Positions 1-64,000 of a stretch of DNA of 64,000 nt are shown piece by piece. The notes beneath the pieces were generated by a model. That model did not search any database. It was not told the DNA's origin and worked only from the letters and a program-made list of their open reading frames with translations. How positions within the stretch are numbered: the first letter of the stretch is position 1; each line of letters opens with the position of its first letter. This stretch comes from Nocardioides oleivorans (lineage in GTDB: Bacteria; Actinomycetota; Actinomycetes; Propionibacteriales; Nocardioidaceae). Location of the stretch: contig NZ_SDWT01000001.1 of the NCBI RefSeq assembly GCF_004137255.1, positions 620,001 through 684,000 of the forward strand, read 5' to 3'. The position numbers and the translations under genes are program-made.

Positions 1-1200
1 CGACATCATCGCCTCGCGGCCGGCGTTGACCATGTCGGCGCCGAGGGCGAAGGCGACGATCGCGTTCTCCGGGATGCCGAGCTTGCCGGCGCCGATGAAG
101 ACCACGTCGTCGGTGAGGCCCGCGGTGGCGAAGCGGCGGTAGACCTCGGCGAAGGCGATCCGGAAGGGGTAGGCCACCGAGTCGGAGAAGATCATCGGCG
201 CGGCACCGGTGCCGCCCTCACCACCGTCGATGTTGACGAAGTCGACGCCGCGCTGGCCGTCGGCCATCGCCGCGGTGAGCTCGTCCCACATCGTCAGGTT
301 GCCGACGGCTGACTTGATGCCGACCGGCAGGCCGGTCGCCTGGGCGACGGTCTCCACGAAGTCGAGCATCGAGTCGACGTCGCCGAACACCTCGTGGCGG
401 CTCGGCGACGCACAGTCCTTGCCCTGGGGGATGCCCCGGATCTCGGCGATCTCCTTGCTGACCTTCTCCCCCGGCAGCATGCCGCCGAGGCCAGGCTTGG
501 CGCCCTGGCTGAGCTTGACCTCGATCGCCCTGACCGGAGCGGACTGCACGAGGTCGACGAGCCGGGCCAGGTCGAAGCGGCCGTGCTCGTCGCGGCAGCC
601 GAAGTAGGAGGTGCCGATCTGGAAGACGATGTCGCCGCCGTGGCGGTGGTGCGGCGAGAGCGCACCCTCGCCGGTGTTCTGGAGGCAGCCGGCCATGGCG
701 GCGCCCTTGTTGAGCGACTCGACGGCCTTGCCCGACAGCGAGCCGAAGCTCATCCCGGAGATGTTCACGACCGACTGCGGGCGGAAGGAGTGCGTACGAC
801 CCCGCGCCGCGCCCATCACCTTCGCGCAGGGCAGCGCGATCTCCTCCTGCGCGTGCGGCATGGTCGCGGCACCGGGGCCGGTGAAGGTGCGGTGCTTGAT
901 GATCGGGTAGCCCGTGAGGTTCTCGACGTCGTTGTCGGTGCCGAAGCCGAAGTAGTTGTTCTCCATCTTGGAGCTGGCATAGACCCAGCGGCGCTGGTCA
1001 CGGCTGAACGGCCGCTCCTCGTCGTTGCCGGTGACGATGTACTGGCGCAGCTCGGGACCGACCTTCTCGACCAGGAACCGGCCGTGGCCCAGGACAGGGA
1101 AGTTGCGCAGGATCGCGTGCTTCCTCTGGACCAGGTCGTGCGCCGCCGTCGCCGCAGTGGCCGCCGCTGCGCCGCCCAGGATCGCGTACCTCCACCTCAT
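1..1200 (-). CDS. FMN-binding glutamate synthase-like protein (partial)
   Basis: Only the first 400 codons are present; the reading frame runs off the left edge, so the C-terminus is missing. After a short alanine-rich N-terminal stretch the protein shows the GltB-type FMN barrel: NISGMSFGSLSG near residue 145, KLSQGAKPGLGG near 225 and the glycine-rich GGEGGTGAAP flavin-phosphate site near 325. No glutaminase domain precedes it, so it belongs to the stand-alone glutamate-synthase-domain family, often predicted as membrane-associated oxidoreductases; the true substrate is unknown. The ATG at 1200 is the first in-frame start and gives the normal N-terminus of the family. It lies 70 bp downstream of the anti-sigma gene on the same strand and could be cotranscribed. 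Confidence 0.9.
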   Translation of the reverse strand, partial: MRWRYAILGGAAAATAATAAHDLVQRKHAILRNFPVLGHGRFLVEKVGPELRQYIVTGNDEERPFSRDQRRWVYASSKMENNYFGFGTDNDVENLTGYPIIKHRTFTGPGAATMPHAQEEIALPCAKVMGAARGRTHSFRPQSVVNISGMSFGSLSGKAVESLNKGAAMAGCLQNTGEGALSPHHRHGGDIVFQIGTSYFGCRDEHGRFDLARLVDLVQSAPVRAIEVKLSQGAKPGLGGMLPGEKVSKEIAEIRGIPQGKDCASPSRHEVFGDVDSMLDFVETVAQATGLPVGIKSAVGNLTMWDELTAAMADGQRGVDFVNIDGGEGGTGAAPMIFSDSVAYPFRIAFAEVYRRFATAGLTDDVVFIGAGKLGIPENAIVAFALGADMVNAGREAMMS

Positions 1201-1270
1201 GGGTCATGCCTAGCCCTCGCGCCGGGCGATGTCGAGGAACCGCGCGCGAACGGTGCACGGCAGTGTCGGC

Positions 1271-1975
1271 TCAGGCGAGCTCGCCGCGGGCGAGGCTCAC
1301 CCCGGAGTGGGTGGGGTCGCCGTCGTCGGGCTCGATGGAGATGTCGACGATCCGGTAGCCCTCGTCGACGAGGTCGCCGGGCACCCGGAACTCCCCCGAC
1401 TCACCGTCGCCGAGCACTCCCAGGGCCACCATCCGGTTGCCGTCGAGGTTGATCAGCCAGACCTCGTGGAAGCCGTCCTCCTCGCCGAGGTCGCGCGCCT
1501 CGACGCGCAGCGTGACGGCGTCGGCGTCACGCACGACCTCGGCCACGCCACGCGACTGCTCGCTGTCGAGGGCCGTGAGGTCGGCCGCGGCGACCACGGT
1601 CGCCGGGTCGCGCGGATCCGGCGAGGGAGCGGGGTCGTCGAGGGTCAACCTGCCCAGGCCGAGGCCGACCACCAGCGCGACGGCGGCGGCGAGCCCGGCG
1701 ACCCAGGTCGGCAGGGCACGACGACGGTTCGAGGGCGGGGTCAGCGGCACCACCTGGGCGCTCGAGCCCGCGATCTCGGCGAGCACCCGGCGGCGTACGT
1801 CCTCGGGCGGGGCGACCAGCGCCTCGGACTCGACGGCCGTCGACCGGACGCCGGCCAGCCGGTCGACCAGGGCGGCGCAGTCCTCGCAGCCGGACACGTG
1901 CTCGCGGACGAGCGGGTCCACGTCGGAGCCGTCGAGCACCAGGCCCGCGAGGTCGTCAGGATGAGGATGGGTCAT
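1271..1975 (-). CDS. rskA: Anti-sigma factor, RskA-like
   Basis: 234 residues. The N-terminal zinc-binding anti-sigma signature H-x3-C-x2-C (His26, Cys30, Cys33) is followed by one membrane segment at about residues 90-111 and a C-terminal extracytoplasmic RskA domain (FHEVWLINLDGNRMVALG near 170). Family knowledge: such proteins hold a cognate ECF sigma factor at the membrane and release it after regulated proteolysis. The gene overlaps the end of the upstream sigma gene by 20 bp, which implies translational coupling and a one-to-one pair. The fasciclin gene next door matches the mycobacterial SigK/RskA arrangement, where the sigma factor drives MPT70/MPT83. The name rests on domains and context. 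Confidence 0.88.
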   Translation of the reverse strand: MTHPHPDDLAGLVLDGSDVDPLVREHVSGCEDCAALVDRLAGVRSTAVESEALVAPPEDVRRRVLAEIAGSSAQVVPLTPPSNRRRALPTWVAGLAAAVALVVGLGLGRLTLDDPAPSPDPRDPATVVAAADLTALDSEQSRGVAEVVRDADAVTLRVEARDLGEEDGFHEVWLINLDGNRMVALGVLGDGESGEFRVPGDLVDEGYRIVDISIEPDDGDPTHSGVSLARGELA

Positions 1976-2534
1976 CGCGCACCTCCTCGAGTCGGCGATG
2001 GAGCTCCAGCAGCCCCCTGCGCAGGTGGCTCTTCACGGTGCCCAGTGGTAGTTCGGTGCGGTCGGCGATCTGGTTGTGTGTCAGGTCACCCCAAAATGCG
2101 AGCCGCAGGATCGTGCGGCGCGGATCGGGCATCTCCTCGACCACCTGGCGTACCACGACCCGGTCGACCAGCTCGTCGTCGACGACCGTCACGGGGTCCG
2201 GGACCGCGGCGACGCGCGTCACCTTGCGCACGTCGCGCGCACGCGCGGCCCGCACGTCGGCGACCTTGTGGCGGGCGATCCCGAGGAGCCAGGCCGGTAG
2301 CGCCCCCGGGGTCGGGACCAGCGTGTGGCGCCCCTGCCAGGCCGCGACGAACACCTGCTGGGTGACCTCCTCGGCGTCGTGGTGGTCGGCGAGGGCGCGG
2401 AGGGCGAAGGTGTGCACCAGGGCCGACCAGCGATCGAAGATGGCCTCGAGCGCCGACTCCTCACCCGCGACCAGGCGCGAGGCGAGGGACCGGACGTCGT
2501 CTCGGCCCTCGAACTCGCTCACCCCACTCACCAC
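1956..2534 (-). CDS. sigK: ECF RNA polymerase sigma factor, SigK-like
   Basis: 192 residues with region 2 (FDRWSALVHTFALRAL and DAEEVTQQVFVAAWQ, about 35-75) and region 4 (RTILRLAFWGDLTHNQIADR then LPLGTVKSHLRRGL, about 135-180), the normal layout of a short ECF sigma factor. It directs RNA polymerase to a small regulon when released by the overlapping anti-sigma factor. It starts 71 bp after the fasciclin gene on the same strand, so all three may form one transcript. A GCATCC-N16-CCGAGA promoter ahead of the fasciclin gene resembles the reported SigK consensus (CCATCC and CCGAAT), suggesting autoregulation. The start at 2534 is the longest convincing one; a GTG five codons inside cannot be excluded. 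Confidence 0.9.
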   Translation of the reverse strand: MVSGVSEFEGRDDVRSLASRLVAGEESALEAIFDRWSALVHTFALRALADHHDAEEVTQQVFVAAWQGRHTLVPTPGALPAWLLGIARHKVADVRAARARDVRKVTRVAAVPDPVTVVDDELVDRVVVRQVVEEMPDPRRTILRLAFWGDLTHNQIADRTELPLGTVKSHLRRGLLELHRRLEEVRDDPSSS

Positions 2535-2605
2535 GGGGACAAGGTACTTGCCGGGCGCCGGCCGAGCAGCGGGGTGAGCCGCTCGACCGGCGCGCCAGCC
2601 TCTTC

Positions 2606-3253
2606 TCAGAGGTCGATCGGGCGCAGCACGCGGTCGATGCCGTGCGCGACCTGCTTGTTGCCCTTGTTGAGGTCGAGGAGCTTCAGGACCGCCATCGGGT
2701 CCTGGGCGTTCTTGTCCTTGTCCTTCAAGGTGACCGACACGGACGGCTTGGTGCGCACCTTGACCTTGAGGGTCTTGCCGGCCGCGGTCTTGAGCGAGGC
2801 GCCGTTGGCCTTGAGCACCTTGTTGCTGGTGAGCGTCTTGCCCGGGACCACGTGGTAGAGCAGGACGGTCTCGATGGTGTCGACACCGGCGAGCTCCACG
2901 AGCGAGCTGAAGATCTTCTTCTCGCTCTTGATGGTCTTGCCGGTGAGGTCCTTGGCCAGCAGGCGGAAGGCCTCGTCGGTGGGCACGAACGCGGTCAGGC
3001 GCTGCGAGCCGTCGGCGAGGAGCGCGACCGGCGAGTCCGGCTTGGCGGCGATGACGGCGAGGACGGCCTCGGTCGTGATGTCGAAGTCATTCTTGTTGTT
3101 GTCGAACTTGTTGCCGTCGGCCGTCAGCAGCGCGGCGAGGCTGTCGTCGCCTGCCTTGGTGGAGGCCACCTGGGCGGTCGCGGCGGGAGCCGTCGCCATC
3201 GCGCCGAGCGCGAGGGCAGAAGCGGCGAGGAGGGCGGGAACGCGTCGGTTCAT
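2606..3253 (-). CDS. Secreted fasciclin (FAS1) domain protein
   Basis: 215 residues: a signal peptide (about 1-28, ending near ATAQ) followed by one FAS1 domain. Visible FAS1 boxes are LTAFVPTDEAFRLL near 95 and LLYHVVPGKTL near 145, with the closing NKQVAHGIDRVLRP near 200. The family includes mycobacterial MPT70/MPT83, secreted or surface proteins with adhesive roles; the role here is unknown. The start ATG at 3253 is preceded by GGAAGG at good spacing. The gene heads a likely operon with the SigK-like and RskA-like genes, a link known from mycobacteria where SigK controls FAS1 proteins. Confidence 0.93.
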   Translation of the reverse strand: MNRRVPALLAASALALGAMATAPAATAQVASTKAGDDSLAALLTADGNKFDNNKNDFDITTEAVLAVIAAKPDSPVALLADGSQRLTAFVPTDEAFRLLAKDLTGKTIKSEKKIFSSLVELAGVDTIETVLLYHVVPGKTLTSNKVLKANGASLKTAAGKTLKVKVRTKPSVSVTLKDKDKNAQDPMAVLKLLDLNKGNKQVAHGIDRVLRPIDL

Positions 3254-3302
3254 CGAGGGTTTCCTTCCATCGGGGGTGCCGGTCGGCACCCTGTCCTCAC
3301 CT

Positions 3303-3330
3303 TCTCGGTGCGAACACCGCGGTTGGATGC
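3303..3330 (-). promoter_or_regulatory. Putative SigK-type promoter of the fasciclin gene
   Basis: On the minus strand GCATCC (3330-3325) and CCGAGA (3308-3303) are separated by exactly 16 nt. This resembles the mycobacterial SigK consensus CCATCC-N16/17-CCGAAT. The predicted start of transcription lies about 45 nt before the fasciclin start codon. The assignment combines motif similarity with the neighbouring sigK-rskA pair; binding is inferred. Confidence 0.55.
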
Positions 3331-3352
3331 ACCCGGTGCGTAGATTCTTCCC

Positions 3353-4666
3353 ATGGACCTGATCCCCACGCCCGACCAGGTGGTCGCGGCGGCCGGAAAT
3401 GTCGCGCACACCGTGCTCTACGGCGGGCTCGCCGACCTGCGCCCGATGCCCCGGACGCTCATCGACGACGGCGAGCTGCGCGAGGTCTACCACTACCGCC
3501 CGGCCAGGGACGTGCCCGAGAGCGGCGACCCGGTGCTCCTGGTGACCCCGCTGGCCGCGCCGGCACTGTGCTTCGACCTGCGCCGCGGCTGCTCCCTGGT
3601 CGAGCACCTCGTCGCCCAGGGGCGCCCTACCTACCTGCTGGAGTACGGGCAGGTGTCGTTCAAGAACCGGTCGCTCGGCGTCGAGCACTGGGTCGACGAG
3701 GTCCTGCCCGAGGCGGTCCGGGCCGTGCACGAGCACTCCGGCGGCCGCGGCGTGCACCTCGTCGGCTGGAGCCTGGGCGGGCTCTTCGCCCTCCTCACCG
3801 CCGCCGACCGGCGGGACCTGCCGATCGCCTCCCTGACCGTGCTCGGCTCGCCCGTCGACGTCCGCAAGGTGCCGCTGGTGGCGCCCGTCCGGCCACTGCT
3901 CAACCTCACGCAGGGCCGGGGCGCGATCACCCGCGCCTACCGCGCGCTCGGAGGGGTTCCGGTCCCCCTCGTCAACTGGGCGTTCAACGCCGCGTCGGCG
4001 CAGAAGCTGGTGACCAAGCCACTGGCCGTCCTCACCCACCTCGACGACACCGACTACCTCGCCCAGCTCGAGGCGGTCGACCGGTTCCGCGCCAACATGA
4101 CGGCCTACCCGGGCCGGACGTTCGGCCAGCTCTACCACCGCTTCGTCAAGGGCAACGCCCTCGCGGGCGGCAGCATGGACATCGGCTCGCGCACCGTCGA
4201 CCTGGCTGCGATCGAGGTGCCGGTGCTCGTCTTCGCCGGCAACACCGACGGCATCGCGCCCCTGCCTGCCGTACGTGCCGTGGTGCCGCTGCTGGCCGGC
4301 TCACGGCAGGTGCGTTTCGAGGTCGTGCCCGGCGGCCACCTCGGCATGCTCACCGGCCGCGCCGCGCGCGGGACGACGTGGACCGCGATCGACGAGTGGG
4401 TCGAGGAGTGGTCGGTCGGCGTGGTGCCGGTGGCCCGGAAGGCCACTGCGAAGAAGGCCGCTGCGAAGAAGGCTCCGGCGAAGAAGGCTGCCGCGAAGAA
4501 GGCCGCACCCCGGAAGGCTGCTGCGAAGAAGGCTCCGGTGAAGAAGGCTCCGGCGAAGACCGCCGCGAAGAAGACAGCCGCGAAGAAGTCGTCGGCCAGC
4601 ACCATCGGCTCCAACCCCTCACGCCGCTACGGCTCCGCCGGGTCGCGGGCGCTGGGCCAGCAGTGA
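3353..4666 (+). CDS. Alpha/beta hydrolase with lysine/alanine-rich histone-like tail
   Basis: 437 residues. Residues 1-360 form an alpha/beta hydrolase related to PHA synthase/depolymerase-type proteins. The triad is readable: Ser140 in GWSLGG, Asp299 in GNTDG and His329 in GGHLG. PHA synthases have Cys at the nucleophile, so hydrolysis or acyl transfer is more likely than polymerisation. From about residue 362 to 418 the protein becomes a KKAAAKKAPAKKA-type repeat like histone H1 or Lsr2/HupB tails, which could bind nucleic acid or polyanions. TAGATT at 3341-3346 sits 6 nt before the ATG, suggesting a leaderless transcript. The stop codon overlaps the GTG of the next gene. Confidence 0.85.
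   Translation: MDLIPTPDQVVAAAGNVAHTVLYGGLADLRPMPRTLIDDGELREVYHYRPARDVPESGDPVLLVTPLAAPALCFDLRRGCSLVEHLVAQGRPTYLLEYGQVSFKNRSLGVEHWVDEVLPEAVRAVHEHSGGRGVHLVGWSLGGLFALLTAADRRDLPIASLTVLGSPVDVRKVPLVAPVRPLLNLTQGRGAITRAYRALGGVPVPLVNWAFNAASAQKLVTKPLAVLTHLDDTDYLAQLEAVDRFRANMTAYPGRTFGQLYHRFVKGNALAGGSMDIGSRTVDLAAIEVPVLVFAGNTDGIAPLPAVRAVVPLLAGSRQVRFEVVPGGHLGMLTGRAARGTTWTAIDEWVEEWSVGVVPVARKATAKKAAAKKAPAKKAAAKKAAPRKAAAKKAPVKKAPAKTAAKKTAAKKSSASTIGSNPSRRYGSAGSRALGQQ
4437..4590 (+). repeat. Degenerate AAGAAGGCT(C/G)C-type coding repeat
   Basis: Short degenerate units built around AAGAAGGC recur about a dozen times inside the hydrolase gene and encode its Lys/Ala tail. The period is 12-15 bp and unit sequence varies, as in low-complexity basic tails of actinobacterial proteins. 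Length variation between strains is expected. Confidence 0.85.
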
Positions 4667-6021
4667 GCACCACGACGACGCCGGGCGAGGCAGCCCGGCT
4701 TCCTCGCTCCGTCCGGATCGGCTACGGCAGCGGCTCGGTCGCCACGGGCGCCTTCGGCACGGTGCCGGGCCTGATGCTGCTGCCGTACCTCACCGACGAG
4801 CTGGGCATCGCCGCGCTCTGGGCGGGCGTGATCGTCTTCCTGCCGAAGGCGTGGGACGTCGTGCTCAACCCGATCGCCGGCCGGGTCAGTGACCGCACCC
4901 TCGACCCGGCCGGTCCGCGTCGCCCGTGGCTGATCCGGGCGGGGCTGATGCTGGCCGGTGCGTTCGCCCTGATCTTCGCCGCACCCGACCTCGGCAGCCA
5001 GCTGCTCGAGGCCGGCTGGGTGCTGGTGTTCTTCGTGCTGGCGGCCACGGCGTACGCCTTCTTCCAGGTGCCCTACGTCGCGATGCCGGCGGAGATCACG
5101 TCGTCCTACGACGAGCGCACGCGGTTGATGACGTGGCGGGTCGCGATCCTGGCGTTCACGATCATGCTGGCCGGGGCCACGGCGCCGGTCATCCGCGACG
5201 CGGTCGGCGGGCGTGACGGCTACCGCGTGATGGGCGTGGTGATGGCCGTGCTGATCGTGGTCGGCGTGGTGAGCGCGTGGTGGGGCACCCGGCGGGCGCC
5301 GATCGGCGCGGTGGCGGCCGGTGCGGGGTCGCTGCGCGAGCAGCTGCGGATCGTCGGTCGGGCCAGGGACTTCCGGGTGCTGCTGACGACGTTCGTGCTG
5401 CAGGCCCTGGCGACCGGTTGCATGCTGGCGGGCGTCGACTACCTCGCGGGCGACGTCCTCGAGAGCACCGGCGCGGCCACGATCCTCTTCGTCTGCTTCG
5501 TCGGACCGGCGCTGCTGCTGACGCCGGTCTGGACCTCGTTCGGCATGCGGGTGGGCAAGCGCCGCGGCTACGTCATCTCCTCGCTCATCCTGGCCGCCGG
5601 CGCCCTGCTGGCGGCGTCCGCGCAGGTGGCGCCGGCGGGCGTCGTGTTCGCCGCGACCGCGCTCGTCGGCGTCGGCTACGCGGGCTGCCAGGTCTTCCCG
5701 ATGGCGATGCTGCCTGACGCGGCCGCCGTCGACTCCGCGAGGACCGGCGAGAACCGCACGGGTGTCTACACCGGTGTCTGGACCGCCGGGGAGACCCTGG
5801 GCCTCGCGCTCGGCCCGGCCGTCTTCGCCGTCGTGCTCGCCCTCGGTGGCTACCTCTCCAGCGACGGACGTGAGATCACCCAGCCCGGCTCGGCGCTGAC
5901 CGCGATCACGCTCGGCTTCTCGCTGCTCCCGGCCGCGCTGACCCTGCTCAGCCTGTGGTGGCTGCGCCAGTACACCCTCGACGCCGCCGAGGTGGCGGCT
6001 GCGGAAGGAGCCCCTGCATGA
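4663..6021 (+). CDS. MFS transporter, GPH (sugar:cation symporter) type
   Basis: 452 residues with about 12 hydrophobic segments. The loop after the second segment reads NPIAGRVSDRTLDPAGPRRPWL, typical of glycoside-pentoside-hexuronide:cation symporters (MelB relatives). It probably imports a sugar, glycoside or related small molecule with a cation; the substrate cannot be read from sequence. The GTG at 4663 overlaps the previous stop (GTGA) and its own stop overlaps the next ATG (ATGA), so hydrolase, transporter, PLP enzyme and ung form one translationally coupled run. No sugar-degrading enzyme is adjacent. Confidence 0.85.
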   Translation: MSTTTTPGEAARLPRSVRIGYGSGSVATGAFGTVPGLMLLPYLTDELGIAALWAGVIVFLPKAWDVVLNPIAGRVSDRTLDPAGPRRPWLIRAGLMLAGAFALIFAAPDLGSQLLEAGWVLVFFVLAATAYAFFQVPYVAMPAEITSSYDERTRLMTWRVAILAFTIMLAGATAPVIRDAVGGRDGYRVMGVVMAVLIVVGVVSAWWGTRRAPIGAVAAGAGSLREQLRIVGRARDFRVLLTTFVLQALATGCMLAGVDYLAGDVLESTGAATILFVCFVGPALLLTPVWTSFGMRVGKRRGYVISSLILAAGALLAASAQVAPAGVVFAATALVGVGYAGCQVFPMAMLPDAAAVDSARTGENRTGVYTGVWTAGETLGLALGPAVFAVVLALGGYLSSDGREITQPGSALTAITLGFSLLPAALTLLSLWWLRQYTLDAAEVAAAEGAPA

Positions 6022-7475
6022 CGGAGCACCGCGTGACCAGTCCCCTCGGCCCGCTCGAGCGGCTGAAGGCGCTCCAGGGCGCAGACCTGCCGGTGCACGG
6101 TGGCCGGACCCTGGCCTACGTCTACGACTCCGGTGAGCCCACGGTCGACCGCATCGCACGGGAGGCGGTGGCCGCCTACGCCGCGTCCAACGCGCTCGAC
6201 CCGACTGCCTTCCCGTCCCTGCTCCAGATGGAGAACGAGCTCGTCGGCTTCGCCTGCGACCTGCTCGACGCGCCCGCCTCGGCCGTCGGCACGGTGACCT
6301 CGGGCGGCACGGAGTCGATCCTGCTGGCGGTCCAGGGCGCCCGTGACGCCCGCCCCGACGTCGTACGGCCCACGATGGTGCTGCCGAGCACCGCGCACGC
6401 CGCGTTCCACAAGGCCGCGCACTACTTCGGCGTCGGGGCCGTGCTCGTTCCGGTCGGCCCCGACTTCCGCGCCGACCCTGCGGCGATGGCGGCCGCGATC
6501 GACGACTCGACCGTGCTCGTCGTGGCCAGCGCGCCGTCGTACGCCCACGGCGTGGTCGACCCGGTCACCGAGGTCGCCGCGGCCGCCGCAGCGCGTGGGG
6601 TGCGCTGCCACGTCGACGCGTGCATCGGCGGCTGGGTGCTGCCGTACGCCGCCCGGCTGGGGCGCGAGGTGCCGCCGTGGACCTTCGCCGTCGAGGGGGT
6701 CACCTCGATCAGCGTCGACACCCACAAGTACGCCTACGCCCCCAAGGGCACGTCGCTGCTGCTGCACCGCGAGGCGTCGCTGCGCAGGCCGCAGTTCTTC
6801 GCCTCGGCCGCGTGGCCGGGCTACACGATGCTCAACGCGACGACGCAGTCGACGCGGTCCGGCGGGCCGATCGCCGGGACGTGGGCCGTGGTCGAGCACG
6901 TCGGCGACGACGGCTACCTCGCGCTGGCCGGACGCGCCTTCGAGGCGGTCGACGCGATCGTGGCGGAGATCGACGCCTCCCCGGCGCTGCGGCTGGTCGT
7001 GCCGCCGGACTCGACGCTCGTGACGCTCGCGACCGACGACTCGCTCGACCCGTTCACGCTGACCGACGAGCTCCTCGCACGCGGGTGGTACGTCCAGCCG
7101 CAGCTGTCGCACGCCGACGACGGGCCGAGCATCCACCTGTCGGTCAGCGCGGGCACCCTCGCGCACGTCGACGAGCTCGCGACCGCGCTCGCGGAGTCGG
7201 TCGCCGCCGCCGTGGCGGCCGGCCCGGTCTCCGTCGACCCGGGCGTGGTCGCCTTCATCGAGGCGCTGGACCCGGCCGCGCTGGGCGACGACGACTTCGA
7301 CGGGCTGCTCGCCGCGTCGGGGCTGGTGGGTGCGTCGGCGGACGGGGAGCTCGAGCTGCCGACCCGGATGGCCGAGGTCAACGCGATGCTCGACGTGGCC
7401 TCGCCCGCCATGCGGGAGGCCCTGCTGGTGGCGTTCCTCGACCGGCTGCAGCGGCCGTCGCGGGGGGAGCGCTGA
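6018..7475 (+). CDS. PLP-dependent decarboxylase, group II / sphingosine-phosphate lyase-like
   Basis: 485 residues. Type I PLP fold with TSGGTES near residue 95 (phosphate binding), Asp200 in CHVDACIGG contacting the pyridine nitrogen, and Lys237 in [13 protein letters not shown] as the Schiff-base lysine. This matches group II amino-acid decarboxylases, including glutamate/tyrosine/aspartate decarboxylases and sphingosine-1-phosphate lyase-like proteins; the last fits [11 protein letters not shown] best. The substrate is not determinable here. Start ATG overlaps the transporter stop, and its stop overlaps the ung start, so it is cotranscribed with both. Confidence 0.85.
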
Positions 7476-8185
7476 TGAGCTCCTTGACGGGACTGGTCGA
7501 CTCGGGTCGGATGGCGGCGGACTGGGCCGCCGCGCTGGAGCCGGTCGACGACCAGGTCGCCGCGATGGGCCGATTCCTCCGCGACGAGGAGGCCGCCGGT
7601 CGCGGCTACCAGCCCGGCGCCGAGCGGATCTTCCGGGCGTTCGAGCGCCCGCTCGCCGACGTCCGCGTCCTGGTGGTCGGGCAGGACCCCTACCCGAACC
7701 CGTCGCACCCGATCGGGCTGAGCTTCGCCGTCGAGCGGCACGTGTGGCCGCTCCCGCCGAGCCTGCTCAACATCTACGTCGAGCTCCGCGACGACCTCGG
7801 CATCGTGCCGCCCAGGCACGGCGACCTCTCCGCGTGGGCCGACCAGGGCGTGATGCTGCTCAACAGGTCGCTCACCGTCCGGCCCGGCGACTCCAACAGC
7901 CACCAGGGCAAGGGCTGGGAGGCCGTCACCGAGCGCGCGATCACCGCCCTCGCCGAGCGCGGCGGACCGTGCGTGGCGATCCTCTGGGGCAGCCACGCGA
8001 AGAACCTCAAGCCGTTGCTCGGGTCGATCCCGTGGGTCGAGTCGGTGCACCCCTCCCCGCTCAGCGCGCGGCGCGGCTTCTTCGGGTCGAAGCCCTTCAG
8101 CCAGGTCAACCGGCTGCTCGAGGAGCAGGGTGCCGCGCCCGTCGACTGGACGCTGCCGGCCTACGACGACGTACCTCCACGCTGA
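7475..8185 (+). CDS. ung: Uracil-DNA glycosylase
   Basis: 236 residues, family 1 UDG, which removes uracil from DNA in base-excision repair. The water-activating loop reads [18 protein letters not shown] with the catalytic Asp71; most bacterial enzymes have His after GQDPY, but Pro here matches mycobacterial Ung. The minor-groove loop [14 protein letters not shown] carries His192. Asn in LLNRSLTVR is also present for uracil recognition. Length is normal. The ATG overlaps the decarboxylase stop (TGATG), showing it is the last gene of the coupled run. Confidence 0.97.
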
Positions 8186-8206
8186 CCTCCACGGGCAGCC
8201 GGTCGA

Positions 8207-8250
8207 TTGCCATCAGCCCGCTTCGGGAATATAGTTGAATTCCGGACTAT
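8207..8250 (+). promoter_or_regulatory. Near-consensus sigma-A promoter with overlapping dyad operator
   Basis: TTGCCA (8207-8212), 17 nt spacer and TATAGT (8230-8235) match the major sigma factor consensus at 10 of 12 positions, rare in this GC-rich window. A dyad ATAGT-N10-ACTAT (8231-8250) covers the -10 and the expected start site, as for a repressor of MarR or similar type. GAGGTG at 8252-8257 is the ribosome binding site of the dioxygenase gene. No candidate repressor gene is adjacent. Confidence 0.7.
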
Positions 8251-8260
8251 TGAGGTGACC

Positions 8261-9034
8261 ATGACTGACTCCATGCCTGCGCTCTACATCGGCCATGGCG
8301 CGCCGCCGCTGCTCGACGACCCGATCTGGTCGGGGCAGCTGGCCGCCTGGGCGAAGGACCTTCCCCGCCCCAAGGCGATCCTCATCGTCTCCGCGCACTG
8401 GGAGTCGGCCCCCGTGAGCCTGACGGCCAGCGGTGCGCCGCTGGTCTACGACTTCGGCGGGTTCGCGCCGAAGTACTACCAGATGACCTACGAGACGCCC
8501 GACGCCACGGCGCTGGCGCAGCGGGTCGCGGCGATGATGCCGACCGGCGAGCCCGTGCACCAGCACGTCTCGCGCGGCCTCGACCACGGCGCCTGGGTGC
8601 CGCTGAAGATCATGTACCCCGAGGCCGACATCCCGGTCCTGCAGATGTCGCTGCCCACCGACGACCCGCACCGGCTGATGAGGCTCGGCGAGCGGCTGCG
8701 TCCGCTCCGCGAGGAGGGCGTGCTCATCATCGGCTCCGGCTTCCTCACCCACGGCCTGCCGTTCCTCAAGGAGTTCCGCATCGACGCGGCCGCTCCGGGG
8801 TGGTCCACGGACTTCGACCTCTGGGCGGCCGAGGCGCTCGCCCGCGGTGACGTGGACACCCTGTCGGACTACCGGGCGAAGGCGCCCGGCATGCCGTACG
8901 CCCACCCGACCGTCGAGCACTACACGCCGCTGTTCGTGACGCTGGGCGCCGCGACCGCCGCCGACGTACCCGGCATCCAGGTGATCGACGGCTACTGGAT
9001 GGGCCTGTCCAAGCGGTCCCTGCAGGTGGCCTGA
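8261..9034 (+). CDS. DODA-type extradiol aromatic ring-opening dioxygenase
   Basis: 257 residues of the LigB/DODA superfamily (4,5-DOPA dioxygenase, YgiD-like). Conserved features are YIGHGAPPLL at the N-terminus, VSAHWES near 45 and RGLDHGAWVPL near 107, which supply metal-binding histidines, and GSGFLTHGLP near 165. These non-haem iron or zinc enzymes open catecholic rings; the natural substrate here is unknown. The ATG at 8261 follows a good ribosome binding site, and the gene has its own strong promoter with a dyad over the -10, suggesting induction by an effector that releases a repressor. It is monocistronic or joined to pdxY 24 bp downstream. Confidence 0.9.
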   Translation: MTDSMPALYIGHGAPPLLDDPIWSGQLAAWAKDLPRPKAILIVSAHWESAPVSLTASGAPLVYDFGGFAPKYYQMTYETPDATALAQRVAAMMPTGEPVHQHVSRGLDHGAWVPLKIMYPEADIPVLQMSLPTDDPHRLMRLGERLRPLREEGVLIIGSGFLTHGLPFLKEFRIDAAAPGWSTDFDLWAAEALARGDVDTLSDYRAKAPGMPYAHPTVEHYTPLFVTLGAATAADVPGIQVIDGYWMGLSKRSLQVA

Positions 9035-9057
9035 CCGCGCGGGACTACCCTCGGGAC

Positions 9058-9921
9058 GTGCGCGTCCTCTCGATCCAGTCCCACGTCGCCTACGGCCACG
9101 TCGGCAACTCCGCAGCCGTCTTCCCGCTCCAGCGCCTCGGTCACGAGGTGTGGCCGGTCCTCACGGTGAACTTCTCCAACCACACCGGGTACGGCGAGTG
9201 GCGCGGGCCGCTGATCGCCGCCGAGGACGTCGCCGAGGTGATCACCGGCATCGGCGAGCGCGGCGCGTTCGCGACCTGCGACGCGATCCTGTCGGGCTAC
9301 CAGGGCTCGCCGGAGATCGCGGACGTCATCGTCGACGCGGTCGCGCAGGTCAAGGCCGCCAACCCCGAGGCGACGTACACCTGCGACCCGGTCATGGGCA
9401 ACGCGACCTCGGGCTGCTTCGTCAACCCGGCGATCCCGCCGAAGTACCGCTCGACGATCATCCCCGTCGCCGACCTGCTGACGCCCAACCAGTTCGAGCT
9501 CGGCTTCATCACCGACCGCGACGGGCTCAGCGGGGCGTCGTCGCTGGAGAGCGTCCTCGAGGCCGTCGACGAGGTGCGCGCGCTCGGCCCGTCGACCGTG
9601 CTGGTCACCTCGGTCGTCCGGATCGGCGCGCCCGAGGACTCGATCGAGATGCTCGCCGTCACCGGCGACGAGGCCTGGCTGGTCACCACCCCGCGCCTGC
9701 CGATGAAGGCCAACGGCTCGGGCGACATCACCGCCGCGCTCTTCACCGCGCACCTGAGGACCACCGGCTCCGCCGCCGACGCGCTCGCCCGCACGGCGTC
9801 GTCGGTCTTCGCCGTCCTCAGGGCGACCCACGAGTCCGGTGAGCGCGAGCTGCGCCTCATCGAGGCCCAGGACGCGATCGCGTCGCCGGCCAACGAGTTC
9901 GTGGTCGAGCAGGTCCGCTGA
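9058..9921 (+). CDS. pdxY: Pyridoxal kinase
   Basis: 287 residues, ribokinase-like fold. The N-terminus VLSIQSHVAYGHVGNSAA, TCDPVMGN near 107, LLTPNQFELGFI near 140 and the catalytic-anion-hole segment KANGSGDITAA near 220 are the PdxY/PdxK signatures. It phosphorylates pyridoxal in vitamin B6 salvage. The usual GTGD motif is GSGD here, keeping the catalytic Asp. The GTG start gives the normal family N-terminus; TACCCT 6 nt upstream could serve a leaderless transcript. Confidence 0.95.
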   Translation: MRVLSIQSHVAYGHVGNSAAVFPLQRLGHEVWPVLTVNFSNHTGYGEWRGPLIAAEDVAEVITGIGERGAFATCDAILSGYQGSPEIADVIVDAVAQVKAANPEATYTCDPVMGNATSGCFVNPAIPPKYRSTIIPVADLLTPNQFELGFITDRDGLSGASSLESVLEAVDEVRALGPSTVLVTSVVRIGAPEDSIEMLAVTGDEAWLVTTPRLPMKANGSGDITAALFTAHLRTTGSAADALARTASSVFAVLRATHESGERELRLIEAQDAIASPANEFVVEQVR

Positions 9922-9943
9922 CGGTCCAGCAGCAAGGGGTCGA

Positions 9944-10015
9944 GCCGGTGACAGGAATCGAACCCGCGACATTTTCTTTACAAGAGAAACGCTCTACCAA
10001 CTGAGCTACACCGGC
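9944..10015 (-). tRNA. tRNA-Thr (anticodon UGU)
   Basis: A 72-nt cloverleaf reads on the minus strand: acceptor GCCGGTG/CACCGGC, D arm with AGTTGGTA, anticodon stem TTTCT/AGAAA around loop CTTGTAA (anticodon TGT), and T arm with TTCGATT. The 3' CCA is not encoded. It decodes ACA and related Thr codons. It stands alone between pdxY and the GH13 gene. Confidence 0.96.
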
Positions 10016-10055
10016 GTGCGCCTTGCGGCGCGGCGGCCATCCTAGGTGAGGAAGG

Positions 10056-11894
10056 ATGGGGCCCGTGAGCCTCCTCCACCTCCCCCACCACGACGGCTCC
10101 GCGCTGTTCGTCTCCGACGAGGCGCCGACGCTGGGCGACACCGTGGTCGTCCGGGTGCGCACGAGCGCGAGCCACCCGGTCGACGCGGTCTGGCTGCGCA
10201 CGACCTACGACGCCGAACCGGTCTACCACCCGACGACCGCCTCGACCGAGGGCGGCGTGGTCTGGTGGGCTGCCGAGCTGCCGGTCCACAACCCGGTGAC
10301 CCACTACCGCTTCCTGCTCGTGACGGGCGAGGAGCAGGAGTGGCTGACCGGCGCCGGCCTGGTGGCCCACGACGTCCCGGACGGGGCCGACTTCCGGTTG
10401 GCCGCCTACCCGGCGGCTCCCGACTGGGGCCGCGACGGCGTCGTCTACCAGGTGTTCCCCGACCGGTTCGCCCGCTCGGCGGCGGCCGACTCGCGCGAGC
10501 TGCCCGACTGGGCCCTGGCCGCTGCGTGGGACGACGAGGTGGCCTTCGAGGGCACCGACCCGCGCACCCCGATGCAGCTCTTCGGCGGCGACCTCGACGG
10601 CATCACCGAGCACCTCGACCACATCGAGCGGGTCGGGGCCGACATCCTCTACACGACACCGGTCTTCCCCGGCGAGAGCAACCACCGCTACAACGCGACC
10701 ACCTTCACCGAGGTCGACCCGCTCCTCGGCGGCGACGCGGCCTACGACCGGCTCAGCACCGCGGTCCACCAGCGCGGGTGGCGGATCCTCGGCGACCTCA
10801 CCACCAACCACACCGGCGACACGCACGAGTGGTTCCTGTCGGCCAGCGACGACCCCACCGGGCCGCACCGGACCTACTACTACTTCGACGACGACGGCAC
10901 CTACGCCTGCTGGATGGGCCACGGCACGCTGCCCAAGGTCAACCACACCGACCCCGACCTGCGCGCCGCGATGGTCGAGGGTCCGGACTCGGTCGTCGGG
11001 CGCTGGCTGCGCAAGCCCTTCGACGTCGACGGCTGGCGCATCGACGTCGCCAACATGACCGGTCGCCTGGGCCCGATCGACGTCGCCCACGACGTCGCGC
11101 GCGCCACCCGCGCGACCGCCGCCGCGCTGCGCGAGGACCCGTGGGTCATCGGCGAGCACAACCACGACGCCACCGGCGACGTCGACGGGGACGGCTGGCA
11201 CGGCACGATGAACTACTCCGGCTTCTCGTGGCCGGTCTGGTCGTGGGTGCGCGACCCCGCGTCGCCGGCGCGCGCCTTCGGCCGTCCCGTGCCGGTGCCC
11301 CGGCGCGGCGGCCAGGCCGTCGTCGACACCTTCCGCGCCTGGCAAGGCACGCTCGGGTGGCGGGCGAGCGCCAACAGCTGGAACATCCTCGACTCCCACG
11401 ACTCCGCCCGGATCCGCACGGTGGTCGGAGGCGACGCCGCCGTGCACCGGGTCGCCGTGGGCCTGCAGTTCACCCTGCCCGGCGTGCCGATGGTCTTCGC
11501 CGGCGACGAGATCGGGCTCGAGGGCGTCAACGGCGAGGACGCCCGCCGGACGATGCCCTGGCACCTCAGCGACGAGTGGGACACCACCACGATGACGGCG
11601 TACGCCGACCTCGCCCGGCTGCGGCGCTCGCACCCGGCCCTGCGCCGCGGGGGCCTGCGGTGGGCGCACGTCGACGACGACACCATCGCCCACCTGCGCG
11701 AGCACCCCGAGGGCTCGGTGCTGGTGGTCGCGCGCCGCGCGGGCGGCGCGGCCTTCACCCTGCCGCTGGCCGGTGCCACGCACCTCTTCGGCTCCGAGCC
11801 CGGCGGCGCCGACCTGGTCGCCGGACCGGACGGGCTCGAGGTCCCGGCGAGCGACGGCCCGCGGGTCGACCTGTGGAGCGTCACGACGGAGTAG
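10056..11894 (+). CDS. Glycoside hydrolase family 13 (alpha-glucosidase/neopullulanase-like)
   Basis: 612 residues. An N-terminal beta domain is followed by the GH13 barrel beginning GVVYQVFPDRFARS. Catalytic residues are readable: nucleophile Asp330 in DGWRIDVAN, acid/base Glu367 in VIGEHNHD and Asp449 in ILDSHDSARI. The layout resembles maltodextrin glucosidase or neopullulanase, cytoplasmic enzymes that trim maltodextrins; no signal peptide is seen. ATG 10056 is directly preceded by GAGGAAGG with no spacing, so the GTG at 10065 is an equally good start. The neighbouring DUF4032 gene starts 9 bp downstream with its own -10 over this stop codon. Confidence 0.9.
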   Translation: MGPVSLLHLPHHDGSALFVSDEAPTLGDTVVVRVRTSASHPVDAVWLRTTYDAEPVYHPTTASTEGGVVWWAAELPVHNPVTHYRFLLVTGEEQEWLTGAGLVAHDVPDGADFRLAAYPAAPDWGRDGVVYQVFPDRFARSAAADSRELPDWALAAAWDDEVAFEGTDPRTPMQLFGGDLDGITEHLDHIERVGADILYTTPVFPGESNHRYNATTFTEVDPLLGGDAAYDRLSTAVHQRGWRILGDLTTNHTGDTHEWFLSASDDPTGPHRTYYYFDDDGTYACWMGHGTLPKVNHTDPDLRAAMVEGPDSVVGRWLRKPFDVDGWRIDVANMTGRLGPIDVAHDVARATRATAAALREDPWVIGEHNHDATGDVDGDGWHGTMNYSGFSWPVWSWVRDPASPARAFGRPVPVPRRGGQAVVDTFRAWQGTLGWRASANSWNILDSHDSARIRTVVGGDAAVHRVAVGLQFTLPGVPMVFAGDEIGLEGVNGEDARRTMPWHLSDEWDTTTMTAYADLARLRRSHPALRRGGLRWAHVDDDTIAHLREHPEGSVLVVARRAGGAAFTLPLAGATHLFGSEPGGADLVAGPDGLEVPASDGPRVDLWSVTTE

Positions 11895-11903
11895 GTTGCT
11901 CGG

Positions 11904-13112
11904 ATGGCCATGCGGATCGTCGCCAGCCGGCCGGACCCGGCCATCCTCGGCCTGCCGTGGGACACCCCGCTCGAGGGCTGGCCGGACGACGTCGTCGTAC
12001 CCCTGCCGCGCGGGCTGTCGCGGCACGTCGTCCGGATCGTGCGGCTCGGCGAGCGGGTCTACGCCGTCAAGGAGACCCAGGACGACATCGCCTTCCGGGA
12101 GTACCGGATGCTGCGCGACCTGCAACGGCTGGGGATGCCCTCGGTCGTCCCGCAGGGCGTCGTCACCGGGCGCGAGGCCCCGGACGGGACGGAGCTGCCG
12201 GCTGCGCTGGTCACCCGGCACCTGCAGTTCTCGTTGCCCTACCGCAGCCTCTTCAGCCGCGGCATGACCACCGAGCACGTGCCGGTGCTGATCGACGCGA
12301 TCGTCGTGCTGCTGGTGCGCCTGCACCTGGCCGGCTTCTTCTGGGGCGACGTGTCGCTGTCCAACGTGCTCTTCCGTCGCAACGCCGGCGAGTTCGCGGC
12401 CTACCTCGTCGACGCCGAGACCGGCGAGCTGCACGAGGCGGTCAGCGAGCGGATGCGCGACTACGACATCACCGTCGGCTGCGAGAACATCTTCGCCGAG
12501 CTGATGGACCTCAGCGCCAGCGGTGCGGTGCAGCACCCGATCGACGGCTTCGCGATCATCAGCCACCTCCGCGAGCGCTACGAGGCGCTGTGGAGCGAGC
12601 TGACCGACCTCGAGGAGTTCGGCGCCGACGAGATGTGGCGCATCGAGCGCCGCGTCGAGCGGCTGAACGACCTCGGCTTCGACGTCGACGAGCTCGACAT
12701 CGTCACCGACCTCGGCGGCGACACCATCCGCATCCAGCCGAAGGTCGTCGACCTCGGCCACCACGCCCGCGAGGTCCAGGCGCTCACCGGCATGTCGGTC
12801 GAGGAGAACCAGGCCCGTCGGCTGCTCAACGACCTCGCCGCCTTCACCGCCCACTTCGACCTCGGGCGCGAGGACCGCCACCTGGTCGCCAGCAAGTGGA
12901 TGCACGAGATCTTCGAGCCGATCATGGCGATGATCCCGCCCGACGCGACCGGCAAGCTCGAGCCGGCCGAGGTCTTCCACGAGATCCTCGAGCACCGGTG
13001 GTACCTCTCGGAGCGCGCCGGCCACGAGGTCGGCATCCACGAGACCGCCCGCGACTACATCGACCGCTACCTCACCGCACGCCCCGACGAGGCCATCACC
13101 GGCGAGGAGTGA
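11904..13112 (+). CDS. DUF4032 protein with kinase-like N-terminal domain
   Basis: 402 residues, an actinobacterial family of unknown function. The N-terminal half looks like a lipopolysaccharide/protein kinase fold: YAVKET near 53 (ATP-binding lysine), WGDVSLSN near 148 (catalytic loop Asp and Asn) and YLVDAET near 165 (metal-binding Asp in place of DFG). The C-terminal half (about 200-395) is the DUF4032 region, ending with RDYIDRYL. It may phosphorylate a small molecule or protein, but this is inference. TAGGTT at 11892-11897 lies 6 nt before the ATG, so the mRNA may be leaderless; this -10 overlaps the stop of the GH13 gene. Confidence 0.8.
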   Translation: MAMRIVASRPDPAILGLPWDTPLEGWPDDVVVPLPRGLSRHVVRIVRLGERVYAVKETQDDIAFREYRMLRDLQRLGMPSVVPQGVVTGREAPDGTELPAALVTRHLQFSLPYRSLFSRGMTTEHVPVLIDAIVVLLVRLHLAGFFWGDVSLSNVLFRRNAGEFAAYLVDAETGELHEAVSERMRDYDITVGCENIFAELMDLSASGAVQHPIDGFAIISHLRERYEALWSELTDLEEFGADEMWRIERRVERLNDLGFDVDELDIVTDLGGDTIRIQPKVVDLGHHAREVQALTGMSVEENQARRLLNDLAAFTAHFDLGREDRHLVASKWMHEIFEPIMAMIPPDATGKLEPAEVFHEILEHRWYLSERAGHEVGIHETARDYIDRYLTARPDEAITGEE

Positions 13113-13137
13113 CCGGCCCACCCGTGAGCGGCCGGCC

Positions 13138-14646
13138 TCAGACGGTGAGGCGCGAGCCCCGCTCCAGCCACCACGCCAGGGATCCACGCACGTGCGCGTC
13201 GAGCGTCCTGTCCCGGGCGATCCGCGGCAGCGCCGGGTGCCCGCTCATGCCGACCGCGTAGGTCGCGGCCCGGACCGTGCCCGGGTCGGCGAGCGCGGTG
13301 CGTACGTCGTCGAGCGGGAGCACCTGCCCCGCCGAGCCCAGCACCTGGAGCGCGGCGGAGCGCAGCACGGGGTCGGGCGAGTCGAGCCACTCCGCGATGC
13401 CGGGGATCGCCCGCCCGGCGAGGGCGCCGTGGAGGCGTCGGGCCATCCGGTGACGGATCCGCTGGTCGGGCTCGGCGTCGACCAGCGTCCGGAACCGGTC
13501 CCACACGGGGGCGGCCAGGGCGGGCAGCCCTGCCAGCAGGAGGTAGCCGGTGACGCCACGCGTCTCCCAGTGCCCGTAGCCGATGTCGAAGACGAGTCGG
13601 GCCAGCATCGGCTGGTCGCCCACCCCGACCTCGTGGCCGACGTCGCTGGCGATCGCCGCGCACTGCTGCCACTGGCGGTTGGCCCGGTGCCGGTCGAAGC
13701 CCTCGACCTCGGGTGCCGGCGGCAGCGACCGGCCCGGCTTGGTGGTGGACGAGCGCCACGTCGCCGGCGGCACCAGCCGGACGAGGTGCGCCGCCCACTC
13801 CTCCTGCGAGGATCCCGGCTCGGAGCGGTCGAAGGCCGTGACGAGCCCGGGGAGCACCCCGGGCCAGAAGGTGCCGGCCGGGCTGATCTCCCCCATGTTC
13901 TCCAGCGCGAGGGCTCCGCACAGCGCGAGGTGGGCCTGGTCCGAGCGCAGCAGCTCCAGGCACCACTCGACCCCGTCCGGGGTGACGGCCTCGCCCACGG
14001 CGCTGAGCAGGTCGGCGAGGCCCTGCGCATGCGGGTGCGCGACCTCGTGCTGCGCGGCCCTGAGCACGAGGAAGCCGTAGTCGCTGCAGCGGAGCTTGGC
14101 CAGAGCCTCGTAGCGGCTCGGGTAGCCGTGGCCGCACGAGCGGGCCAGCTCGCGCACCAGCCGGCCGACCACGCGCTGGGCCAGCGGCACGGGCATCCCG
14201 ATGTTGCCGGGTGCCGCGATCGCCCGCGTCCATCGCAGCCAGTCACCTCCGGTCGCGGTCGTGCCCGAGTCGAGCCGCTCGGTGAGCTCGGACAGCTCGG
14301 CCACCGACGTGATCACCTCCCCCGGCCGGACGTCCGGCGGGCTGGCCGACGGGAAGGTGCGCGCGAGCACGTCGATCGGCGCACGCAGCGACCCCTCGGG
14401 GAGGCCGAGCACCTGCTCGTAGCCGTCGACCAGCGAGCCGTCGCGCAGCTGTCCGGTCTCGGCGCGCGAGAGCCGGGCGGTGCTGGTGCCCAGTGACGAG
14501 GCGAGCGACCTCATCCGGCTGTCGGGGGCGCCCGAGGTCGTCCGCGCCATCCGCAGCGTCCAGGCGATGCGCGCCGCGACGTCGATCGACGCGCCACCCA
14601 GGGGCGTGGCGTCGTCGACGACCGTCATCCGCGGCTGCTCCGGCAC
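13138..14646 (-). CDS. HTH-domain regulator with HEAT-like C-terminal region
   Basis: 502 residues. Residues about 25-85 look like an XRE-type helix-turn-helix (RMRSLASSLGTSTARLSRAE). The remaining 400 residues are helical and leucine/alanine-rich, with HEAT-like units visible near the end (SPDPVLRSAALQVLGSAG). No enzyme motif is seen. It is probably a DNA-binding regulator with a protein-interaction scaffold; targets are unknown. The start is GTG at 14646; ATG at 14628, preceded by GGAG, is an alternative. Two dyads upstream (14657-14671 and 14708-14737) could be autoregulatory operators. Confidence 0.65.
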   Translation of the reverse strand: MPEQPRMTVVDDATPLGGASIDVAARIAWTLRMARTTSGAPDSRMRSLASSLGTSTARLSRAETGQLRDGSLVDGYEQVLGLPEGSLRAPIDVLARTFPSASPPDVRPGEVITSVAELSELTERLDSGTTATGGDWLRWTRAIAAPGNIGMPVPLAQRVVGRLVRELARSCGHGYPSRYEALAKLRCSDYGFLVLRAAQHEVAHPHAQGLADLLSAVGEAVTPDGVEWCLELLRSDQAHLALCGALALENMGEISPAGTFWPGVLPGLVTAFDRSEPGSSQEEWAAHLVRLVPPATWRSSTTKPGRSLPPAPEVEGFDRHRANRQWQQCAAIASDVGHEVGVGDQPMLARLVFDIGYGHWETRGVTGYLLLAGLPALAAPVWDRFRTLVDAEPDQRIRHRMARRLHGALAGRAIPGIAEWLDSPDPVLRSAALQVLGSAGQVLPLDDVRTALADPGTVRAATYAVGMSGHPALPRIARDRTLDAHVRGSLAWWLERGSRLTV

Positions 14647-14656
14647 GTGGCGAGTA

Positions 14657-14671
14657 TCAGGGAATCCCTGA
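14657..14671. promoter_or_regulatory. Perfect 15-bp palindrome upstream of the HTH gene
   Basis: TCAGGGA-A-TCCCTGA is a perfect dyad 11 bp before the GTG start of the HTH gene. CACGTG hexamers flank it at 14644-14649 and 14672-14677. Position and symmetry fit an operator, perhaps for the HTH protein itself; no binding evidence exists. Confidence 0.45.
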
Positions 14672-14707
14672 CACGTGACCGCGTGCCGTCCGGATCTTGA
14701 GGGGAAC

Positions 14708-14737
14708 GGGTTTCAGCGGGAGCCGAAACTGAATCCC
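14708..14737. promoter_or_regulatory. Second dyad upstream of the HTH gene
   Basis: GGGTTTCAG-N12-CTGAATCCC, arms matching at 8 of 9 positions, lies 62 bp before the start of the HTH gene. It shares the GAATCCC core with the palindrome at 14657-14671, so both could bind the same protein or form RNA hairpins. Confidence 0.35.
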
Positions 14738-14798
14738 GGCTTGCCCGCGCCTTGACGGAACGGAGGATCGACGGGGCCGGGTTGGGACCGTGGGGGCC

Positions 14799-14868
14799 CA
14801 GCCCGGCTCGACCAGCCCGGCTCGCTCAGCCCGGCTCGCTCAGCCCGGCTCGCTCAGCCCGGCTCGAT
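14799..14868. repeat. Five tandem copies of a 14-bp repeat
   Basis: The unit CAGCCCGGCTCGCT occurs five times in a row with changes only in the last two bases. It begins just downstream of, and overlaps, the 3' end of the metallophosphoesterase gene; each unit on the minus strand carries a TGA like the real stop codon. A slippage-prone minisatellite. Confidence 0.9.
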
Positions 14869-16359
14869 CGGGGAGTAGTCCCCCACCAGCCAGGAGCCGT
14901 CGGTGCGCAGCCGCACCCACTGCAGGCCGACCGGTCGCCCGTCGGCGTACGTCACCAGGCTGACGTCGGCGTCGCGGCGCGGCTTGCTGCCCAGCGCGAT
15001 GGCGTACGCCGCCCCGCCGGTGGTGCCGTTGGTCCAGGTGTAGCCGACCTCGCCGTCCTCGCCCTCGACCGCGTCGGGGCCGGCCTGCACGTGCGTGTGC
15101 CCGCCGAGCACGAGGTCCGTGCAGCCGCGGGCCAGGGCCTCGCGGCCGAGGTTCGCGTCGTGGACGAGGATCGTGCTGACCCGCTCGCCGTCGTCCTCGG
15201 CGGCGCAGGCCGCGTCGGCGATGCGGAGGCCGACCTCGGTGAAGCTCAGCCCCGACTCGTCGCGCCAGTTGCCGAGGCCGCTGCTGCGGGGGTCGTCCAC
15301 GCCGAGCAGCGTGCCGCCCCAGGGTGCGTCGACCACCTCGCCGTCGAGCATCGTCCAGCCCTTGTCGGCGAGGTAGGAGCTGACGAAGGTGCCGTGGTCG
15401 TGGTTGCCGGCGATGCCGAAGCGCTCCCACTCCTCGAACGTGGCGGCGAGCGAGTCGAGGCTGAAGGCCTCCCACGGCTGGCCGGTCGAGGTGTCGTCGC
15501 CGCCGTCGAGCACGACGGTCGCACCGGCCGCCTCGCCGATCGCCCGGGCCACCCGGTCCATGCCGATGTTGTCGTGACGGTCGGTCACCAGCAGCGCCAC
15601 GGTCTCGCCCTCCTCGGGCTGGCGGACGTCGAGGTCGGCGGCACCCTCGGCTGCCGTGGAGTAGAACTCCTTGCTCTTCTCGTAGGTGTCGACCGCGCTC
15701 AGCACGAGCTTCTTGCTCTCGGTCGTGACCGGTCCGGTCCGCACCTCGATGCCGCGCGTCTCCGCCGGGAGCGTCACGTCGGGGCCGGCGAGCTCGGCGA
15801 GCGTCTGCCAGGTCCCCTGGTCCTCCTGGGTCTCCTCGTCGGCCTCCCACGGCTGCCAGACGAGGACCGGCAGCGCGAGCAGCAGGGCGAGGGCCAGGAT
15901 GCCGTTGCGCGTGCGCAGCCCGCGGAAGAGCTGGCCACGGCGGTGCCGGCCGAGCAGCAAGTAGAACGCGATCGGCACGAGCCCGACGCCGAGCCCGCGC
16001 AGCGCGGCCGACACGGCCATGTCGACGACGACGTCCTCGACCTTCCCGACCGGCGCGGTCGGGTCGCCGGCGATGTAGGCGTAGCGCTCGACGAGCTCCT
16101 CGATCGAGCCGACCTCGGTCTTGCCGAGGGCGAGCGTCACCCCGACCGGCCCGACGTCGCGGAACCGGAAGTCCGGCAGCAGCGGGCCGGTCTCCACGAC
16201 CGCGTCGCGCTCGAGCGTCGGGCGCACGACGGTGTCGTGGCCGACCAGCACGGTCGTCCGGCTGCTGTTGAGGAACAGCGAGACCGCGACCGAGACCCCG
16301 AGCAGCACACTCAGGCACACGACCACGATGCCCGCCACGAGGCGACGGCGGCGGCCCAT
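14854..16359 (-). CDS. Membrane-anchored metallophosphoesterase
   Basis: 501 residues. One N-terminal membrane segment (about 6-27), a roughly 90-residue outer domain, two more hydrophobic segments near 115-135 and 148-165, then a calcineurin-like phosphoesterase domain. Metal-site motifs are TDRHDN near 275, DGGDDTS near 300, GNHDHG near 332 and GHTHVQ near 435. The substrate is unknown. ATG 16359 lies 7 bp after the rlmB stop on the same strand, so they are probably cotranscribed. The C-terminus (YSPIEPG) ends inside the first unit of a 14-bp tandem repeat, so the stop context has been shaped by repeat growth. Confidence 0.85.
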   Translation of the reverse strand: MGRRRRLVAGIVVVCLSVLLGVSVAVSLFLNSSRTTVLVGHDTVVRPTLERDAVVETGPLLPDFRFRDVGPVGVTLALGKTEVGSIEELVERYAYIAGDPTAPVGKVEDVVVDMAVSAALRGLGVGLVPIAFYLLLGRHRRGQLFRGLRTRNGILALALLLALPVLVWQPWEADEETQEDQGTWQTLAELAGPDVTLPAETRGIEVRTGPVTTESKKLVLSAVDTYEKSKEFYSTAAEGAADLDVRQPEEGETVALLVTDRHDNIGMDRVARAIGEAAGATVVLDGGDDTSTGQPWEAFSLDSLAATFEEWERFGIAGNHDHGTFVSSYLADKGWTMLDGEVVDAPWGGTLLGVDDPRSSGLGNWRDESGLSFTEVGLRIADAACAAEDDGERVSTILVHDANLGREALARGCTDLVLGGHTHVQAGPDAVEGEDGEVGYTWTNGTTGGAAYAIALGSKPRRDADVSLVTYADGRPVGLQWVRLRTDGSWLVGDYSPIEPG

Positions 16360-16366
16360 CAGGTGC

Positions 16367-17326
16367 TCACTGCAGGCGGGCCTGCGAGATCGAGTAGAGG
16401 GCGACCGAGGCTGCCACGCCGGCGTTGAGCGACTCCAGCTGGCCGGCCATCGGGATCGACACGACCTGGTCGCAGGTCTCGGACACGAGCCGGCCCAGGC
16501 CCTTGCCCTCCGAGCCGACGACCACGACGAGCGGGCCCTCGGCCAGGCCACCGGGCGCGACGAGCTCGGGCAGCGACAGGTCGCCGTCGGCGGCGAGGCC
16601 GACGACCATGCAGCCGGCGTCCTGGTAGGCCTTCAGCTGGCGGGTCAGGTTCACCGTCTGCGCGACGGGGAGGCGGGCGGCCGCACCGGCGCTGGTCTTC
16701 CACGCCGAGGCGGTCATGCCGGCCGCGCGCCGCTCCGGGATGACGACGCCGTGCGCACCGAAGCCTGCGGCCGAGCGGATCACGGCGCCGAGGTTGCGCG
16801 GGTCGGTCACCGAGTCGAGCGCGACGATGAGCGCCGGCTCCTTGGCCTCGTCGGCCCGCTCGAGCAGGTCGTCGGCGTGGGCGTACTCGTAGGCCGGCAG
16901 CCGGGCGGCGAGGCCCTGGTGGACCGCGCCGCTGGTCATCCGGTCCATCTCGTTGCGGGTGACCTCGAGCATGGTCAGGCCCTGCTCGGCGGCGAGCTTG
17001 AACACCTCGCGCATCCGGCCGTCGCGCTCGGTGCCCTCGGCGACGTAGACCGCGGTGACGGGCACGCCGCCCTGGAGCAGCTCGAGCACGGAGTTGCGGC
17101 CGGCCGCCCACTCGGCGTCCGAGGACGTACGCCGCCGGGGACGGGTCTCCTTGGCGCGCTCGGTGCGCTTGGCCGCCTTGTGCGCCTGGTGGTAGGGCCG
17201 GTCCTTCGCCTTCGGCGTCGGGCCCCTGCCCTCGAGCCCGCGACGGACGCGACCACCCGAGCCGGCGGTGGGGTTGCCCTTGCCGGTCTTCTTGATCGAG
17301 CCCTTGCGTTGAGAGTTACCAGCCAC
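16367..17326 (-). CDS. rlmB: 23S rRNA 2'-O-ribose methyltransferase, RlmB/TrmH family
   Basis: 319 residues. A basic, disordered N-terminal extension (about 1-70) is followed by a substrate-binding domain (WAAGRNSVLELLQ) and the SPOUT catalytic domain with NLGAVIRSAAGFGAHGVV near 178, VVVVGSEGKGLGRL near 268 and the knot segment IPMAGQLESLNAGVAASVAL near 292. RlmB methylates the ribose of G2251 in 23S rRNA. It follows cysS by 63 bp on the same strand, the order usual in actinobacteria. Confidence 0.94.
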   Translation of the reverse strand: MAGNSQRKGSIKKTGKGNPTAGSGGRVRRGLEGRGPTPKAKDRPYHQAHKAAKRTERAKETRPRRRTSSDAEWAAGRNSVLELLQGGVPVTAVYVAEGTERDGRMREVFKLAAEQGLTMLEVTRNEMDRMTSGAVHQGLAARLPAYEYAHADDLLERADEAKEPALIVALDSVTDPRNLGAVIRSAAGFGAHGVVIPERRAAGMTASAWKTSAGAAARLPVAQTVNLTRQLKAYQDAGCMVVGLAADGDLSLPELVAPGGLAEGPLVVVVGSEGKGLGRLVSETCDQVVSIPMAGQLESLNAGVAASVALYSISQARLQ

Positions 17327-17389
17327 GGAGTGACCCCTTTCGGTGATTGAGGAGGGCGCGCAGCGCCCGTCTCGAAATCCCGGCCATTC

Positions 17390-18790
17390 CTACACACTCC
17401 ACTTCGGGCCGGTCGGGGTGTCTTCCACCTCGACGCCGGCCGCCTTGATCTGGTCTCGGATGGCGTCGGCGCGGGCCCAGTCCTTCGCCTCGCGCGCCGC
17501 CGCCCGGTCGGCCAGGAGGCCCTGCACCAGGGCGTCCACGACCTCGGTCAGCTTGTCGTCGGAGCCGCCGGTCGCCCATGCCTCGTCGGCCGGGCTCAGG
17601 CCGAGCACGTCGAGCATCGCGAGGACCTCCCCGAACTTCTGGGAGAGCGCCTCGGACGCACCGTCCGCGAGCAGCCGGTTGCCCTCGCGCACGGAGTCGT
17701 GGATCACGGCCACTGCCGCCGGGGTGCCGAGGTCGTCGTCCATCGCGGCGACGAACGCGTCCGGCAGGGCGGCGTACCACTCACCCACGACCGGGGCGGC
17801 GCGGTCGAGGAAGTCCTCGATCCGCCGGAACGCGGTCGCGGCGTCGTCGAGCGCCTCGAAGCTGAACTCGACGTGCGAGCGGTAGTGGGCGGCGACCATG
17901 TAGTAGCGCAGCTCCTGGCCGCGCACCCGCTTCAGCACCTCGGGGATCAGGAGCGAGTTGCCGAGCGACTTGCTCATCTTCTCGCCGGCGGTGGTGATCC
18001 AGGCGTTGTGCAGCCAGTACGACGCGAACGGACGGCCCGCGGCACGCGACTGCGCCTGCTCGTTCTCGTGGTGCGGGAAGCGGAGGTCGACACCGCCGCC
18101 GTGGATGTCGAAGGCGGGGCCGAGGTACTTGCCGGCCATCGCCGAGCACTCGATGTGCCAGCCCGGACGACCGGGACCCCACGGGGACGGCCAGGCAGCG
18201 GTCTGCGGCTCGGACTCCTTCTTCCATCCCTTCCACAGGGCGAAGTCGCGCGGGTCGCGCTTGCCGCGCGGGTCGGCGTCGCCGGCGGGCTCCATGTCGT
18301 CGACCTTCTGCCGGGTCAGCTCGCCGTAGGCCGGCCAGCTGCGCACGTCGAAGTAGACGTCGCCGCTGCCGTCCTCGGCGGCGTAGGCGTGGCCCTTCGC
18401 GATCAGCTCCTCGGTCAGCTCCACGATCTCCGGGACGTGGCCGGTGGCGCCCGGCTCGTAGGTCGGCGGCAGCACGTTGATGGCCGCGAGGGCCTTGTCG
18501 AGCTCGCGCTTCATCGCGGCGGCGAGGGCGTACCAGTGGACGCCCTGCTCGGCCGACTTGGTGAGGATCTTGTCGTCGATGTCGGTGACGTTGCGGATGA
18601 AGTCGACCTCGTGGCCGGTCGCGGAGAGCCAGCGCCGCAGCACGTCGAAGTTGACCGCGGAGCGCACGTGCCCGACGTGCGGCTCGGACTGCACGGTGAG
18701 CCCACAGACGTAGATGCCTGCCCGGCCCTCGACGAGGGGGACGAAGTCGCGCGTCTCGCGCGTGGCGGTGTCGTGGAGCCTGAGTGTCAC
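17390..18790 (-). CDS. cysS: Cysteinyl-tRNA synthetase
   Basis: 466 residues, class I synthetase charging tRNA-Cys. Signatures: [19 protein letters not shown] near 28 with the HIGH-like HVGH, the zinc-site segment GWHIECSAM near 205, and KMSKSLGN near 265. The C-terminus is normal. The GTG at 18790 gives the family N-terminus; TAGACT on the minus strand (18803-18798) lies 7 nt before it, a leaderless promoter arrangement. The gene heads a cysS-rlmB-phosphoesterase run. Confidence 0.97.
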
Positions 18791-18797
18791 CCGCGCA

Positions 18798-18803
18798 AGT
18801 CTA
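18798..18803 (-). promoter_or_regulatory. -10 element of cysS (leaderless)
   Basis: TAGACT on the minus strand ends 7 nt before the GTG start codon, so transcription should begin at or near the start codon. The same spacing recurs at many genes of this window. Confidence 0.6.
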
Positions 18804-18895
18804 GGGGCGGATCGGCGATCCCCCGACTCGACGGACGCAGCCACGGATCCTGTGACTCCTGTGACGTGTGGGACCTCGCGGGTTATCGTCGACCG

Positions 18896-20101
18896 GTGCT
18901 CCGACGCGTCGCCTCCCTCGCCCTTCCCGCCACCCTGCTGCTCGGCGGGCTCACCGCGCCGGCCACTGCGTCCGACCACGACGTCGTACGCACCCGCGCG
19001 GCGTCGCAGGTCGCCCTGACGTCGTGGAGCACGTACGCCGACTTCAAGGCGGGCACGCGCAGCGGCCTCAAGCTCGGCCGCGGGCTGGTCTCGGTGCGCG
19101 CCGCGAAGCCGCGCACCGTCGCGGGCCGGGCCTACGAGGCCGGCACCTGGACCTCGCCCTGGGCCACCCCCGGCTTCGGCGCCACGTCGCTGGTCCCGAC
19201 CTGGGAGGCCTCGACCCCCGGGCGGAGCATGGTCCGCGTCGAGGTCCGCGCCAAGGGCAGCGACGGTCGCACCGGCAGCTGGGACACCATGGCCGACTGG
19301 TCCCGGACCAACCGCCCGGTCAGGCGGACGACGTACTCCGGGCAGGCCGACGACCTCGGCTCGGTCAACGTGGACACCTGGACCGCCGCGAGCACCATCA
19401 GCGCCTGGCAGGTCCGGGTCACGCTGATGCGGCCGAAGGGATCGACCAACGCCGTGACCCTCGAGCGCGTCGGCGCCGTCGCCTCGGCCGGCGAGAAGAC
19501 CCCGCGGCCCACGTCCGTCCCCGGCCCCGGCGTGGGCACGGTGCTCGACGTCCCGCCCCTGTCGCAGATGGTGCACACCGGCCACTACCCGCAGTGGGGA
19601 GGTGGCGGCGAGGCGTGGTGCTCGGCGACCTCCACCGCGATGGTCCTGGGCTACTACGGCATCGCCCCCGCCCCCACGGGCATCGCGGCCGGTCACGTCG
19701 ACGCCGTCGTCGACCACACCGCGAAGATGGTCTACGACCACGGCTACCGCGGCACCGGCAACTGGGCCTTCAACACCGCCTACGCCGCCACGCTGGTGGC
19801 CGGCGACTCCTACGTCACCCGGATGAGCGGGCTGCGCGAGGCCGAGGACTACATCGCCGCCGGGGTGCCGCTGGTCGTGTCGATCGCCTTCGGCCGCAAC
19901 CAGCTGACCGGCGCGCCGATCTCGGCCAGCAACGGCCACCTGCTCGTCATCGTCGGCTTCGAGGCCGACGGCGACGTCGTGGTCAACGACCCCGCCGGCG
20001 CCACCGACGCCGAGGTGCGCCGGGTCTACGACCGCGCGCAGCTCGAGCGGATCTGGATCGCGGCCTCCGGCGGGACGGCGTACGTCATCCGCAACAGCTA
20101 G
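18896..20101 (+). CDS. Secreted C39-like cysteine peptidase
   Basis: 401 residues with a signal peptide (about 1-24, ending near ATAS). Residues 40-200 form an unrecognised beta-rich domain; residues about 215-401 are a peptidase C39-like fold. The catalytic set is visible: Cys242 in [11 protein letters not shown], His348 in [10 protein letters not shown] and Asp365 in NDPAG. It probably hydrolyses peptides outside the cell; no ABC exporter for leader-peptide processing is nearby, so a bacteriocin role is unlikely. TATCGT at 18884-18889 lies 6 nt before the GTG, a leaderless promoter. It diverges from cysS. Confidence 0.85.
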
Positions 20102-20117
20102 CCGCCGGGAGCTCGCC

Positions 20118-21632
20118 TCAGCGTGCGGTCACCTCGATGGTGTGCCACCCGGTGGCGCCGTCGGGGTCGGGCCGCACGACGACGCTGGTCTGGGTCTCGC
20201 CGTCCTTGCCGGTCGCGCGGACCCGGACCTCGTGGTCGCCCTCGTCCAGGTCGACGGTGAGCGCCCACTGCACCCAGGTGTCGTCGGACGGGACCCGGCC
20301 GAGCTCCGCGGGCTCCCACGCGCCGCCGTCGACCTGGACCTCGACCCGCGAGATGCCCGTGTGCTGGTGCCACGCGACGCCACCGATCGCCACCGGGCCG
20401 ACGGCCACGTCGTCGCCGGAGCGCGGGACGTCGATGCGCGAGGCGATCTTCACCGGCCCCTCGGCCGACCAGCCGCGCGTCGTCCAGTAGCCGACCGAGT
20501 CGGCGAACGTGCTGACCTCCATGTCGACCACCCACTTCGTGGCCGAGACGTAGCCGTAGAGCCCCGGCACCACCGTGCGCACGGGGAAGCCGTGCTCGAT
20601 GGGCAGCGGACGGCCGTTCATCGCCACCGCGAGCATCGCGTCGCGGTCGTCGGTGAGCGCCGCCAGCGGGGTCGCGCAGGTCCACCCGTCGTGGGAGGTC
20701 TGCAGCACGCAGTCGGCCTCCGCGCTCACGCCGAGGCCCTCGAGCAGGTCGGCGATGCGTACGCCGCTCCAGCGGGCGTTGCCGATCAGGTCGCCGCCCA
20801 CCTCGTTGCTGACGCAGTTGAGGGTGATCCACGACTCCGTCAGCCGGCGCGCGACGAGCTGGGAGTAGGTGAGCGTCACCTCCCGGTCGACCCGGCCGTG
20901 GATGCGCAGCGACCACGCGTCGGGCTCGATCGTGGGCACGGTGATCGAGGTGTCGATCCGGTAGAAGTCGTCGTTGGGGGTCTGCCACGGGCTGATCCCG
21001 GCGAGCCCGAGCGAGGTCGCCGGCGGGGCGGGTCGGCGGGTCACGCCGGGGATCCGGAGCAGCTGGCGGCTGGTCTCGACCTGGCGACGACCGGCGCCGA
21101 CCACGCGGCCGGCGACCGCGATGCCGAGCGAGGCGATGCCGATCGTGCCCGCGACGAGGAGGAACACGCGCCGCTCGCGCGACTCGAGGTCGGGACGCAG
21201 CACGCCGCGGTGCAGGGCGTCGGTCAGTGCCGCATGGACGGCGATCCAGGTGACCAGCCCGACCCCCACCGGGAGCACGTCGACCAGGCCCGCGCCCCGC
21301 TGCGCCAGGACCGACACCAGCCCGACCGCGGCGAGCGCGACCCACACCGGCAGGGGGCGCCACCAGGCCCGGCGAGCCAGCGACCCCGCCCACGCGAACG
21401 CGGCGAGCACGACGACCAGCACCCCGGTCACCAGCACCGGCTTGTCGAGGTGGCCGAGGACCTGGATCGCCCGCTCGGCGACCGATCCGGGGGTGAGCCG
21501 GATGACCAGCTCGGCGACCGCGACGACCGGCGACTCCCGGATCGTGAAGATCATCGCCGTCGCGTAGCTGGTCGCCAGGCCGGCCAGCCCAGCCAGGACG
21601 CCGGCCAGCCGCCAGTGCGCACGGGTGGTCAT
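20118..21632 (-). CDS. Membrane molybdopterin-dependent oxidoreductase, sulfite oxidase-like
   Basis: 504 residues. Four or five membrane segments occupy about residues 10-185, followed by a sulfite-oxidase-type molybdopterin domain: DFYRIDTSI near 230, [13 protein letters not shown] near 280 with the Cys expected to ligate molybdenum, [20 protein letters not shown] near 360, and a C-terminal dimerisation domain ([16 protein letters not shown] near 440). The electron donor is unknown; the fused membrane part suggests transfer to the quinone or cytochrome pool. ATG 21632 starts 34 bp from the divergent ispF. Confidence 0.9.
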
Positions 21633-21666
21633 CGGACCATTCTTGCGCGTCGGGCATGATGCCCGC

Positions 21667-22140
21667 GTGACCTCACCCCGGATCGGCATCGGCACGGACG
21701 TGCACCGCCTGGTCGCCGGGGTCCCGATGCACCTCGCCGGGCTCGCGTGGCCGAACGAGCCGGCCGGTCTCGAGGGCCACTCGGACGCCGACGTCGCCGC
21801 CCACGCCGCGTGCGACGCCCTCTTCTCCGCCGCCGGGCTGGGTGACCTCGGCTCGAACTTCGGCACGTCCGAGCCCCAGTGGGCCGGCGCGTCCGGGGCG
21901 ACGCTCCTGGCCGAGGCCGCCCGCCGCGTGCGCGGGGCCGGCTTCGAGATCGGCAACGTCGCCGTGCAGGTGATCGGCACCGTGCCGCGCCTCGGCCCCC
22001 GTCGCGCCGAGGCCGCCGAGGCGCTCTCCGCCGCGGTCGGCGCACCGGTCAGCATCTCCGCCACCACGACCGACGGCCTCGGCCTCACCGGTCGCGGCGA
22101 GGGCGTCGCCGCCATCGCCACCGCGCTCGTCACCGGCTGA
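21667..22140 (+). CDS. ispF: 2-C-methyl-D-erythritol 2,4-cyclodiphosphate synthase
   Basis: 157 residues, normal length. IspF makes the cyclic diphosphate of the MEP isoprenoid pathway. Metal ligands lie in GIGTDVHRL at the N-terminus and [13 protein letters not shown] near 38; the substrate loop [13 protein letters not shown] and the C-terminal [18 protein letters not shown] are intact. GTG 21667 is chosen from family length; CATGAT 6 nt upstream may serve as -10. In most actinobacteria ispF follows ispD; here a 12-kb polyol-type block separates it from ispD at 34051. Confidence 0.97.
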
Positions 22141-22246
22141 CACGTCCCGCCACCCCGGCGGCGTACGCGCTCCGGCCCGGCCCGCGCGCGGCCGCGCGCC
22201 GCCACGATGCCGCGCGCCCCGGGGCCGATCCGGCACGCCCGGACCC

Positions 22247-22295
22247 TTGCGCCCGGTGACAGCCGTCACCTACCATCGGGTCAAACGTGACGACC
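22247..22295 (+). promoter_or_regulatory. Promoter and putative operators of the E1/E2 operon
   Basis: TTGCGC (22247-22252) and TACCAT (22271-22276) are spaced by 18 nt. The spacer holds the dyad GGTGAC-AGCC-GTCACC (22255-22270), which contains the CRP/GlxR-type core GTGA-N6-TCAC. Just downstream TCAAACGTGACGACC (22281-22295) overlaps the expected start site and matches 13 of 15 bases of an element before the second SorC gene (29026-29040). A CACATATGTG palindrome follows at 22301-22310. Confidence 0.55.
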
Positions 22296-22325
22296 ACAAG
22301 CACATATGTGCATATAGGAGCTCGC

Positions 22326-23303
22326 ATGACTGCCACCCCCGGCACGGACCACGACACCGCCGCGCACGCCCTGCTGACCATGTGGACCATCCGTCGTTTC
22401 GAGGAGGCCGTCGACGACCTGTTCGCACGCGGCCTCATGCACGGGACGATGCACCTCTCCATCGGCCAGGAGGCCTCGGCCACCGGCGCGTGCCTGGCCC
22501 TGCGCACCGACGACGCCATCACCTCCACCCACCGGGGCCACGGCCACTGCATCGCCAAGGGCGCCGACCTCACCCGGATGATGGCCGAGCTGCTCGCCAA
22601 GGAGACCGGCTACTGCCGCGGTCGCGGCGGCTCCATGCACATCGCCGACACCGCGACCGGCAACCTCGGCGCCAACGGCATCGTCGCCGGCGGCATCCCG
22701 ATCGCCGCAGGTGCGGCGCTCGCCTTCCAGATGCGCGGCGAGGACCGCGTCGTGGCCTGCTTCTTCGGCGACGGCGCCGCCAACGAGGGCGCCTTCCACG
22801 AGGCGGTCAACCTGGCCGCGATCTGGAAGCTCCCGGTCGTCTTCATCTGCGAGAACAACAAGTACGGCATGTCCTTCTCCACCGAGAAGTCCTTCGCCAT
22901 CGAGAACATCTCCGAGCGCGGCGCGGCCTACGGCATCCCCGGCGTCACCGTCGACGGCAACGACCTCGACGCGGTGCACGACGCCGTCAGCACCGCCGTG
23001 GCCCGTGCCCGCGCCGGCGAGGGCCCCACGCTTGTCGAGAACCTGACCTACCGCTGGAAGGGCCACAGCAAGTCGGACAAGAACCTCTACCGCACCAAGG
23101 AGGAGATCGCCGACTGGCGTGCCAAGGACCCGATCCTCCGCTTCGAGGCGCAGGTGAAGGAGTCCGGCCTGCTGACCGACGAGGAGGTGCAGGCCATCCG
23201 CACCCAGGCCATGGAGGACATGCGCGAGGCCGTGCGCCAGGCCAACGCCGCACCCGACGCCGACCCGTCCGACCTCCTCGACGCGGTCTTCGCCCGCGCC
23301 TGA
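22326..23303 (+). CDS. TPP-dependent dehydrogenase E1 alpha (acetoin/pyruvate dehydrogenase type)
   Basis: 325 residues. The thiamine diphosphate motif runs from [13 protein letters not shown] to ICENNKYG (about 145-180), and [11 protein letters not shown] near 60 plus [14 protein letters not shown] near 97 are typical of AcoA/PdhA. With the next two genes it forms the E1 and E2 parts of a 2-oxo-acid or acetoin dehydrogenase complex, which transfers an acyl unit to CoA. Sequence alone does not separate acetoin from pyruvate specificity; the AcoA-like GRGGSMH and catabolic setting favour an acetoin-like substrate. ATG 22326 has GGAG at 22317-22320. No E3 gene is adjacent. Confidence 0.85.
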
Positions 23304-23331
23304 CCCGCGACCAGACACAGGAGACATCCCC

Positions 23332-24345
23332 GTGAGCACCCTTCAGAACGAGACCGGCACCGACCGCGTCATCACCTACTCCGAGGCAGTCCGCGAGGCC
23401 ATCGGCCAGGCCATGGAGGCCGACGAGCGCGTCTTCATGCTCGGTGAGGACATCGGCATCTACGGCGGCGCCTTCGGCGTCAGCGGCGACCTCTACCACC
23501 GCTTCGGAGCCGACCGGATCCGCGACACCCCCATCTCCGAGCTCGGCATCGTCGGCGCGGCCGTCGGCGCGGCGCTCGCCGGGATGCGCCCCATCGTGGA
23601 GATCCAGTTCTCCGACTTCACCAACCAGGCGATGGACCAGATCGTCAACCAGGCCGCCAAGATCCACTACATGCTCGGCGGTGCGATGTCGGTGCCGATG
23701 GTGCTGCGCGCGCCTCTGGGCTCCGGCACCGGTGCGGCCGCCCAGCACTCGCAGAGCCTCGAGGCGTGGTTCGCCCACGTGCCCGGGCTCAAGGTCGTCA
23801 TGCCGGCGACCGCCGCTGACGCCAAGGGCCTGCTGCTCTCGGCGATCGACGACCCGAACCCGGTCATCGTGCTCGAGCACAAGCTGCTCTACCGCACCTC
23901 GGGCCCGGTCCCGGAGGAGGCCGTCCGCGTCCCCCTCGGCAAGAGTGCCGTGCACCGCCGCGGCGAGCACATCACGATCGTCGCCACGGGCGTCATGGTC
24001 TCCCGCTCGCTCGAGGCCGCCGAGATCCTGGCCGCCGACGGCATCGAGGTCTCGGTGATCGACCCCCGCACCCTCACCCCCCTCGACGACGCCCCGATCC
24101 ACGAGGACGTCTCGCGCACGGGCCGCGCGCTGCTCGTGCAGGAGGCACCCGGCCACGTCGGCTTCACCGCGGAGCTCTCCGCGCGGATCGCGGAGTCCCC
24201 GACGATCTACCGGCTGCTCGCGCCCGTGCGCCGGCTCAGCGGCCTCGACGCGCCGATCCCCTACGCCCCGCAGCTGGAGAAGGCGTCCGTCCCGCAGGTC
24301 GACAACATCGTCGAGGCTGCCAAGACGATGATGAAGGAGTCCTGA
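23332..24345 (+). CDS. TPP-dependent dehydrogenase E1 beta (acetoin/pyruvate dehydrogenase type)
   Basis: 337 residues of the transketolase pyrimidine-binding and C-terminal family. Typical segments are [20 protein letters not shown] at the N-terminus, [15 protein letters not shown] near 37, [20 protein letters not shown] near 66 and [20 protein letters not shown] near 138. It forms an alpha2beta2 heterotetramer with the product of the gene 28 bp upstream and binds TPP at the interface. GTG 23332 gives a standard N-terminus. Its TGA overlaps the ATG of the E2 gene. Confidence 0.87.
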
Positions 24346-25595
24346 TGGCCAGGCTCGCGATCCGGATGCCCAAGATGTCGATGACGATGACCGAGGGCGA
24401 GGTCAACGAGTGGATGGTGCGCGTCGGTGACGAGGTCGCCGAGGGCGACGTCGTCTGCGAGGTGATGACCGACAAGGTCGACATGGAGGTCGAGAGCACC
24501 GTCTCCGGCACCCTCGTCGAGATCGTCGTCGAGTCCGGCACCGTCGAGGTGGGCGAGCCCATCGGCTGGGTCGAGGGCGAGGACACCGGCGGTGGCTTCG
24601 GCGACCTGCTCGCCGGCCCTGCCCCGGAGCCGGACGCCGACGTGACCGCGACCGAGCCCGAGCCGGTCGCGGCGGCACCCGAGCCCGAGCCGGCGACCCC
24701 CGCCGCCACGGGCATCGTGCCGGCTGTGCCGCGCGCCCGGGCCCTGGCCCGCGACAACGGGGTCGACCTCGCCTCCGTGACGCCGACCGGCCCCGAGGGA
24801 CTGGTGCGCGTCGAGGACGTCGAGCAGGTCGTACGGCCGGCAGCCGCGCCGGCTGCCCCTGCCGCCGCACCCGCACCCCCCGCCCCTGCCGCCCCTGCGC
24901 CCGCTCCCGTCGCGCCTGCTCCCGTCGCAGCCGCACCGGCGGCGGCGAGCGCGCCGAGGCCGACCGACGACCGCCGCATCGCGGTCCGCCGGGCGGTCGC
25001 GCGCAAGATGGTGCCGACCGCGGCGATCCCGCAGTTCACCGTCTGGCGCCAGGTGCACCTCGACACCGCCAACGCGGTGCGCAACGGCGTCTCGTGGACG
25101 ACCGTCCTCCTGCGGGCGTACGCCGCCGCCCTCCGCGACGTGCCCGAGCTGCTGTCGCGCTGGGAGGACGACGCACCCACCGAGGCCGGCCCGCCGGCGA
25201 TCGCGCTCGCGGTCGCCACCGAGCGCGGGCTCATGGTGCCGACGTTCCTCGAGCCCGACGCGCGGCCGATCGCCGACGTCGACGCCGAGGTGCGCTCGGT
25301 GGTGGCGCAGGTCCAGAAGGGCAAGCTCGACCCGGCCTACATGGGCGTGGCCAACGGCTCGGTGTCCAACCTCGGCGGCCTGGGCGTGGACCAGTTCCAG
25401 GCGCTGCTCACGCCGCCGCAGGCGAGCGTGCTGTCGCTGGGCACGATCACCCAGCGGCCGGTCGCCGTGCCGGGCGGGCTGGGTGTCGCGCTCACCGTCA
25501 ACGCCGGCCTCACCGTCGACCACCGGGTGGCCGACGGGGCGCACGGCGCCCAGCTGCTCGAGGCGTTCTCGAGGCGGCTCTCCGGCGGCCTCTGA
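24345..25595 (+). CDS. Dihydrolipoamide acyltransferase E2
   Basis: 416 residues. One lipoyl domain (1-80) with the lipoylated Lys44 in MTDKVDME, an acidic linker, a peripheral-subunit-binding domain (VPRARALARDNGVDL, about 125-160), a long Ala/Pro linker (about 165-210), then the catalytic domain with His393 in VDHRVADGA. It accepts an acyl group from the E1 pair and passes it to CoA. The catalytic domain is slightly short compared with PdhC but keeps the HxxxDG motif. The start overlaps the E1 beta stop, so the three genes are one operon, ended by a hairpin at 25611. Confidence 0.9.
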   Translation: MARLAIRMPKMSMTMTEGEVNEWMVRVGDEVAEGDVVCEVMTDKVDMEVESTVSGTLVEIVVESGTVEVGEPIGWVEGEDTGGGFGDLLAGPAPEPDADVTATEPEPVAAAPEPEPATPAATGIVPAVPRARALARDNGVDLASVTPTGPEGLVRVEDVEQVVRPAAAPAAPAAAPAPPAPAAPAPAPVAPAPVAAAPAAASAPRPTDDRRIAVRRAVARKMVPTAAIPQFTVWRQVHLDTANAVRNGVSWTTVLLRAYAAALRDVPELLSRWEDDAPTEAGPPAIALAVATERGLMVPTFLEPDARPIADVDAEVRSVVAQVQKGKLDPAYMGVANGSVSNLGGLGVDQFQALLTPPQASVLSLGTITQRPVAVPGGLGVALTVNAGLTVDHRVADGAHGAQLLEAFSRRLSGGL

Positions 25596-25610
25596 GCCGA
25601 CCCTCCCGGT

Positions 25611-25638
25611 GGGCGCGCGGACCTCCGTCCGCGCGCCC
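25611..25638 (+). terminator. Hairpin terminator after the E1/E2 operon
   Basis: GGGCGCGCGGAC and GTCCGCGCGCCC form a perfect 12-bp stem with a CTCC loop, 15 bp after the E2 stop. No T-run follows, as is common for actinobacterial terminators. Confidence 0.75.
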
Positions 25639-25648
25639 GCTGTGGCTC

Positions 25649-25677
25649 TTGACCGTGACCCCGATCACATCTACGGT
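25649..25677 (+). promoter_or_regulatory. Promoter of the first SorC/galactitol-PTS operon with CRP-like site
   Basis: TTGACC (25649-25654), 17 nt spacer and TACGGT (25672-25677) form a good sigma-A promoter. The spacer contains GTGA-CCCCGA-TCAC (25655-25668); with flanks CGTGA and TCACA it matches the CRP/GlxR consensus at 9 of 10 informative bases. A further dyad GGCAC-TCCC-GTGCC lies at 25687-25700. Confidence 0.6.
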
Positions 25678-25722
25678 TCCCGCCTAGGCACTCCCGTGCC
25701 ACCCATAAGCACGGAGGTGCCG

Positions 25723-26697
25723 ATGCCCGCCGCACGCGATCCCGCCATCCTGATGCGGGTCGCCGAGCTCTACTACCTCGAGGACAAGTCGCAGGCCGAG
25801 ATCGCCGAGCTGCTGTCCACGGGCCGCCCCAACGTCTCCCGCATGCTCAAGGAGGCCCAGCGGCAGGGCATCGTCGAGATCAAGGTGCACGACCCGAGCG
25901 GACGCGTCCGCGACCTCGAGCGCCGGCTCGCACAGGCCTTCGGGCTCAGCGAGGTCCGGGTCTCGGCGCGCAACCCGCACGCGGGCGAGACCGCCTCACG
26001 CGTCGGCGCCCTGGTCTCCGGGCTCCTGCTCGACCAGCTCGGGGAGTCCACGACGGTGGGCATCTCGTGGGGCCGCGCCCTCCACGCCTCGGTCGAGGCG
26101 ATGAGCACCGACCGCGACCACGACGTCACCGTCGTCCAGCTCCTCGGTGGCATGTCGGCCATCGGCAACGAGGTCAGCGGGCAGGAGCTCGCCCGCTCCC
26201 TCGCGGTGGCCCTGGGCGGCACCTACCGGCTGATGCACGCACCTGCCACCCTCGGCTCGCCCGAGGCCGCGCAGGCCCTGCGCGAGGAGCCCAGCGTCGC
26301 GCAGGCGCTGGAGGCCGCCCGCAGCTGCGACATCGCGCTGGTCGGCATCGGCACGCCCGCCTCGGGCTCCTCGGCCGCCGTCGTGGAGTCCCTGGCCCTC
26401 GACGCGGCCGACGCCCGTGCGTTCTGGGACCAGGAGCCCGTCGGAGACCTCGCCGGGCGCTACTTCACCGCGACCGGCGCCCCGGTCGACGGGCCCGTCG
26501 ACGACCGCGTCATCTCCGTCAGCCTGCACGACCTGGCCGCGATCCCGCTCGTCATCGGGGTGGCCCTGGGCCGCGACAAGACGGCAGCGGTGCACGGCGC
26601 GCTGCTCGGCCACCACGTCGACGCCCTGGTCTGCGACGAGAGCCTCGCCCGCAGCCTCCTCACCCACCAGTCCCCCAGCCAGGAAGGCACCACATGA
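25723..26697 (+). CDS. SorC/DeoR-family sugar-binding transcriptional regulator (first)
   Basis: 324 residues. An N-terminal helix-turn-helix (LEDKSQAEIAELLSTGRPNV, about 18-40, then SRMLKEAQRQGIVEI) is followed by the SorC/CggR sugar-phosphate-binding domain (VQLLGGMSAIGNEVSGQELA near 140, IALVGIGTPASGSS near 205). It probably senses a phosphorylated polyol or sugar made by the adjacent PTS. ATG 25723 has GGAGG at good spacing. Its TGA overlaps the gatB ATG. It is a clear paralogue of the regulator at 29060, sharing SQAEIA, NVSRML and EAQRQGIVEI. Confidence 0.92.
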   Translation: MPAARDPAILMRVAELYYLEDKSQAEIAELLSTGRPNVSRMLKEAQRQGIVEIKVHDPSGRVRDLERRLAQAFGLSEVRVSARNPHAGETASRVGALVSGLLLDQLGESTTVGISWGRALHASVEAMSTDRDHDVTVVQLLGGMSAIGNEVSGQELARSLAVALGGTYRLMHAPATLGSPEAAQALREEPSVAQALEAARSCDIALVGIGTPASGSSAAVVESLALDAADARAFWDQEPVGDLAGRYFTATGAPVDGPVDDRVISVSLHDLAAIPLVIGVALGRDKTAAVHGALLGHHVDALVCDESLARSLLTHQSPSQEGTT

Positions 26698-26969
26698 AGA
26701 AGATCCTCGTCATCTGCGGCACCGGAGTCGCCACGTCGACCATGGTCGCCAGCAGCATCAAGGACCACCTCGCCAGCCAGGGCATCGACGCCCAGATCAG
26801 CCAGGGCAAGGTCATGGACCTCGTCAACGGCACCCCCGACGTCGACCTCATCGTCGCCACCACCGCGGTCCCCGACACGGTGACCGTGCCGGTGGTCGCC
26901 GGCCTCGCGTTCCTCACCGGCATCGGCCAGGACGCCGCCCTGGCCGAGGTCGTCTCCCACCTGCAGTAG
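26694..26969 (+). CDS. gatB: PTS IIB component, galactitol type
   Basis: 91 residues, a complete stand-alone IIB domain. The N-terminus KKILVICGTGVATSTM holds the phosphorylated Cys8 in the P-loop characteristic of galactitol/ascorbate IIB proteins. It receives phosphate from IIA and passes it to the substrate during transport through IIC. The ATG overlaps the regulator stop (ATGA), showing coupling. The true sugar may differ from galactitol since no tagatose-phosphate enzymes are present. Confidence 0.93.
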   Translation: MKKILVICGTGVATSTMVASSIKDHLASQGIDAQISQGKVMDLVNGTPDVDLIVATTAVPDTVTVPVVAGLAFLTGIGQDAALAEVVSHLQ

Positions 26970-27020
26970 CCCCTCCCCGGCTCGGGCCACGTTCCCGTCC
27001 CCCGTCAGAACAGGCACCCC

Positions 27021-28412
27021 ATGGAAGCGTTCTCCTCCTACATCACCGACCTCGGCGCCGCCGTGGTCCTCCCCGTCCTGATCACGCTGTTCGCCATCGC
27101 GATCGGCCAGAAGCCCGGCCGCGCCCTGCGCTCGGGCATCCTGATCGGCGTCGGCTTCATCGGCGTCAACCTCGTCATCGGCCTCCTCGGCAGCTCGATC
27201 GGCCCCGCCGCCACCGAGCTCGCCACCCGGCTCAGCGTCAACCTCGACATCGTCGACGTCGGGTGGCCCTCGAGCGCGGCGATCGCGTTCGGCTCCAAGG
27301 TCGGCGCCGTCATCATCCCGTTCTGCCTCGCGCTCAACGTGGTGCTGCTGCTGACCGGCCTGACCCGCACCTTCGACATCGACCTGTGGAACTACTGGCA
27401 CTTCGCCCTCGGCGGCGCGCTCGTGGCCGTGGTCATGGACAGCTTCTGGTGGGGGCTGTTCGGCGCCGGGATCGCGATGATCATCACCCTCGCCCTGGCC
27501 GACCTCTCGGCACCGATGATCCAGAAGTACTTCGGGTTCCCCGACATCTCCTTCCCGCACATGACGTCGGCGCCCTACGCGCTGCTGGCGATCCCGCTCA
27601 ACTCGCTGATGGACAAGATCCCGGGCCTCAACAAGCTCGAGGCCGACCCGGCCTCGATCCAGAAGCGCTTCGGCCTGTTCGGCGAGACGATGTTCCTCGG
27701 CCTGGTGATCGGCCTCGTGATCGGCCTCGCCGGCTACGGGTTCGACGACCCGCGCGCCGACTCCATCGCCATCCTGACGCTCGGCATCACCGTCGCCGCG
27801 GTCATGGTGATCCTGCCGCGGATGGTCGCGATCCTCATGGAGGGCCTGGTCCCCGTCTCGGAGTCCGCCCGCACCTTCATGCAGAAGCGCTTCCCGGGCC
27901 GCCGCTACTACATCGGCCTCGACTCCGCGATCGCGGCCGGCCAGCCCGCCGTGGTGGCGACGTCGCTCATCCTGGTCCCGGTCACGCTCCTCGTCGCGAT
28001 CCTGCTCGCACCCCTGGGCAACCGCGTCCTCCCGCTGGTCGACCTCGCCACGATCCCGTTCATCGTGGCCGTGATGGTGCCGCTCTTCCGCGGCAACATC
28101 GTCCGCTCGGTCATCGGCGGGGCCATCGCGATCGGCGGCGGACTGTTCATCGCCACCGCGATCTCGGGCACCTTCACCTCGGTCGCGCTCGCCTCGGGCT
28201 TCGACAACGTCTCCGGGTCGAACCGGATCTCCTCGCTCGTCGACGGCGCCAACCCGCTGACCGGCCTGCTGGTCGGGATGGGCGAGCTCGGGCCGGTGGC
28301 CGCGATCGTGATGCTCGTGGTCGCCCTGGCGTTCGCCTTCGTCGTACGACGCATCGTGGCCCGCCGCGACGCCGCCGAGGCCCAGCAGGAGACCGCCGGG
28401 GCCGCCGCATGA
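27021..28412 (+). CDS. gatC: PTS IIC permease, galactitol type
   Basis: 463 residues with about 11-12 membrane segments, the usual size of GatC. Typical features are VLPVLITLFAIAIGQKPGRA at the N-terminus and the family segments VDVGWPSSAAIAFGSKVGA near 75 and YYIGLDSAIAAGQPAVVATS near 295. It is the membrane channel that carries the polyol while it is phosphorylated by the IIB. The ATG lies 51 bp after gatB; the stop overlaps the IIA gene start. Confidence 0.93.
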   Translation: MEAFSSYITDLGAAVVLPVLITLFAIAIGQKPGRALRSGILIGVGFIGVNLVIGLLGSSIGPAATELATRLSVNLDIVDVGWPSSAAIAFGSKVGAVIIPFCLALNVVLLLTGLTRTFDIDLWNYWHFALGGALVAVVMDSFWWGLFGAGIAMIITLALADLSAPMIQKYFGFPDISFPHMTSAPYALLAIPLNSLMDKIPGLNKLEADPASIQKRFGLFGETMFLGLVIGLVIGLAGYGFDDPRADSIAILTLGITVAAVMVILPRMVAILMEGLVPVSESARTFMQKRFPGRRYYIGLDSAIAAGQPAVVATSLILVPVTLLVAILLAPLGNRVLPLVDLATIPFIVAVMVPLFRGNIVRSVIGGAIAIGGGLFIATAISGTFTSVALASGFDNVSGSNRISSLVDGANPLTGLLVGMGELGPVAAIVMLVVALAFAFVVRRIVARRDAAEAQQETAGAAA

Positions 28413-28870
28413 CGGCAGCCTCGCTCGAGGCCGGGCTCTGCGTGCTCGACGCCGACGTCGCCGACGCCGGGGCCGCGATCCGGCTCCTGGCCGAGCGCGC
28501 CGTGGCCGAGGGCGTGGCGCACCCGTCGTACGTCGACGCGGTCCTGGCGCGCGAGGAGGAGTACCCCACCGGGCTCCCGCTCCCCGTGCCGGCGGCGATC
28601 CCGCACGTGGGCGCCGAGCACGTCGCGCGGCCCGCGCTGGGCGCGCTCGTGCCCCGCTCGCCACTCGTCTTCGGCGAGATGGGCAGCCGGGACCGCACGA
28701 TCGAGGCCCGTCTGGTGCTGATGCTCTTCGTCACCGACCCGCAGGCCCAGGTGCCGCTCCTCGGACGGGTGATCGGGCTCCTCCGGGCACCCGACCTCGA
28801 CGAGACGCTCCTGGCCGGGCTCACCGGCCCCGACGACCTCGCGGCACGGTTCAACGCGCTGTTGGCCTAG
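28409..28870 (+). CDS. gatA: PTS IIA component, fructose/mannitol-fold
   Basis: 153 residues. The conserved active-site histidine is His66 in PAAIPHVG, after the loop EEEYPTGLPLPV that is standard for this IIA family. It takes phosphate from HPr and gives it to the IIB. Its position after gatC completes a IIB-IIC-IIA galactitol-type PTS. No EI or HPr gene is in the window. The start overlaps the gatC stop (ATGA), and a strong hairpin 28 bp downstream closes the operon. Confidence 0.9.
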   Translation: MTAASLEAGLCVLDADVADAGAAIRLLAERAVAEGVAHPSYVDAVLAREEEYPTGLPLPVPAAIPHVGAEHVARPALGALVPRSPLVFGEMGSRDRTIEARLVLMLFVTDPQAQVPLLGRVIGLLRAPDLDETLLAGLTGPDDLAARFNALLA

Positions 28871-28898
28871 TCCACCGACCCCGCAGGGCCCCGCACCG

Positions 28899-28935
28899 CG
28901 ACGCCCCCGTACCCGACCCGGGTGCGGGGGCGTCG
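28899..28935 (+). terminator. Hairpin terminator after the galactitol-type PTS operon
   Basis: A 16-bp stem (28899-28914 with 28920-28935; one mismatch) and 5-nt loop lies between gatA and the second SorC gene. It separates the two PTS units into different transcripts. Confidence 0.8.
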
Positions 28936-28983
28936 TGCGTCGCGCCGATCTCCACAGGCTTGCCACAACTTCGGCCGGGGGTC

Positions 28984-29040
28984 TTGACGTGACCGACGCC
29001 ACAGGCTTTCATTGCTCCAGCCCGATCATATGTGACGACC
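28984..29040 (+). promoter_or_regulatory. Promoter region of the second SorC/glucitol-PTS operon
   Basis: TTGACG (28984-28989) is followed after 17 nt by a weak TTTCAT (29007-29012). GTGA-CCGACG-CCAC (28989-29002) resembles the CRP-type sites of the two preceding operons. TCATATGTGACGACC (29026-29040) is the second copy of the 15-bp element found before the E1 alpha gene, with 13 of 15 bases identical. GGAGG at 29050-29054 is the ribosome binding site. Confidence 0.5.
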
Positions 29041-29059
29041 TATCTGCACGGAGGTGACG

Positions 29060-30043
29060 ATGCCAGCCCCACGCGACCCGGCCACGCTGCTGGCAGCAGC
29101 GCGCCTCTACTACCAGCAGGACCGGTCCCAGGCCGAGATCGCCGCCACGCTCGGCACCAGCCGCTCCAACGTCTCCCGGATGCTCACCGAGGCGCAGCGC
29201 CAGGGCATCGTCGAGATCCGCATCAACGACCCCGAGGGCCGCGTGCACGAGCTCGAGGACGAGCTCCGCACGACCTTCGGCCTCAGCGAGGTCCGCGTCG
29301 CCCACACCCGCAACGTCCCCGGCCTCCGGGTCGAGGACGCCGTCGGCACCCAGGCCGCGCGCCTCCTGCTCGACGAGCTCAAGGACTCGATGACCGTCGC
29401 GATGTCGTGGGGCCACGCCCTGCAGTCGATGGTCTACGCCACGACGGCCGACCACGAGCACCACCGGGTGACCCTGGTCCAGCTCGTCGGCGGCCTGTCG
29501 TCGATCAGCAACGAGATCAGCGGCCAGGAGCTCGTGCGCGAGCTCGCCGTGCGGCTCGGCGCGGAGTACCGCTTCCTCCACGCGCCGGCGACGCTGGAGA
29601 GCTCGACCTCCCGCGACGCGCTGCTCGCCGAGCCGTCGATCACCGACGCCCTCGACGACGCCAAGAGCGCCGACATCGCCTTCATCGGGGTCGGCACCCC
29701 GACCCACGGCTCGTCGTCGGCGATCCTCGACTCGCTGAGCCTCAGCCCTGCCGAGCGCGACGAGTTCTGGAGCCACGAGCCGGTCGGCGACGTCGCCGCC
29801 CGCTACTACAACGCCCAGGGCACCCCGATCCGCGGAGGCGTGGACGACCGCGTCCTCGGCATCAGCCTCGAGGACCTGCTCGAGATCCCCAACGTGGTCG
29901 GCGTCGCCTCGGGTCGCGCCAAGGCGCCCGGCGTCCTGGGCGCCCTCCGCGGCCGCATCATCGACTCCCTCGTCTGCGACGAGGCCCTCGCCCGCAGCGT
30001 GCTCAGCGCTGCCGGCTCCGGCTCCACCCACGGAGGCAACTGA
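29060..30043 (+). CDS. SorC/DeoR-family sugar-binding transcriptional regulator (second)
   Basis: 327 residues. Same architecture as the first SorC gene: helix-turn-helix about 18-42 (DRSQAEIAATLGTSRSNV), linker AQRQGIVEIRINDPEGRV, and a sugar-phosphate-binding domain with VQLVGGLSSISNEISGQEL near 142 and IAFIGVGTPTHGSSS near 208. It heads the glucitol-type PTS operon and probably responds to its phosphorylated substrate. ATG 29060 follows GGAGG; a GTG two codons earlier is less likely. The two SorC proteins and their PTS units probably arose by duplication of a regulator-PTS module type rather than of the PTS itself, because the transporters are unrelated. Confidence 0.92.
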   Translation: MPAPRDPATLLAAARLYYQQDRSQAEIAATLGTSRSNVSRMLTEAQRQGIVEIRINDPEGRVHELEDELRTTFGLSEVRVAHTRNVPGLRVEDAVGTQAARLLLDELKDSMTVAMSWGHALQSMVYATTADHEHHRVTLVQLVGGLSSISNEISGQELVRELAVRLGAEYRFLHAPATLESSTSRDALLAEPSITDALDDAKSADIAFIGVGTPTHGSSSAILDSLSLSPAERDEFWSHEPVGDVAARYYNAQGTPIRGGVDDRVLGISLEDLLEIPNVVGVASGRAKAPGVLGALRGRIIDSLVCDEALARSVLSAAGSGSTHGGN

Positions 30044-30044
30044 C

Positions 30045-30443
30045 GTGCACGCAGGATTCATCATCATCGCCGCCCTCGTGGCGGGCTGGCTGGTCCAGAT
30101 CTTCTTCACCTACCGCCAGTCCATGGCCTTCAACGACGACGTCCGCACCCTGCGCACGAAGGGCACCGTGAGCGTCGGCGTCGGCGGCAACCGCTACAAG
30201 GGCCGCCGCTCGTTCGTCGCCATCGCCATCGACCCCGACGGCATCGTCCGCGACGCGATCACCCTCGGCGGCCTCACCACCTTCGCGCGGTCCAAGCCCC
30301 TCCCGGGGCTCTTCGACCTCAAGGTCTCCGTCGTTCGCGGCGACCGCGCGATCCCCCACGTCTCGCCGTCCCAGCGCCTGGCCGCACGCCAGGCAGCGGA
30401 GCTCTACGGCGCAGCACGCACGTCGGTCCGCGCCGAGGTGTAG
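30045..30443 (+). CDS. gutM: GutM-like glucitol operon protein
   Basis: 132 residues. An N-terminal hydrophobic segment (about 4-22) is followed by the GutM/SrlM domain (RTKGTVSVGVGGNRYKGRR, then AIAIDPDGIVRDAITLGG). In Escherichia coli GutM is described as an activator of the glucitol operon; membrane-anchored homologues occur beside glucitol PTS genes in many Gram-positives, where the role is unproven. GTG 30045 lies 1 bp after the SorC stop, so it is translated from the same message. It is direct evidence that the following PTS is of the glucitol family. Confidence 0.88.
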   Translation: MHAGFIIIAALVAGWLVQIFFTYRQSMAFNDDVRTLRTKGTVSVGVGGNRYKGRRSFVAIAIDPDGIVRDAITLGGLTTFARSKPLPGLFDLKVSVVRGDRAIPHVSPSQRLAARQAAELYGAARTSVRAEV

Positions 30444-30451
30444 CAGCAACA

Positions 30452-30493
30452 CCACCGACCCGCCCCGGGGTGGAGCCCGGGGCCGGACGGTGG
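30452..30493 (+). other. Stable hairpin between gutM and srlA
   Basis: Nested arms CCACCG/CGGTGG and GCCCCGGG/CCCGGGGC enclose a GTGGAG loop. It sits inside the operon, 9 bp after gutM and 96 bp before srlA, and could attenuate transcription or protect mRNA ends. Confidence 0.55.
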
Positions 30494-30588
30494 GTCAGAC
30501 ATCGAGCGGATCACGTCCGCCGGTGAGAGAGATGCCGGGCAAGCATCACGACCAGGTTCACCACAGAGCCGACTCGACAGGAGCAATC

Positions 30589-31218
30589 ATGCCATTCACC
30601 CCCATGGCGCTGGCGGGCCTCCCGCTGGCCGCCGACACCCCCACGGTCGACCCGCCGACCGGTGTCTTCGGCGCCCTCGCCGACGCCGCCAACTGGTTCA
30701 TCGGCATCTTCAACGCCGGTGGCGAGACCTTCGTGGGCCTCGTGACGGGCATCATCCCGACGCTGATCGTGCTGCTGACCTTCGTCAACGCGCTGATCCG
30801 GATGATCGGCCCGGAGAAGATCGACAAGCTCGGCGAGGTCGCCGCGCGACCGGGGCTGCAGTACTACCCGGTCCGCTACCTGCTGCTGCCGGTGCTGTCG
30901 GTGTTCTTCCTGACCAACCCGATGGCGTACACGATGGGCCGCTTCCTCCCCGAGAAGTACAAGCCCGCCTTCTACGACTCCGCGGTGAGCTTCGTGCACC
31001 CGATCACCGGCATCTTCCCGCACGCCAACGCGGGTGAGCTGTTCGTCTACCTCGGCATCGCGGCCGGCATCACCACGCTCGGCCTCAACACCAGCGACCT
31101 GGCCGTGCGCTACCTGATCGTCGGCCTCGTCGTGATCTTCATCCGCGGCGTCCTCACCGAGATCATCACCACGCGCATGCTGGCCCGCCGCACGAGCAAC
31201 GCGGAGGTCTCGGCATGA
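30589..31218 (+). CDS. srlA: PTS glucitol-type IIC component
   Basis: 209 residues with four or five membrane segments. TFVGLVTGIIPTLIVLLTFV near 45, GLQYYPVRYLLLPVLSVFFL near 87 and FLPEKYKPAFYDSAVSF near 120 match the SrlA/GutA family, the first membrane half of the glucitol permease. ATG 30589 follows AGGAG at 30579-30583. The end overlaps the next ATG (ATGA). Confidence 0.92.
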   Translation: MPFTPMALAGLPLAADTPTVDPPTGVFGALADAANWFIGIFNAGGETFVGLVTGIIPTLIVLLTFVNALIRMIGPEKIDKLGEVAARPGLQYYPVRYLLLPVLSVFFLTNPMAYTMGRFLPEKYKPAFYDSAVSFVHPITGIFPHANAGELFVYLGIAAGITTLGLNTSDLAVRYLIVGLVVIFIRGVLTEIITTRMLARRTSNAEVSA

Positions 31219-31799
31219 GCACCACCACCCAGACCAAGTCCGGCGGCGGCATGGACGGGATCAACAAGGTCCTCGTCAAGATCGGCACCGCTGTCGGTGG
31301 TGTCGTCGGCACCCTCTACCAGGCCGGCCGCGACACGATCGACACCGTCATCCGCAACATCCTGCCCTTCATGGCCTTCATCGCGGTCCTGATCGGCATC
31401 ATCAACGAGACCGGTCTCGGCGACTGGCTCGCGCACCTGATCGAGCCGCTGGCCGGCAGCCTCGTGGGCCTGCTCGCGATCAGCGTCTTCTGCGCCCTGC
31501 CGGTGCTCTCGCCGGTGCTCGGCCCCGGTGCCGTCATCGCGCAGGTCGTCGGCGTGGTGCTCGGCACCCGGATCGGCGAGGGCGACATCCCCCCGCAGTA
31601 CGCCCTCCCGGCCCTGTTCGCCATCGACCCGCAGGTCGGTTGCGACTTCATCCCCGTGGGCCTGGCCCTCGGTGAGGCCGAGCCGGAGACCGTCGAGGTC
31701 GGCGTCCCCGCCGTCCTGATCTCCCGCCTGGTCACCGGACCGCTGTCGGTCGTCATCGCCTACTTCGCGAGCTTCGGCCTCTACAGCAGCAGCAGCTGA
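31215..31799 (+). CDS. srlE: PTS glucitol-type membrane half corresponding to the C-terminus of SrlE
   Basis: 194 residues. It aligns with only the C-terminal membrane part of Escherichia coli SrlE: FMAFIAVLIGIINETGLGDW near 54, LPVLSPVLGPGAVIAQVVG near 95 and QYALPALFAIDPQVGCDF near 130. The N-terminal IIB domain that precedes this part in SrlE is absent and is found instead as a separate downstream gene at 31891. Membrane segments number about four. The ATG overlaps the srlA stop, so the two membrane halves are made together. Confidence 0.88.
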   Translation: MSTTTQTKSGGGMDGINKVLVKIGTAVGGVVGTLYQAGRDTIDTVIRNILPFMAFIAVLIGIINETGLGDWLAHLIEPLAGSLVGLLAISVFCALPVLSPVLGPGAVIAQVVGVVLGTRIGEGDIPPQYALPALFAIDPQVGCDFIPVGLALGEAEPETVEVGVPAVLISRLVTGPLSVVIAYFASFGLYSSSS

Positions 31800-31806
31800 T
31801 CCACCC

Positions 31807-31836
31807 GGTCCGGCCGGCGACCCCGCCGGCCGGACC
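31807..31836 (+). terminator. Perfect 13-bp hairpin inside the PTS operon
   Basis: GGTCCGGCCGGCG and CGCCGGCCGGACC form a perfect stem with a 4-nt loop, 8 bp after the membrane-half gene and 54 bp before the IIB gene. No T-run follows. It could act as a partial terminator that lowers expression of the soluble PTS parts and the oxidoreductase, or as an RNA stabiliser. Confidence 0.6.
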
Positions 31837-31890
31837 ACCACCCCCTGATCACCCGACTCGACCCCCTCCCCCCAACCCCTAGGAGAAGTC

Positions 31891-32262
31891 ATGAGCGAGT
31901 ACAAGTCCGTCGTCGTCAGCAAGGGCCGCGGCGGCTGGGGCGGTCCCCTGACCGTCCTCCCGACCGACGACCGTCCCCTGGTGGCCTCGATCACCGGCGG
32001 AGGCATCCACCCCGTCGCCCAGCGCATCGCCGACCTCACCGGCGGCCAGGCCTTCGACGGCTTCAAGTCCTCGGCCCCCTTCGACAAGATCGCCGTGGCC
32101 GTCATCGACTGCGGCGGCACCGCCCGCGTCGGCGTCTACCCGATGAAGAAGGTGCTCACGGTCGACGTGCACGCCACCAGCCCGGCCGGCCCGCTCGCGC
32201 AGTTCATCACCGAGGAGCTCTTCGTCTCCGGCGTGAAGCCCGAGGACGTGCAGGAGACGTGA
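31891..32262 (+). CDS. PTS glucitol-type IIB domain as a separate protein
   Basis: 123 residues. It matches the N-terminal IIB domain of Escherichia coli SrlE: KGRGGWGGPL near 12, GQAFDGFKSSAPFD near 52, and AVAVIDCGGTARVGVYP with the phosphorylated Cys74. The C-terminus ends shortly after LAQFITEELFVSGVK, where SrlE would continue into the membrane part. So SrlE is split and its order reversed: membrane half first, IIB second. AGGAG at 31881-31885 is a good ribosome binding site, so this is a real gene and not a frameshift product. Its stop overlaps the IIA GTG. Confidence 0.92.
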   Translation: MSEYKSVVVSKGRGGWGGPLTVLPTDDRPLVASITGGGIHPVAQRIADLTGGQAFDGFKSSAPFDKIAVAVIDCGGTARVGVYPMKKVLTVDVHATSPAGPLAQFITEELFVSGVKPEDVQET

Positions 32263-32663
32263 GCACCGGCACCACCACGGTCTACGACACCACGGTGACC
32301 GCTGTGGGCGAGCAGGTCCCCGCGTTCCTCGAGCACGGGATCCTCATCTTCTTCGGCGACCACGCCCCCGCCGAGCTCCACGACATCTCGGTCCTCCACC
32401 GGGTCACCGTCTGCGACGACGGCCCCCGCCCCGGTGACCTCGTCCACCTCGGCGAGGAGACCCTCGAGGTCCTCGCGGTGGGAGACGTCGTACGCGACAA
32501 CCTCCTCAACCTGGGCCACATGGACATCAAGGCCGACGGCCTGACCGAGGCCAAGCTGCCCGGCGACGTCTGCGTCCGCAAGGGCCCCATCCCCCTCCTG
32601 GCCACGGGAGACGCGTTCCGCATCACCCGGCAGGAAAACACCCCCGAACAGGACCACTCATGA
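32259..32663 (+). CDS. srlB: PTS glucitol-type IIA component
   Basis: 134 residues, the usual size for SrlB. FGDHAPAELHDISVLH near 32 aligns with the Escherichia coli region ending FIH, making His47 the likely phosphorylated residue. LGHMDIKADGLTEAKLPGD near 85 is the conserved C-terminal half. It passes phosphate from HPr to the IIB protein encoded just upstream. GTG 32259 overlaps the IIB stop, and its own TGA overlaps the ATG of the oxidoreductase, so that enzyme is coupled to the transporter. Confidence 0.92.
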   Translation: MSTGTTTVYDTTVTAVGEQVPAFLEHGILIFFGDHAPAELHDISVLHRVTVCDDGPRPGDLVHLGEETLEVLAVGDVVRDNLLNLGHMDIKADGLTEAKLPGDVCVRKGPIPLLATGDAFRITRQENTPEQDHS

Positions 32664-33988
32664 GCTACCGAGACAGGCTCCAGCACCGGCTGGACGAGAC
32701 GGGTCGCCCCCTGCGGGTCGGCCTCGTCGGCGCCGGGCAGATGGGTCGCGGCTTCGCCGCCCAGCTGCTCCGGATGCCCGGCATAACGCTGTCCGCCGTG
32801 CTGGACGTCCAGCAGGAGCGCGCCGTCGAGGCGCTGACCCAGGCCGGCATCACCCCCACCGACGCGGCCGACACGGCCACCGCCGTCGCCGTCATCGAGG
32901 GCGGCGGCAGCGTCGCGCTCACCAGCGTCGACCGCCTCGCCGGGCTGCCGCTCGACGTCGTGGTCGAGGCCACCGGCGTCCCCGAGGTCGCGGTGTCCGT
33001 CGCCGTCCAGGCGCTCGCCGCCGGGATCAGCGTCGCCACCCTCACCGTCGAGGCCGACGTCACCGTCGGCCGCTACCTCGCCCAGCTCGCCGACGAGTCC
33101 GAGGCGGTCTACTCGGTCTGCCGCGGCGACGAGCCGGTCGAGACCAAGATCCTCGTCGACTACGCGCGCGACCTGAACTTCGAGGTCATCTGCGCCGGCA
33201 AGGGCAAGAACAACCCGCTCGACCCCTACGCCACCCCGGAGTCGCTCGCCGACCGCGCGGCCCAGAAGCAGATGAACCCGAAGATGCTCACGAGCTTCGT
33301 CGACGGCTCGAAGGCCATGATCGAGATGGCGTCGCTGGCCAACACCACCGGCCTGGGCGTCAGCAAGCGCGGCATGCACGGCCCGCCGTCGTCGGTCGCC
33401 ACCCTCCACGAGACCTTCGCGCTCGCGAAGGACGGCGGCATCATCGAGCAGGCCGGCGTCGTCGACTACTGCACCGGCGACGTCGCCCCCGGCGTCTTCG
33501 TCATCATCCGCACCGACGACCCCTACGTGCACCACGAGATGACCTACCTCCAGATGGGCGACGGGCCCTACTTCGCCCTCTACCGCCCCTACCACCTGGC
33601 CAGCATCGAGGCGCCGCTGACGGTCTACGAGATCGTCCTCGACAAGCGCCCGAGCCTGACCTCGGAGCACTGGACGGCCGAGGTCGGCGCGCAGGCCAAG
33701 CGCGCCCTCAAGGCCGGCGAGCGCATCGACGGCATCGGCGGCATGATGGTCCGCGGCCTGATCGACCCGGCCGAGGACTTCGCCCGCGACAACCTCGTGC
33801 CCCTCGGCGTGCTCGCGGGCGCGACGCTCAAGCACGACGTGCCGGTCGACCACACGCTGACCTACGACGACGTCGAGCTCGACGAGTCCTCGCTCATCGT
33901 GCGGATGCGCCGGATCCAGGAGTCGATGGAGAAGGACGGCAGCGACGTCCCGAACCTCGGCGAGCTGGCGGCCCTGCTCGCAGGGTGA
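32660..33988 (+). CDS. COG4091 oxidoreductase, DRL/DXR-II-like, with C-terminal SAF domain
   Basis: 442 residues. A Rossmann domain (GLVGAGQMGRGFAAQ, 21-35) is followed by a homoserine-dehydrogenase-like middle with CRGDEPVETKILVDYARD near 154 and FEVICAGKGKNNPLDPYATP near 175, and a SAF domain (VPVDHTLTYDDVEL near 395). Proteins of this layout were long called predicted homoserine dehydrogenases; the Brucella member DRL (about 440 aa) is a 1-deoxyxylulose 5-phosphate reductoisomerase unrelated to classical DXR. Its ATG overlaps the IIA stop, so it should act on the phosphate made by this PTS. Running DXR chemistry backwards on 2-C-methylerythritol 4-phosphate is one attractive option; another polyol phosphate is possible. 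Confidence 0.75.
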   Translation: MSYRDRLQHRLDETGRPLRVGLVGAGQMGRGFAAQLLRMPGITLSAVLDVQQERAVEALTQAGITPTDAADTATAVAVIEGGGSVALTSVDRLAGLPLDVVVEATGVPEVAVSVAVQALAAGISVATLTVEADVTVGRYLAQLADESEAVYSVCRGDEPVETKILVDYARDLNFEVICAGKGKNNPLDPYATPESLADRAAQKQMNPKMLTSFVDGSKAMIEMASLANTTGLGVSKRGMHGPPSSVATLHETFALAKDGGIIEQAGVVDYCTGDVAPGVFVIIRTDDPYVHHEMTYLQMGDGPYFALYRPYHLASIEAPLTVYEIVLDKRPSLTSEHWTAEVGAQAKRALKAGERIDGIGGMMVRGLIDPAEDFARDNLVPLGVLAGATLKHDVPVDHTLTYDDVELDESSLIVRMRRIQESMEKDGSDVPNLGELAALLAG

Positions 33989-34038
33989 CCGCAGGCGGCG
34001 GGAGGAGGGCGTACGCCGTCGCGAGCCGCGCGATGTCC

Positions 34039-34044
34039 TAGGCT
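34039..34044 (+). promoter_or_regulatory. -10 element of ispD (leaderless)
   Basis: TAGGCT is followed by 6 nt and the GTG start codon. It gives ispD its own promoter, independent of the PTS operon 50 bp upstream. Confidence 0.55.
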
Positions 34045-34050
34045 CGCGCG

Positions 34051-34848
34051 GTGCCCCTCCCCCCGTCCGCCCGCGCCGCGGTCGTCATGCTCGCCGCGGG
34101 CGAGGGGCGCCGCAGTGGGCACCACACCAACAAGGTCCTGCTCCCGCTGGCCGGTCGCGGGGTCTTCACCTGGTCCATCGAGTCGGCCCGCCGGCTCGCG
34201 ACCGTGACCCACACCGTCCTGGTGATCCGCGAGGAGGACCGGGAGACCGTGATGGCCACCCTCGACCGTGAGGTGGGCCAGCCCGACGTGGCCGTCGTCG
34301 TCGGCGGCGACAGCAGGCACAGCTCGGAGTGGCAGGCCCTCCAGGCGCTGGCCCCGATGATCGAGGCCGGCGAGATCGACGTGGTGGTGATCCACGACGC
34401 GGCCCGCCCGCTGGCGGTGACGACGATGTTCGCCTCCGTCATCGAGGCCGCGCTCGAGCACGGCGGCGCGATCCCGGTGCGCGACCAGGGACACCTCACC
34501 GCGCTCGACGACGGCGGCGAGCAGCCCCCGGACCGCGTGGTGGCCGTCCAGACCCCGCAGGCCTTCCGGGCGGGTCCCCTGCTCGAGGCGTACCGCCTCG
34601 CCGACGCCGACGGCTTCGTCGGCACCGACACCGCGAGCTGCATGGAGCGCTACACCGACGTGCCGGTGCTCTGCGTCGACGGCGACGCCGGCAACATCAA
34701 GATCACGTTCCCCGAGGACCTCTTCCTCGCCGAGCGGCTGCTCGCCAAGGCAGACTGGGACCTGTCCGGACGGCAGCGCCACCGACGGGAGTCTGCGATG
34801 TCTCACCTGCGGGACCTGCTCCCCCACGGGGAGCGTGACCGCTCATGA
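34051..34848 (+). CDS. ispD: 2-C-methyl-D-erythritol 4-phosphate cytidylyltransferase
   Basis: 265 residues. The CTP-binding signature VVMLAAGEGRRSG with the lysine of NKVLLPLAG, VVIHDAARPLAV near 113, VVAVQTPQAFRAGPLLEAY near 165 and GNIKITFPEDLFLAERLL near 215 are all intact. It makes CDP-methylerythritol in the MEP pathway. A TarI-type CDP-ribitol enzyme is a weaker alternative. About 30 extra C-terminal residues are present. It lies 62 bp after the DRL-like gene but has its own leaderless promoter. In most actinobacteria ispD follows carD directly; here two degenerate homologues occupy that place. Confidence 0.88.
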   Translation: MPLPPSARAAVVMLAAGEGRRSGHHTNKVLLPLAGRGVFTWSIESARRLATVTHTVLVIREEDRETVMATLDREVGQPDVAVVVGGDSRHSSEWQALQALAPMIEAGEIDVVVIHDAARPLAVTTMFASVIEAALEHGGAIPVRDQGHLTALDDGGEQPPDRVVAVQTPQAFRAGPLLEAYRLADADGFVGTDTASCMERYTDVPVLCVDGDAGNIKITFPEDLFLAERLLAKADWDLSGRQRHRRESAMSHLRDLLPHGERDRS

Positions 34849-35153
34849 GCACGAGCGAGGCCGAGCTGCACTGCGAGGTGTGCCACCTGCTCACCGACCA
34901 CGAGCTGCACTACACCGGTCGCCTGCTCGACTCCGTGCGCTGCACCCGCTGCGGCACCCACGTCGAGCTGTCCTCGCGTGCGCTGATCCCGGCGTACGCC
35001 CTCGACCTCGAGCAGCGCCTGGTCAGCAAGCCGCGGCGGATGATGCGCCGGGTCGCGCGCGACCCGGTCGGCTACGTGCGCCAGCTGCCGCGGGCGGTGC
35101 TGCGCCAGCCCGGCAAGTTCCTCAGGGAGTTCCGGGGGCTCCTGCGTCGCTGA
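34845..35153 (+). CDS. Small zinc-ribbon-like protein
   Basis: 102 residues. Two cysteine pairs, C-x2-C at residues 10-13 (HCEVCH) and near 33-36 (RCTRCGTH), suggest a zinc ribbon; the C-terminal half is strongly basic (SKPRRMMRRVARDPVGYVR). It could bind nucleic acid or another protein. No specific function is recognised. The ATG overlaps the ispD stop (ATGA), so the two are coupled. The 3' end overlaps the convergent IspD-like gene by 32 bp. Confidence 0.7.
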   Translation: MSTSEAELHCEVCHLLTDHELHYTGRLLDSVRCTRCGTHVELSSRALIPAYALDLEQRLVSKPRRMMRRVARDPVGYVRQLPRAVLRQPGKFLREFRGLLRR

Positions 35154-35811
35154 CGGGCTCGCGGCGCACCCGCCGCGAGAGCTCGTCGACGCACTCCAGG
35201 AGGTTCACCGACGACGCGTCGTCGACGCGCCGGGCGAGCGAGGGGGCGCGCACCAGCCCGACCTCCCCGTGCGCCCGGAGCCAGGCGGCCAGGCGGGCGA
35301 AGTCGTCGATCGGCGGCCGGGCGTCGCGCTCGAGCGCCGCGGCCAGCACCGGCGCCGCGACCACTGCCGGCGACACCAGCGCGGCGAGCCCCTCGCGGTC
35401 GATCGTCCCGCCGATCCGGGCGTCCACGACCGTCTTCACCGTGTCGGTGACCGGACGGAAGGCAAGCGCGGACACCTCCGGCGTCGCGGCAGCACCGGTG
35501 CGGACCTCGCGCAGGAACTCCGCCGAGGCCAGCGGGCAGAGCGCGTCGTGCACCAGGAGGGCGGAGGTCGTGCCGGCAGCGCGCAGCTCGTCCCACCAGC
35601 CCGCGCCGGCCCGCACCTCGGCGGCGACGCCTGCGTGGCGCACCTCGCGCACCACCCGGTCGTGGTCGGCGGCGTCGACGGCCACCAGGAGCCGGTCCAC
35701 GCCCGACGCGGCCAGCGACCGCAGCGCGTGGAGGTAGAGGGGCGCACGGTGCAGCGAGGCGAACGGCAGTCCCCCGCGACCGGCCATCGCGAGCACCGCG
35801 GTGGCGCTCAC
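35122..35811 (-). CDS. Degenerate IspD-like protein A
   Basis: 229 residues. The fold of IspD is recognisable (VSALAFRPVTDTVKTVVDAR near 113, ASSVNLLECVDELSRRV near 200), but the catalytic loop is gone: LAMAGRGGLPFASLHRAPLY replaces the AAGxGxRxG...K motif, and HDALCPLA replaces HDAARP. CTP-dependent catalysis therefore seems unlikely. It lies beside carD where ispD sits in related genomes, so it may be the decayed ancestral copy or a repurposed protein; intact ispD is 1 kb away. Its GTG overlaps the stop of homologue B (GTGA). Confidence 0.65.
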   Translation of the reverse strand: MSATAVLAMAGRGGLPFASLHRAPLYLHALRSLAASGVDRLLVAVDAADHDRVVREVRHAGVAAEVRAGAGWWDELRAAGTTSALLVHDALCPLASAEFLREVRTGAAATPEVSALAFRPVTDTVKTVVDARIGGTIDREGLAALVSPAVVAAPVLAAALERDARPPIDDFARLAAWLRAHGEVGLVRAPSLARRVDDASSVNLLECVDELSRRVRREPVSDAGAPGTP

Positions 35812-36341
35812 GCGTCCGCCTGGACGTCGTCGACGTCGGGGGTGGTCAGCCGCTCGAGGGCCGCGATCTCGTCGGCCGAGGCGACGCGGGCAGCGGCGGC
35901 CGGTGCGACCCGCCGCTGGACGTCGTACGACGCCTCGAGCACCTCGACCAGCCGGCCCAGGTCCGGGGAGGGCTGCTGCGGCAGCGTGCCGAGCACGCGG
36001 GCCGGGAGCACGACGGGCGAGAGGACGGCGCCCGACTCCTCGACTCCCACGACGGGGAGCCCGGTCTCGCGGGACGCGGCGAGGCAGGCCGCGATGAACT
36101 CGGGTGGGGTCATCGGGCAGAGCGCGTCGTGCAGCACGAGGTCCTCGCCCGCCTCGACGAGGCCGGACCACGGCACGCTCGCGTCGACCAGGTCGACCCC
36201 GGACCGGCCCAGCGCCCAAGCGGCGCAGGCGACGAGCGACTCGCCGTGGACCAGCTGGTAGGGAAGGGCACCGCGCCCCTCGTCCACGACCATGCCGAGG
36301 GCAGGGGTGGGGTCGTCGTCGTCGATCATCGCTGGGTCCAT
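35808..36341 (-). CDS. Degenerate IspD-like protein B
   Basis: 177 residues, shorter than IspD (about 230). GMVVDEGRGALPYQLVHGES at the N-terminus stands where the CTP loop should be, and LVLHDALCPMTPPEFI near 87 matches the HDALCP motif of protein A. The two share the unusual HDALCP in place of HDAARP, which indicates common descent or tandem duplication and some selective retention. No IspD C-terminal NIKIT segment is present. ATG 36341 or ATG 36329 may be the start. It is cotranscribed with A and separated from carD by a strong terminator hairpin. Confidence 0.55.
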   Translation of the reverse strand: MDPAMIDDDDPTPALGMVVDEGRGALPYQLVHGESLVACAAWALGRSGVDLVDASVPWSGLVEAGEDLVLHDALCPMTPPEFIAACLAASRETGLPVVGVEESGAVLSPVVLPARVLGTLPQQPSPDLGRLVEVLEASYDVQRRVAPAAAARVASADEIAALERLTTPDVDDVQADA

Positions 36342-36380
36342 CGCGGGGCCACGCTATCCCCGTCGGCCCCGGACATGACG

Positions 36381-36413
36381 CGACCCCCGGCACGGGACGT
36401 GTGCCGGGGGTCG
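36381..36413 (-). terminator. Terminator after carD
   Basis: CGACCCCCGGCAC and GTGCCGGGGGTCG form a perfect 13-bp stem around a 7-nt loop, 26 bp after the carD stop. It should end the carD message before the IspD-like pair. Confidence 0.8.
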
Positions 36414-36438
36414 GGTCGTGGTGCGGGTGAGCCTGCGC

Positions 36439-36924
36439 TCAGGAGGCGAGGACCTCGTCGAGCATGGCCTCGGCCTTGTCCTCGTTGGTCTTCTCGGCCA
36501 GCGCGAGCTCGGAGACCAGGATCTGGCGAGCCTTGGCCAGCATGCGCTTCTCGCCGGCCGACAGGCCGCGGTCACGCTCGCGGCGCCACAGGTCGCGCAC
36601 GACCTCCGACACCTTCATGACGTCGCCGGAGTGCAGCTTCTCCAGGTTGGCCTTGTAGCGACGCGACCAGTTCGTCGGCTCCTCGACGTGGGCGGCACGC
36701 AGCACGTCGAAGACGCGGTCGAGGCCCTCCTTGTCGACGACGTCACGGACGCCGACGAGGTCGAGGTTGCAGGCCGGCACGCGAACGACCAGGTCCTGCT
36801 GAGCGACAATCCTGAGGACGAGATACTGCCGGTCCTCCCCCTTGATCGTCCGCATCTCGATGTCCTCGATGACTGCGGCCCCGTGATTGGGATAGACGAC
36901 CGTTTCGCCAACGGTGAAAGTCAT
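36439..36924 (-). CDS. carD: CarD-family RNA polymerase-binding regulator
   Basis: 161 residues, normal for actinobacterial CarD. The N-terminal RNA-polymerase interaction domain starts [20 protein letters not shown]-like (residues 2-21, seen here as [11 protein letters not shown]) and the helical DNA-binding domain carries [17 protein letters not shown] near 82. CarD binds RNA polymerase beta and stabilises open complexes at rRNA and many other promoters. ATG 36924 follows GGAAGGGGAAC. TAGAAT at 36957-36952 on the minus strand is a good -10. Confidence 0.96.
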
Positions 36925-36951
36925 ATGTTCAGTTCCCCTTCCTAGGTGTCC

Positions 36952-36957
36952 ATTCTA
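36952..36957 (-). promoter_or_regulatory. -10 element of carD
   Basis: TAGAAT on the minus strand, 27 nt before the ATG, matches the -10 consensus at 5 of 6 positions. No clear -35 is seen. The AGGAAGGGG ribosome binding site lies between it and the start codon. Confidence 0.5.
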
Positions 36958-37080
36958 ACACGGGTTCGAATCGGCCTCCGACGCGTTTCCGCAGGTCAGA
37001 GGCCACATCCGGGGTTGACAGAACATATGTCGATGTGGTGCGCGCAGCCTCGGGAGGCCCAGGTGGGCATACTGCGGGCC

Positions 37081-37779
37081 ATGCCGACGTCCTCGACGCT
37101 GGCCCTCCTCCGGGCCGCGCACCCGCGCCAGGCCCTGGCCACCGCCGCCGCCCTCGCGGCCGCCGCGACCGTGGCCGGGCGGCCCCTGCGGGAGGTGGCG
37201 CTGGTCGGCGGCACCGTGCTCGTCGGGCAGGCCGTCCTCGGCTGGGCCGACGACCTCGCCGACCGTCCGCGCGACGCGCGGCACCGGCCCGAGAAGCCGC
37301 TCGGCAACGAGTCCCTCGACCCCGGCACCGCCTGGTTCGCGATCGCCTGCGCGGTGCTGCTCGTCGTCCCCCTCGCGGTCGCCCACGGGCGCGTGGCCGC
37401 GACGGCGTACCTCTCGCTCCTGGCGGTCTCCGCGATCGGCGACCGCCTGCTGCACGCCACGGTGCTCTCGTTCGTGCCCTGGGTGGTCAGCTTCGGCCTC
37501 TACCCCGTCTTCCTCGCCCACGGAGGATGGAACGGAGCCGGTACGTCGACCCCGCCGACGCCGCTCATGGTCGGGCTCGCCGCGGCCCTCGGGCTGGGGG
37601 TGCACGTGCTGCTCGCGCTGCCGGGCCTCGTGCACGACCACGAGGAGGGCGAACGCTCGCTCCCGCTGCTGCTCGCGCTGCGCACCGGGACGCCCCGGAT
37701 GCTCGTGATCGCGAGCGTGTGGACCGCGGCCGCCGTGGTCGCCATCCTGATCGCAGGGCGGACGGTCGGACTGACGTGA
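37081..37779 (+). CDS. UbiA-family prenyltransferase-like membrane protein
   Basis: 232 residues with about six membrane segments. GWADDLADRPRDARHRPEKPL near 57-77 matches the UbiA Asp-rich motif (ND-x2-D-x3-D form) with following RPxKPL, and LVHDHEEGERSLPLLLALRT near 183 resembles the second motif. UbiA enzymes attach prenyl chains to aromatic or other acceptors. The protein is shorter than MenA or UbiA (about 290) and the substrate is unknown. ATG 37081 is the best start; CATACT 7 nt upstream could be its -10. Confidence 0.75.
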   Translation: MPTSSTLALLRAAHPRQALATAAALAAAATVAGRPLREVALVGGTVLVGQAVLGWADDLADRPRDARHRPEKPLGNESLDPGTAWFAIACAVLLVVPLAVAHGRVAATAYLSLLAVSAIGDRLLHATVLSFVPWVVSFGLYPVFLAHGGWNGAGTSTPPTPLMVGLAAALGLGVHVLLALPGLVHDHEEGERSLPLLLALRTGTPRMLVIASVWTAAAVVAILIAGRTVGLT

Positions 37780-37787
37780 CCCGACGC

Positions 37788-37793
37788 TAGGCT
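37788..37793 (+). promoter_or_regulatory. -10 element of the lipoprotein-gpmA unit (leaderless)
   Basis: TAGGCT lies 7 nt before the ATG of the lipoprotein gene. Confidence 0.55.
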
Positions 37794-37800
37794 GTGGGCC

Positions 37801-38271
37801 ATGCGACTTCGACCCCTCGCGACCGCTGCCGCGGTCATCGCGCTCGCCGCTCCGCTGTCCTCCTGCGGCTTCAGCTACGCGACCGAGCGTGACTACACCC
37901 CCGGCAGTGGCAGCAACAACCGCGACGGCGTCGTCGACGTCCTCTCCGCGGTCGTGGTCTCGGCGGCCGACGGGTCGGGCACGTTCGTCGCGTCGCTCTC
38001 CAACAACGACGTCGACGAGGAGCAGAGCTTCACCGGCGTCTCCGGCGAGGACAGCTCGGTCCAGGCGGCCGACTTCGACCCGATCGCCGTCGCCCCGGGC
38101 GGCCTGGTCAACCTGGCCGATCCCGCCGCCGACATCGTGCTCACCGGCGACTTCGCCGCGGGCGACTTCGTCCCGCTCGCGGTCGACTTCGGAAACGGCG
38201 AGCGCATCACCCTGAACGTGCCCGTCGTCCCCGACGACTCCGGCTACTGGGAAGGCATGGACGCCTCATGA
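37801..38271 (+). CDS. Small lipoprotein of unknown function
   Basis: 156 residues. The signal peptide ends with a lipobox LSSC at residues 19-22, so the protein should be anchored by Cys22 outside the membrane. The mature part is acidic and beta-rich ([17 protein letters not shown] near 75, [15 protein letters not shown] near 100), like the copper- or cell-wall-associated small lipoproteins of actinobacteria, but no family is certain. The promoter is probably leaderless. Its stop overlaps the gpmA start (ATGA), so the two are coupled. Confidence 0.8.
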
Positions 38272-39011
38272 CCTACACGCTCGTGCTGCTCCGCCACGGC
38301 GAGAGCGAGTGGAACGCCAAGAACCTGTTCACCGGCTGGGTCGACGTCGCGCTGACCGAGAAGGGTCGCGAGGAGGCCGTCCGCGGCGGCACCCTCATCA
38401 AGGACGCCGGCATCCTCCCCGACGTCGTGCACACCTCCCTGCAGCGGCGCGCGATCAACACCGCCGCGCTCGCCCTCGACTCCGCCGACCGCCACTGGAT
38501 CCCGGTCAAGCGCAGCTGGCGGCTCAACGAGCGCCACTACGGCGCCCTCCAGGGCAAGGACAAGAAGCAGACGCTCGAGGAGTACGGCGAGGAGCAGTTC
38601 ATGCTCTGGCGCCGCTCGTTCGACGTCCCCCCGCCGCCGCTCGACGACGCCGACGAGTTCTCCCAGGCCGACGACCCGCGCTACGCCGACCTCGGCGACG
38701 AGCTGCCGCGCACCGAGTGCCTCAAGGACGTCATCGCCCGGTTCCTCCCCTACTGGGAGTCCGAGATCGTGCCCGACCTCCGGTCCGGCAGGACGGTCCT
38801 GGTCGCCGCCCACGGCAACAGCCTCCGGGCGCTGGTCAAGCACCTCGACGGCATCAGCGACGAGGACATCGCCGGGCTCAACATCCCCACCGGGATGCCG
38901 CTCGTCTACCGCCTCGACGAGTCGCTGCAGCCGACCGTCCCCGGTGGCGAGTACCTCGACCCCGAGGCCGCGGCCGCAGCCGCTGCCGCGGTCGCCAACC
39001 AGGGTCGCTGA
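38268..39011 (+). CDS. gpmA: 2,3-bisphosphoglycerate-dependent phosphoglycerate mutase
   Basis: 247 residues. [20 protein letters not shown] carries the phosphorylated histidine, followed by [11 protein letters not shown] near 50, [15 protein letters not shown] near 82 and [15 protein letters not shown] near 182 with the second histidine. It interconverts 3- and 2-phosphoglycerate in glycolysis. Position next to senX3-regX3 and phoU is conserved in actinobacteria. The start overlaps the lipoprotein stop. Confidence 0.97.
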
Positions 39012-39050
39012 GCAGCGCGGGCCGACGGAGCCGGTCCCGGGCGGGATCGC

Positions 39051-39701
39051 TCAGTCGCGGGACGGCAGGTCGCCGGTGACCACGAAGACGACGCGGTTGG
39101 CGACCGAGACCGAGTGGTCGGCGATGCGCTCGTAGTAGCGGCCGAGCAGGGCGACGTCGACCGCGGCCTCGACGCCGTGCTGCCAGTCGGCCGACAGCAG
39201 CTCGGTGAAGCTGCGGCGACGGAGCTGGTCCATCACCTCGTCGTCACGGCCGAGCTCGATGGCCGCCTCGACGTCGCGCTCGATGATGATGTCGCGCACC
39301 CGGCGGACCATGTCCTCCGCGGTCTCGGCCATGCGCTGCATGGTCGGGCGGAGCTCGTCGGGCACGGCGACCGCGGGCACCCGCAGGCGGGCGATCTTCG
39401 CGACGTGGACGGACAGGTCGCCCATCCGCTCGAGCTCGGTGGCCATCCGCAGCGCCGAGACGATGACCCGGAGGTCGCCGGCGACGGGCTGCTGGAGGGA
39501 GAGCAGCGAGAAGGCGGTGTCGTCGACGCGCTCGCGTGCGGCGTCGATCGCCTTGTCGTTGCCGATCACCTGGTCGGCGGTGTGGACGTCACCGGTCATC
39601 AGGGCCTTGGTGGCCTCACGGACGGCCACCTCGACCTGACCGCAGATCTCGGACAGGTCGGCAAAGATGCCGTCTAGCTGGTCGTGGAAGGCCTCGCGCA
39701 T
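39051..39701 (-). CDS. phoU: Phosphate-transport regulatory protein PhoU
   Basis: 216 residues, two three-helix PhoU repeats with the acidic metal-binding motifs (ATELERMGDLSVHVAKIA near 90, LGRYYERIADHSVSVANRV near 187). PhoU damps the phosphate-sensing histidine kinase when phosphate is ample. It diverges from senX3-regX3. ATG 39701 is preceded by TAGAGT 7 nt away on the minus strand, a leaderless promoter, with a PHO-box-like repeat just upstream at 39741-39762. Confidence 0.96.
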   Translation of the reverse strand: MREAFHDQLDGIFADLSEICGQVEVAVREATKALMTGDVHTADQVIGNDKAIDAARERVDDTAFSLLSLQQPVAGDLRVIVSALRMATELERMGDLSVHVAKIARLRVPAVAVPDELRPTMQRMAETAEDMVRRVRDIIIERDVEAAIELGRDDEVMDQLRRRSFTELLSADWQHGVEAAVDVALLGRYYERIADHSVSVANRVVFVVTGDLPSRD

Positions 39702-39708
39702 GGGAGCC

Positions 39709-39714
39709 ACTCTA
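39709..39714 (-). promoter_or_regulatory. -10 element of phoU (leaderless)
   Basis: TAGAGT on the minus strand is followed by 7 nt and the ATG of phoU. Confidence 0.6.
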
Positions 39715-39740
39715 GGCAGCCGAAGCGAACACCCGTACGT

Positions 39741-39762
39741 CCTCGATGAACGCGGGATGAAC
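39741..39762 (-). promoter_or_regulatory. PHO-box-like direct repeat between phoU and senX3
   Basis: Two adjacent 11-nt units on the minus strand, GTTCATCCCGC and GTTCATCGAGG, match the direct-repeat form (GTTCACC-like plus 4 nt) known for PhoP/RegX3 sites. A weaker third unit GTTCGCTTCGG lies at 39730-39720. The position, upstream of both divergent promoters, fits autoregulation by RegX3. Confidence 0.6.
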
Positions 39763-39822
39763 ACTCGGCGCCCACCGTCCAGCGGGTCTGGCGGGGGTCG
39801 CCGCGTGCGTACGATGGTGGGC

Positions 39823-41043
39823 GTGGATCCGACGATGCAGGCCGGGTTGGCCGCCATCATCGGGGCCATCGTGGCAGGTGGGGCCGTGCTGGCGTGGCAC
39901 ATCAGTGACCGCCAGCGCTCCAGCATGCCCGCCCGGGAGGAGCCCGCCGTCCAGGAGGGCGCCGCCGCCGTCCTGAGCATCCTGCGCTCGAGCGCGATCG
40001 TCGTCGACGAGTCCGACCACGTGCTCAAGGCCTCCGCCCCGGCGTACGCCTTCGGGCTGGTGCGCGGCAACACCGTCGTCGTGCCGGAGCTGCTCGACAG
40101 CGTGGCCCAGGTGCGCCGCGACGGGCAGATCCGGGAGAGCGAGATCGACCTGCCGGCCGCCGACGGGGGCTTCGGACGCACGCTGACCGCCCGGGTCGCG
40201 CCCCTCGGTGCGCGACTGGTGCTGGCGCTGGTCGAGGACCGCACCCGCGAGCGCCGCGTCGAGGCCGTGCGGCGCGACTTCGTCGCCAACGTGAGCCACG
40301 AGCTCAAGACCCCGGTCGGCGCCATCCGGCTGCTGGCCGAGGCCGTCACCGACGCCTCCGACGACCCCGAGGCCGTCCAGCGCTTCGCCAACCGGATGCT
40401 CAAGGAGAGCGACCGGCTCTCGAAGCTCGTGCAGCAGATCATCGAGCTGTCGCGCCTCCAGGGGCACGACCCCCTGGAGAAGCCGGTGATGGTCGACGTC
40501 GACGCCGCCGTCGCGACCGCGGTCGACACGAGCGCGATGGAGGCCACCGCGAAGGAGATCACCGTCGAGTCGCGCGGCGAGCACGGCCTGGAGGTCTTCG
40601 GCTCGCAGGAGCAGATCGGCGCCGCCATCAGCAACCTGGTGGCCAACGCCGTCGCCTACTCCAACAACGGCTCGCGCGTCGTGGTCACCTCGCGCGCCGA
40701 GGGCGAGCAGGTCCAGGTCTCCGTCGTCGACCAGGGCATCGGCATCCCCGCCGAGGACATCGACCGGATCTTCGAGCGGTTCTACCGCGTCGACCCGGCC
40801 CGCCACCGCTCCACCGGGGGCACCGGCCTGGGCCTGGCGATCGTGAAGCACGTCGCGGCGACCCACGGCGGCGACATCTCGGTGTGGTCGGTGCAGGGCC
40901 AGGGCTCGACCTTCACCCTCACCCTCCCCCGCAACTCGGGCCCCCACGAGGGCGGCCCCACCACCCCTGTCGAGGTCGTCGCGCCCGCGATGACCCGCAC
41001 CCCCGATCCCACACGCAGAACACAGCAGGAGACCAGCAGATGA
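39823..41043 (+). CDS. senX3: Phosphate-sensing histidine kinase SenX3/PhoR
   Basis: 406 residues. One membrane segment (about 6-26), a PAS-like domain (about 45-140), the dimerisation/phosphoacceptor helix RRDFVANVSHELKTPVG near 150 with the conserved His, and a HATPase domain with NLVANAVAYSNNGS near 275, DQGIGIPAEDIDRIFERFYR near 305 and GTGLGLAIVKHV near 340. It phosphorylates RegX3 when phosphate is low. GTG 39823 follows TACGAT by 7 nt, a leaderless arrangement; an upstream ATG at 39813 is inside that -10. The stop overlaps regX3 (ATGA). Confidence 0.93.
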   Translation: MDPTMQAGLAAIIGAIVAGGAVLAWHISDRQRSSMPAREEPAVQEGAAAVLSILRSSAIVVDESDHVLKASAPAYAFGLVRGNTVVVPELLDSVAQVRRDGQIRESEIDLPAADGGFGRTLTARVAPLGARLVLALVEDRTRERRVEAVRRDFVANVSHELKTPVGAIRLLAEAVTDASDDPEAVQRFANRMLKESDRLSKLVQQIIELSRLQGHDPLEKPVMVDVDAAVATAVDTSAMEATAKEITVESRGEHGLEVFGSQEQIGAAISNLVANAVAYSNNGSRVVVTSRAEGEQVQVSVVDQGIGIPAEDIDRIFERFYRVDPARHRSTGGTGLGLAIVKHVAATHGGDISVWSVQGQGSTFTLTLPRNSGPHEGGPTTPVEVVAPAMTRTPDPTRRTQQETSR

Positions 41044-41717
41044 CCCGCGTACTCGTCGTCGAGGACGAAGAGAGCTACAGCGACGCGCTCGCCTACATGC
41101 TCCGCAAGGAGGGCTACGAGGTGGCGATCGCCGCCGACGGCAACACCGCCCTCACGGAGTTCGACCGCTTCGGACCCGACATCGTCCTGCTCGACCTCAT
41201 GCTGCCGGGCGTGCCCGGCACCGAGGTGTGCCGCCAGATCCGGCAGTCCTCCTCGGTCCCGGTGATCATGGTCAGCGCCAAGGACGACGAGGTCGACAAG
41301 GTCGTCGGGCTCGAGCTCGGCGCCGACGACTACGTCACCAAGCCCTACTCCCCGCGCGAGCTCGTCGCCCGCATCCGGGCCGTGCTGCGCCGCGGCCAGG
41401 AGCCCGACCTGATGCCCGACACCCTCGAGGCCGGACCGGTCCGGATGGACGTCGAGCGCCACGTCGTGACCGTCGGCGGCAGCGAGCAGCGCCTGCCGCT
41501 CAAGGAGTTCGAGCTCCTCGAGATGTTCCTGCGCAACCCCGGCCGGGTGCTCACCCGCGGGCAGCTCATCGACCGCGTCTGGGGCTCCGACTACGTCGGC
41601 GACACCAAGACCCTCGACGTGCACGTCAAGCGCCTGCGCGCCAAGCTCGAGCCCGACCCCAGCGAGCCGAAGTTCCTCGTCACGGTCCGCGGCCTGGGCT
41701 ACAAGCTGGACCTCTGA
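41040..41717 (+). CDS. regX3: Phosphate response regulator RegX3/PhoP
   Basis: 225 residues, OmpR/PhoB family. Receiver domain 1-120 with phosphorylated Asp in IVLLDLMLPGV (about 52) and Lys in DDYVTKPYSPREL; winged-helix DNA-binding domain about 130-225 with LPLKEFELLEMFLRNPGR and TKTLDVHVKRLRAKLEPD. It controls phosphate-starvation genes through PHO boxes. Coupling to senX3 by a 4-bp overlap is the standard arrangement. Confidence 0.96.
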   Translation: MTRVLVVEDEESYSDALAYMLRKEGYEVAIAADGNTALTEFDRFGPDIVLLDLMLPGVPGTEVCRQIRQSSSVPVIMVSAKDDEVDKVVGLELGADDYVTKPYSPRELVARIRAVLRRGQEPDLMPDTLEAGPVRMDVERHVVTVGGSEQRLPLKEFELLEMFLRNPGRVLTRGQLIDRVWGSDYVGDTKTLDVHVKRLRAKLEPDPSEPKFLVTVRGLGYKLDL

Positions 41718-41783
41718 CCACGGCGAGGTGGTCCGCCGGACGGGCTGGTGCAACCGGCTCGGGACCGCCTGCGTCTGACGCAC

Positions 41784-42671
41784 ATGCGACGTCGTGGTGC
41801 GGTCCTGTGCGTGGCCGCGATGGTGGGGCTCACCGGCTGTACCGGGCCGGAGGCGCCGCCGTTCACGGATGACTGTGGCGCGGGGGCGCACGCGACGGTC
41901 TCGGCGAGCGACGGCGACAGGCACTGGCGGACCACGCTCCCCCTGCCGACCGACCAGGCCCCGCAGATCAGTGGCGGCTACGTCCTGGTGCACCACCCGT
42001 GCGGGTTCACCCTCCTCGACCTCGTCGACGGGGACGTCGTGCGGACCGGCAACGGGCGCGGGACCGTCGGCGTCGCGGGCGGCTTCGTCTACTCGGTGAA
42101 GGAGCTCGTCCTCGAGGACGAGGCCGCGCTCGACGGCTACTCGGTGGAAGCCGAACCGGTCGTCGGGCGTGAGGTCCCGGGCGTCGGTGTCGGCATGGCG
42201 GCCACCTACCCCGAGCGGGTCTGGGCGCGTGTCGTCGACGACTCGCTCTACATCGTGTCGGACGAGCGACGGCTGGAGCGACGTACGGCCACCGGCGCGC
42301 CCAGCTGGGAGACCACCTTGCCGGTCCTCCGCGACCCCGCCATCGTGCACGTGGGCGACGTGGTGGTGCTCGCGAGCACCGAGGGCTCGGTGTACGGCGT
42401 GAGGGCCGACGACGGGACGGTGCTCTGGCGCCGGACCGCCACCACGCTGAAGGACCGCTACGTGATGAGCGTGCGGGCGCAGGGGAGCGCCGTGGTCGTG
42501 ACCGCCCGACCGGGGGCCGGTCGCGGGCCCGACGTGTTCGCGCTGGACGCCGCGACCGGGTCGCGCCTGCCGGGCTCGCCGCGAGCCGACCCCCGGGATC
42601 CTGGCGTCGTCCGGGGTGCGGGGTGGTCGGTCTCGGTCGAGTCGGAGCCGATCCCCGCCCTGGGTGACTGA
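41784..42671 (+). CDS. Lipoprotein with PQQ-like beta-propeller repeats
   Basis: 295 residues. Lipobox LTGC at 16-19 indicates a membrane-anchored lipoprotein. The remainder resembles PQQ-type beta-propeller blades, such as VLASTEGSVYGVRADDGTVL near 205 and DVFALDAATGSRLPGS near 250. The ligand or partner is unknown. ATG 41784 is chosen because it begins the signal peptide; an earlier GTG would put the lipobox too far inside. It is 66 bp after regX3 and may be read through from it. Confidence 0.75.
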   Translation: MRRRGAVLCVAAMVGLTGCTGPEAPPFTDDCGAGAHATVSASDGDRHWRTTLPLPTDQAPQISGGYVLVHHPCGFTLLDLVDGDVVRTGNGRGTVGVAGGFVYSVKELVLEDEAALDGYSVEAEPVVGREVPGVGVGMAATYPERVWARVVDDSLYIVSDERRLERRTATGAPSWETTLPVLRDPAIVHVGDVVVLASTEGSVYGVRADDGTVLWRRTATTLKDRYVMSVRAQGSAVVVTARPGAGRGPDVFALDAATGSRLPGSPRADPRDPGVVRGAGWSVSVESEPIPALGD

Positions 42672-42728
42672 GGCGGGATCTCGGCGATCCCCGTCCGAAA
42701 ACCGCTGGCGGCGGGTCATGACCGTTCC

Positions 42729-42734
42729 TAGTCT
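42729..42734 (+). promoter_or_regulatory. -10 element of the EamA gene (leaderless)
   Basis: TAGTCT lies 6 nt before the GTG start codon of the DMT transporter. Confidence 0.55.
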
Positions 42735-42740
42735 TGACTC

Positions 42741-43658
42741 GTGACGACGACCGCCTCCCCCGAGACCGCTCCCACTACCGCCCCGCCCGCCTGGCTGCCC
42801 GCCGCAGCCGGGGCGGTGACGCTCGTGATGTGGGCCTCGGCGTTCGTGGTCATCCGCCACGTGGCGCACGACGTCAGCCCGGGAGCCCTCGGCTCCGGAC
42901 GGCTCCTCGTCGCCGCGCTGGTGGTGCTGCCGCTGGTGCTGCGCCGCGGCTGGGTCCGCCCGACGGGCCGTGAGTGGCTGCTGCTCGCGCTGGGCGGTGT
43001 CGGGTGGTTCGGCGTCTACAACCTGGCCCTCAACGCCGGCGAGCGGCACGTCGACGCCGGCACCGCCGCGATGATCATCCAGATCGGCCCCGTGATCGTG
43101 GCGCTGCTCGCGGTCCCGCTCTTCGGCGAGGTGCTGCACCGCTGGCTGGTCGCGGGCATGCTCGTCGGCTTCGCCGGGGTGGCGGTGATCGCCCGCGGGT
43201 CCTCGACCGACGCCGGCGCGAGCCTGCTCGGGGTGGTGCTCGTCCTCGTCGCCGCGGCGATGTACGCCGTCGGCGTGCTGACCCAGAAGGTCCTGCTGCG
43301 CCGCATCCCGTCCGTCCAGGTGGTGCTGGTCTCGTTCCTGATGGGCGCGGTGACCTGCCTGCCGTTCTCGGGAGACCTCCCCGGCATCGTGGCCGACGGT
43401 GGCCCGGAGCTCTGGTGGATCGTCTACCTCGGCGTCTTCCCGACCGCGATCGCCTTCACCACGTGGGCGTTCGCGCTCACCCACACCGACGCGGGAGCGC
43501 TGTCGCTGACGACCTTCCTGGTCCCGCTGATCGCGACGCTGATCGCGTGGCTCACGATCGACGAGGTGCCGCCGTCGCTGACGTTCGTCGGCGGCGCGCT
43601 GGCGATCGCCGGGGTGCTGATGACCCGTCGCAGGCCGAAGGCCGTGCCCGCGGCCTGA
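42741..43658 (+). CDS. DMT-superfamily transporter, EamA type
   Basis: 305 residues with ten predicted membrane segments in two EamA repeats (VTLVMWASAFVVIRHVAHDV near 21 and LVLVAAAMYAVGVLTQKVLL near 170). Such proteins usually export amino acids, nucleobases or other metabolites; the substrate is unknown. GTG 42741 has a leaderless -10. The gene ends 7 bp from the convergent ybjN gene. Confidence 0.88.
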   Translation: MTTTASPETAPTTAPPAWLPAAAGAVTLVMWASAFVVIRHVAHDVSPGALGSGRLLVAALVVLPLVLRRGWVRPTGREWLLLALGGVGWFGVYNLALNAGERHVDAGTAAMIIQIGPVIVALLAVPLFGEVLHRWLVAGMLVGFAGVAVIARGSSTDAGASLLGVVLVLVAAAMYAVGVLTQKVLLRRIPSVQVVLVSFLMGAVTCLPFSGDLPGIVADGGPELWWIVYLGVFPTAIAFTTWAFALTHTDAGALSLTTFLVPLIATLIAWLTIDEVPPSLTFVGGALAIAGVLMTRRRPKAVPAA

Positions 43659-43665
43659 CGCCGGC

Positions 43666-44202
43666 TCAGGTGTCGGGCGCGGAGTCCGGCGTCGGCTCGG
43701 CGCCGGCCTCGAGCCAGCCGCGGAACGCCTCGAGGTTGCGGGTCGACTCCCCGCGCGAGATCCGCCAGTCCCACTCCTTGCGGATGGAGGAGGCGAACCC
43801 GAGCTCGAGGATCGCGTTGAAGGACTCGTCGGCGTTGGCGAGCACGGAGCCCAGCAGGCGGTCGAGCTCGTCGTCGCTCACCGAGGCCAGCGGCAGCCGC
43901 GCCTCGAGGTAGATGTCCCCGTGCCGGTCGACGGCGAAGGAGACGGCGTACATCCTCAGGTTGCGCTCGAGCAGCCAGCGGTGGACGCGGGCGTGGTTCT
44001 CGTCGGGGTTGCGGCACACGAAGGCGTGCACGCCGAGCGCGTGCGGTCCGACGTCGAGCCGCACCGGCGTCTGCAGCTTCTTCTCGCCCGGCAGGGTCAG
44101 CGAGAAGCTCGCGCCCTCGACGCCCTCACGGGTCCTCTCCTCGTGCTCGATCCCGTTGTCCGCGAGGTAGGTGCGGATCGTCTCGACCGGCGAGGTGCTC
44201 AT
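43666..44202 (-). CDS. YbjN-domain protein
   Basis: 178 residues with a YbjN-like domain (HARVHRWLLERNLRMYAVSF near 68, YLEARLPLASVSDDELDRL near 97, and KEWDWRISRGE near 143). The family is described as putative sensory or chaperone-like, with no proven activity. In mycobacteria the ybjN homologue lies next to mshA, as here, 12 bp downstream of it, so they are probably cotranscribed. Confidence 0.85.
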   Translation of the reverse strand: MSTSPVETIRTYLADNGIEHEERTREGVEGASFSLTLPGEKKLQTPVRLDVGPHALGVHAFVCRNPDENHARVHRWLLERNLRMYAVSFAVDRHGDIYLEARLPLASVSDDELDRLLGSVLANADESFNAILELGFASSIRKEWDWRISRGESTRNLEAFRGWLEAGAEPTPDSAPDT

Positions 44203-44214
44203 GGCCTCATCCCA

Positions 44215-45522
44215 TCACGCGGGGACCGCACGCATGCGGGCAGCAGCGCGCTCGTAGGCGGCCAGCGTGTGCTCCGCGGTGCGCTCCCAGGAGAACTCCT
44301 GGGCGTGCGCGACGGCCCCGCGGCCGAGCCGCTCGACGAGCTCCGGGTCGTCGACGAGGCGGCGCAGGGCGGCGGCCCAGTCGCGCGGCTCGTGCGTGTC
44401 GACGAGCAGCCCGCTGACGCCGTCGCTGACGACCGTGGTGAGGCCGCCCACCGCGGCCGCGACGACCGGGGTGCCGGTGGCCTGCGCCTCGACGGCGACC
44501 AGGCCGAAGGACTCGTTGTAGGACGGCACCGCGACGGCCGTGGCGGCCGAGGACCACACGGCCAGCTCGGGCTGGGTCACGGGCGGGACGAAGCGCACGA
44601 CGTCGGTGATGCCCAGGTCGGCCGCGAGGTCGGCCAGGGCCGTCGGGTGCTCGAGGCCGCTGCCGGACGGACCGCCCACGACGGGCACGACCAGGCGGTG
44701 GCGCAGCGACGGGTCGTCGCGCAGCAGCACCTCGACCGCACGCAGGAGCACGTCGGGGGCCTTCAGCGGCTGGATCCGACCGGCGAAGAGGAGCACGACC
44801 GCGTCGTCGGGCAGACCGAGCTCGCGGCGCGCCTCGGCGCGACCGCGGGGGGCGAAGACGGTCAGGTCGACGCCCGGGTGGATCACCTCGACGGCGTCGG
44901 GGCTGGCGTCGTAGAGGTCGACGAGCTGGCGGGCCTCGGTGTCGGTGTTGGCCACGAGCAGGTCGGCGGCCTCCACCACCTGCTCCTCACCGATCACCCG
45001 CGAGACCGGCTCGGGGGTGTCGCCGAGCGCGAGCGCCTCGTTCTTGACCTTGGCCATCGTGTGCATCGAGTGCACCAGCGGGACGTTCCAGCGGTCGCGC
45101 GCGAGGGCGCCGACCTGGCCGGAGAGCCAGTAGTGGGAGTGGACGGCGGTGTAGTGGCCGAGCGGCTGCAGGGCCTCGGTGCGCAGCACCTCGCGGGCGA
45201 AGGTGCACAGCTGGCCGGGCAGCTCACCCTTGGCGAGGCCCTCGAACGGGCCGGCGGCGACGTGGCGCACGAGCACCCCGTCGGCGGCCTCGACCACCTG
45301 CGGCAGCGCCGAGGAGGTGGCGCGGGTGAAGACGTCGACGGCGAGGCCCTGGGCGGCGAGGCGACGGGAGAGCTCGATGACGTAGACGTTCATCCCGCCT
45401 GCATCCCCCGTGCCCGGCTGGTCCAGGGGTGAGGTGTGCAGGCTGATCATCGCCACGCGGTCGCCCAACGCTGCCTCCATGAGCTCGAGTCGGTGGCGCC
45501 CGGGAGCGGGCACCTCAGGCAC
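44215..45522 (-). CDS. mshA: D-inositol 3-phosphate glycosyltransferase MshA
   Basis: 435 residues, GT4 family. [21 protein letters not shown] near 28, [18 protein letters not shown] near 128, [15 protein letters not shown] near 215, [15 protein letters not shown] near 250 and [20 protein letters not shown] near 335 match mycobacterial MshA closely. It joins UDP-GlcNAc to 1L-inositol 1-phosphate, the first step of mycothiol synthesis. The ATG at 45522 gives a long N-terminus; ATG 45480 (MEAALGD) is an alternative. Confidence 0.96.
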
Positions 45523-45584
45523 AACCTGCCACGCGTGCCCGGGATTCCCGGGCGTCGCCCCGAGGGGTGGGTCGCCGGGGAGGG

Positions 45585-45959
45585 TCAGCCAGCGTGCGCG
45601 CCCTGGGCGGGGCGGCCGTCGGCGGCCCTGCCGCGGCTGCGCAGGAGCGAGGTGCCACCCACCACGAGCGCGAGGATGCCCCAGAAGCCGTTGTACCAGG
45701 CCGTGCCCGGCGGGCGGAACGCCTCGACGAGGCTGAGCATCAGCAGGCCGGAGGCCACCCCGACGGTGACGCGCATGGCCACGGCGTTGCTCTTGACGAG
45801 GCTCGTGCCGAAGATGCCGGCGGCCACCACCAGGGCGGCCAGGCCGACGAGGAACAAGGTGCTGGAGAGCGGGTCGTCACCACCGCCGAGCACGGCGTGG
45901 GCGATCCAGAGCACTCCGCCGAGGACTGCGGCGGAGGCTGCGAGCTTCGCGGGAGGCAT
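45585..45959 (-). CDS. Small four-helix membrane protein
   Basis: 124 residues with four hydrophobic segments ([14 protein letters not shown] near 12, [18 protein letters not shown] near 36, [18 protein letters not shown] near 65, [15 protein letters not shown] near 93). No known family is recognised. ATG 45959 begins at the first hydrophobic segment; a GTG at 45980 would add seven residues. It lies between mshA and the RNase HI gene, all on one strand. Confidence 0.6.
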
Positions 45960-46009
45960 CCAGCGAGTGTGCCACGTCACGCCCGACGCACCCAGCGCGC
46001 GCGCGCAGC

Positions 46010-46906
46010 TCAGGGCTCGTCGGTGCCCTGGTGGAACCGCTGCTGCCAGCGCCCGCCGGAGGTGCCGCCGTCACGGACCCAGAGGCTGCTGCGCAGGGTC
46101 GAGCGACCATCGGCGAGCGCCCGCCACACGAGCAGGATGGTGTCGCGGTCGACCCGCTCGACCGAGACGACGTCGAGCCGCACCGGCTCGCCCGGACCGA
46201 TCGCGTCGAGCATGTCGTCGCGGCTCCACAGCCGGCCCGACCGGCCGACCTCCTGCCAGGCCGGGTGGAGCAGGGCGGCCACCGCCGCCCGGTCGCCGCG
46301 CACCTCGTCGGTGAGCAGGGCCCGCTCCATCGCGACGACGTGCTCCTCGTCGGTGGTGGGCGCGACGTCCTCGAGGTCGCTGAACAGGTCGGGCTCCTCC
46401 TCGACCTGGCCGACGGCCGCGGCCGGGTGGGAGGTGCTGCTGCCCGAGAAGCCCGGGCCGGCGTCGGGCTCGGCGCCTCGCTGGTAGGCCGACGCGGCGG
46501 CGTTGGCGCGCCTGTCGGCGGCCTCGTTGAGCTCGTGGCCGGCGTGGCCCTTGACCCACTCGAAGCGGACCCGGTCGCGACGGCCGTCCATGGCCTCGTC
46601 GAGCGCCTTCATCAGCTCGACGTTGAGCACCGGCTTGCCGTCGCCCTTCTTCCAGCCCTTGCGCTTCCAGCCCGCCATCCACTTCGTGACGGAGTCGATG
46701 ACGTACTTGCTGTCGCAGTAGACGTGCAGGTCGTCGTCGAGGTGCGCGGTCTGCTGGAGCAGGTCGAGCACGGCCATCAGCTCACCCATGTTGTTGGTGC
46801 CGCGGGGCCAGCCGCCGGACGCCCAGCAGCCGTCGTCGACGTACCACGCCCAGCCCGCCGGGCCGGGGTTGCCGAGTGCCGAACCGTCGGCCGCCGCGTA
46901 GATCAC
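46010..46906 (-). CDS. rnhA: RNase HI fused to a DUF4440/NTF2-like domain
   Basis: 298 residues. Residues 1-145 are RNase HI with all four acidic residues: Asp7 in AAADGSA, Glu42 in MGELMAV, Asp65 in YCDSKYV and Asp131 in EAADRRAN, plus His124 in KGHAGHELN. It cuts RNA in RNA-DNA hybrids. After a linker, residues about 185-297 form a DUF4440-like domain (MERALLTDEVRGDRAAVAAL then WVRDGGTSGGRWQQRFHQG). The role of the extra domain is unknown. GTG 46906 gives the standard RNase HI N-terminus. Confidence 0.9.
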   Translation of the reverse strand: MIYAAADGSALGNPGPAGWAWYVDDGCWASGGWPRGTNNMGELMAVLDLLQQTAHLDDDLHVYCDSKYVIDSVTKWMAGWKRKGWKKGDGKPVLNVELMKALDEAMDGRRDRVRFEWVKGHAGHELNEAADRRANAAASAYQRGAEPDAGPGFSGSSTSHPAAAVGQVEEEPDLFSDLEDVAPTTDEEHVVAMERALLTDEVRGDRAAVAALLHPAWQEVGRSGRLWSRDDMLDAIGPGEPVRLDVVSVERVDRDTILLVWRALADGRSTLRSSLWVRDGGTSGGRWQQRFHQGTDEP

Positions 46907-46931
46907 AGGAGCATCTTGGCAGGATGGCCAC

Positions 46932-47684
46932 ATGACCTCCGAGCAGACCCTCCCCCGCACCGCCGTCGTCACCGGAGCCTCCAGCGGCATCGGCGCCGCG
47001 ACCGCCCGCGCCCTCGCGGCCCAGGGCTTCCGGGTCGTCTGCGCCGCCCGCCGCACCGAGCGCATCGAGGAGCTCGCGGCCGAGATCGGCGGTGTCGCGA
47101 TCACCTGCGACGTCACCGACCAGGCATCGGTCGACGCGCTCGCCGCGGCGGTGCCGACGTGCGACGTGCTGGTCAACAACGCCGGCGGCGCGGTCGGTGC
47201 CGACCGGGTCGACGCCGCCGAGCTGGACGGGTGGCGCCACATGTACGACATCAACGTGCTCGGCCTGGTCCGGGTCACCAAGGCGCTGCTGCCCGCCCTG
47301 CGGGCCAGTGGCGACGCGATCATCGTCAACGTCGGCTCGACGGCCGGCCGCTGGGCCTACGAGGGCGGCGCCGGCTACACCGCCGCCAAGCACGGCGTGA
47401 AGGTGGTGACCGAGACCCTGCGCCTCGAGCTCAACGGCGAGCCGATCCGGATCAGCGAGGTCGCCCCGGGCATGGTGCGCACCGACGAGTTCGCGCTCGT
47501 CCGTTTCGACGGCGACCAGGCCAAGGCCGACGCGGTGTACGCCGGTGTCGACCAGCCGCTGCTCGCCGAGGACGTCGCCGACGCCATCTCCTGGGTGGCC
47601 ACCCGGCCCTCCCACGTCGACATCGACGAGCTGGTCATCAAGCCCCGCGCCCAAGCAGCGGCACACAAGGTGCACCGCAGCTGA
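46932..47684 (+). CDS. SDR-family NAD(P)-dependent oxidoreductase
   Basis: 250 residues, classical short-chain dehydrogenase. VVTGASSGIGAATARALA near 14 binds the cofactor, NNAGG near 87 supports the fold, catalytic Ser in NVGSTAGR near 138, and Tyr/Lys in YTAAKHG near 152. The C-terminus resembles YdfG-like serine/3-hydroxyacid dehydrogenases. The substrate is unknown. The gene starts 25 bp from the divergent RNase HI start and precedes the racemase by 20 bp. Confidence 0.92.
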   Translation: MTSEQTLPRTAVVTGASSGIGAATARALAAQGFRVVCAARRTERIEELAAEIGGVAITCDVTDQASVDALAAAVPTCDVLVNNAGGAVGADRVDAAELDGWRHMYDINVLGLVRVTKALLPALRASGDAIIVNVGSTAGRWAYEGGAGYTAAKHGVKVVTETLRLELNGEPIRISEVAPGMVRTDEFALVRFDGDQAKADAVYAGVDQPLLAEDVADAISWVATRPSHVDIDELVIKPRAQAAAHKVHRS

Positions 47685-47704
47685 GTCGTGGAAGACTGCC
47701 GCGC

Positions 47705-48394
47705 GTGAAGACCATCGGACTCGTCGGCGGCATGAGCTGGGAGAGCAGCGCGGCCTACTACCGCGACCTCAACCTCGGGATGCAGGAGCGCCTCGGCGGC
47801 CTCTCCTCCCCGAAGCTGGCGCTGACCACGGTCGACTTCGCCGAGGTCACCCACCTCGAGGACGAGGAGCGCTGGGACCAGGTCGGCACGCTGCTGTCCG
47901 ACGCCGCGCAGGGCGTCGAGCGGGCCGGGGCCGACTTCCTGCTGCTGTGCACCACGACGTTCCACAAGGTCGCCGACCAGGTCGAGGAGGCCGTGGAGAT
48001 CCCGGTCCTGCACCTCGCCGACGTGGTGGCCGAGGCAGTCAGGGCCGCCGGCGTCTCCACGGTCGGCCTGATCGGCACCAAGGTCGCGATGTCGGAGTCG
48101 TTCTTCGTCGAGCGCCTCGAGAGCCACGGCCTCACCGTCCTCGTGCCGGACGCCGCCCACCACGACCTGCTCAACGACGCGATCTACGAGGAGCTCGTCC
48201 ACGGCGTGGTCCTCCCCCGCACCCGCAGCGCGGTCGTCCGGATCATCGAGGAGCTCTGGGACGCCGGCGCCGGCGGTGTCCTGCTCGGCTGCACCGAGCT
48301 CGAACTGCTGGTCAAGCAGGCCGACGTCGAGCTCCCCGTCTTCCCGTGCACGACGCTCCACGTGCAGGCGGCGCTGGACCTCGCGCTCGGCTGA
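47705..48394 (+). CDS. Aspartate/glutamate racemase-family protein
   Basis: 229 residues. The two catalytic cysteines are in LLCTTTFHKVADQ near 80 and LLGCTELELL near 197, and LVGGMSWESSAAYYRDLN at the N-terminus matches YgeA-type aspartate racemases. It interconverts L- and D-acidic or other amino acids without PLP. GTG 47705 gives the standard N-terminus. Located 20 bp after the SDR gene. Confidence 0.9.
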   Translation: MKTIGLVGGMSWESSAAYYRDLNLGMQERLGGLSSPKLALTTVDFAEVTHLEDEERWDQVGTLLSDAAQGVERAGADFLLLCTTTFHKVADQVEEAVEIPVLHLADVVAEAVRAAGVSTVGLIGTKVAMSESFFVERLESHGLTVLVPDAAHHDLLNDAIYEELVHGVVLPRTRSAVVRIIEELWDAGAGGVLLGCTELELLVKQADVELPVFPCTTLHVQAALDLALG

Positions 48395-48425
48395 CCGGTT
48401 CCGCGACGGTCTCTGCGCGGCCTGC

Positions 48426-49304
48426 TCAACCCGCGCTGGCCGGTGCGCCGAGTGCGATGGCGAGCCAGCACAGGGCGGTCCACGCGACCGAGCGCCGGTC
48501 GGTGGCACGCGCCTCGGCAGGTAGCGGGACCCGCAGCACCTGCGAGCGGGCTCCCTCGGTGCTGACCAGCAGTTCGCGACCGGCGAGCGCGAGACCCTCA
48601 CCCTGGTCCTGGTCGGGGAGGTCCCACGACGACACCGGTTCCCACGAGGGGTAGGCCGCGAGGTGGGCGCTGGTGTAGGTCCGCAGCACCACCCCGCCGC
48701 CGCCGGGCAGGAAGGTCGCGTCGGTGACGATGCCCGGCGCCTCGCCCACCGCCACCAGCGCGTTGGGGCGGTCGGCACGCAGCCGCGGCGGGGCGGCGTA
48801 CACCGTCCCGGAGAAGACGCCCTTGGTGATCACGTGGAGGCGGCCGGTGAGCGGGTGGCGCACGAGTGCCTCCGCGTCGTGCGCACCGTCGGGGTAGACC
48901 AGCTCGTACGACGTGGGCCGGACGCTGCGGTCGCCGCGACCCACCGGGACCCGGAGCACCTCGACCGAGTCGCGCACGTGGCGGTTGTCGCCGGTGTCGG
49001 CGGCCCAGACGTGCCCGGGGCCCGCCGGGGCGAGGGCCTCGACGTCGACCGGCGCGGGGGACCACGACGTGACGCCGACCGTCTCGCCGGTGGCCGGGTC
49101 GACGGCGAACACGCGGCCGGAGTCGCCCGAGTCGTTGACCGTCACCACCAGGCCGTCGACGACGACCAGCCCGCTCGACTCGACGACGTCGGGGTCGGCG
49201 AAGCGGAACGCCTCCTGCGCGTCGACGCCCGGCTCCCCCGACGCGGCACCGAGCAGGAAGGGCAGCGCGACCATCGCCGCCACTGCTGCTCCCCGCGCTC
49301 GCAC
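48426..49304 (-). CDS. Secreted beta-propeller-like protein
   Basis: 292 residues. A signal peptide (about 1-22) is followed by a repeat-rich beta region (GLVVVDGLVVTVNDSGDSGR near 45, VWAADTGDNRHVRDSVEVL near 97) and a C-terminal hydrophobic tail (AWTALCWLAIALGAPASAG) that could be a membrane anchor. Function is not recognised. GTG 49304 is the best start for the signal peptide. The gene converges with the racemase. Confidence 0.7.
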   Translation of the reverse strand: MRARGAAVAAMVALPFLLGAASGEPGVDAQEAFRFADPDVVESSGLVVVDGLVVTVNDSGDSGRVFAVDPATGETVGVTSWSPAPVDVEALAPAGPGHVWAADTGDNRHVRDSVEVLRVPVGRGDRSVRPTSYELVYPDGAHDAEALVRHPLTGRLHVITKGVFSGTVYAAPPRLRADRPNALVAVGEAPGIVTDATFLPGGGGVVLRTYTSAHLAAYPSWEPVSSWDLPDQDQGEGLALAGRELLVSTEGARSQVLRVPLPAEARATDRRSVAWTALCWLAIALGAPASAG

Positions 49305-49433
49305 GCCGCCACCGTAGCCGCGCGGCCGTTGGGCGTACCGGACCGACCGTTCGGCGTGCGACCTCCCTGCGGGTAGGTGACACCTCAACCACCCGGACCT
49401 AACGTGACGAGGGTCTCTCGGAAGGAGATGTGC

Positions 49434-50828
49434 ATGTCGCGTCTCGACAAGTCGGCGATCGTCGCCGGACCGGGCTACAGCCGCTGGCTGATCCCGCCCG
49501 CCGCCCTGGCGGTCCACCTGTCCATCGGCCAGGTCTATGCGTTCTCGGTGTTCAAGACCTCGCTGGTCGCGAGCTTCGACACGAGCCTGACCGCGATCGG
49601 CTGGGTGTTCTCGATCGCGATCGTGATGCTCGGCCTCTCCGCCGCGGTCCTCGGCACGTGGGTCGAGCGCTCCGGGCCGCGCAAGGCGATGCTCGCGGCC
49701 GCGATCTGCTGGGGGACCGGGTTCCTGGTCGGCTCCGCCGGCATCGCGACCTCCCAGCTGTGGCTGCTCTACCTCGGCTACGGCGTGATCGGCGGCATCG
49801 GCCTCGGCATCGGCTACATCTCGCCGGTCTCGACCCTGATCAAGTGGTTCCCGGACCGCCCGGGCCTGGCCACGGGCATGGCGATCATGGGCTTCGGCGG
49901 CGGAGCGCTGATCGCCTCGCCGCTGTCCAACAAGCTGATGTCGCTCTACGACTCCGACTTCGTGCCGACCGAGCCGGGCGCCGTCGCGTCCGGGTCGGCG
50001 CTGGCGCAGACGTTCCTCACGCTGGGCATCGTCTACACGGTCTTCATGCTGATCGGCGCCACGCTGATCCGGGTCCCCCCGGGCCACGGCGACGACAGCA
50101 CCGCCGAGCACTCCCCCGGCACCAACGGCGCGCTCGTGCGGGCCCGTCAGGCGATCCGCACGCCGCAGTTCTACTTCCTCTGGGTGGTGCTGTTCTGCAA
50201 CGTCACCGCGGGCATCGGCATCCTCGAGCAGGCCGCGCCGATGATCCAGGACTTCTTCCGGGAGAACGGCACCAGCTCGATCTCCGCGGCAGCGGCAGGC
50301 GGCTTCGTGGGCGTGCTGTCACTGGCCAACATGCTCGGCCGCTTCGTGTGGTCGAGCCTGTCGGACCGGATCGGGCGCAAGCCGACCTACGTCATGTACC
50401 TCGGCGTCGGACTCGTGCTCTACCTGCTGCTGGCGCTGTTCGGCAGCAGCTCGACCGTCGTCTTCGTGGCGCTCGCGGTCGTGATCATCTCCTACTACGG
50501 CGGAGGGTTCGCGACCGTCCCGGCCTACCTCAAGGACCTCTTCGGCACCCTCGAGGTCGGCGCGATCCACGGCCGGCTCCTCACCGCGTGGGCCGCGGCC
50601 GGCGTCGCCGGGCCGCTCATCGTCAACGGCATCCTCGACAGCATCGGCGAGCCGGGCAACCTGGTCGCCGCCGACTACCGTCCCGCCCTGCTCACCATGG
50701 TGGGCGTGCTGACCGTCGGCTTCGTGTCGAACCTGATGATCAAGCCGGTCGCCGAGACGCACTTCGACCAGGACGCGCACGCCGCCAACGAGGACCGCAT
50801 CAGCCAGCGACAGGAGGCCGCCCGATGA
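49434..50828 (+). CDS. MFS transporter, oxalate/formate antiporter (OFA) family
   Basis: 464 residues, 12 membrane segments. WLIPPAALAVHLSIGQVYAF near 19, WVERSGPRKAML near 78, GIGYISPVSTLIKWFPDRPG near 125 and SDRIGRKPTYVMYLG near 315 are typical of the OFA family, which exchanges or imports small carboxylates. The substrate is not known. ATG 49434 has AAGGAG at 6 nt; ATG 49428 abuts that site and is unlikely. The stop overlaps the small-protein gene (ATGA), indicating a coupled partner. Confidence 0.85.
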   Translation: MSRLDKSAIVAGPGYSRWLIPPAALAVHLSIGQVYAFSVFKTSLVASFDTSLTAIGWVFSIAIVMLGLSAAVLGTWVERSGPRKAMLAAAICWGTGFLVGSAGIATSQLWLLYLGYGVIGGIGLGIGYISPVSTLIKWFPDRPGLATGMAIMGFGGGALIASPLSNKLMSLYDSDFVPTEPGAVASGSALAQTFLTLGIVYTVFMLIGATLIRVPPGHGDDSTAEHSPGTNGALVRARQAIRTPQFYFLWVVLFCNVTAGIGILEQAAPMIQDFFRENGTSSISAAAAGGFVGVLSLANMLGRFVWSSLSDRIGRKPTYVMYLGVGLVLYLLLALFGSSSTVVFVALAVVIISYYGGGFATVPAYLKDLFGTLEVGAIHGRLLTAWAAAGVAGPLIVNGILDSIGEPGNLVAADYRPALLTMVGVLTVGFVSNLMIKPVAETHFDQDAHAANEDRISQRQEAAR

Positions 50829-50959
50829 GCGAGCCGAGCACCACGACGACCACCACCAGTCCCGTCCTCGTGGCACTGGCCTGGCTGCTGGTGGGGATCC
50901 CGCTGGCCTACGGCCTGTGGCAGACGATCGACCGGGCGTCGGCGCTCTTCACGGGCTAG
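50825..50959 (+). CDS. 44-residue membrane partner of the OFA transporter
   Basis: A hydrophilic Thr-rich N-terminus is followed by a single membrane helix (VLVALAWLLVGIPLAYGLW) and a short tail. It overlaps the transporter stop by 4 bp, so it is translated with it. Small one-helix proteins are known downstream of OFA-type MFS genes in many actinobacteria and are annotated as MFS transporter small subunits; the effect on transport is unproven. Confidence 0.8.
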   Translation: MSEPSTTTTTTSPVLVALAWLLVGIPLAYGLWQTIDRASALFTG

Positions 50960-52161
50960 ACGGCGGACGGGCCGAGCAGCTCGCCCAGCCTCGGGCGCAC
51001 GCCCCACGACGCCAGGAGGTCGTCGTACTCCCGTGCCGCGTCGGCGCTGGGTGCGCCGGTGCGCACGGCCCGCAGGAGCGTGTTGCGCGGGGTGTGCGCG
51101 CTCTCGACGAACTCGACCACGTCGACCCGGTAGCCCTCGCGTCGCAGCAGCGAGGCCCGCAGGGCGTCGGTGAGGGTGTCGGCGAACCGCTCGCGCAGGA
51201 TGCCGTAGCGCGTCAGCATCGCGTAGGGCTCCGGCACCTCGGTCGTCCGGAGCTGGGCGGCGATGTCGTGGTGGCAGCAGGGGGCGGCGAGCACGAGCGA
51301 GGCCTCCCACTCCAGCGCCCGCGCGAGGGCGTCGTCGGTCGCGGTGTCGCAGGCGTGCAGGGCGAGCACGACGTCGGGTGCCCGGTCCAGGTCCGCGTCG
51401 GCGATCGTGCCGACCACGAAGGCCGCGTCGATGCCGAGGCCGGCCGCGACCTGTGAGTTGTGGTCGGCCGACTGCTGCTTCACGTCGACGCCGGTCATCC
51501 GGACCGGGACCCGCCGAGCGAGGTGGGCGTGCGCAGCGAAGGTCAGGTAGGCGTTGCCGCAGCCGAGGTCGACGACCCGCAGCGGGTCGTCGGGCGTCGG
51601 CGTGCGGACCTGGCCCTGGGCGATCGCCTCGATGAGGCTCGCGTCGAGGAGCCGGACGAACTCCTCCACCTGGCGGTACTTCGCCTGCCGGGTGGGCTTG
51701 ACCCGCCCCTGCGCGTCGCTGATGCCGAGCGCCACGAGCACGGGGTCGTCCTCCGCGAGCAGCCGGTCCTTCGCGCGGTCGTGGTCGCGCGACACCTCGA
51801 CCGCCTCGCTGCGGGGCGCCGTGTGCAGCATCGGCACGCCCTTCTTCGTCACCCGGAGCTGGTGGGTCTCGCCCATGGTGTCGACGTGCCAGTTGGCGAA
51901 CGGCTCGGCGAGCAGCGCATCGACCGCCGCGTCCGCAGCCTCACCAATCGCGTGGTTGGTGGTGTACGCCTGCGTGGCGTCGTACGACACCACCTGCAGG
52001 TGCGGCCCGGACTTGAGGTCGACGACCCGGACCTCGACCCGGCGGACCTCCCGGCTCCCGACGACCGGCGCCGGCTGCCCCTTGCGACGGCCGCTCGCGA
52101 GCGCCCGGACCAGCCGGTCGGGGGCGAGGATCGCAGACCTGAGCTGCTCCCACTCGCTCAC
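50956..52161 (-). CDS. Class I SAM-dependent methyltransferase
   Basis: 401 residues. The SAM-binding motif LRVVDLGCGNAYLTFAAH lies near 195 and VVLALHACDTATDDALARAL near 265, with APCCHHDIAAQL near 300, the pattern of methyltransferases related to METTL25-like and RNA methylase proteins. The N-terminal third (about 1-150) carries no recognised domain. The substrate is unknown. GTG 52161 overlaps the stop of the upstream microprotein (GTGA). It converges with the OFA small gene, overlapping by 4 bp. Confidence 0.85.
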   Translation of the reverse strand: MSEWEQLRSAILAPDRLVRALASGRRKGQPAPVVGSREVRRVEVRVVDLKSGPHLQVVSYDATQAYTTNHAIGEAADAAVDALLAEPFANWHVDTMGETHQLRVTKKGVPMLHTAPRSEAVEVSRDHDRAKDRLLAEDDPVLVALGISDAQGRVKPTRQAKYRQVEEFVRLLDASLIEAIAQGQVRTPTPDDPLRVVDLGCGNAYLTFAAHAHLARRVPVRMTGVDVKQQSADHNSQVAAGLGIDAAFVVGTIADADLDRAPDVVLALHACDTATDDALARALEWEASLVLAAPCCHHDIAAQLRTTEVPEPYAMLTRYGILRERFADTLTDALRASLLRREGYRVDVVEFVESAHTPRNTLLRAVRTGAPSADAAREYDDLLASWGVRPRLGELLGPSAV

Positions 52162-52241
52162 AGGACGGCGGCGAGGACGACGATGAGGATCAGTGCCCCC
52201 AACGCCACCGGGATCACGAGTCGACGGTGGCGGGGGTTCAC
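52158..52241 (-). CDS. 27-residue membrane microprotein
   Basis: GTG 52241 opens a 27-codon frame: a basic start MNPRHRRLV followed by one hydrophobic helix (IPVALGALILIVVLAAVL). TAGGAT on the minus strand (52253-52248) lies 6 nt before the GTG, a leaderless promoter. The TGA overlaps the GTG of the methyltransferase (GTGA), so its translation would open the downstream gene. Either a functional one-helix protein or a leader for coupled translation. Confidence 0.65.
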   Translation of the reverse strand: MNPRHRRLVIPVALGALILIVVLAAVL

Positions 52242-52247
52242 CCCTGC

Positions 52248-52253
52248 ATCCTA
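52248..52253 (-). promoter_or_regulatory. -10 element of the microprotein-methyltransferase unit
   Basis: TAGGAT on the minus strand, 6 nt before the microprotein GTG; it would also be the promoter of the methyltransferase. Confidence 0.55.
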
Positions 52254-52270
52254 GGTCGCGCGGATGCCGG

Positions 52271-53167
52271 TCAGGACATCGCGAGGGCGTAGGTGACGAG
52301 GTCGAGCACCGGCACCTCGCCGGACCGCACGTCCGCCACCGGCACCCAGGCGACCTCGTCGGTCGTGCCGCCGACCTCCTGCACGCGGGGCTCGCCCGCG
52401 CCCACCGTGGCCCGGTGGACCAGGTGGATGCCGTGGTAGTCCTCGATGCGACCGGAGGGGGCGTGGCCCGAGAAGTGGGTGTCGTGCACCCCGAGCAGCT
52501 CGCCGACCTCGCAGGTGAGGCCGCACTCCTCCTCGACCTCGCGCGCCAGGGCGACCGACGGGTGCTCGCCGTGGTCGACGCCGCCGCCGGGCAGGGTCCA
52601 GCGTCCCGGGTGGGCCGCGCGCGGCGACAGGCGGGTGAGCAGGACCTCTCCCTCGCCGGTGGCGCCGCGTCGCACGAGTGCGTAGGCCGCCACCCGCTGC
52701 AGGCGGTAGGGCTGGTGGTCGACGAGGGCGTCGGTGACCTGGGCGGCCACGGGCACGGCGCCCGAGGCGACGTCGTCCAGGGCGTGCCAGGCCGCCTCGA
52801 TCGTGGAGCCGTCGACCTCGACCACGCGCGGCGCAGGGGCGTCGGTCGGCACCCAGGCGTCGTACACGATCCGGATCGCGTGGGCGTCGACGAGCCGACC
52901 GTCGCGAGTGGCGCGCGGCAGGTGCGCGCTGTAGACGTGCGCGGTCTCGCCGACCGTCGCGTCGAGCCCGGTCTCCTCGTGGATCTCGCGCACCAGCGCG
53001 GCCCGCGGGTCCTCGCCGTGGTCGACGCCGCCGCCGGGCAGTGTCCACAGCTCGGAGCGCGAGACCTTCGGCGCGAGGCGGCTCAGGAGGATCTCGACGC
53101 GGCCCTCGCGCTCGCGCAGCATGACGGCGTACGCGGCCACTCGCTGTCGCCGCGGGAGGGTGCTCAT
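52271..53167 (-). CDS. Double NUDIX hydrolase
   Basis: 298 residues with two complete NUDIX domains in tandem. The signatures are [10 protein letters not shown] then REIHEETGL (near 46-68) and [10 protein letters not shown] then REVEEECGL (near 195-215); each keeps the REx2EE core that binds the metal. NUDIX enzymes cleave nucleoside diphosphates linked to other groups, often cleaning up oxidised or toxic nucleotides. The near-identical halves indicate internal gene duplication. ATG 53167 follows TAGGTT by 6 nt, a leaderless start. Confidence 0.9.
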
Positions 53168-53173
53168 GCCCCC

Positions 53174-53179
53174 AACCTA
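53174..53179 (-). promoter_or_regulatory. -10 element of the double NUDIX gene (leaderless)
   Basis: TAGGTT on the minus strand is followed by 6 nt and the ATG at 53167. Confidence 0.55.
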
Positions 53180-53196
53180 GTGAGGCGGGCGTGAAG

Positions 53197-53202
53197 TACG
53201 GT
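53197..53202 (+). promoter_or_regulatory. -10 element of the acyltransferase gene (leaderless)
   Basis: TACGGT lies 7 nt before GTG 53210, which supports that start over the upstream GTG at 53201. Confidence 0.5.
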
Positions 53203-53209
53203 GAGCGCC

Positions 53210-54241
53210 GTGGCTCCCCCGTCCCGCGACCCTTGGCTCGACAACGTCAAGATGGTCCTCGTCACCCTCGTCGTCGTCGGGCACGCGATCGGACTGGTCG
53301 AGGAGAGCGCCGGCAGCCACTGGGTCTACGACTTCATCTACCTCTGGCACATCCCGGCGTTCGTGTTCGTGAGCGGCTACCTCTCGAAGTCGTTCGAGTG
53401 GGACCCGCGTCGGCTCAAGAGCCTCGTCTACACGTTGCTGATCCCCTACCTGCTCTTCGAGCCGGCCCTGTTCTACTTCCGCCGCGGCGTCGCGGGCGAG
53501 GACGTGCAGGGGCCGATCTGGCTCGTCCCGCACTGGACGATGTGGTATCTCATCGTGCTGCTGATGTGGCGCCTCGTGACACCGATCCTCAAGCGGCACT
53601 GGCTCTTCCTGCCGCTCTCGGTGCTCGTCAGCCTGCTCGGCGGCCTGTGGACCGACACCACCTTGATGATCCCGCGCTTCCTCGGGCTGCTGCCGTTCTT
53701 CGTGCTCGGCCTCCACCTCAAGCCGCGCCACCTCAAGCACCTCGACGACGTGTGGGTCCGCCTCGCGGCCGTGCCGATGCTCGTCGGGATCGGGGTGATG
53801 GCGGTCTACACCGACACCTGGGCCGCGGCGGCACTGCTCTGGTACGACACCGGCTACTCCGACATCCCGATCGACGACGAGTTCGTCTTCCAGACCCGGC
53901 TCACCGTGATGATGGTCGGCCTCGTCGGAGCCTTCGCGGCGATGTCGCTGGTGCCGCGGCGCAACCTCGGCTGGTTCACCACGATGGGCACGGCGACGAT
54001 GGTGGTCTACCTGTTCCACGGCTTCGTCATCAAGACCGTCAAGGCCCTCGGCTGGCCCGACTACACCGCCGCGCACCCGGTGCTGGGGCTGGTGCTCACC
54101 GTGCTCGGCGCGGTCGTCCTGGCGCTCGCGCTGGCGAGCCCACCCGTGCGCCGGGTGCTCGAACCGTTCACCAACCCGCTGGGCTGGGTGGAGAAGCGTC
54201 GCTCCGCCGCTCGGGAGCGCACGGCCCCCACGTCGGGCTGA
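53210..54241 (+). CDS. Membrane acyltransferase, OafA/fucose-4-O-acetylase-like
   Basis: 343 residues, about ten membrane segments. The N-terminus DPWLDNVKMVLVTLVVVGHA with its conserved His and the following WHIPAFVFVSGYLSKSFEW are typical of the acyltransferase-3 family that acetylates cell-surface sugars or antibiotics. The acceptor is unknown. GTG 53210 is preferred because TACGGT stands 7 nt before it; GTG 53201 would place the start inside the promoter. The last 74 bp overlap the convergent PlsC-like gene. Confidence 0.85.
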   Translation: MAPPSRDPWLDNVKMVLVTLVVVGHAIGLVEESAGSHWVYDFIYLWHIPAFVFVSGYLSKSFEWDPRRLKSLVYTLLIPYLLFEPALFYFRRGVAGEDVQGPIWLVPHWTMWYLIVLLMWRLVTPILKRHWLFLPLSVLVSLLGGLWTDTTLMIPRFLGLLPFFVLGLHLKPRHLKHLDDVWVRLAAVPMLVGIGVMAVYTDTWAAAALLWYDTGYSDIPIDDEFVFQTRLTVMMVGLVGAFAAMSLVPRRNLGWFTTMGTATMVVYLFHGFVIKTVKALGWPDYTAAHPVLGLVLTVLGAVVLALALASPPVRRVLEPFTNPLGWVEKRRSAARERTAPTSG

Positions 54242-54977
54242 CCGCCGACCGCGGCACGCTGTCGAGGTGTGCCGCCGCCGCCCGGGTCGGCGCGTCACCA
54301 CCGAGGTGCGCGGGGTACCACGGCGCGGTCTCGCCGGGCTCCGGCCGGTGGTGCGGCAGCCGCTGGAGCGCCTCGAGCTGCTCGGTCAGCGCCGCGCCGA
54401 GCCTCTCGGTCCATCCGGTCAGGTCGTCCCCCGGGCCGATGGTCATCGGCCGGCCGAACCGCAGGTCGACCCGTCTCCCGCGGGTCGGGTCCGGCCGCCT
54501 CCCGGCGGTCCAGATCCGCTGCGTGCCCCACACGGCCACCGGCACCACCGGGGCACCGGTCTCGCGCGCCAGGCTCGCCGCTCCCCGCATCAGCGACCGC
54601 ACCGTGAAGGACTGGCTGACCCCGGCCTCGGGGAAGATCCCCACGGCCTCGCCCCCGGCCAGCAGCCGGCGGGCGGCGACGTACGCCCCCGCGGGAGCGT
54701 CGCGGTCCACCGGCACGTGCCGCATCCGGTCCATCGCACGGCCGACGAGCGGTGCGTCCCAGATGTCGTGACGGCACAGGAAGCGGACGTAGCGCCCTCG
54801 CTCCACGGCCGCCTGCTCGACGACGACGAAGTCGGGGAAGCCCACGTGGTTCGCGGCCAGGATGACCGGGCCGACCTCGGGCAGGTGCTCGAGCCCCGAC
54901 CACTCCGTGCGCACCCCGAGCAGTCGGAGCACGCCGCGACCGAGCACGTTGGTCGCACGGTAGACGGCCTCACCCAT
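54168..54977 (-). CDS. 1-acylglycerol-3-phosphate O-acyltransferase-like (PlsC)
   Basis: 269 residues. The catalytic NHVGFPD (H-x4-D form) lies near 43 and the phosphate-binding FPEAGVS near 115, followed by VVPVAVWGTQRIW near 142. It is a lysophospholipid acyltransferase-type enzyme of membrane lipid synthesis; the exact acceptor is uncertain. ATG 54977 gives the usual N-terminus; a GTG at 54998 is possible. The C-terminal 25 residues overlap the convergent acyltransferase gene. It lies 36 bp after the geranylgeranyl reductase gene on the same strand. Confidence 0.88.
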   Translation of the reverse strand: MGEAVYRATNVLGRGVLRLLGVRTEWSGLEHLPEVGPVILAANHVGFPDFVVVEQAAVERGRYVRFLCRHDIWDAPLVGRAMDRMRHVPVDRDAPAGAYVAARRLLAGGEAVGIFPEAGVSQSFTVRSLMRGAASLARETGAPVVPVAVWGTQRIWTAGRRPDPTRGRRVDLRFGRPMTIGPGDDLTGWTERLGAALTEQLEALQRLPHHRPEPGETAPWYPAHLGGDAPTRAAAAHLDSVPRSAVSPTWGPCAPERRSDASPPSPAGW

Positions 54978-55013
54978 GGAGGTGCTTCGTAGCGGCACGC
55001 CCTGGGGATCGGT

Positions 55014-56255
55014 TCACGAGAAGGGCGGCCGGGCGTCGCGCGCCATCGAGCGCCGCCCGGCCCACTGCCACACCCGCGCGGCGCGGTCGCGGTCGGCGTC
55101 GTCGACCAGGTTGCCCATCCAGCGCAGGGCCAGCGTCATCAGCCAGTCCGAGCGCATCCCCACAGGCCCGAGCGCGGACACGACCTTCGGCTGGGTGGCG
55201 ATCCCGGCCAGCCGGCGGGCGATGGAGAACGCCTCGCCGTAGTGCTCGACGAGGGTCGAGCGCCACGCCTCGCCGAGGCCCGTGCCGCTCGCGACGTGCT
55301 CGGCGACGAGCCGCCCGGTCTCGAGGCCGTAGTCGATCCCCTCGCCGTTGAGCGGGTTCACGCACGCAGCGGCGTCGCCGATCAGCGCCCAGTTGGGACC
55401 GGCGACGTTGCTCACGGCGCCGCCCATCGGCAGCAGCGCCGACGTCGGCATCCGCAGCTCGCCGGAGAGGCCGAAGTCCTTGCCGATCGTGTCGGCGTAG
55501 GTCTGCATCAGCGGCTTGATCGCCACGTCGGTCGGCCGCTTGCTGGTGGCCAGGGTGCCGGCGCCGAGGTTCACCGAGCCGTCGCCCAGCGGGAAGATCC
55601 AGCCGTAGCCCGACACCAGCTCGCCCTGCTCGTCGCGGAGCTCGAGGTGCGAGCTGATCCACGGGTCGTCCGACATGTCGGAGTCGACGTAGGACCGGCC
55701 CGCGACGGCGTACACCGTGTCGCGGTGCCACTCGCGGCCGAGCAGCTTGCCGAGCGGGGAGCGCACGCCGTCCGCCACGACGAGCCAGCGGCAGGCGATC
55801 TCGAACTCCGCCTCGGCGCCGCGGAACACCACGGCTGCGACCCGCTCCCCCTCACGCCGTACGCCGACCGCGCGGGCGCCGTCGATCCCGGTGGCCCCGC
55901 TGTCGAGGGCCACCGTGCGGAGGTGGTCGTCGAGCTCGGTGCGCGCGACGGCGGATCCCCAGTCGGGGAGGGACCCTCCCGGCCACGGGAGGAGCAGCGT
56001 CTGGCCGAAGCCATGGGCACGCAGCCCCTGGTTGACCGTGTGCGAGCGGAGCCAGTCCTCGAGCCCGAGCTTCTGCATCTCGCCGATCGCGCGGGGGGTC
56101 AGCCCGTCGCCGCAGGTCTTGTCGCGGGGGAAGACTGCTGCGTCGGCGAGCACGACGTCGAGCCCGGCACGAGCCGCCCAGGCGGCCGCGGCGGACCCGG
56201 CGGGGCCGGCGCCGACGACGAGGACGTCGGTCGAGGTGGGGCGGGGGCTCGTCAC
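55014..56255 (-). CDS. Geranylgeranyl reductase-family flavoprotein (MenJ-like)
   Basis: 413 residues. The FAD-binding fold starts VLVVGAGPAGSAAAAWAARA, with FPRDKTCGDGLTPRAI near 43 and IGDAAACVNPLNGEGIDYGL near 290, the signature of the GGR family. In mycobacteria the homologue MenJ (about 410 aa) saturates one isoprene unit of menaquinone; the same role is likely here but archaeal-type lipid or chlorophyll substrates are excluded only by lineage. GTG 56255 gives the standard N-terminus. Confidence 0.88.
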   Translation of the reverse strand: MTSPRPTSTDVLVVGAGPAGSAAAAWAARAGLDVVLADAAVFPRDKTCGDGLTPRAIGEMQKLGLEDWLRSHTVNQGLRAHGFGQTLLLPWPGGSLPDWGSAVARTELDDHLRTVALDSGATGIDGARAVGVRREGERVAAVVFRGAEAEFEIACRWLVVADGVRSPLGKLLGREWHRDTVYAVAGRSYVDSDMSDDPWISSHLELRDEQGELVSGYGWIFPLGDGSVNLGAGTLATSKRPTDVAIKPLMQTYADTIGKDFGLSGELRMPTSALLPMGGAVSNVAGPNWALIGDAAACVNPLNGEGIDYGLETGRLVAEHVASGTGLGEAWRSTLVEHYGEAFSIARRLAGIATQPKVVSALGPVGMRSDWLMTLALRWMGNLVDDADRDRAARVWQWAGRRSMARDARPPFS

Positions 56256-56301
56256 GCGCGGATTCTCGCAGACGGCACCTGACCCCACCCCGACCAGGCG
56301 C

Positions 56302-57339
56302 TCAGTACTCCAGGTGGTCGAGGTACAGATGCCCCACGGCGGCCGTCAGCAGCGGCGCCGCCGCGTTGTCGGGGGTGTCGTTCTCGACGATGTACTCCTC
56401 GACCTCGTGGTTGCGGAAGAGCGACGGGAAGTCGATGACGCCGACCCCGAGGTCGCACATGTCGGCCTCGGCGGGGGCCGTGCCCATCGAGGTGCGGTCC
56501 TTCACGTGGTACTGCCGGACCGCCAGCGGCGCCTCGTTGACGACGTCCTTGGCGAACTGGAGCGCCGACTCCGCAGTGGTGTGGCCGGTGTTGACGCCGG
56601 CCGTGAAGGCCCAGTAGAGGTCGACCTCGAGGTGCACCAGCCGGCGGTCGAGGCGGTCCATCAGGACCTCCCAGGGCGTCAGGCCGCCGCCGAGGTCGGT
56701 CGTGAACTCGTGGGCGTGGTTGTGGTAGCCGTACCTCAGCCCGTAGCGCTTCGCGATCGCCGCCTCGGCGTTCATCTGGTCGGCCCACTTCTGCCAGTCG
56801 GCCAGGTTGGACGAGGCGAGGTAGGGCACGTTGACGTACTGCTGGCCCAGCGTGCGCGCGTTCTGGAACTTGAGGTGGGCGGCCCCGGTGTCGGCGCTGA
56901 TGCCGTCGTGGCTCGACGTGGAGCGCAGGCCCAACCCGTCGAGGATCGCCCGCATCCCGGCCGCGGTCTCACCGTAGAGACCCGCCAGCTCGACGCGCTC
57001 GTAGCCGTAGCGGGCGACCGCCGCGAGCACCGCGGCATGGCCGATGGCCACTGCGTTGCCGGCAGCGGGCGCGGCAGCAGCCGAGCGCAGCGTGTAGAGC
57101 TGGATGCTGATCAGGTCGTGGGGAAGGCTCTTGCGGCGCCCACCGCCGTGGCCGCCGCCGTGTCCACCGTGTCCGCCGTGGCCCTTGCCGTGGGCCGACG
57201 CGGGCGAGGCGCCGAGTGCACCGAGGGCGGCGGCACCGACGGTCGCGCCCGCGGCGCCCTTCAGCAGTCCGCGCCGGCTGGCGCCCTTCTCGGCCAGCGA
57301 GCGCTCGAGCGCCTCATCGCCGTCATGTCCGAAGCACAT
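56302..57339 (-). CDS. TAT-exported sugar phosphate isomerase/epimerase-like protein
   Basis: 345 residues. A twin-arginine signal (SRRGLLKGAAGATVGAAALG, about 21-40) is followed by a His/Gly-rich linker of about 17 residues (HGKGHGGHGGHGGGHGGG) and an AP-endonuclease-2-type TIM barrel (YERVELAGLYGETAAGMRAI near 113, YGYHNHAHEF near 215, HLEVDLYWAFTAG near 250, VRQYHVKDR near 285). Metal-binding His and Glu positions are present. It probably acts on a sugar or cyclitol outside the membrane. The promoter carries a CRP-like site and a CTTTTG/CAAAAG dyad. Confidence 0.85.
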   Translation of the reverse strand: MCFGHDGDEALERSLAEKGASRRGLLKGAAGATVGAAALGALGASPASAHGKGHGGHGGHGGGHGGGRRKSLPHDLISIQLYTLRSAAAAPAAGNAVAIGHAAVLAAVARYGYERVELAGLYGETAAGMRAILDGLGLRSTSSHDGISADTGAAHLKFQNARTLGQQYVNVPYLASSNLADWQKWADQMNAEAAIAKRYGLRYGYHNHAHEFTTDLGGGLTPWEVLMDRLDRRLVHLEVDLYWAFTAGVNTGHTTAESALQFAKDVVNEAPLAVRQYHVKDRTSMGTAPAEADMCDLGVGVIDFPSLFRNHEVEEYIVENDTPDNAAAPLLTAAVGHLYLDHLEY

Positions 57340-57368
57340 GTGTGTCCACCCTTCATCCGAGGTCGCGA

Positions 57369-57429
57369 TGTGACGGGGGCCACATCACGTCGACGGTAGG
57401 GCGACTTTTGTGTGTGCGTCAATCAAAAG
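57369..57429 (-). promoter_or_regulatory. Promoter with CRP-like site and dyad before the TAT isomerase gene
   Basis: On the minus strand TTGACG (57422-57417), 18 nt spacer and TACCGT (57398-57393) form a promoter. The dyad CTTTTG-N13-CAAAAG (57405-57429) spans the -35 side, and TGTGA-CGGGGG-CCACA (57369-57384, plus strand) matches a CRP/GlxR site at 9 of 10 bases just downstream of the start. The layout suggests carbon-source control. Confidence 0.5.
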
Positions 57430-57447
57430 ATGTCGGCGTCTCGGCAG

Positions 57448-58011
57448 TCAGGACCGGAAGGCACGGTGCGAGATGAGGTGGATCGCGTCGTTGCGGCACC
57501 CCGTCGTGCGGTGCTTCACGAACTGCGACTCGGTCGAGTCCGGCACGTAGACCCGGAAGCCGTCCACCGGCGTCGGCCGGCAGCGCCCGCGCGGGTAGTT
57601 CACGGCCACCGTCTCGTCGACGGCGCTGGTCGTCCGCTCCCCCGGCTGGAGCACGACCCGGGCGCCGGCCGCACCGTCGCGGTCGGCGGCGGCCCCGACC
57701 TGGGTCCCGTCACCCCCGCCGACGTACGACAGCCCACCGAAGCCGCGGACCCAGCAGGTGCTGTCGCTGGTGTTGCGCAGACGGAGGACGCCGAAGCGGT
57801 GCCCGGCGCCGGCGCCGCGCGCCCGGTAGTCGGCCGACAGGTCGGCGTCGGTGCACTCGGGCGTGGCGGCTGCAGCGCTGGTGGTCGCGACCCGGGTCGG
57901 CGGGCTCGCGCCTGCCGGCTGGGAGCCGTGCAGGTGCAGCGACGTCGCGAGGAGCACGCCGCAGAGGGCGAGCATGGACCAGAGGGATCGGTGCCAGAGG
58001 GATCGGGCCAT
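57448..58011 (-). CDS. Secreted DUF4232 protein
   Basis: 187 residues with an N-terminal signal or anchor (about 8-30). The mature region has the DUF4232 pattern: CTDADLSADYRARGAGAGHR near 52, LRLRNTSDSTCWVRGFGG near 75 and a cysteine-containing end (KHRTTGCRNDAIHL). The family is common in actinobacteria and has no proven function; cysteines suggest disulfides. ATG 58011 is the likely start. Confidence 0.8.
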   Translation of the reverse strand: MARSLWHRSLWSMLALCGVLLATSLHLHGSQPAGASPPTRVATTSAAAATPECTDADLSADYRARGAGAGHRFGVLRLRNTSDSTCWVRGFGGLSYVGGGDGTQVGAAADRDGAAGARVVLQPGERTTSAVDETVAVNYPRGRCRPTPVDGFRVYVPDSTESQFVKHRTTGCRNDAIHLISHRAFRS

Positions 58012-58060
58012 GGGATCCAGTGTGCGTCGGGCGCCCGGGCCGCCCAAGGGCCCACATGCG

Positions 58061-58099
58061 CCGGACCCCGGCCCCCCACGAGGGGAGACCGGGGTCCGG
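58061..58099 (-). terminator. Terminator after rpoC
   Basis: CCGGACCCCGG and CCGGGGTCCGG form a perfect 11-bp stem around a 17-nt loop, 24 bp after the rpoC stop. The symmetric stem would work in either direction. Confidence 0.75.
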
Positions 58100-58122
58100 G
58101 CTGGGCGTGCTACGACCTCTGA

Positions 58123-61971
<3,849 letters not shown>

Positions 61972-62025
61972 GATGGCTGCTGTCCTTCGTTAGTACGTGG
62001 AAAGTTGAGCTGGGGACTGGTGGTG

Positions 62026-62055
62026 GGGGTACGCCGACCGTGGCCGGCGTACCCC
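62026..62055 (-). other. Hairpin between rpoB and rpoC
   Basis: GGGGTACGCCG and CGGCGTACCCC form a perfect 11-bp stem with an 8-nt loop, 6 bp after the rpoB stop. rpoB and rpoC must both be expressed, so it may be an attenuator, RNase site or stability element rather than a full terminator. Confidence 0.65.
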
Positions 62056-62061
62056 GTGCAC

Positions 62062-64000
62062 TCAGACTTCTTCGACCGAGCTGGGCTCGCGGCGGGAGAG
62101 GTCGATGCCGAGCTCCTCGGCCGCCCGGAAGACGTCTTCCTCGGCGTCCTTGAGCGAGATGGCGGAGCCGTCCTGCGACAGCACCTCCACGTTGAGGCAG
62201 AGCGACTGCATCTCCTTGACGAGCACCTTGAACGACTCAGGGATGCCGGAGTCGGGGATGTTCTCGCCCTTGACGATGGCCTCGTAGACCTTCACACGCC
62301 CCGGCACGTCGTCGGACTTGATCGTCAGCAGCTCCTGGAGGGCGTAGGCAGCGCCGTACGCCTCCATCGCCCAGACCTCCATCTCGCCGAACCGCTGGCC
62401 GCCGAACTGGGCCTTGCCGCCCAGGGGCTGCTGCGTGATCATCGAGTAGGGGCCGGTAGAGCGAGCGTGGATCTTGTCGTCGACGAGGTGGTGGAGCTTG
62501 AGGATGTACATGTAGCCCACCGCCACCGGCTCCGGGAACGGCTCGCCCGTGCGACCGTCGAAGAGGGCGGCCTTGCCGTCCTCCTTGACCATCCGCTCAC
62601 CGTCGCGGTTGGGGAGCGTCGCACCGAGCAGGCCGGTGATCTCGTCCTCGCGCGCACCGTCGAACACCGGGGTGGCGACCTTGGTGTTCGGGTCGGCCTT
62701 CTCGGCGCCGATCTTGATCAGGCGCTTCTTCCAGTCCGACTCGCCCTTCTCGCCGGAGAGGTTGAGGTCCCAACCCTGCTTGGCGAGCCAGCCGAGGTGG
62801 AGCTCGAGGATCTGGCCGATGTTCATGCGTCGCGGCACACCCAGCGGGTTGAGCACGACGTCGACCGGGGTGCCGTCCTCCATGAACGGCATGTCCTCGA
62901 CCGGCAGGATCTTGGCGATGACGCCCTTGTTGCCGTGGCGTCCGGCGAGCTTGTCACCGACCGAGATCTTGCGCTTCTGGGCGACGTAGACGCGGACCAG
63001 CTGGTTGACGCCCGGGGGAAGGTCGTCGCCGTCCTCGCGGTCGAAGACCCGCACGCCGATGACCGTGCCGGACTCACCGTGGGGCACCTTCATCGAGGTG
63101 TCGCGCACCTCGCGCGCCTTCTCACCGAAGATCGCGCGGAGCAGGCGCTCCTCGGGGGTGAGCTCGGTCTCGCCCTTGGGCGTGACCTTGCCGACCAGGA
63201 TGTCACCGGTGGTGACCTCGGCGCCGATGCGGATGATGCCGCGCTCGTCGAGGTCGGCCAGGCCCTCCTCGGAGATGTTCGGGATGTCCCGCGTGATCTC
63301 CTCGGGGCCGAGCTTGGTGTCGCGGGCGTCGACCTCGTGCTCCTCGATGTGGATCGAGGTGAGGACGTCCTCCTGCACCAGGCGCTGGCTGAGGATGATC
63401 GCGTCCTCGTAGTTGTGACCCTGCCAGGGCATGAAGGCGACGAGCAGGTTGGTGCCCAGCGCCATCTCGGCGTCGTCGGTGCAGGGACCGTCGGCGATCG
63501 GCGTGCCGACCTCGAGGCGGTCACCGGCCTTGACCAGCGGGCGCTGGTTGATGCAGGTGCCCTGGTTGGAGCGACGGAACTTGGCCATCTTGTAGGTCTG
63601 GTAGGTGCCGTCGTCGTTCATCGTCTCGATGGCGTCGGCGGACACCTCCTTGACCACACCGGCGTTGTCGGCCACGACCACGTCTCCGGCGTCGACGGCG
63701 GCGCGGTACTCCATGCCGGTGCCGACCAGCGGGCTGTCGCTGGTGATCAGCGGGACGGCCTGGCGCTGCATGTTGGCACCCATGAGGGCACGGTTGGCGT
63801 CGTCGTGCTCGAGGAACGGGATCAGGGCCGTCGCGACCGACACCATCTGGCGCGGCGAGACGTCCATGTAGTCGACCTCGTCGGCCAGGATCGCGTCGAC
63901 CTCGCCGTCCTTCTGGCGGACCAGGACGCGCTCCTCGGCGAAGCGCATCTTCGCGTCGAGCGGGGCGTTGGCCTGCGCGATGACGTAGCGGTCCTCGTCG
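62062..64000 (-). CDS. rpoB: DNA-directed RNA polymerase subunit beta (partial)
   Basis: The last 646 codons are present; the 5' part lies beyond the right edge. Visible segments include [60 protein letters not shown] and the C-terminal [20 protein letters not shown]. The rifampicin-resistance cluster would lie upstream, outside the window. The usual rpoB-rpoC order is kept. Confidence 0.99.

Follow-up and report, generated by a model that had tools for sequence, protein, structure and literature searches.

What would a relative of the Brucella DXR-II enzyme DRL do inside a PTS operon of Nocardioides oleivorans, next to ispD? In the window, by which we mean the whole stretch of 64,000 nucleotides analysed here, the earlier note had recognised a 442-aa DRL-family protein at 32660-33988, a 4-bp overlap of its start with a PTS IIA gene and an intact ispD 62 bp downstream, and both the family assignment and the layout proved correct. 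The Pfam profiles DRL_cat (E=3.8e-65), NAD_binding_3 (3.3e-05) and SAF (4e-04) matched the ORF, which gives it the NAD-binding, DRL_cat and SAF architecture of DXR-II, and its best sequence match in the PDB was Brucella DRL (3upl, E=2.2e-85). An AlphaFold2 model of the protein (pLDDT 92.3, pTM 0.91) matches the fold of 3upl and 3upy (TM 0.92-0.93, rmsd 1.6-1.7 A), and the next listed fold matches reached a query TM of 0.42 at most. Domains, fold, the KGKNN motif (including Lys191 and Lys193 in Brucella numbering) and most active-site residues are shared with Brucella DXR-II/DRL (PDB 3upl, 3upy; Pfam PF21135), from which the window DRL differs in that its gene lies among those of a PTS and a dehydrogenase complex, in a host that has a classical dxr.

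In Brucella numbering, K191, K193, N194, N195, D225, K228, E232, H250, R320, Y322 and H323 are kept in the window DRL, and Gly121 is replaced by Ala, Glu174 by Ile, Phe178 by Tyr, Thr229 by Ala and Val351 by Thr. A passage of PMC3847144 describes Thr229 as absolutely conserved in DXR-II and as the fosmidomycin anchor in Brucella DRL, and because the window protein has Ala at this published diagnostic residue, it is DXR-II-like by fold and motif, yet we stop short of classing it as proven DXR-II. Among 85 aligned rows, 75 had K-K-N-N at 191/193/194/195, 53 of them with Thr229 and 22 with Ala, and all 22 Ala229 rows among these 75 DXR-II-type rows fell in the window's Nocardioides/Geodermatophilaceae group. 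The DLO1 and DLO2 families, as outlined in part of PMC3847144, have PF21135-type homology in common with the window DRL, but they carry DQP and K-LQD or (Y/W)(L/M) motifs where it has DEP and KGKNN.

A profile search of the genome (4.48 Mb, 9 contigs) returned this single DRL_cat match, and the window DRL had no match to TIGR00243, the profile of classical DXR (DXR-I). The only TIGR00243 matches of the genome lie at C1:3005403-3006464, where the search for a classical dxr that the earlier note had put forward as a check found a normal gene (358.6 bits, cut-off 315.7), and DRL as the sole MEP synthase of this genome is thus ruled out. Four matches to PF01128 (IspD) were found in the genome, of which the window ispD scored 131 bits and the other three so much lower (41.6, 32.4 and 17.3 bits) that we call the window gene the only intact ispD.

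The + strand reads ispF, E1-alpha, E1-beta, E2, SorC regulator 1, galactitol-type PTS IIB-IIC-IIA, SorC regulator 2, GutM, GutA, GutE in two pieces, GutB, DRL and ispD (Table 1), with overlaps of 1-4 bp between several neighbours and a widest gap of about 180 bp, ahead of SorC regulator 2. Judging from this layout we call the set a predicted operon, which the two SorC regulators may divide. A promoter scan gave no promoter-like site, and a terminator scan gave two terminator-like sites where 1.4 were expected. The ispF gene and the E1-alpha, E1-beta and E2 genes, which lie upstream of DRL in the same direction, had gone unmentioned in the earlier note. GutM, GutA, GutE and GutB are held in common with the glucitol/sorbitol PTS operon (srl/gut), but in the window GutE is split over two genes, DRL and E1/E2 stand in the place of the dehydrogenase, and no sorbitol-6-phosphate dehydrogenase was found among the operon genes identified by domain or profile matches. 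With acetoin dehydrogenase (acoABC) operons the window shares E1-alpha, E1-beta and E2 and a proposed cleavage beside a methyl ketone; the butanediol dehydrogenase or acetoin reductase adjoining the aco reference loci is not among the window operon genes. The closest PDB matches of the window E1-alpha and E1-beta are pyruvate dehydrogenases.

Table 1. Genes of the predicted operon in the window, with the evidence for each assignment
Feature	Position	Strand	Evidence and remarks
ispF	21625..22140	+	TIGR00151 150.5 bits, cut-off 116.45; only match in genome
E1-alpha, TPP 2-oxoacid/acetoin-type dehydrogenase, proposed DXP-cleaving	22287..23303	+	TIGR03182 374.5 bits, below cut-off 393.85; PDB PDH E1-alpha; trees
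E1-beta	23332..24345	+	NF006667 361.4 bits, cut-off 321
E2, lipoyl acyltransferase	24345..25595	+	best TIGR01349 207.5 bits, below cut-off 445
SorC-type regulator 1	25723..26697	+	56% identity to regulator 2 over 316 columns; start placed by comparison with that regulator
PTS IIB (galactitol type)	26694..26969	+	PTS_IIB E=4.2e-13
PTS IIC (galactitol type)	27021..28412	+	EIIC-GAT E=9.2e-84
PTS IIA (galactitol/fructose type)	28412..28870	+	PTS_EIIA_2 E=1.4e-16; start probably one codon further upstream
SorC-type sugar-binding regulator 2	29054..30043	+	Sugar-bind E=1.3e-58
GutM	30045..30443	+	E=3.8e-17
Glucitol PTS IIC (GutA)	30490..31218	+	EII-GUT E=7.5e-76 on part from 30550; start uncertain
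Glucitol PTS GutE, C-terminal part, separate gene	31215..31799	+	EIIBC-GUT_C E=3.6e-47
Glucitol PTS GutE, N-terminal (IIB) part, separate gene	31891..32262	+	EIIBC-GUT_N E=1.1e-51
Glucitol PTS IIA (GutB)	32259..32663	+	PTSIIA_gutA E=1.1e-29
DRL (DXR-II type) oxidoreductase, proposed MEP to DXP oxidoisomerase	32660..33988	+	442 aa, ATG start
ispD	34051..34848	+	PF01128 E=7.5e-38; TIGR00453 156 bits, below cut-off 181.3

The association of DRL with a PTS and a dehydrogenase complex extends well beyond this genome. A scan of genome contigs gave 53 DRL loci, 52 with a scorable DRL and 38 with at least 6 kb upstream; in 31 of these 38 actinobacterial loci a glucitol PTS and E1-beta were both in the fetched stretch, in seven neither was, and in none was there one alone, many of the loci being from close relatives, so that the counts are not independent. 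The order of the DRL, PTS and E1 genes varies between lineages, which indicates that the linkage survives rearrangement. A Priestia plasmid carries a glucitol PTS, E1-E2-E3 and DRL, and a plasmid of the alphaproteobacterium Pseudoroseomonas cervicalis carries EI, a glucitol PTS, DRL, E1-E2 and a galactitol PTS, a set whose functions match those of the window. In Sinorhizobium, Agrobacterium and S. meliloti the arrangement is DRL-E1-alpha-E1-beta-E2-E3, and the PTS is replaced by an ABC transporter together with a sugar kinase, which was PfkB in both of the two cases tested. S. fredii NGR234 shows this whole arrangement as well, and as the DXR-II clade in a passage of PMC3847144 includes an NGR234 protein, we infer that this protein is the DRL of the E1-E2-E3 locus. 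Among the best 34 plasmid matches to E1-alpha (at least 55% identity), many of them from close relatives and compared by eye, DRL was nearby in 33 and within 200 bp in 32.

The association has exceptions on both sides. Listeria and Ligilactobacillus salivarius have DRL with a glucitol PTS and no E1/E2 annotated in the fetched stretch, which in L. salivarius holds fsa and transketolase; at the DRL locus of Enterococcus raffinosus, E1/E2 were absent by tblastn. The DRLs of Phyllobacterium stand alongside a different ABC transporter and that of Pararhizobium A13 beside a weak FGGY-kinase match, in each case with no E1 nearby. Conversely, Rhizobium sp. SSA_523 and C. difficile have E1-E2 genes with a galactitol PTS and no DRL nearby, a hint that DRL is not needed for every substrate to reach E1.

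From the freshwater order to which locus L045 belongs, a sample of 151 genomes was drawn, of which 120 had a dxr match (117 over the cut-off) and 27 had DRL; dxr was absent in 26 of the 27 genomes with DRL and in 5 of the 124 without it (Fisher p=3.9e-23, with kinship ignored and genome completeness not given). The seven loci with neither PTS nor E1 all belong to genomes without a dxr match. Among the cassette-bearing genomes tested, dxr is present in most members of Aquiluna, the Rubrobacter-like group and Micrococcales, and L047 and L067 are without a match; in the Ala229 group, dxr was present in all 11 genomes tested (five Nocardioides, five Klenkia or Modestobacter and one other actinomycete). 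As judged from gene presence, DRL evidently replaces dxr in the freshwater order, thus the DRL clade evidently handles DXP/MEP and can serve MEP synthesis, and relatives of the window DRL appear to act as MEP synthase where dxr is missing. The window's own branch, in which dxr is retained, has drifted or become specialised.

In the DRL tree (59 rows, with 24 close-relative and 2 short rows of the 85 left out), the window DRL lies among Nocardioides, then Geodermatophilaceae, then freshwater actinobacteria. The phylogenetic check suggested by the earlier note did not set it far apart from Brucella DRL, most of whose active-site residues it retains. DLO1 stands apart with support of 100, and DLO2 forms a long branch with weak backbone support of 73-74. 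Brucella DRL falls within an alphaproteobacterial clade whose Pseudoroseomonas, Allorhizobium, Agrobacterium and Sinorhizobium members are E1/E2-linked (SH-aLRT 92-100 at the relevant forks), and on the simplest reading of this one quick tree, isoprenoid synthesis took over a catabolic enzyme on at least two occasions. In a tree of E1-alpha plus E1-beta (26 chosen rows), the E1 linked to DRL or to a galactitol PTS occupy one side of a branch with moderate support (84/81), separate from acetoin dehydrogenase and the other plasmid E1. A strict clade of DRL-linked E1 was rejected (p-AU 4.4e-11 and 5.2e-9) in a test from which near-duplicate loci (16), own-genome or cut loci (6) and rows shorter than 250 aa had been excluded.

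The cofactor site provides a further indication. An acid just after the second Rossmann strand usually marks NAD(H), and Asp (69) or Glu (4) is found there in 73 of the 74 DXR-II-type rows with a residue at this position, subtotals made by hand after 7 DLO1, 3 DLO2 and one gapped row were set aside. The sole exception is Brucella DRL, which has Ala followed by two Arg (Ala-Arg-Arg); the window DRL has Asp. The acid favours NAD(H) and would suit an oxidising catabolic role, Brucella then being the derived case. The freshwater DRLs of dxr-less, cassette-free genomes also keep Asp, however, and Asp at the cofactor site thus does not fix the direction.

From gene content, linkage, residues and phylogeny, we propose that the operon probably encodes a catabolic pathway for 2-C-methyl-D-erythritol (ME), of which the substrate, direction, cofactor, E1 specificity, regulation and co-transcription are what we infer. 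The glucitol-type PTS would import ME and phosphorylate it to MEP. DXR chemistry is reversible, and since MEP is the product of DXR, a DRL beside an ME-transporting PTS would meet MEP and could oxidise and rearrange it to DXP, the reverse of the isoprenoid-synthesis direction. DXP has a methyl ketone beside a hydroxymethine, as acetoin has, and by this analogy the TPP-dependent E1 is proposed to cleave DXP between C2 and C3 as acetoin dehydrogenase does acetoin; E2, together with an E3 whose gene presumably lies elsewhere, would then pass the acetyl unit to CoA, and acetyl-CoA, glyceraldehyde 3-phosphate and NADH would be the end products. Parts of this scheme have precedents. Testa et al. (2004) state in their title that the sorbitol PTS transports ME into Salmonella, and a passage of PMC3994034 has a Salmonella dxr mutant importing ME and phosphorylating it to MEP, with the phosphorylation ascribed to an ATP-dependent kinase. 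According to part of PMC3424233, purified PDH makes deoxyxylulose from pyruvate and glyceraldehyde, by analogy with which cleavage in the opposite sense, with E2 capturing the acetyl unit, would yield acetyl-CoA and glyceraldehyde 3-phosphate; in the same part, DXP in cells is raised by aceE mutants and not by wild-type aceE. No report of methylerythritol catabolism was found among the top-ranked matches in the open-licence PMC literature.

The earlier note had left two options for the window DRL, another source of MEP or a relative with a catabolic role. The first is weakened by the presence of dxr and by Ala at position 229, and conservation of the E1/E2 and transporter genes supports the second. 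ME catabolism is favoured by the all-or-none linkage of PTS and E1, by the recurrence of the set in Priestia, rhizobia and Pseudoroseomonas, by the plasmid E1-alpha matches with DRL nearby and by an E1 group apart from acetoin dehydrogenases, as well as by the seat of the cassette between ispF and ispD, the relatives that replace dxr, the NAD(H)-type acid at the cofactor site and, as far as the cited passages go, the precedents of the Salmonella sorbitol PTS and PDH-made deoxyxylulose. Against it weigh the fixed Ala229 of the window's group and the other substitutions relative to Brucella, the pyruvate dehydrogenases as best PDB matches of E1, the DRLs without E1/E2 (Listeria, L. salivarius, Enterococcus raffinosus, Phyllobacterium, Pararhizobium A13), the E1-E2 without DRL (SSA_523, C. 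difficile) together with the rejection of a strict DRL-linked E1 clade, and, in the passages of the two sources cited above, the ATP-dependent kinase of Salmonella and the wild-type aceE that leaves DXP unraised.

Among 30 ispD loci of the genus, the best matches among 59 genomes, DRL adjoins ispD in four; of the 26 where it does not, 17 have ispF on the same strand within the flank that was fetched, so that the cassette appears to have entered between these two genes. With ispF already near ispD in these loci, adjacency to ispD was rejected as a sign of function by itself. The site may be meaningful, as MEP could go either way, or may be a chance that has persisted.

Several other roles can be weighed against ME catabolism. 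The same route could serve another branched or deoxy polyol such as 2-C-methyl-threitol, the Ala229 DRL rearranging the phosphate of that polyol to a different 1-deoxyketose phosphate for E1/E2 to cleave; the restriction of Ala229 to the window's group, the second, galactitol-type PTS of the operon and the galactitol PTS that is linked elsewhere to E1 of this kind in the absence of DRL would fit such a substrate, but the Thr229 kin replace dxr and the cassette sits between ispF and ispD, and we regard this as unlikely. That site, where ispD directly follows DRL and the genome's only ispF and only intact ispD flank the set, would suit a PTS and DRL that feed extra MEP to the adjoining ispD for isoprenoids, E1/E2 being incidental or a source of acetyl-CoA, and so would the replacement of dxr by DRL in the freshwater order. 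The genome has dxr, however, the position next to ispD may be no more than a result of where the cassette was inserted, given how often ispF and ispD are neighbours without DRL there, and E1 travels with DRL on rhizobial plasmids with no ispD annotated in the fetched stretch; a role in MEP supply seems improbable. More improbable still is a DRL that is an ordinary sugar-phosphate dehydrogenase without skeletal rearrangement, with E1/E2 as plain pyruvate dehydrogenase: it accords with the PDH nature of the nearest solved E1 structures and with the E1-E3 genes and galactitol PTS of C. difficile without DRL nearby, but it sits poorly with the retention of KGKNN, D225, K228, E232, H250, R320, Y322 and H323 and with a modelled fold that matches 3upl at TM 0.92, far above the next listed matches.

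Returning to ME catabolism, we lean, though less firmly than for the operon itself, towards a wider view in which at least three phyla share an undescribed ME-eating pathway. Either a PTS or an ABC transporter with a kinase would produce MEP, a reversed NAD-dependent DXR-II would convert it to DXP, and a dedicated DXP dehydrogenase complex would yield acetyl-CoA and glyceraldehyde 3-phosphate; the DXR-II with which Brucella-like bacteria and freshwater actinobacteria lacking dxr make isoprenoids would have been recruited from that catabolic enzyme, which would explain its patchy and seemingly redundant distribution. Methylerythritol comes from plants and 2-methyltetrols are formed from isoprene, and the pathway, if true, would be a candidate biological sink for both. 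With it, E1/E2 genes of which some are now annotated as pyruvate dehydrogenase would be newly assigned the DXP dehydrogenase reaction, and it would caution that a DXR-II gene alone does not imply isoprenoid synthesis. The surrounding pathway is a more important fact than the DRL-ispD feature itself. A passage of PMC3847144 asks how DXR-II evolved in strains with DXR-I when redundant activity is unfavoured; a catabolic origin would answer the puzzle as posed there, the DXR-II enzyme not being redundant.

Two smaller observations may be added. Read by eye, freshwater locus L033 has ORFs resembling HPr and EI and L067 one ORF resembling EI. A search of a phage collection returned four records only, all from Listeria.

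Inside the proposed methylerythritol-degrading operon that holds the DRL (DXR-II-type) gene lies a second PTS, of the galactitol type. Pseudoroseomonas, Allorhizobium, Rhizobium sp. SSA_523, a Rubrobacteraceae locus (L067) and C. difficile also carry a PTS of this type next to the same E1/E2 (TPP/lipoyl dehydrogenase) genes. The split of GutE with the C-terminal part first is common to most of the actinobacterial loci, and the usual N-then-C order was found in Rubrobacter-like loci and in locus L059.

Positions of the features in the window and in one compared locus
Feature	Position	Strand	Remarks
Second PTS, galactitol-type	window 26694-28870		inside operon; own SorC regulator
GutE (IIBC)	window 31215-32262		two genes, C-terminal part first
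Small ORF	window 34845-35153	+	4-bp overlap with ispD end
ORF with weak IspD match	window 35122-35811	-	between ispD and carD; 40.8 bits, profile 22-176
Second ORF	window 35808-36341	-	between ispD and carD
DRL, glucitol PTS, fructose-6-phosphate aldolase, transketolase	L076:12001-19575		Ligilactobacillus salivarius megaplasmid

Downstream of ispD, the small ORF had no match in Pfam; by eye it carries Cys pairs resembling a zinc ribbon, and many relatives have an ORF of this type after ispD. Judged likewise by eye, the N-terminal nucleotide-binding motif is absent from the weakly IspD-like ORF. Weak IspD-like ORFs on the minus strand also occur in two freshwater actinobacterial loci (L033 and L045). 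The second minus-strand ORF gave no match in a Pfam search, and its likeness was found near ispD in 28 of the 30 Nocardioides loci taken as best matches among 59 genomes.

The aldolase and transketolase beside the L. salivarius DRL perhaps represent an alternative way to split the product. On Deinococcus plasmids (L082, L091), a protein of DLO1, a DRL-like family with motifs other than those of DXR-II, is clustered with rfbF, rfbC, an SDR and lhgO; this setting hints at involvement in sugar-nucleotide biosynthesis.
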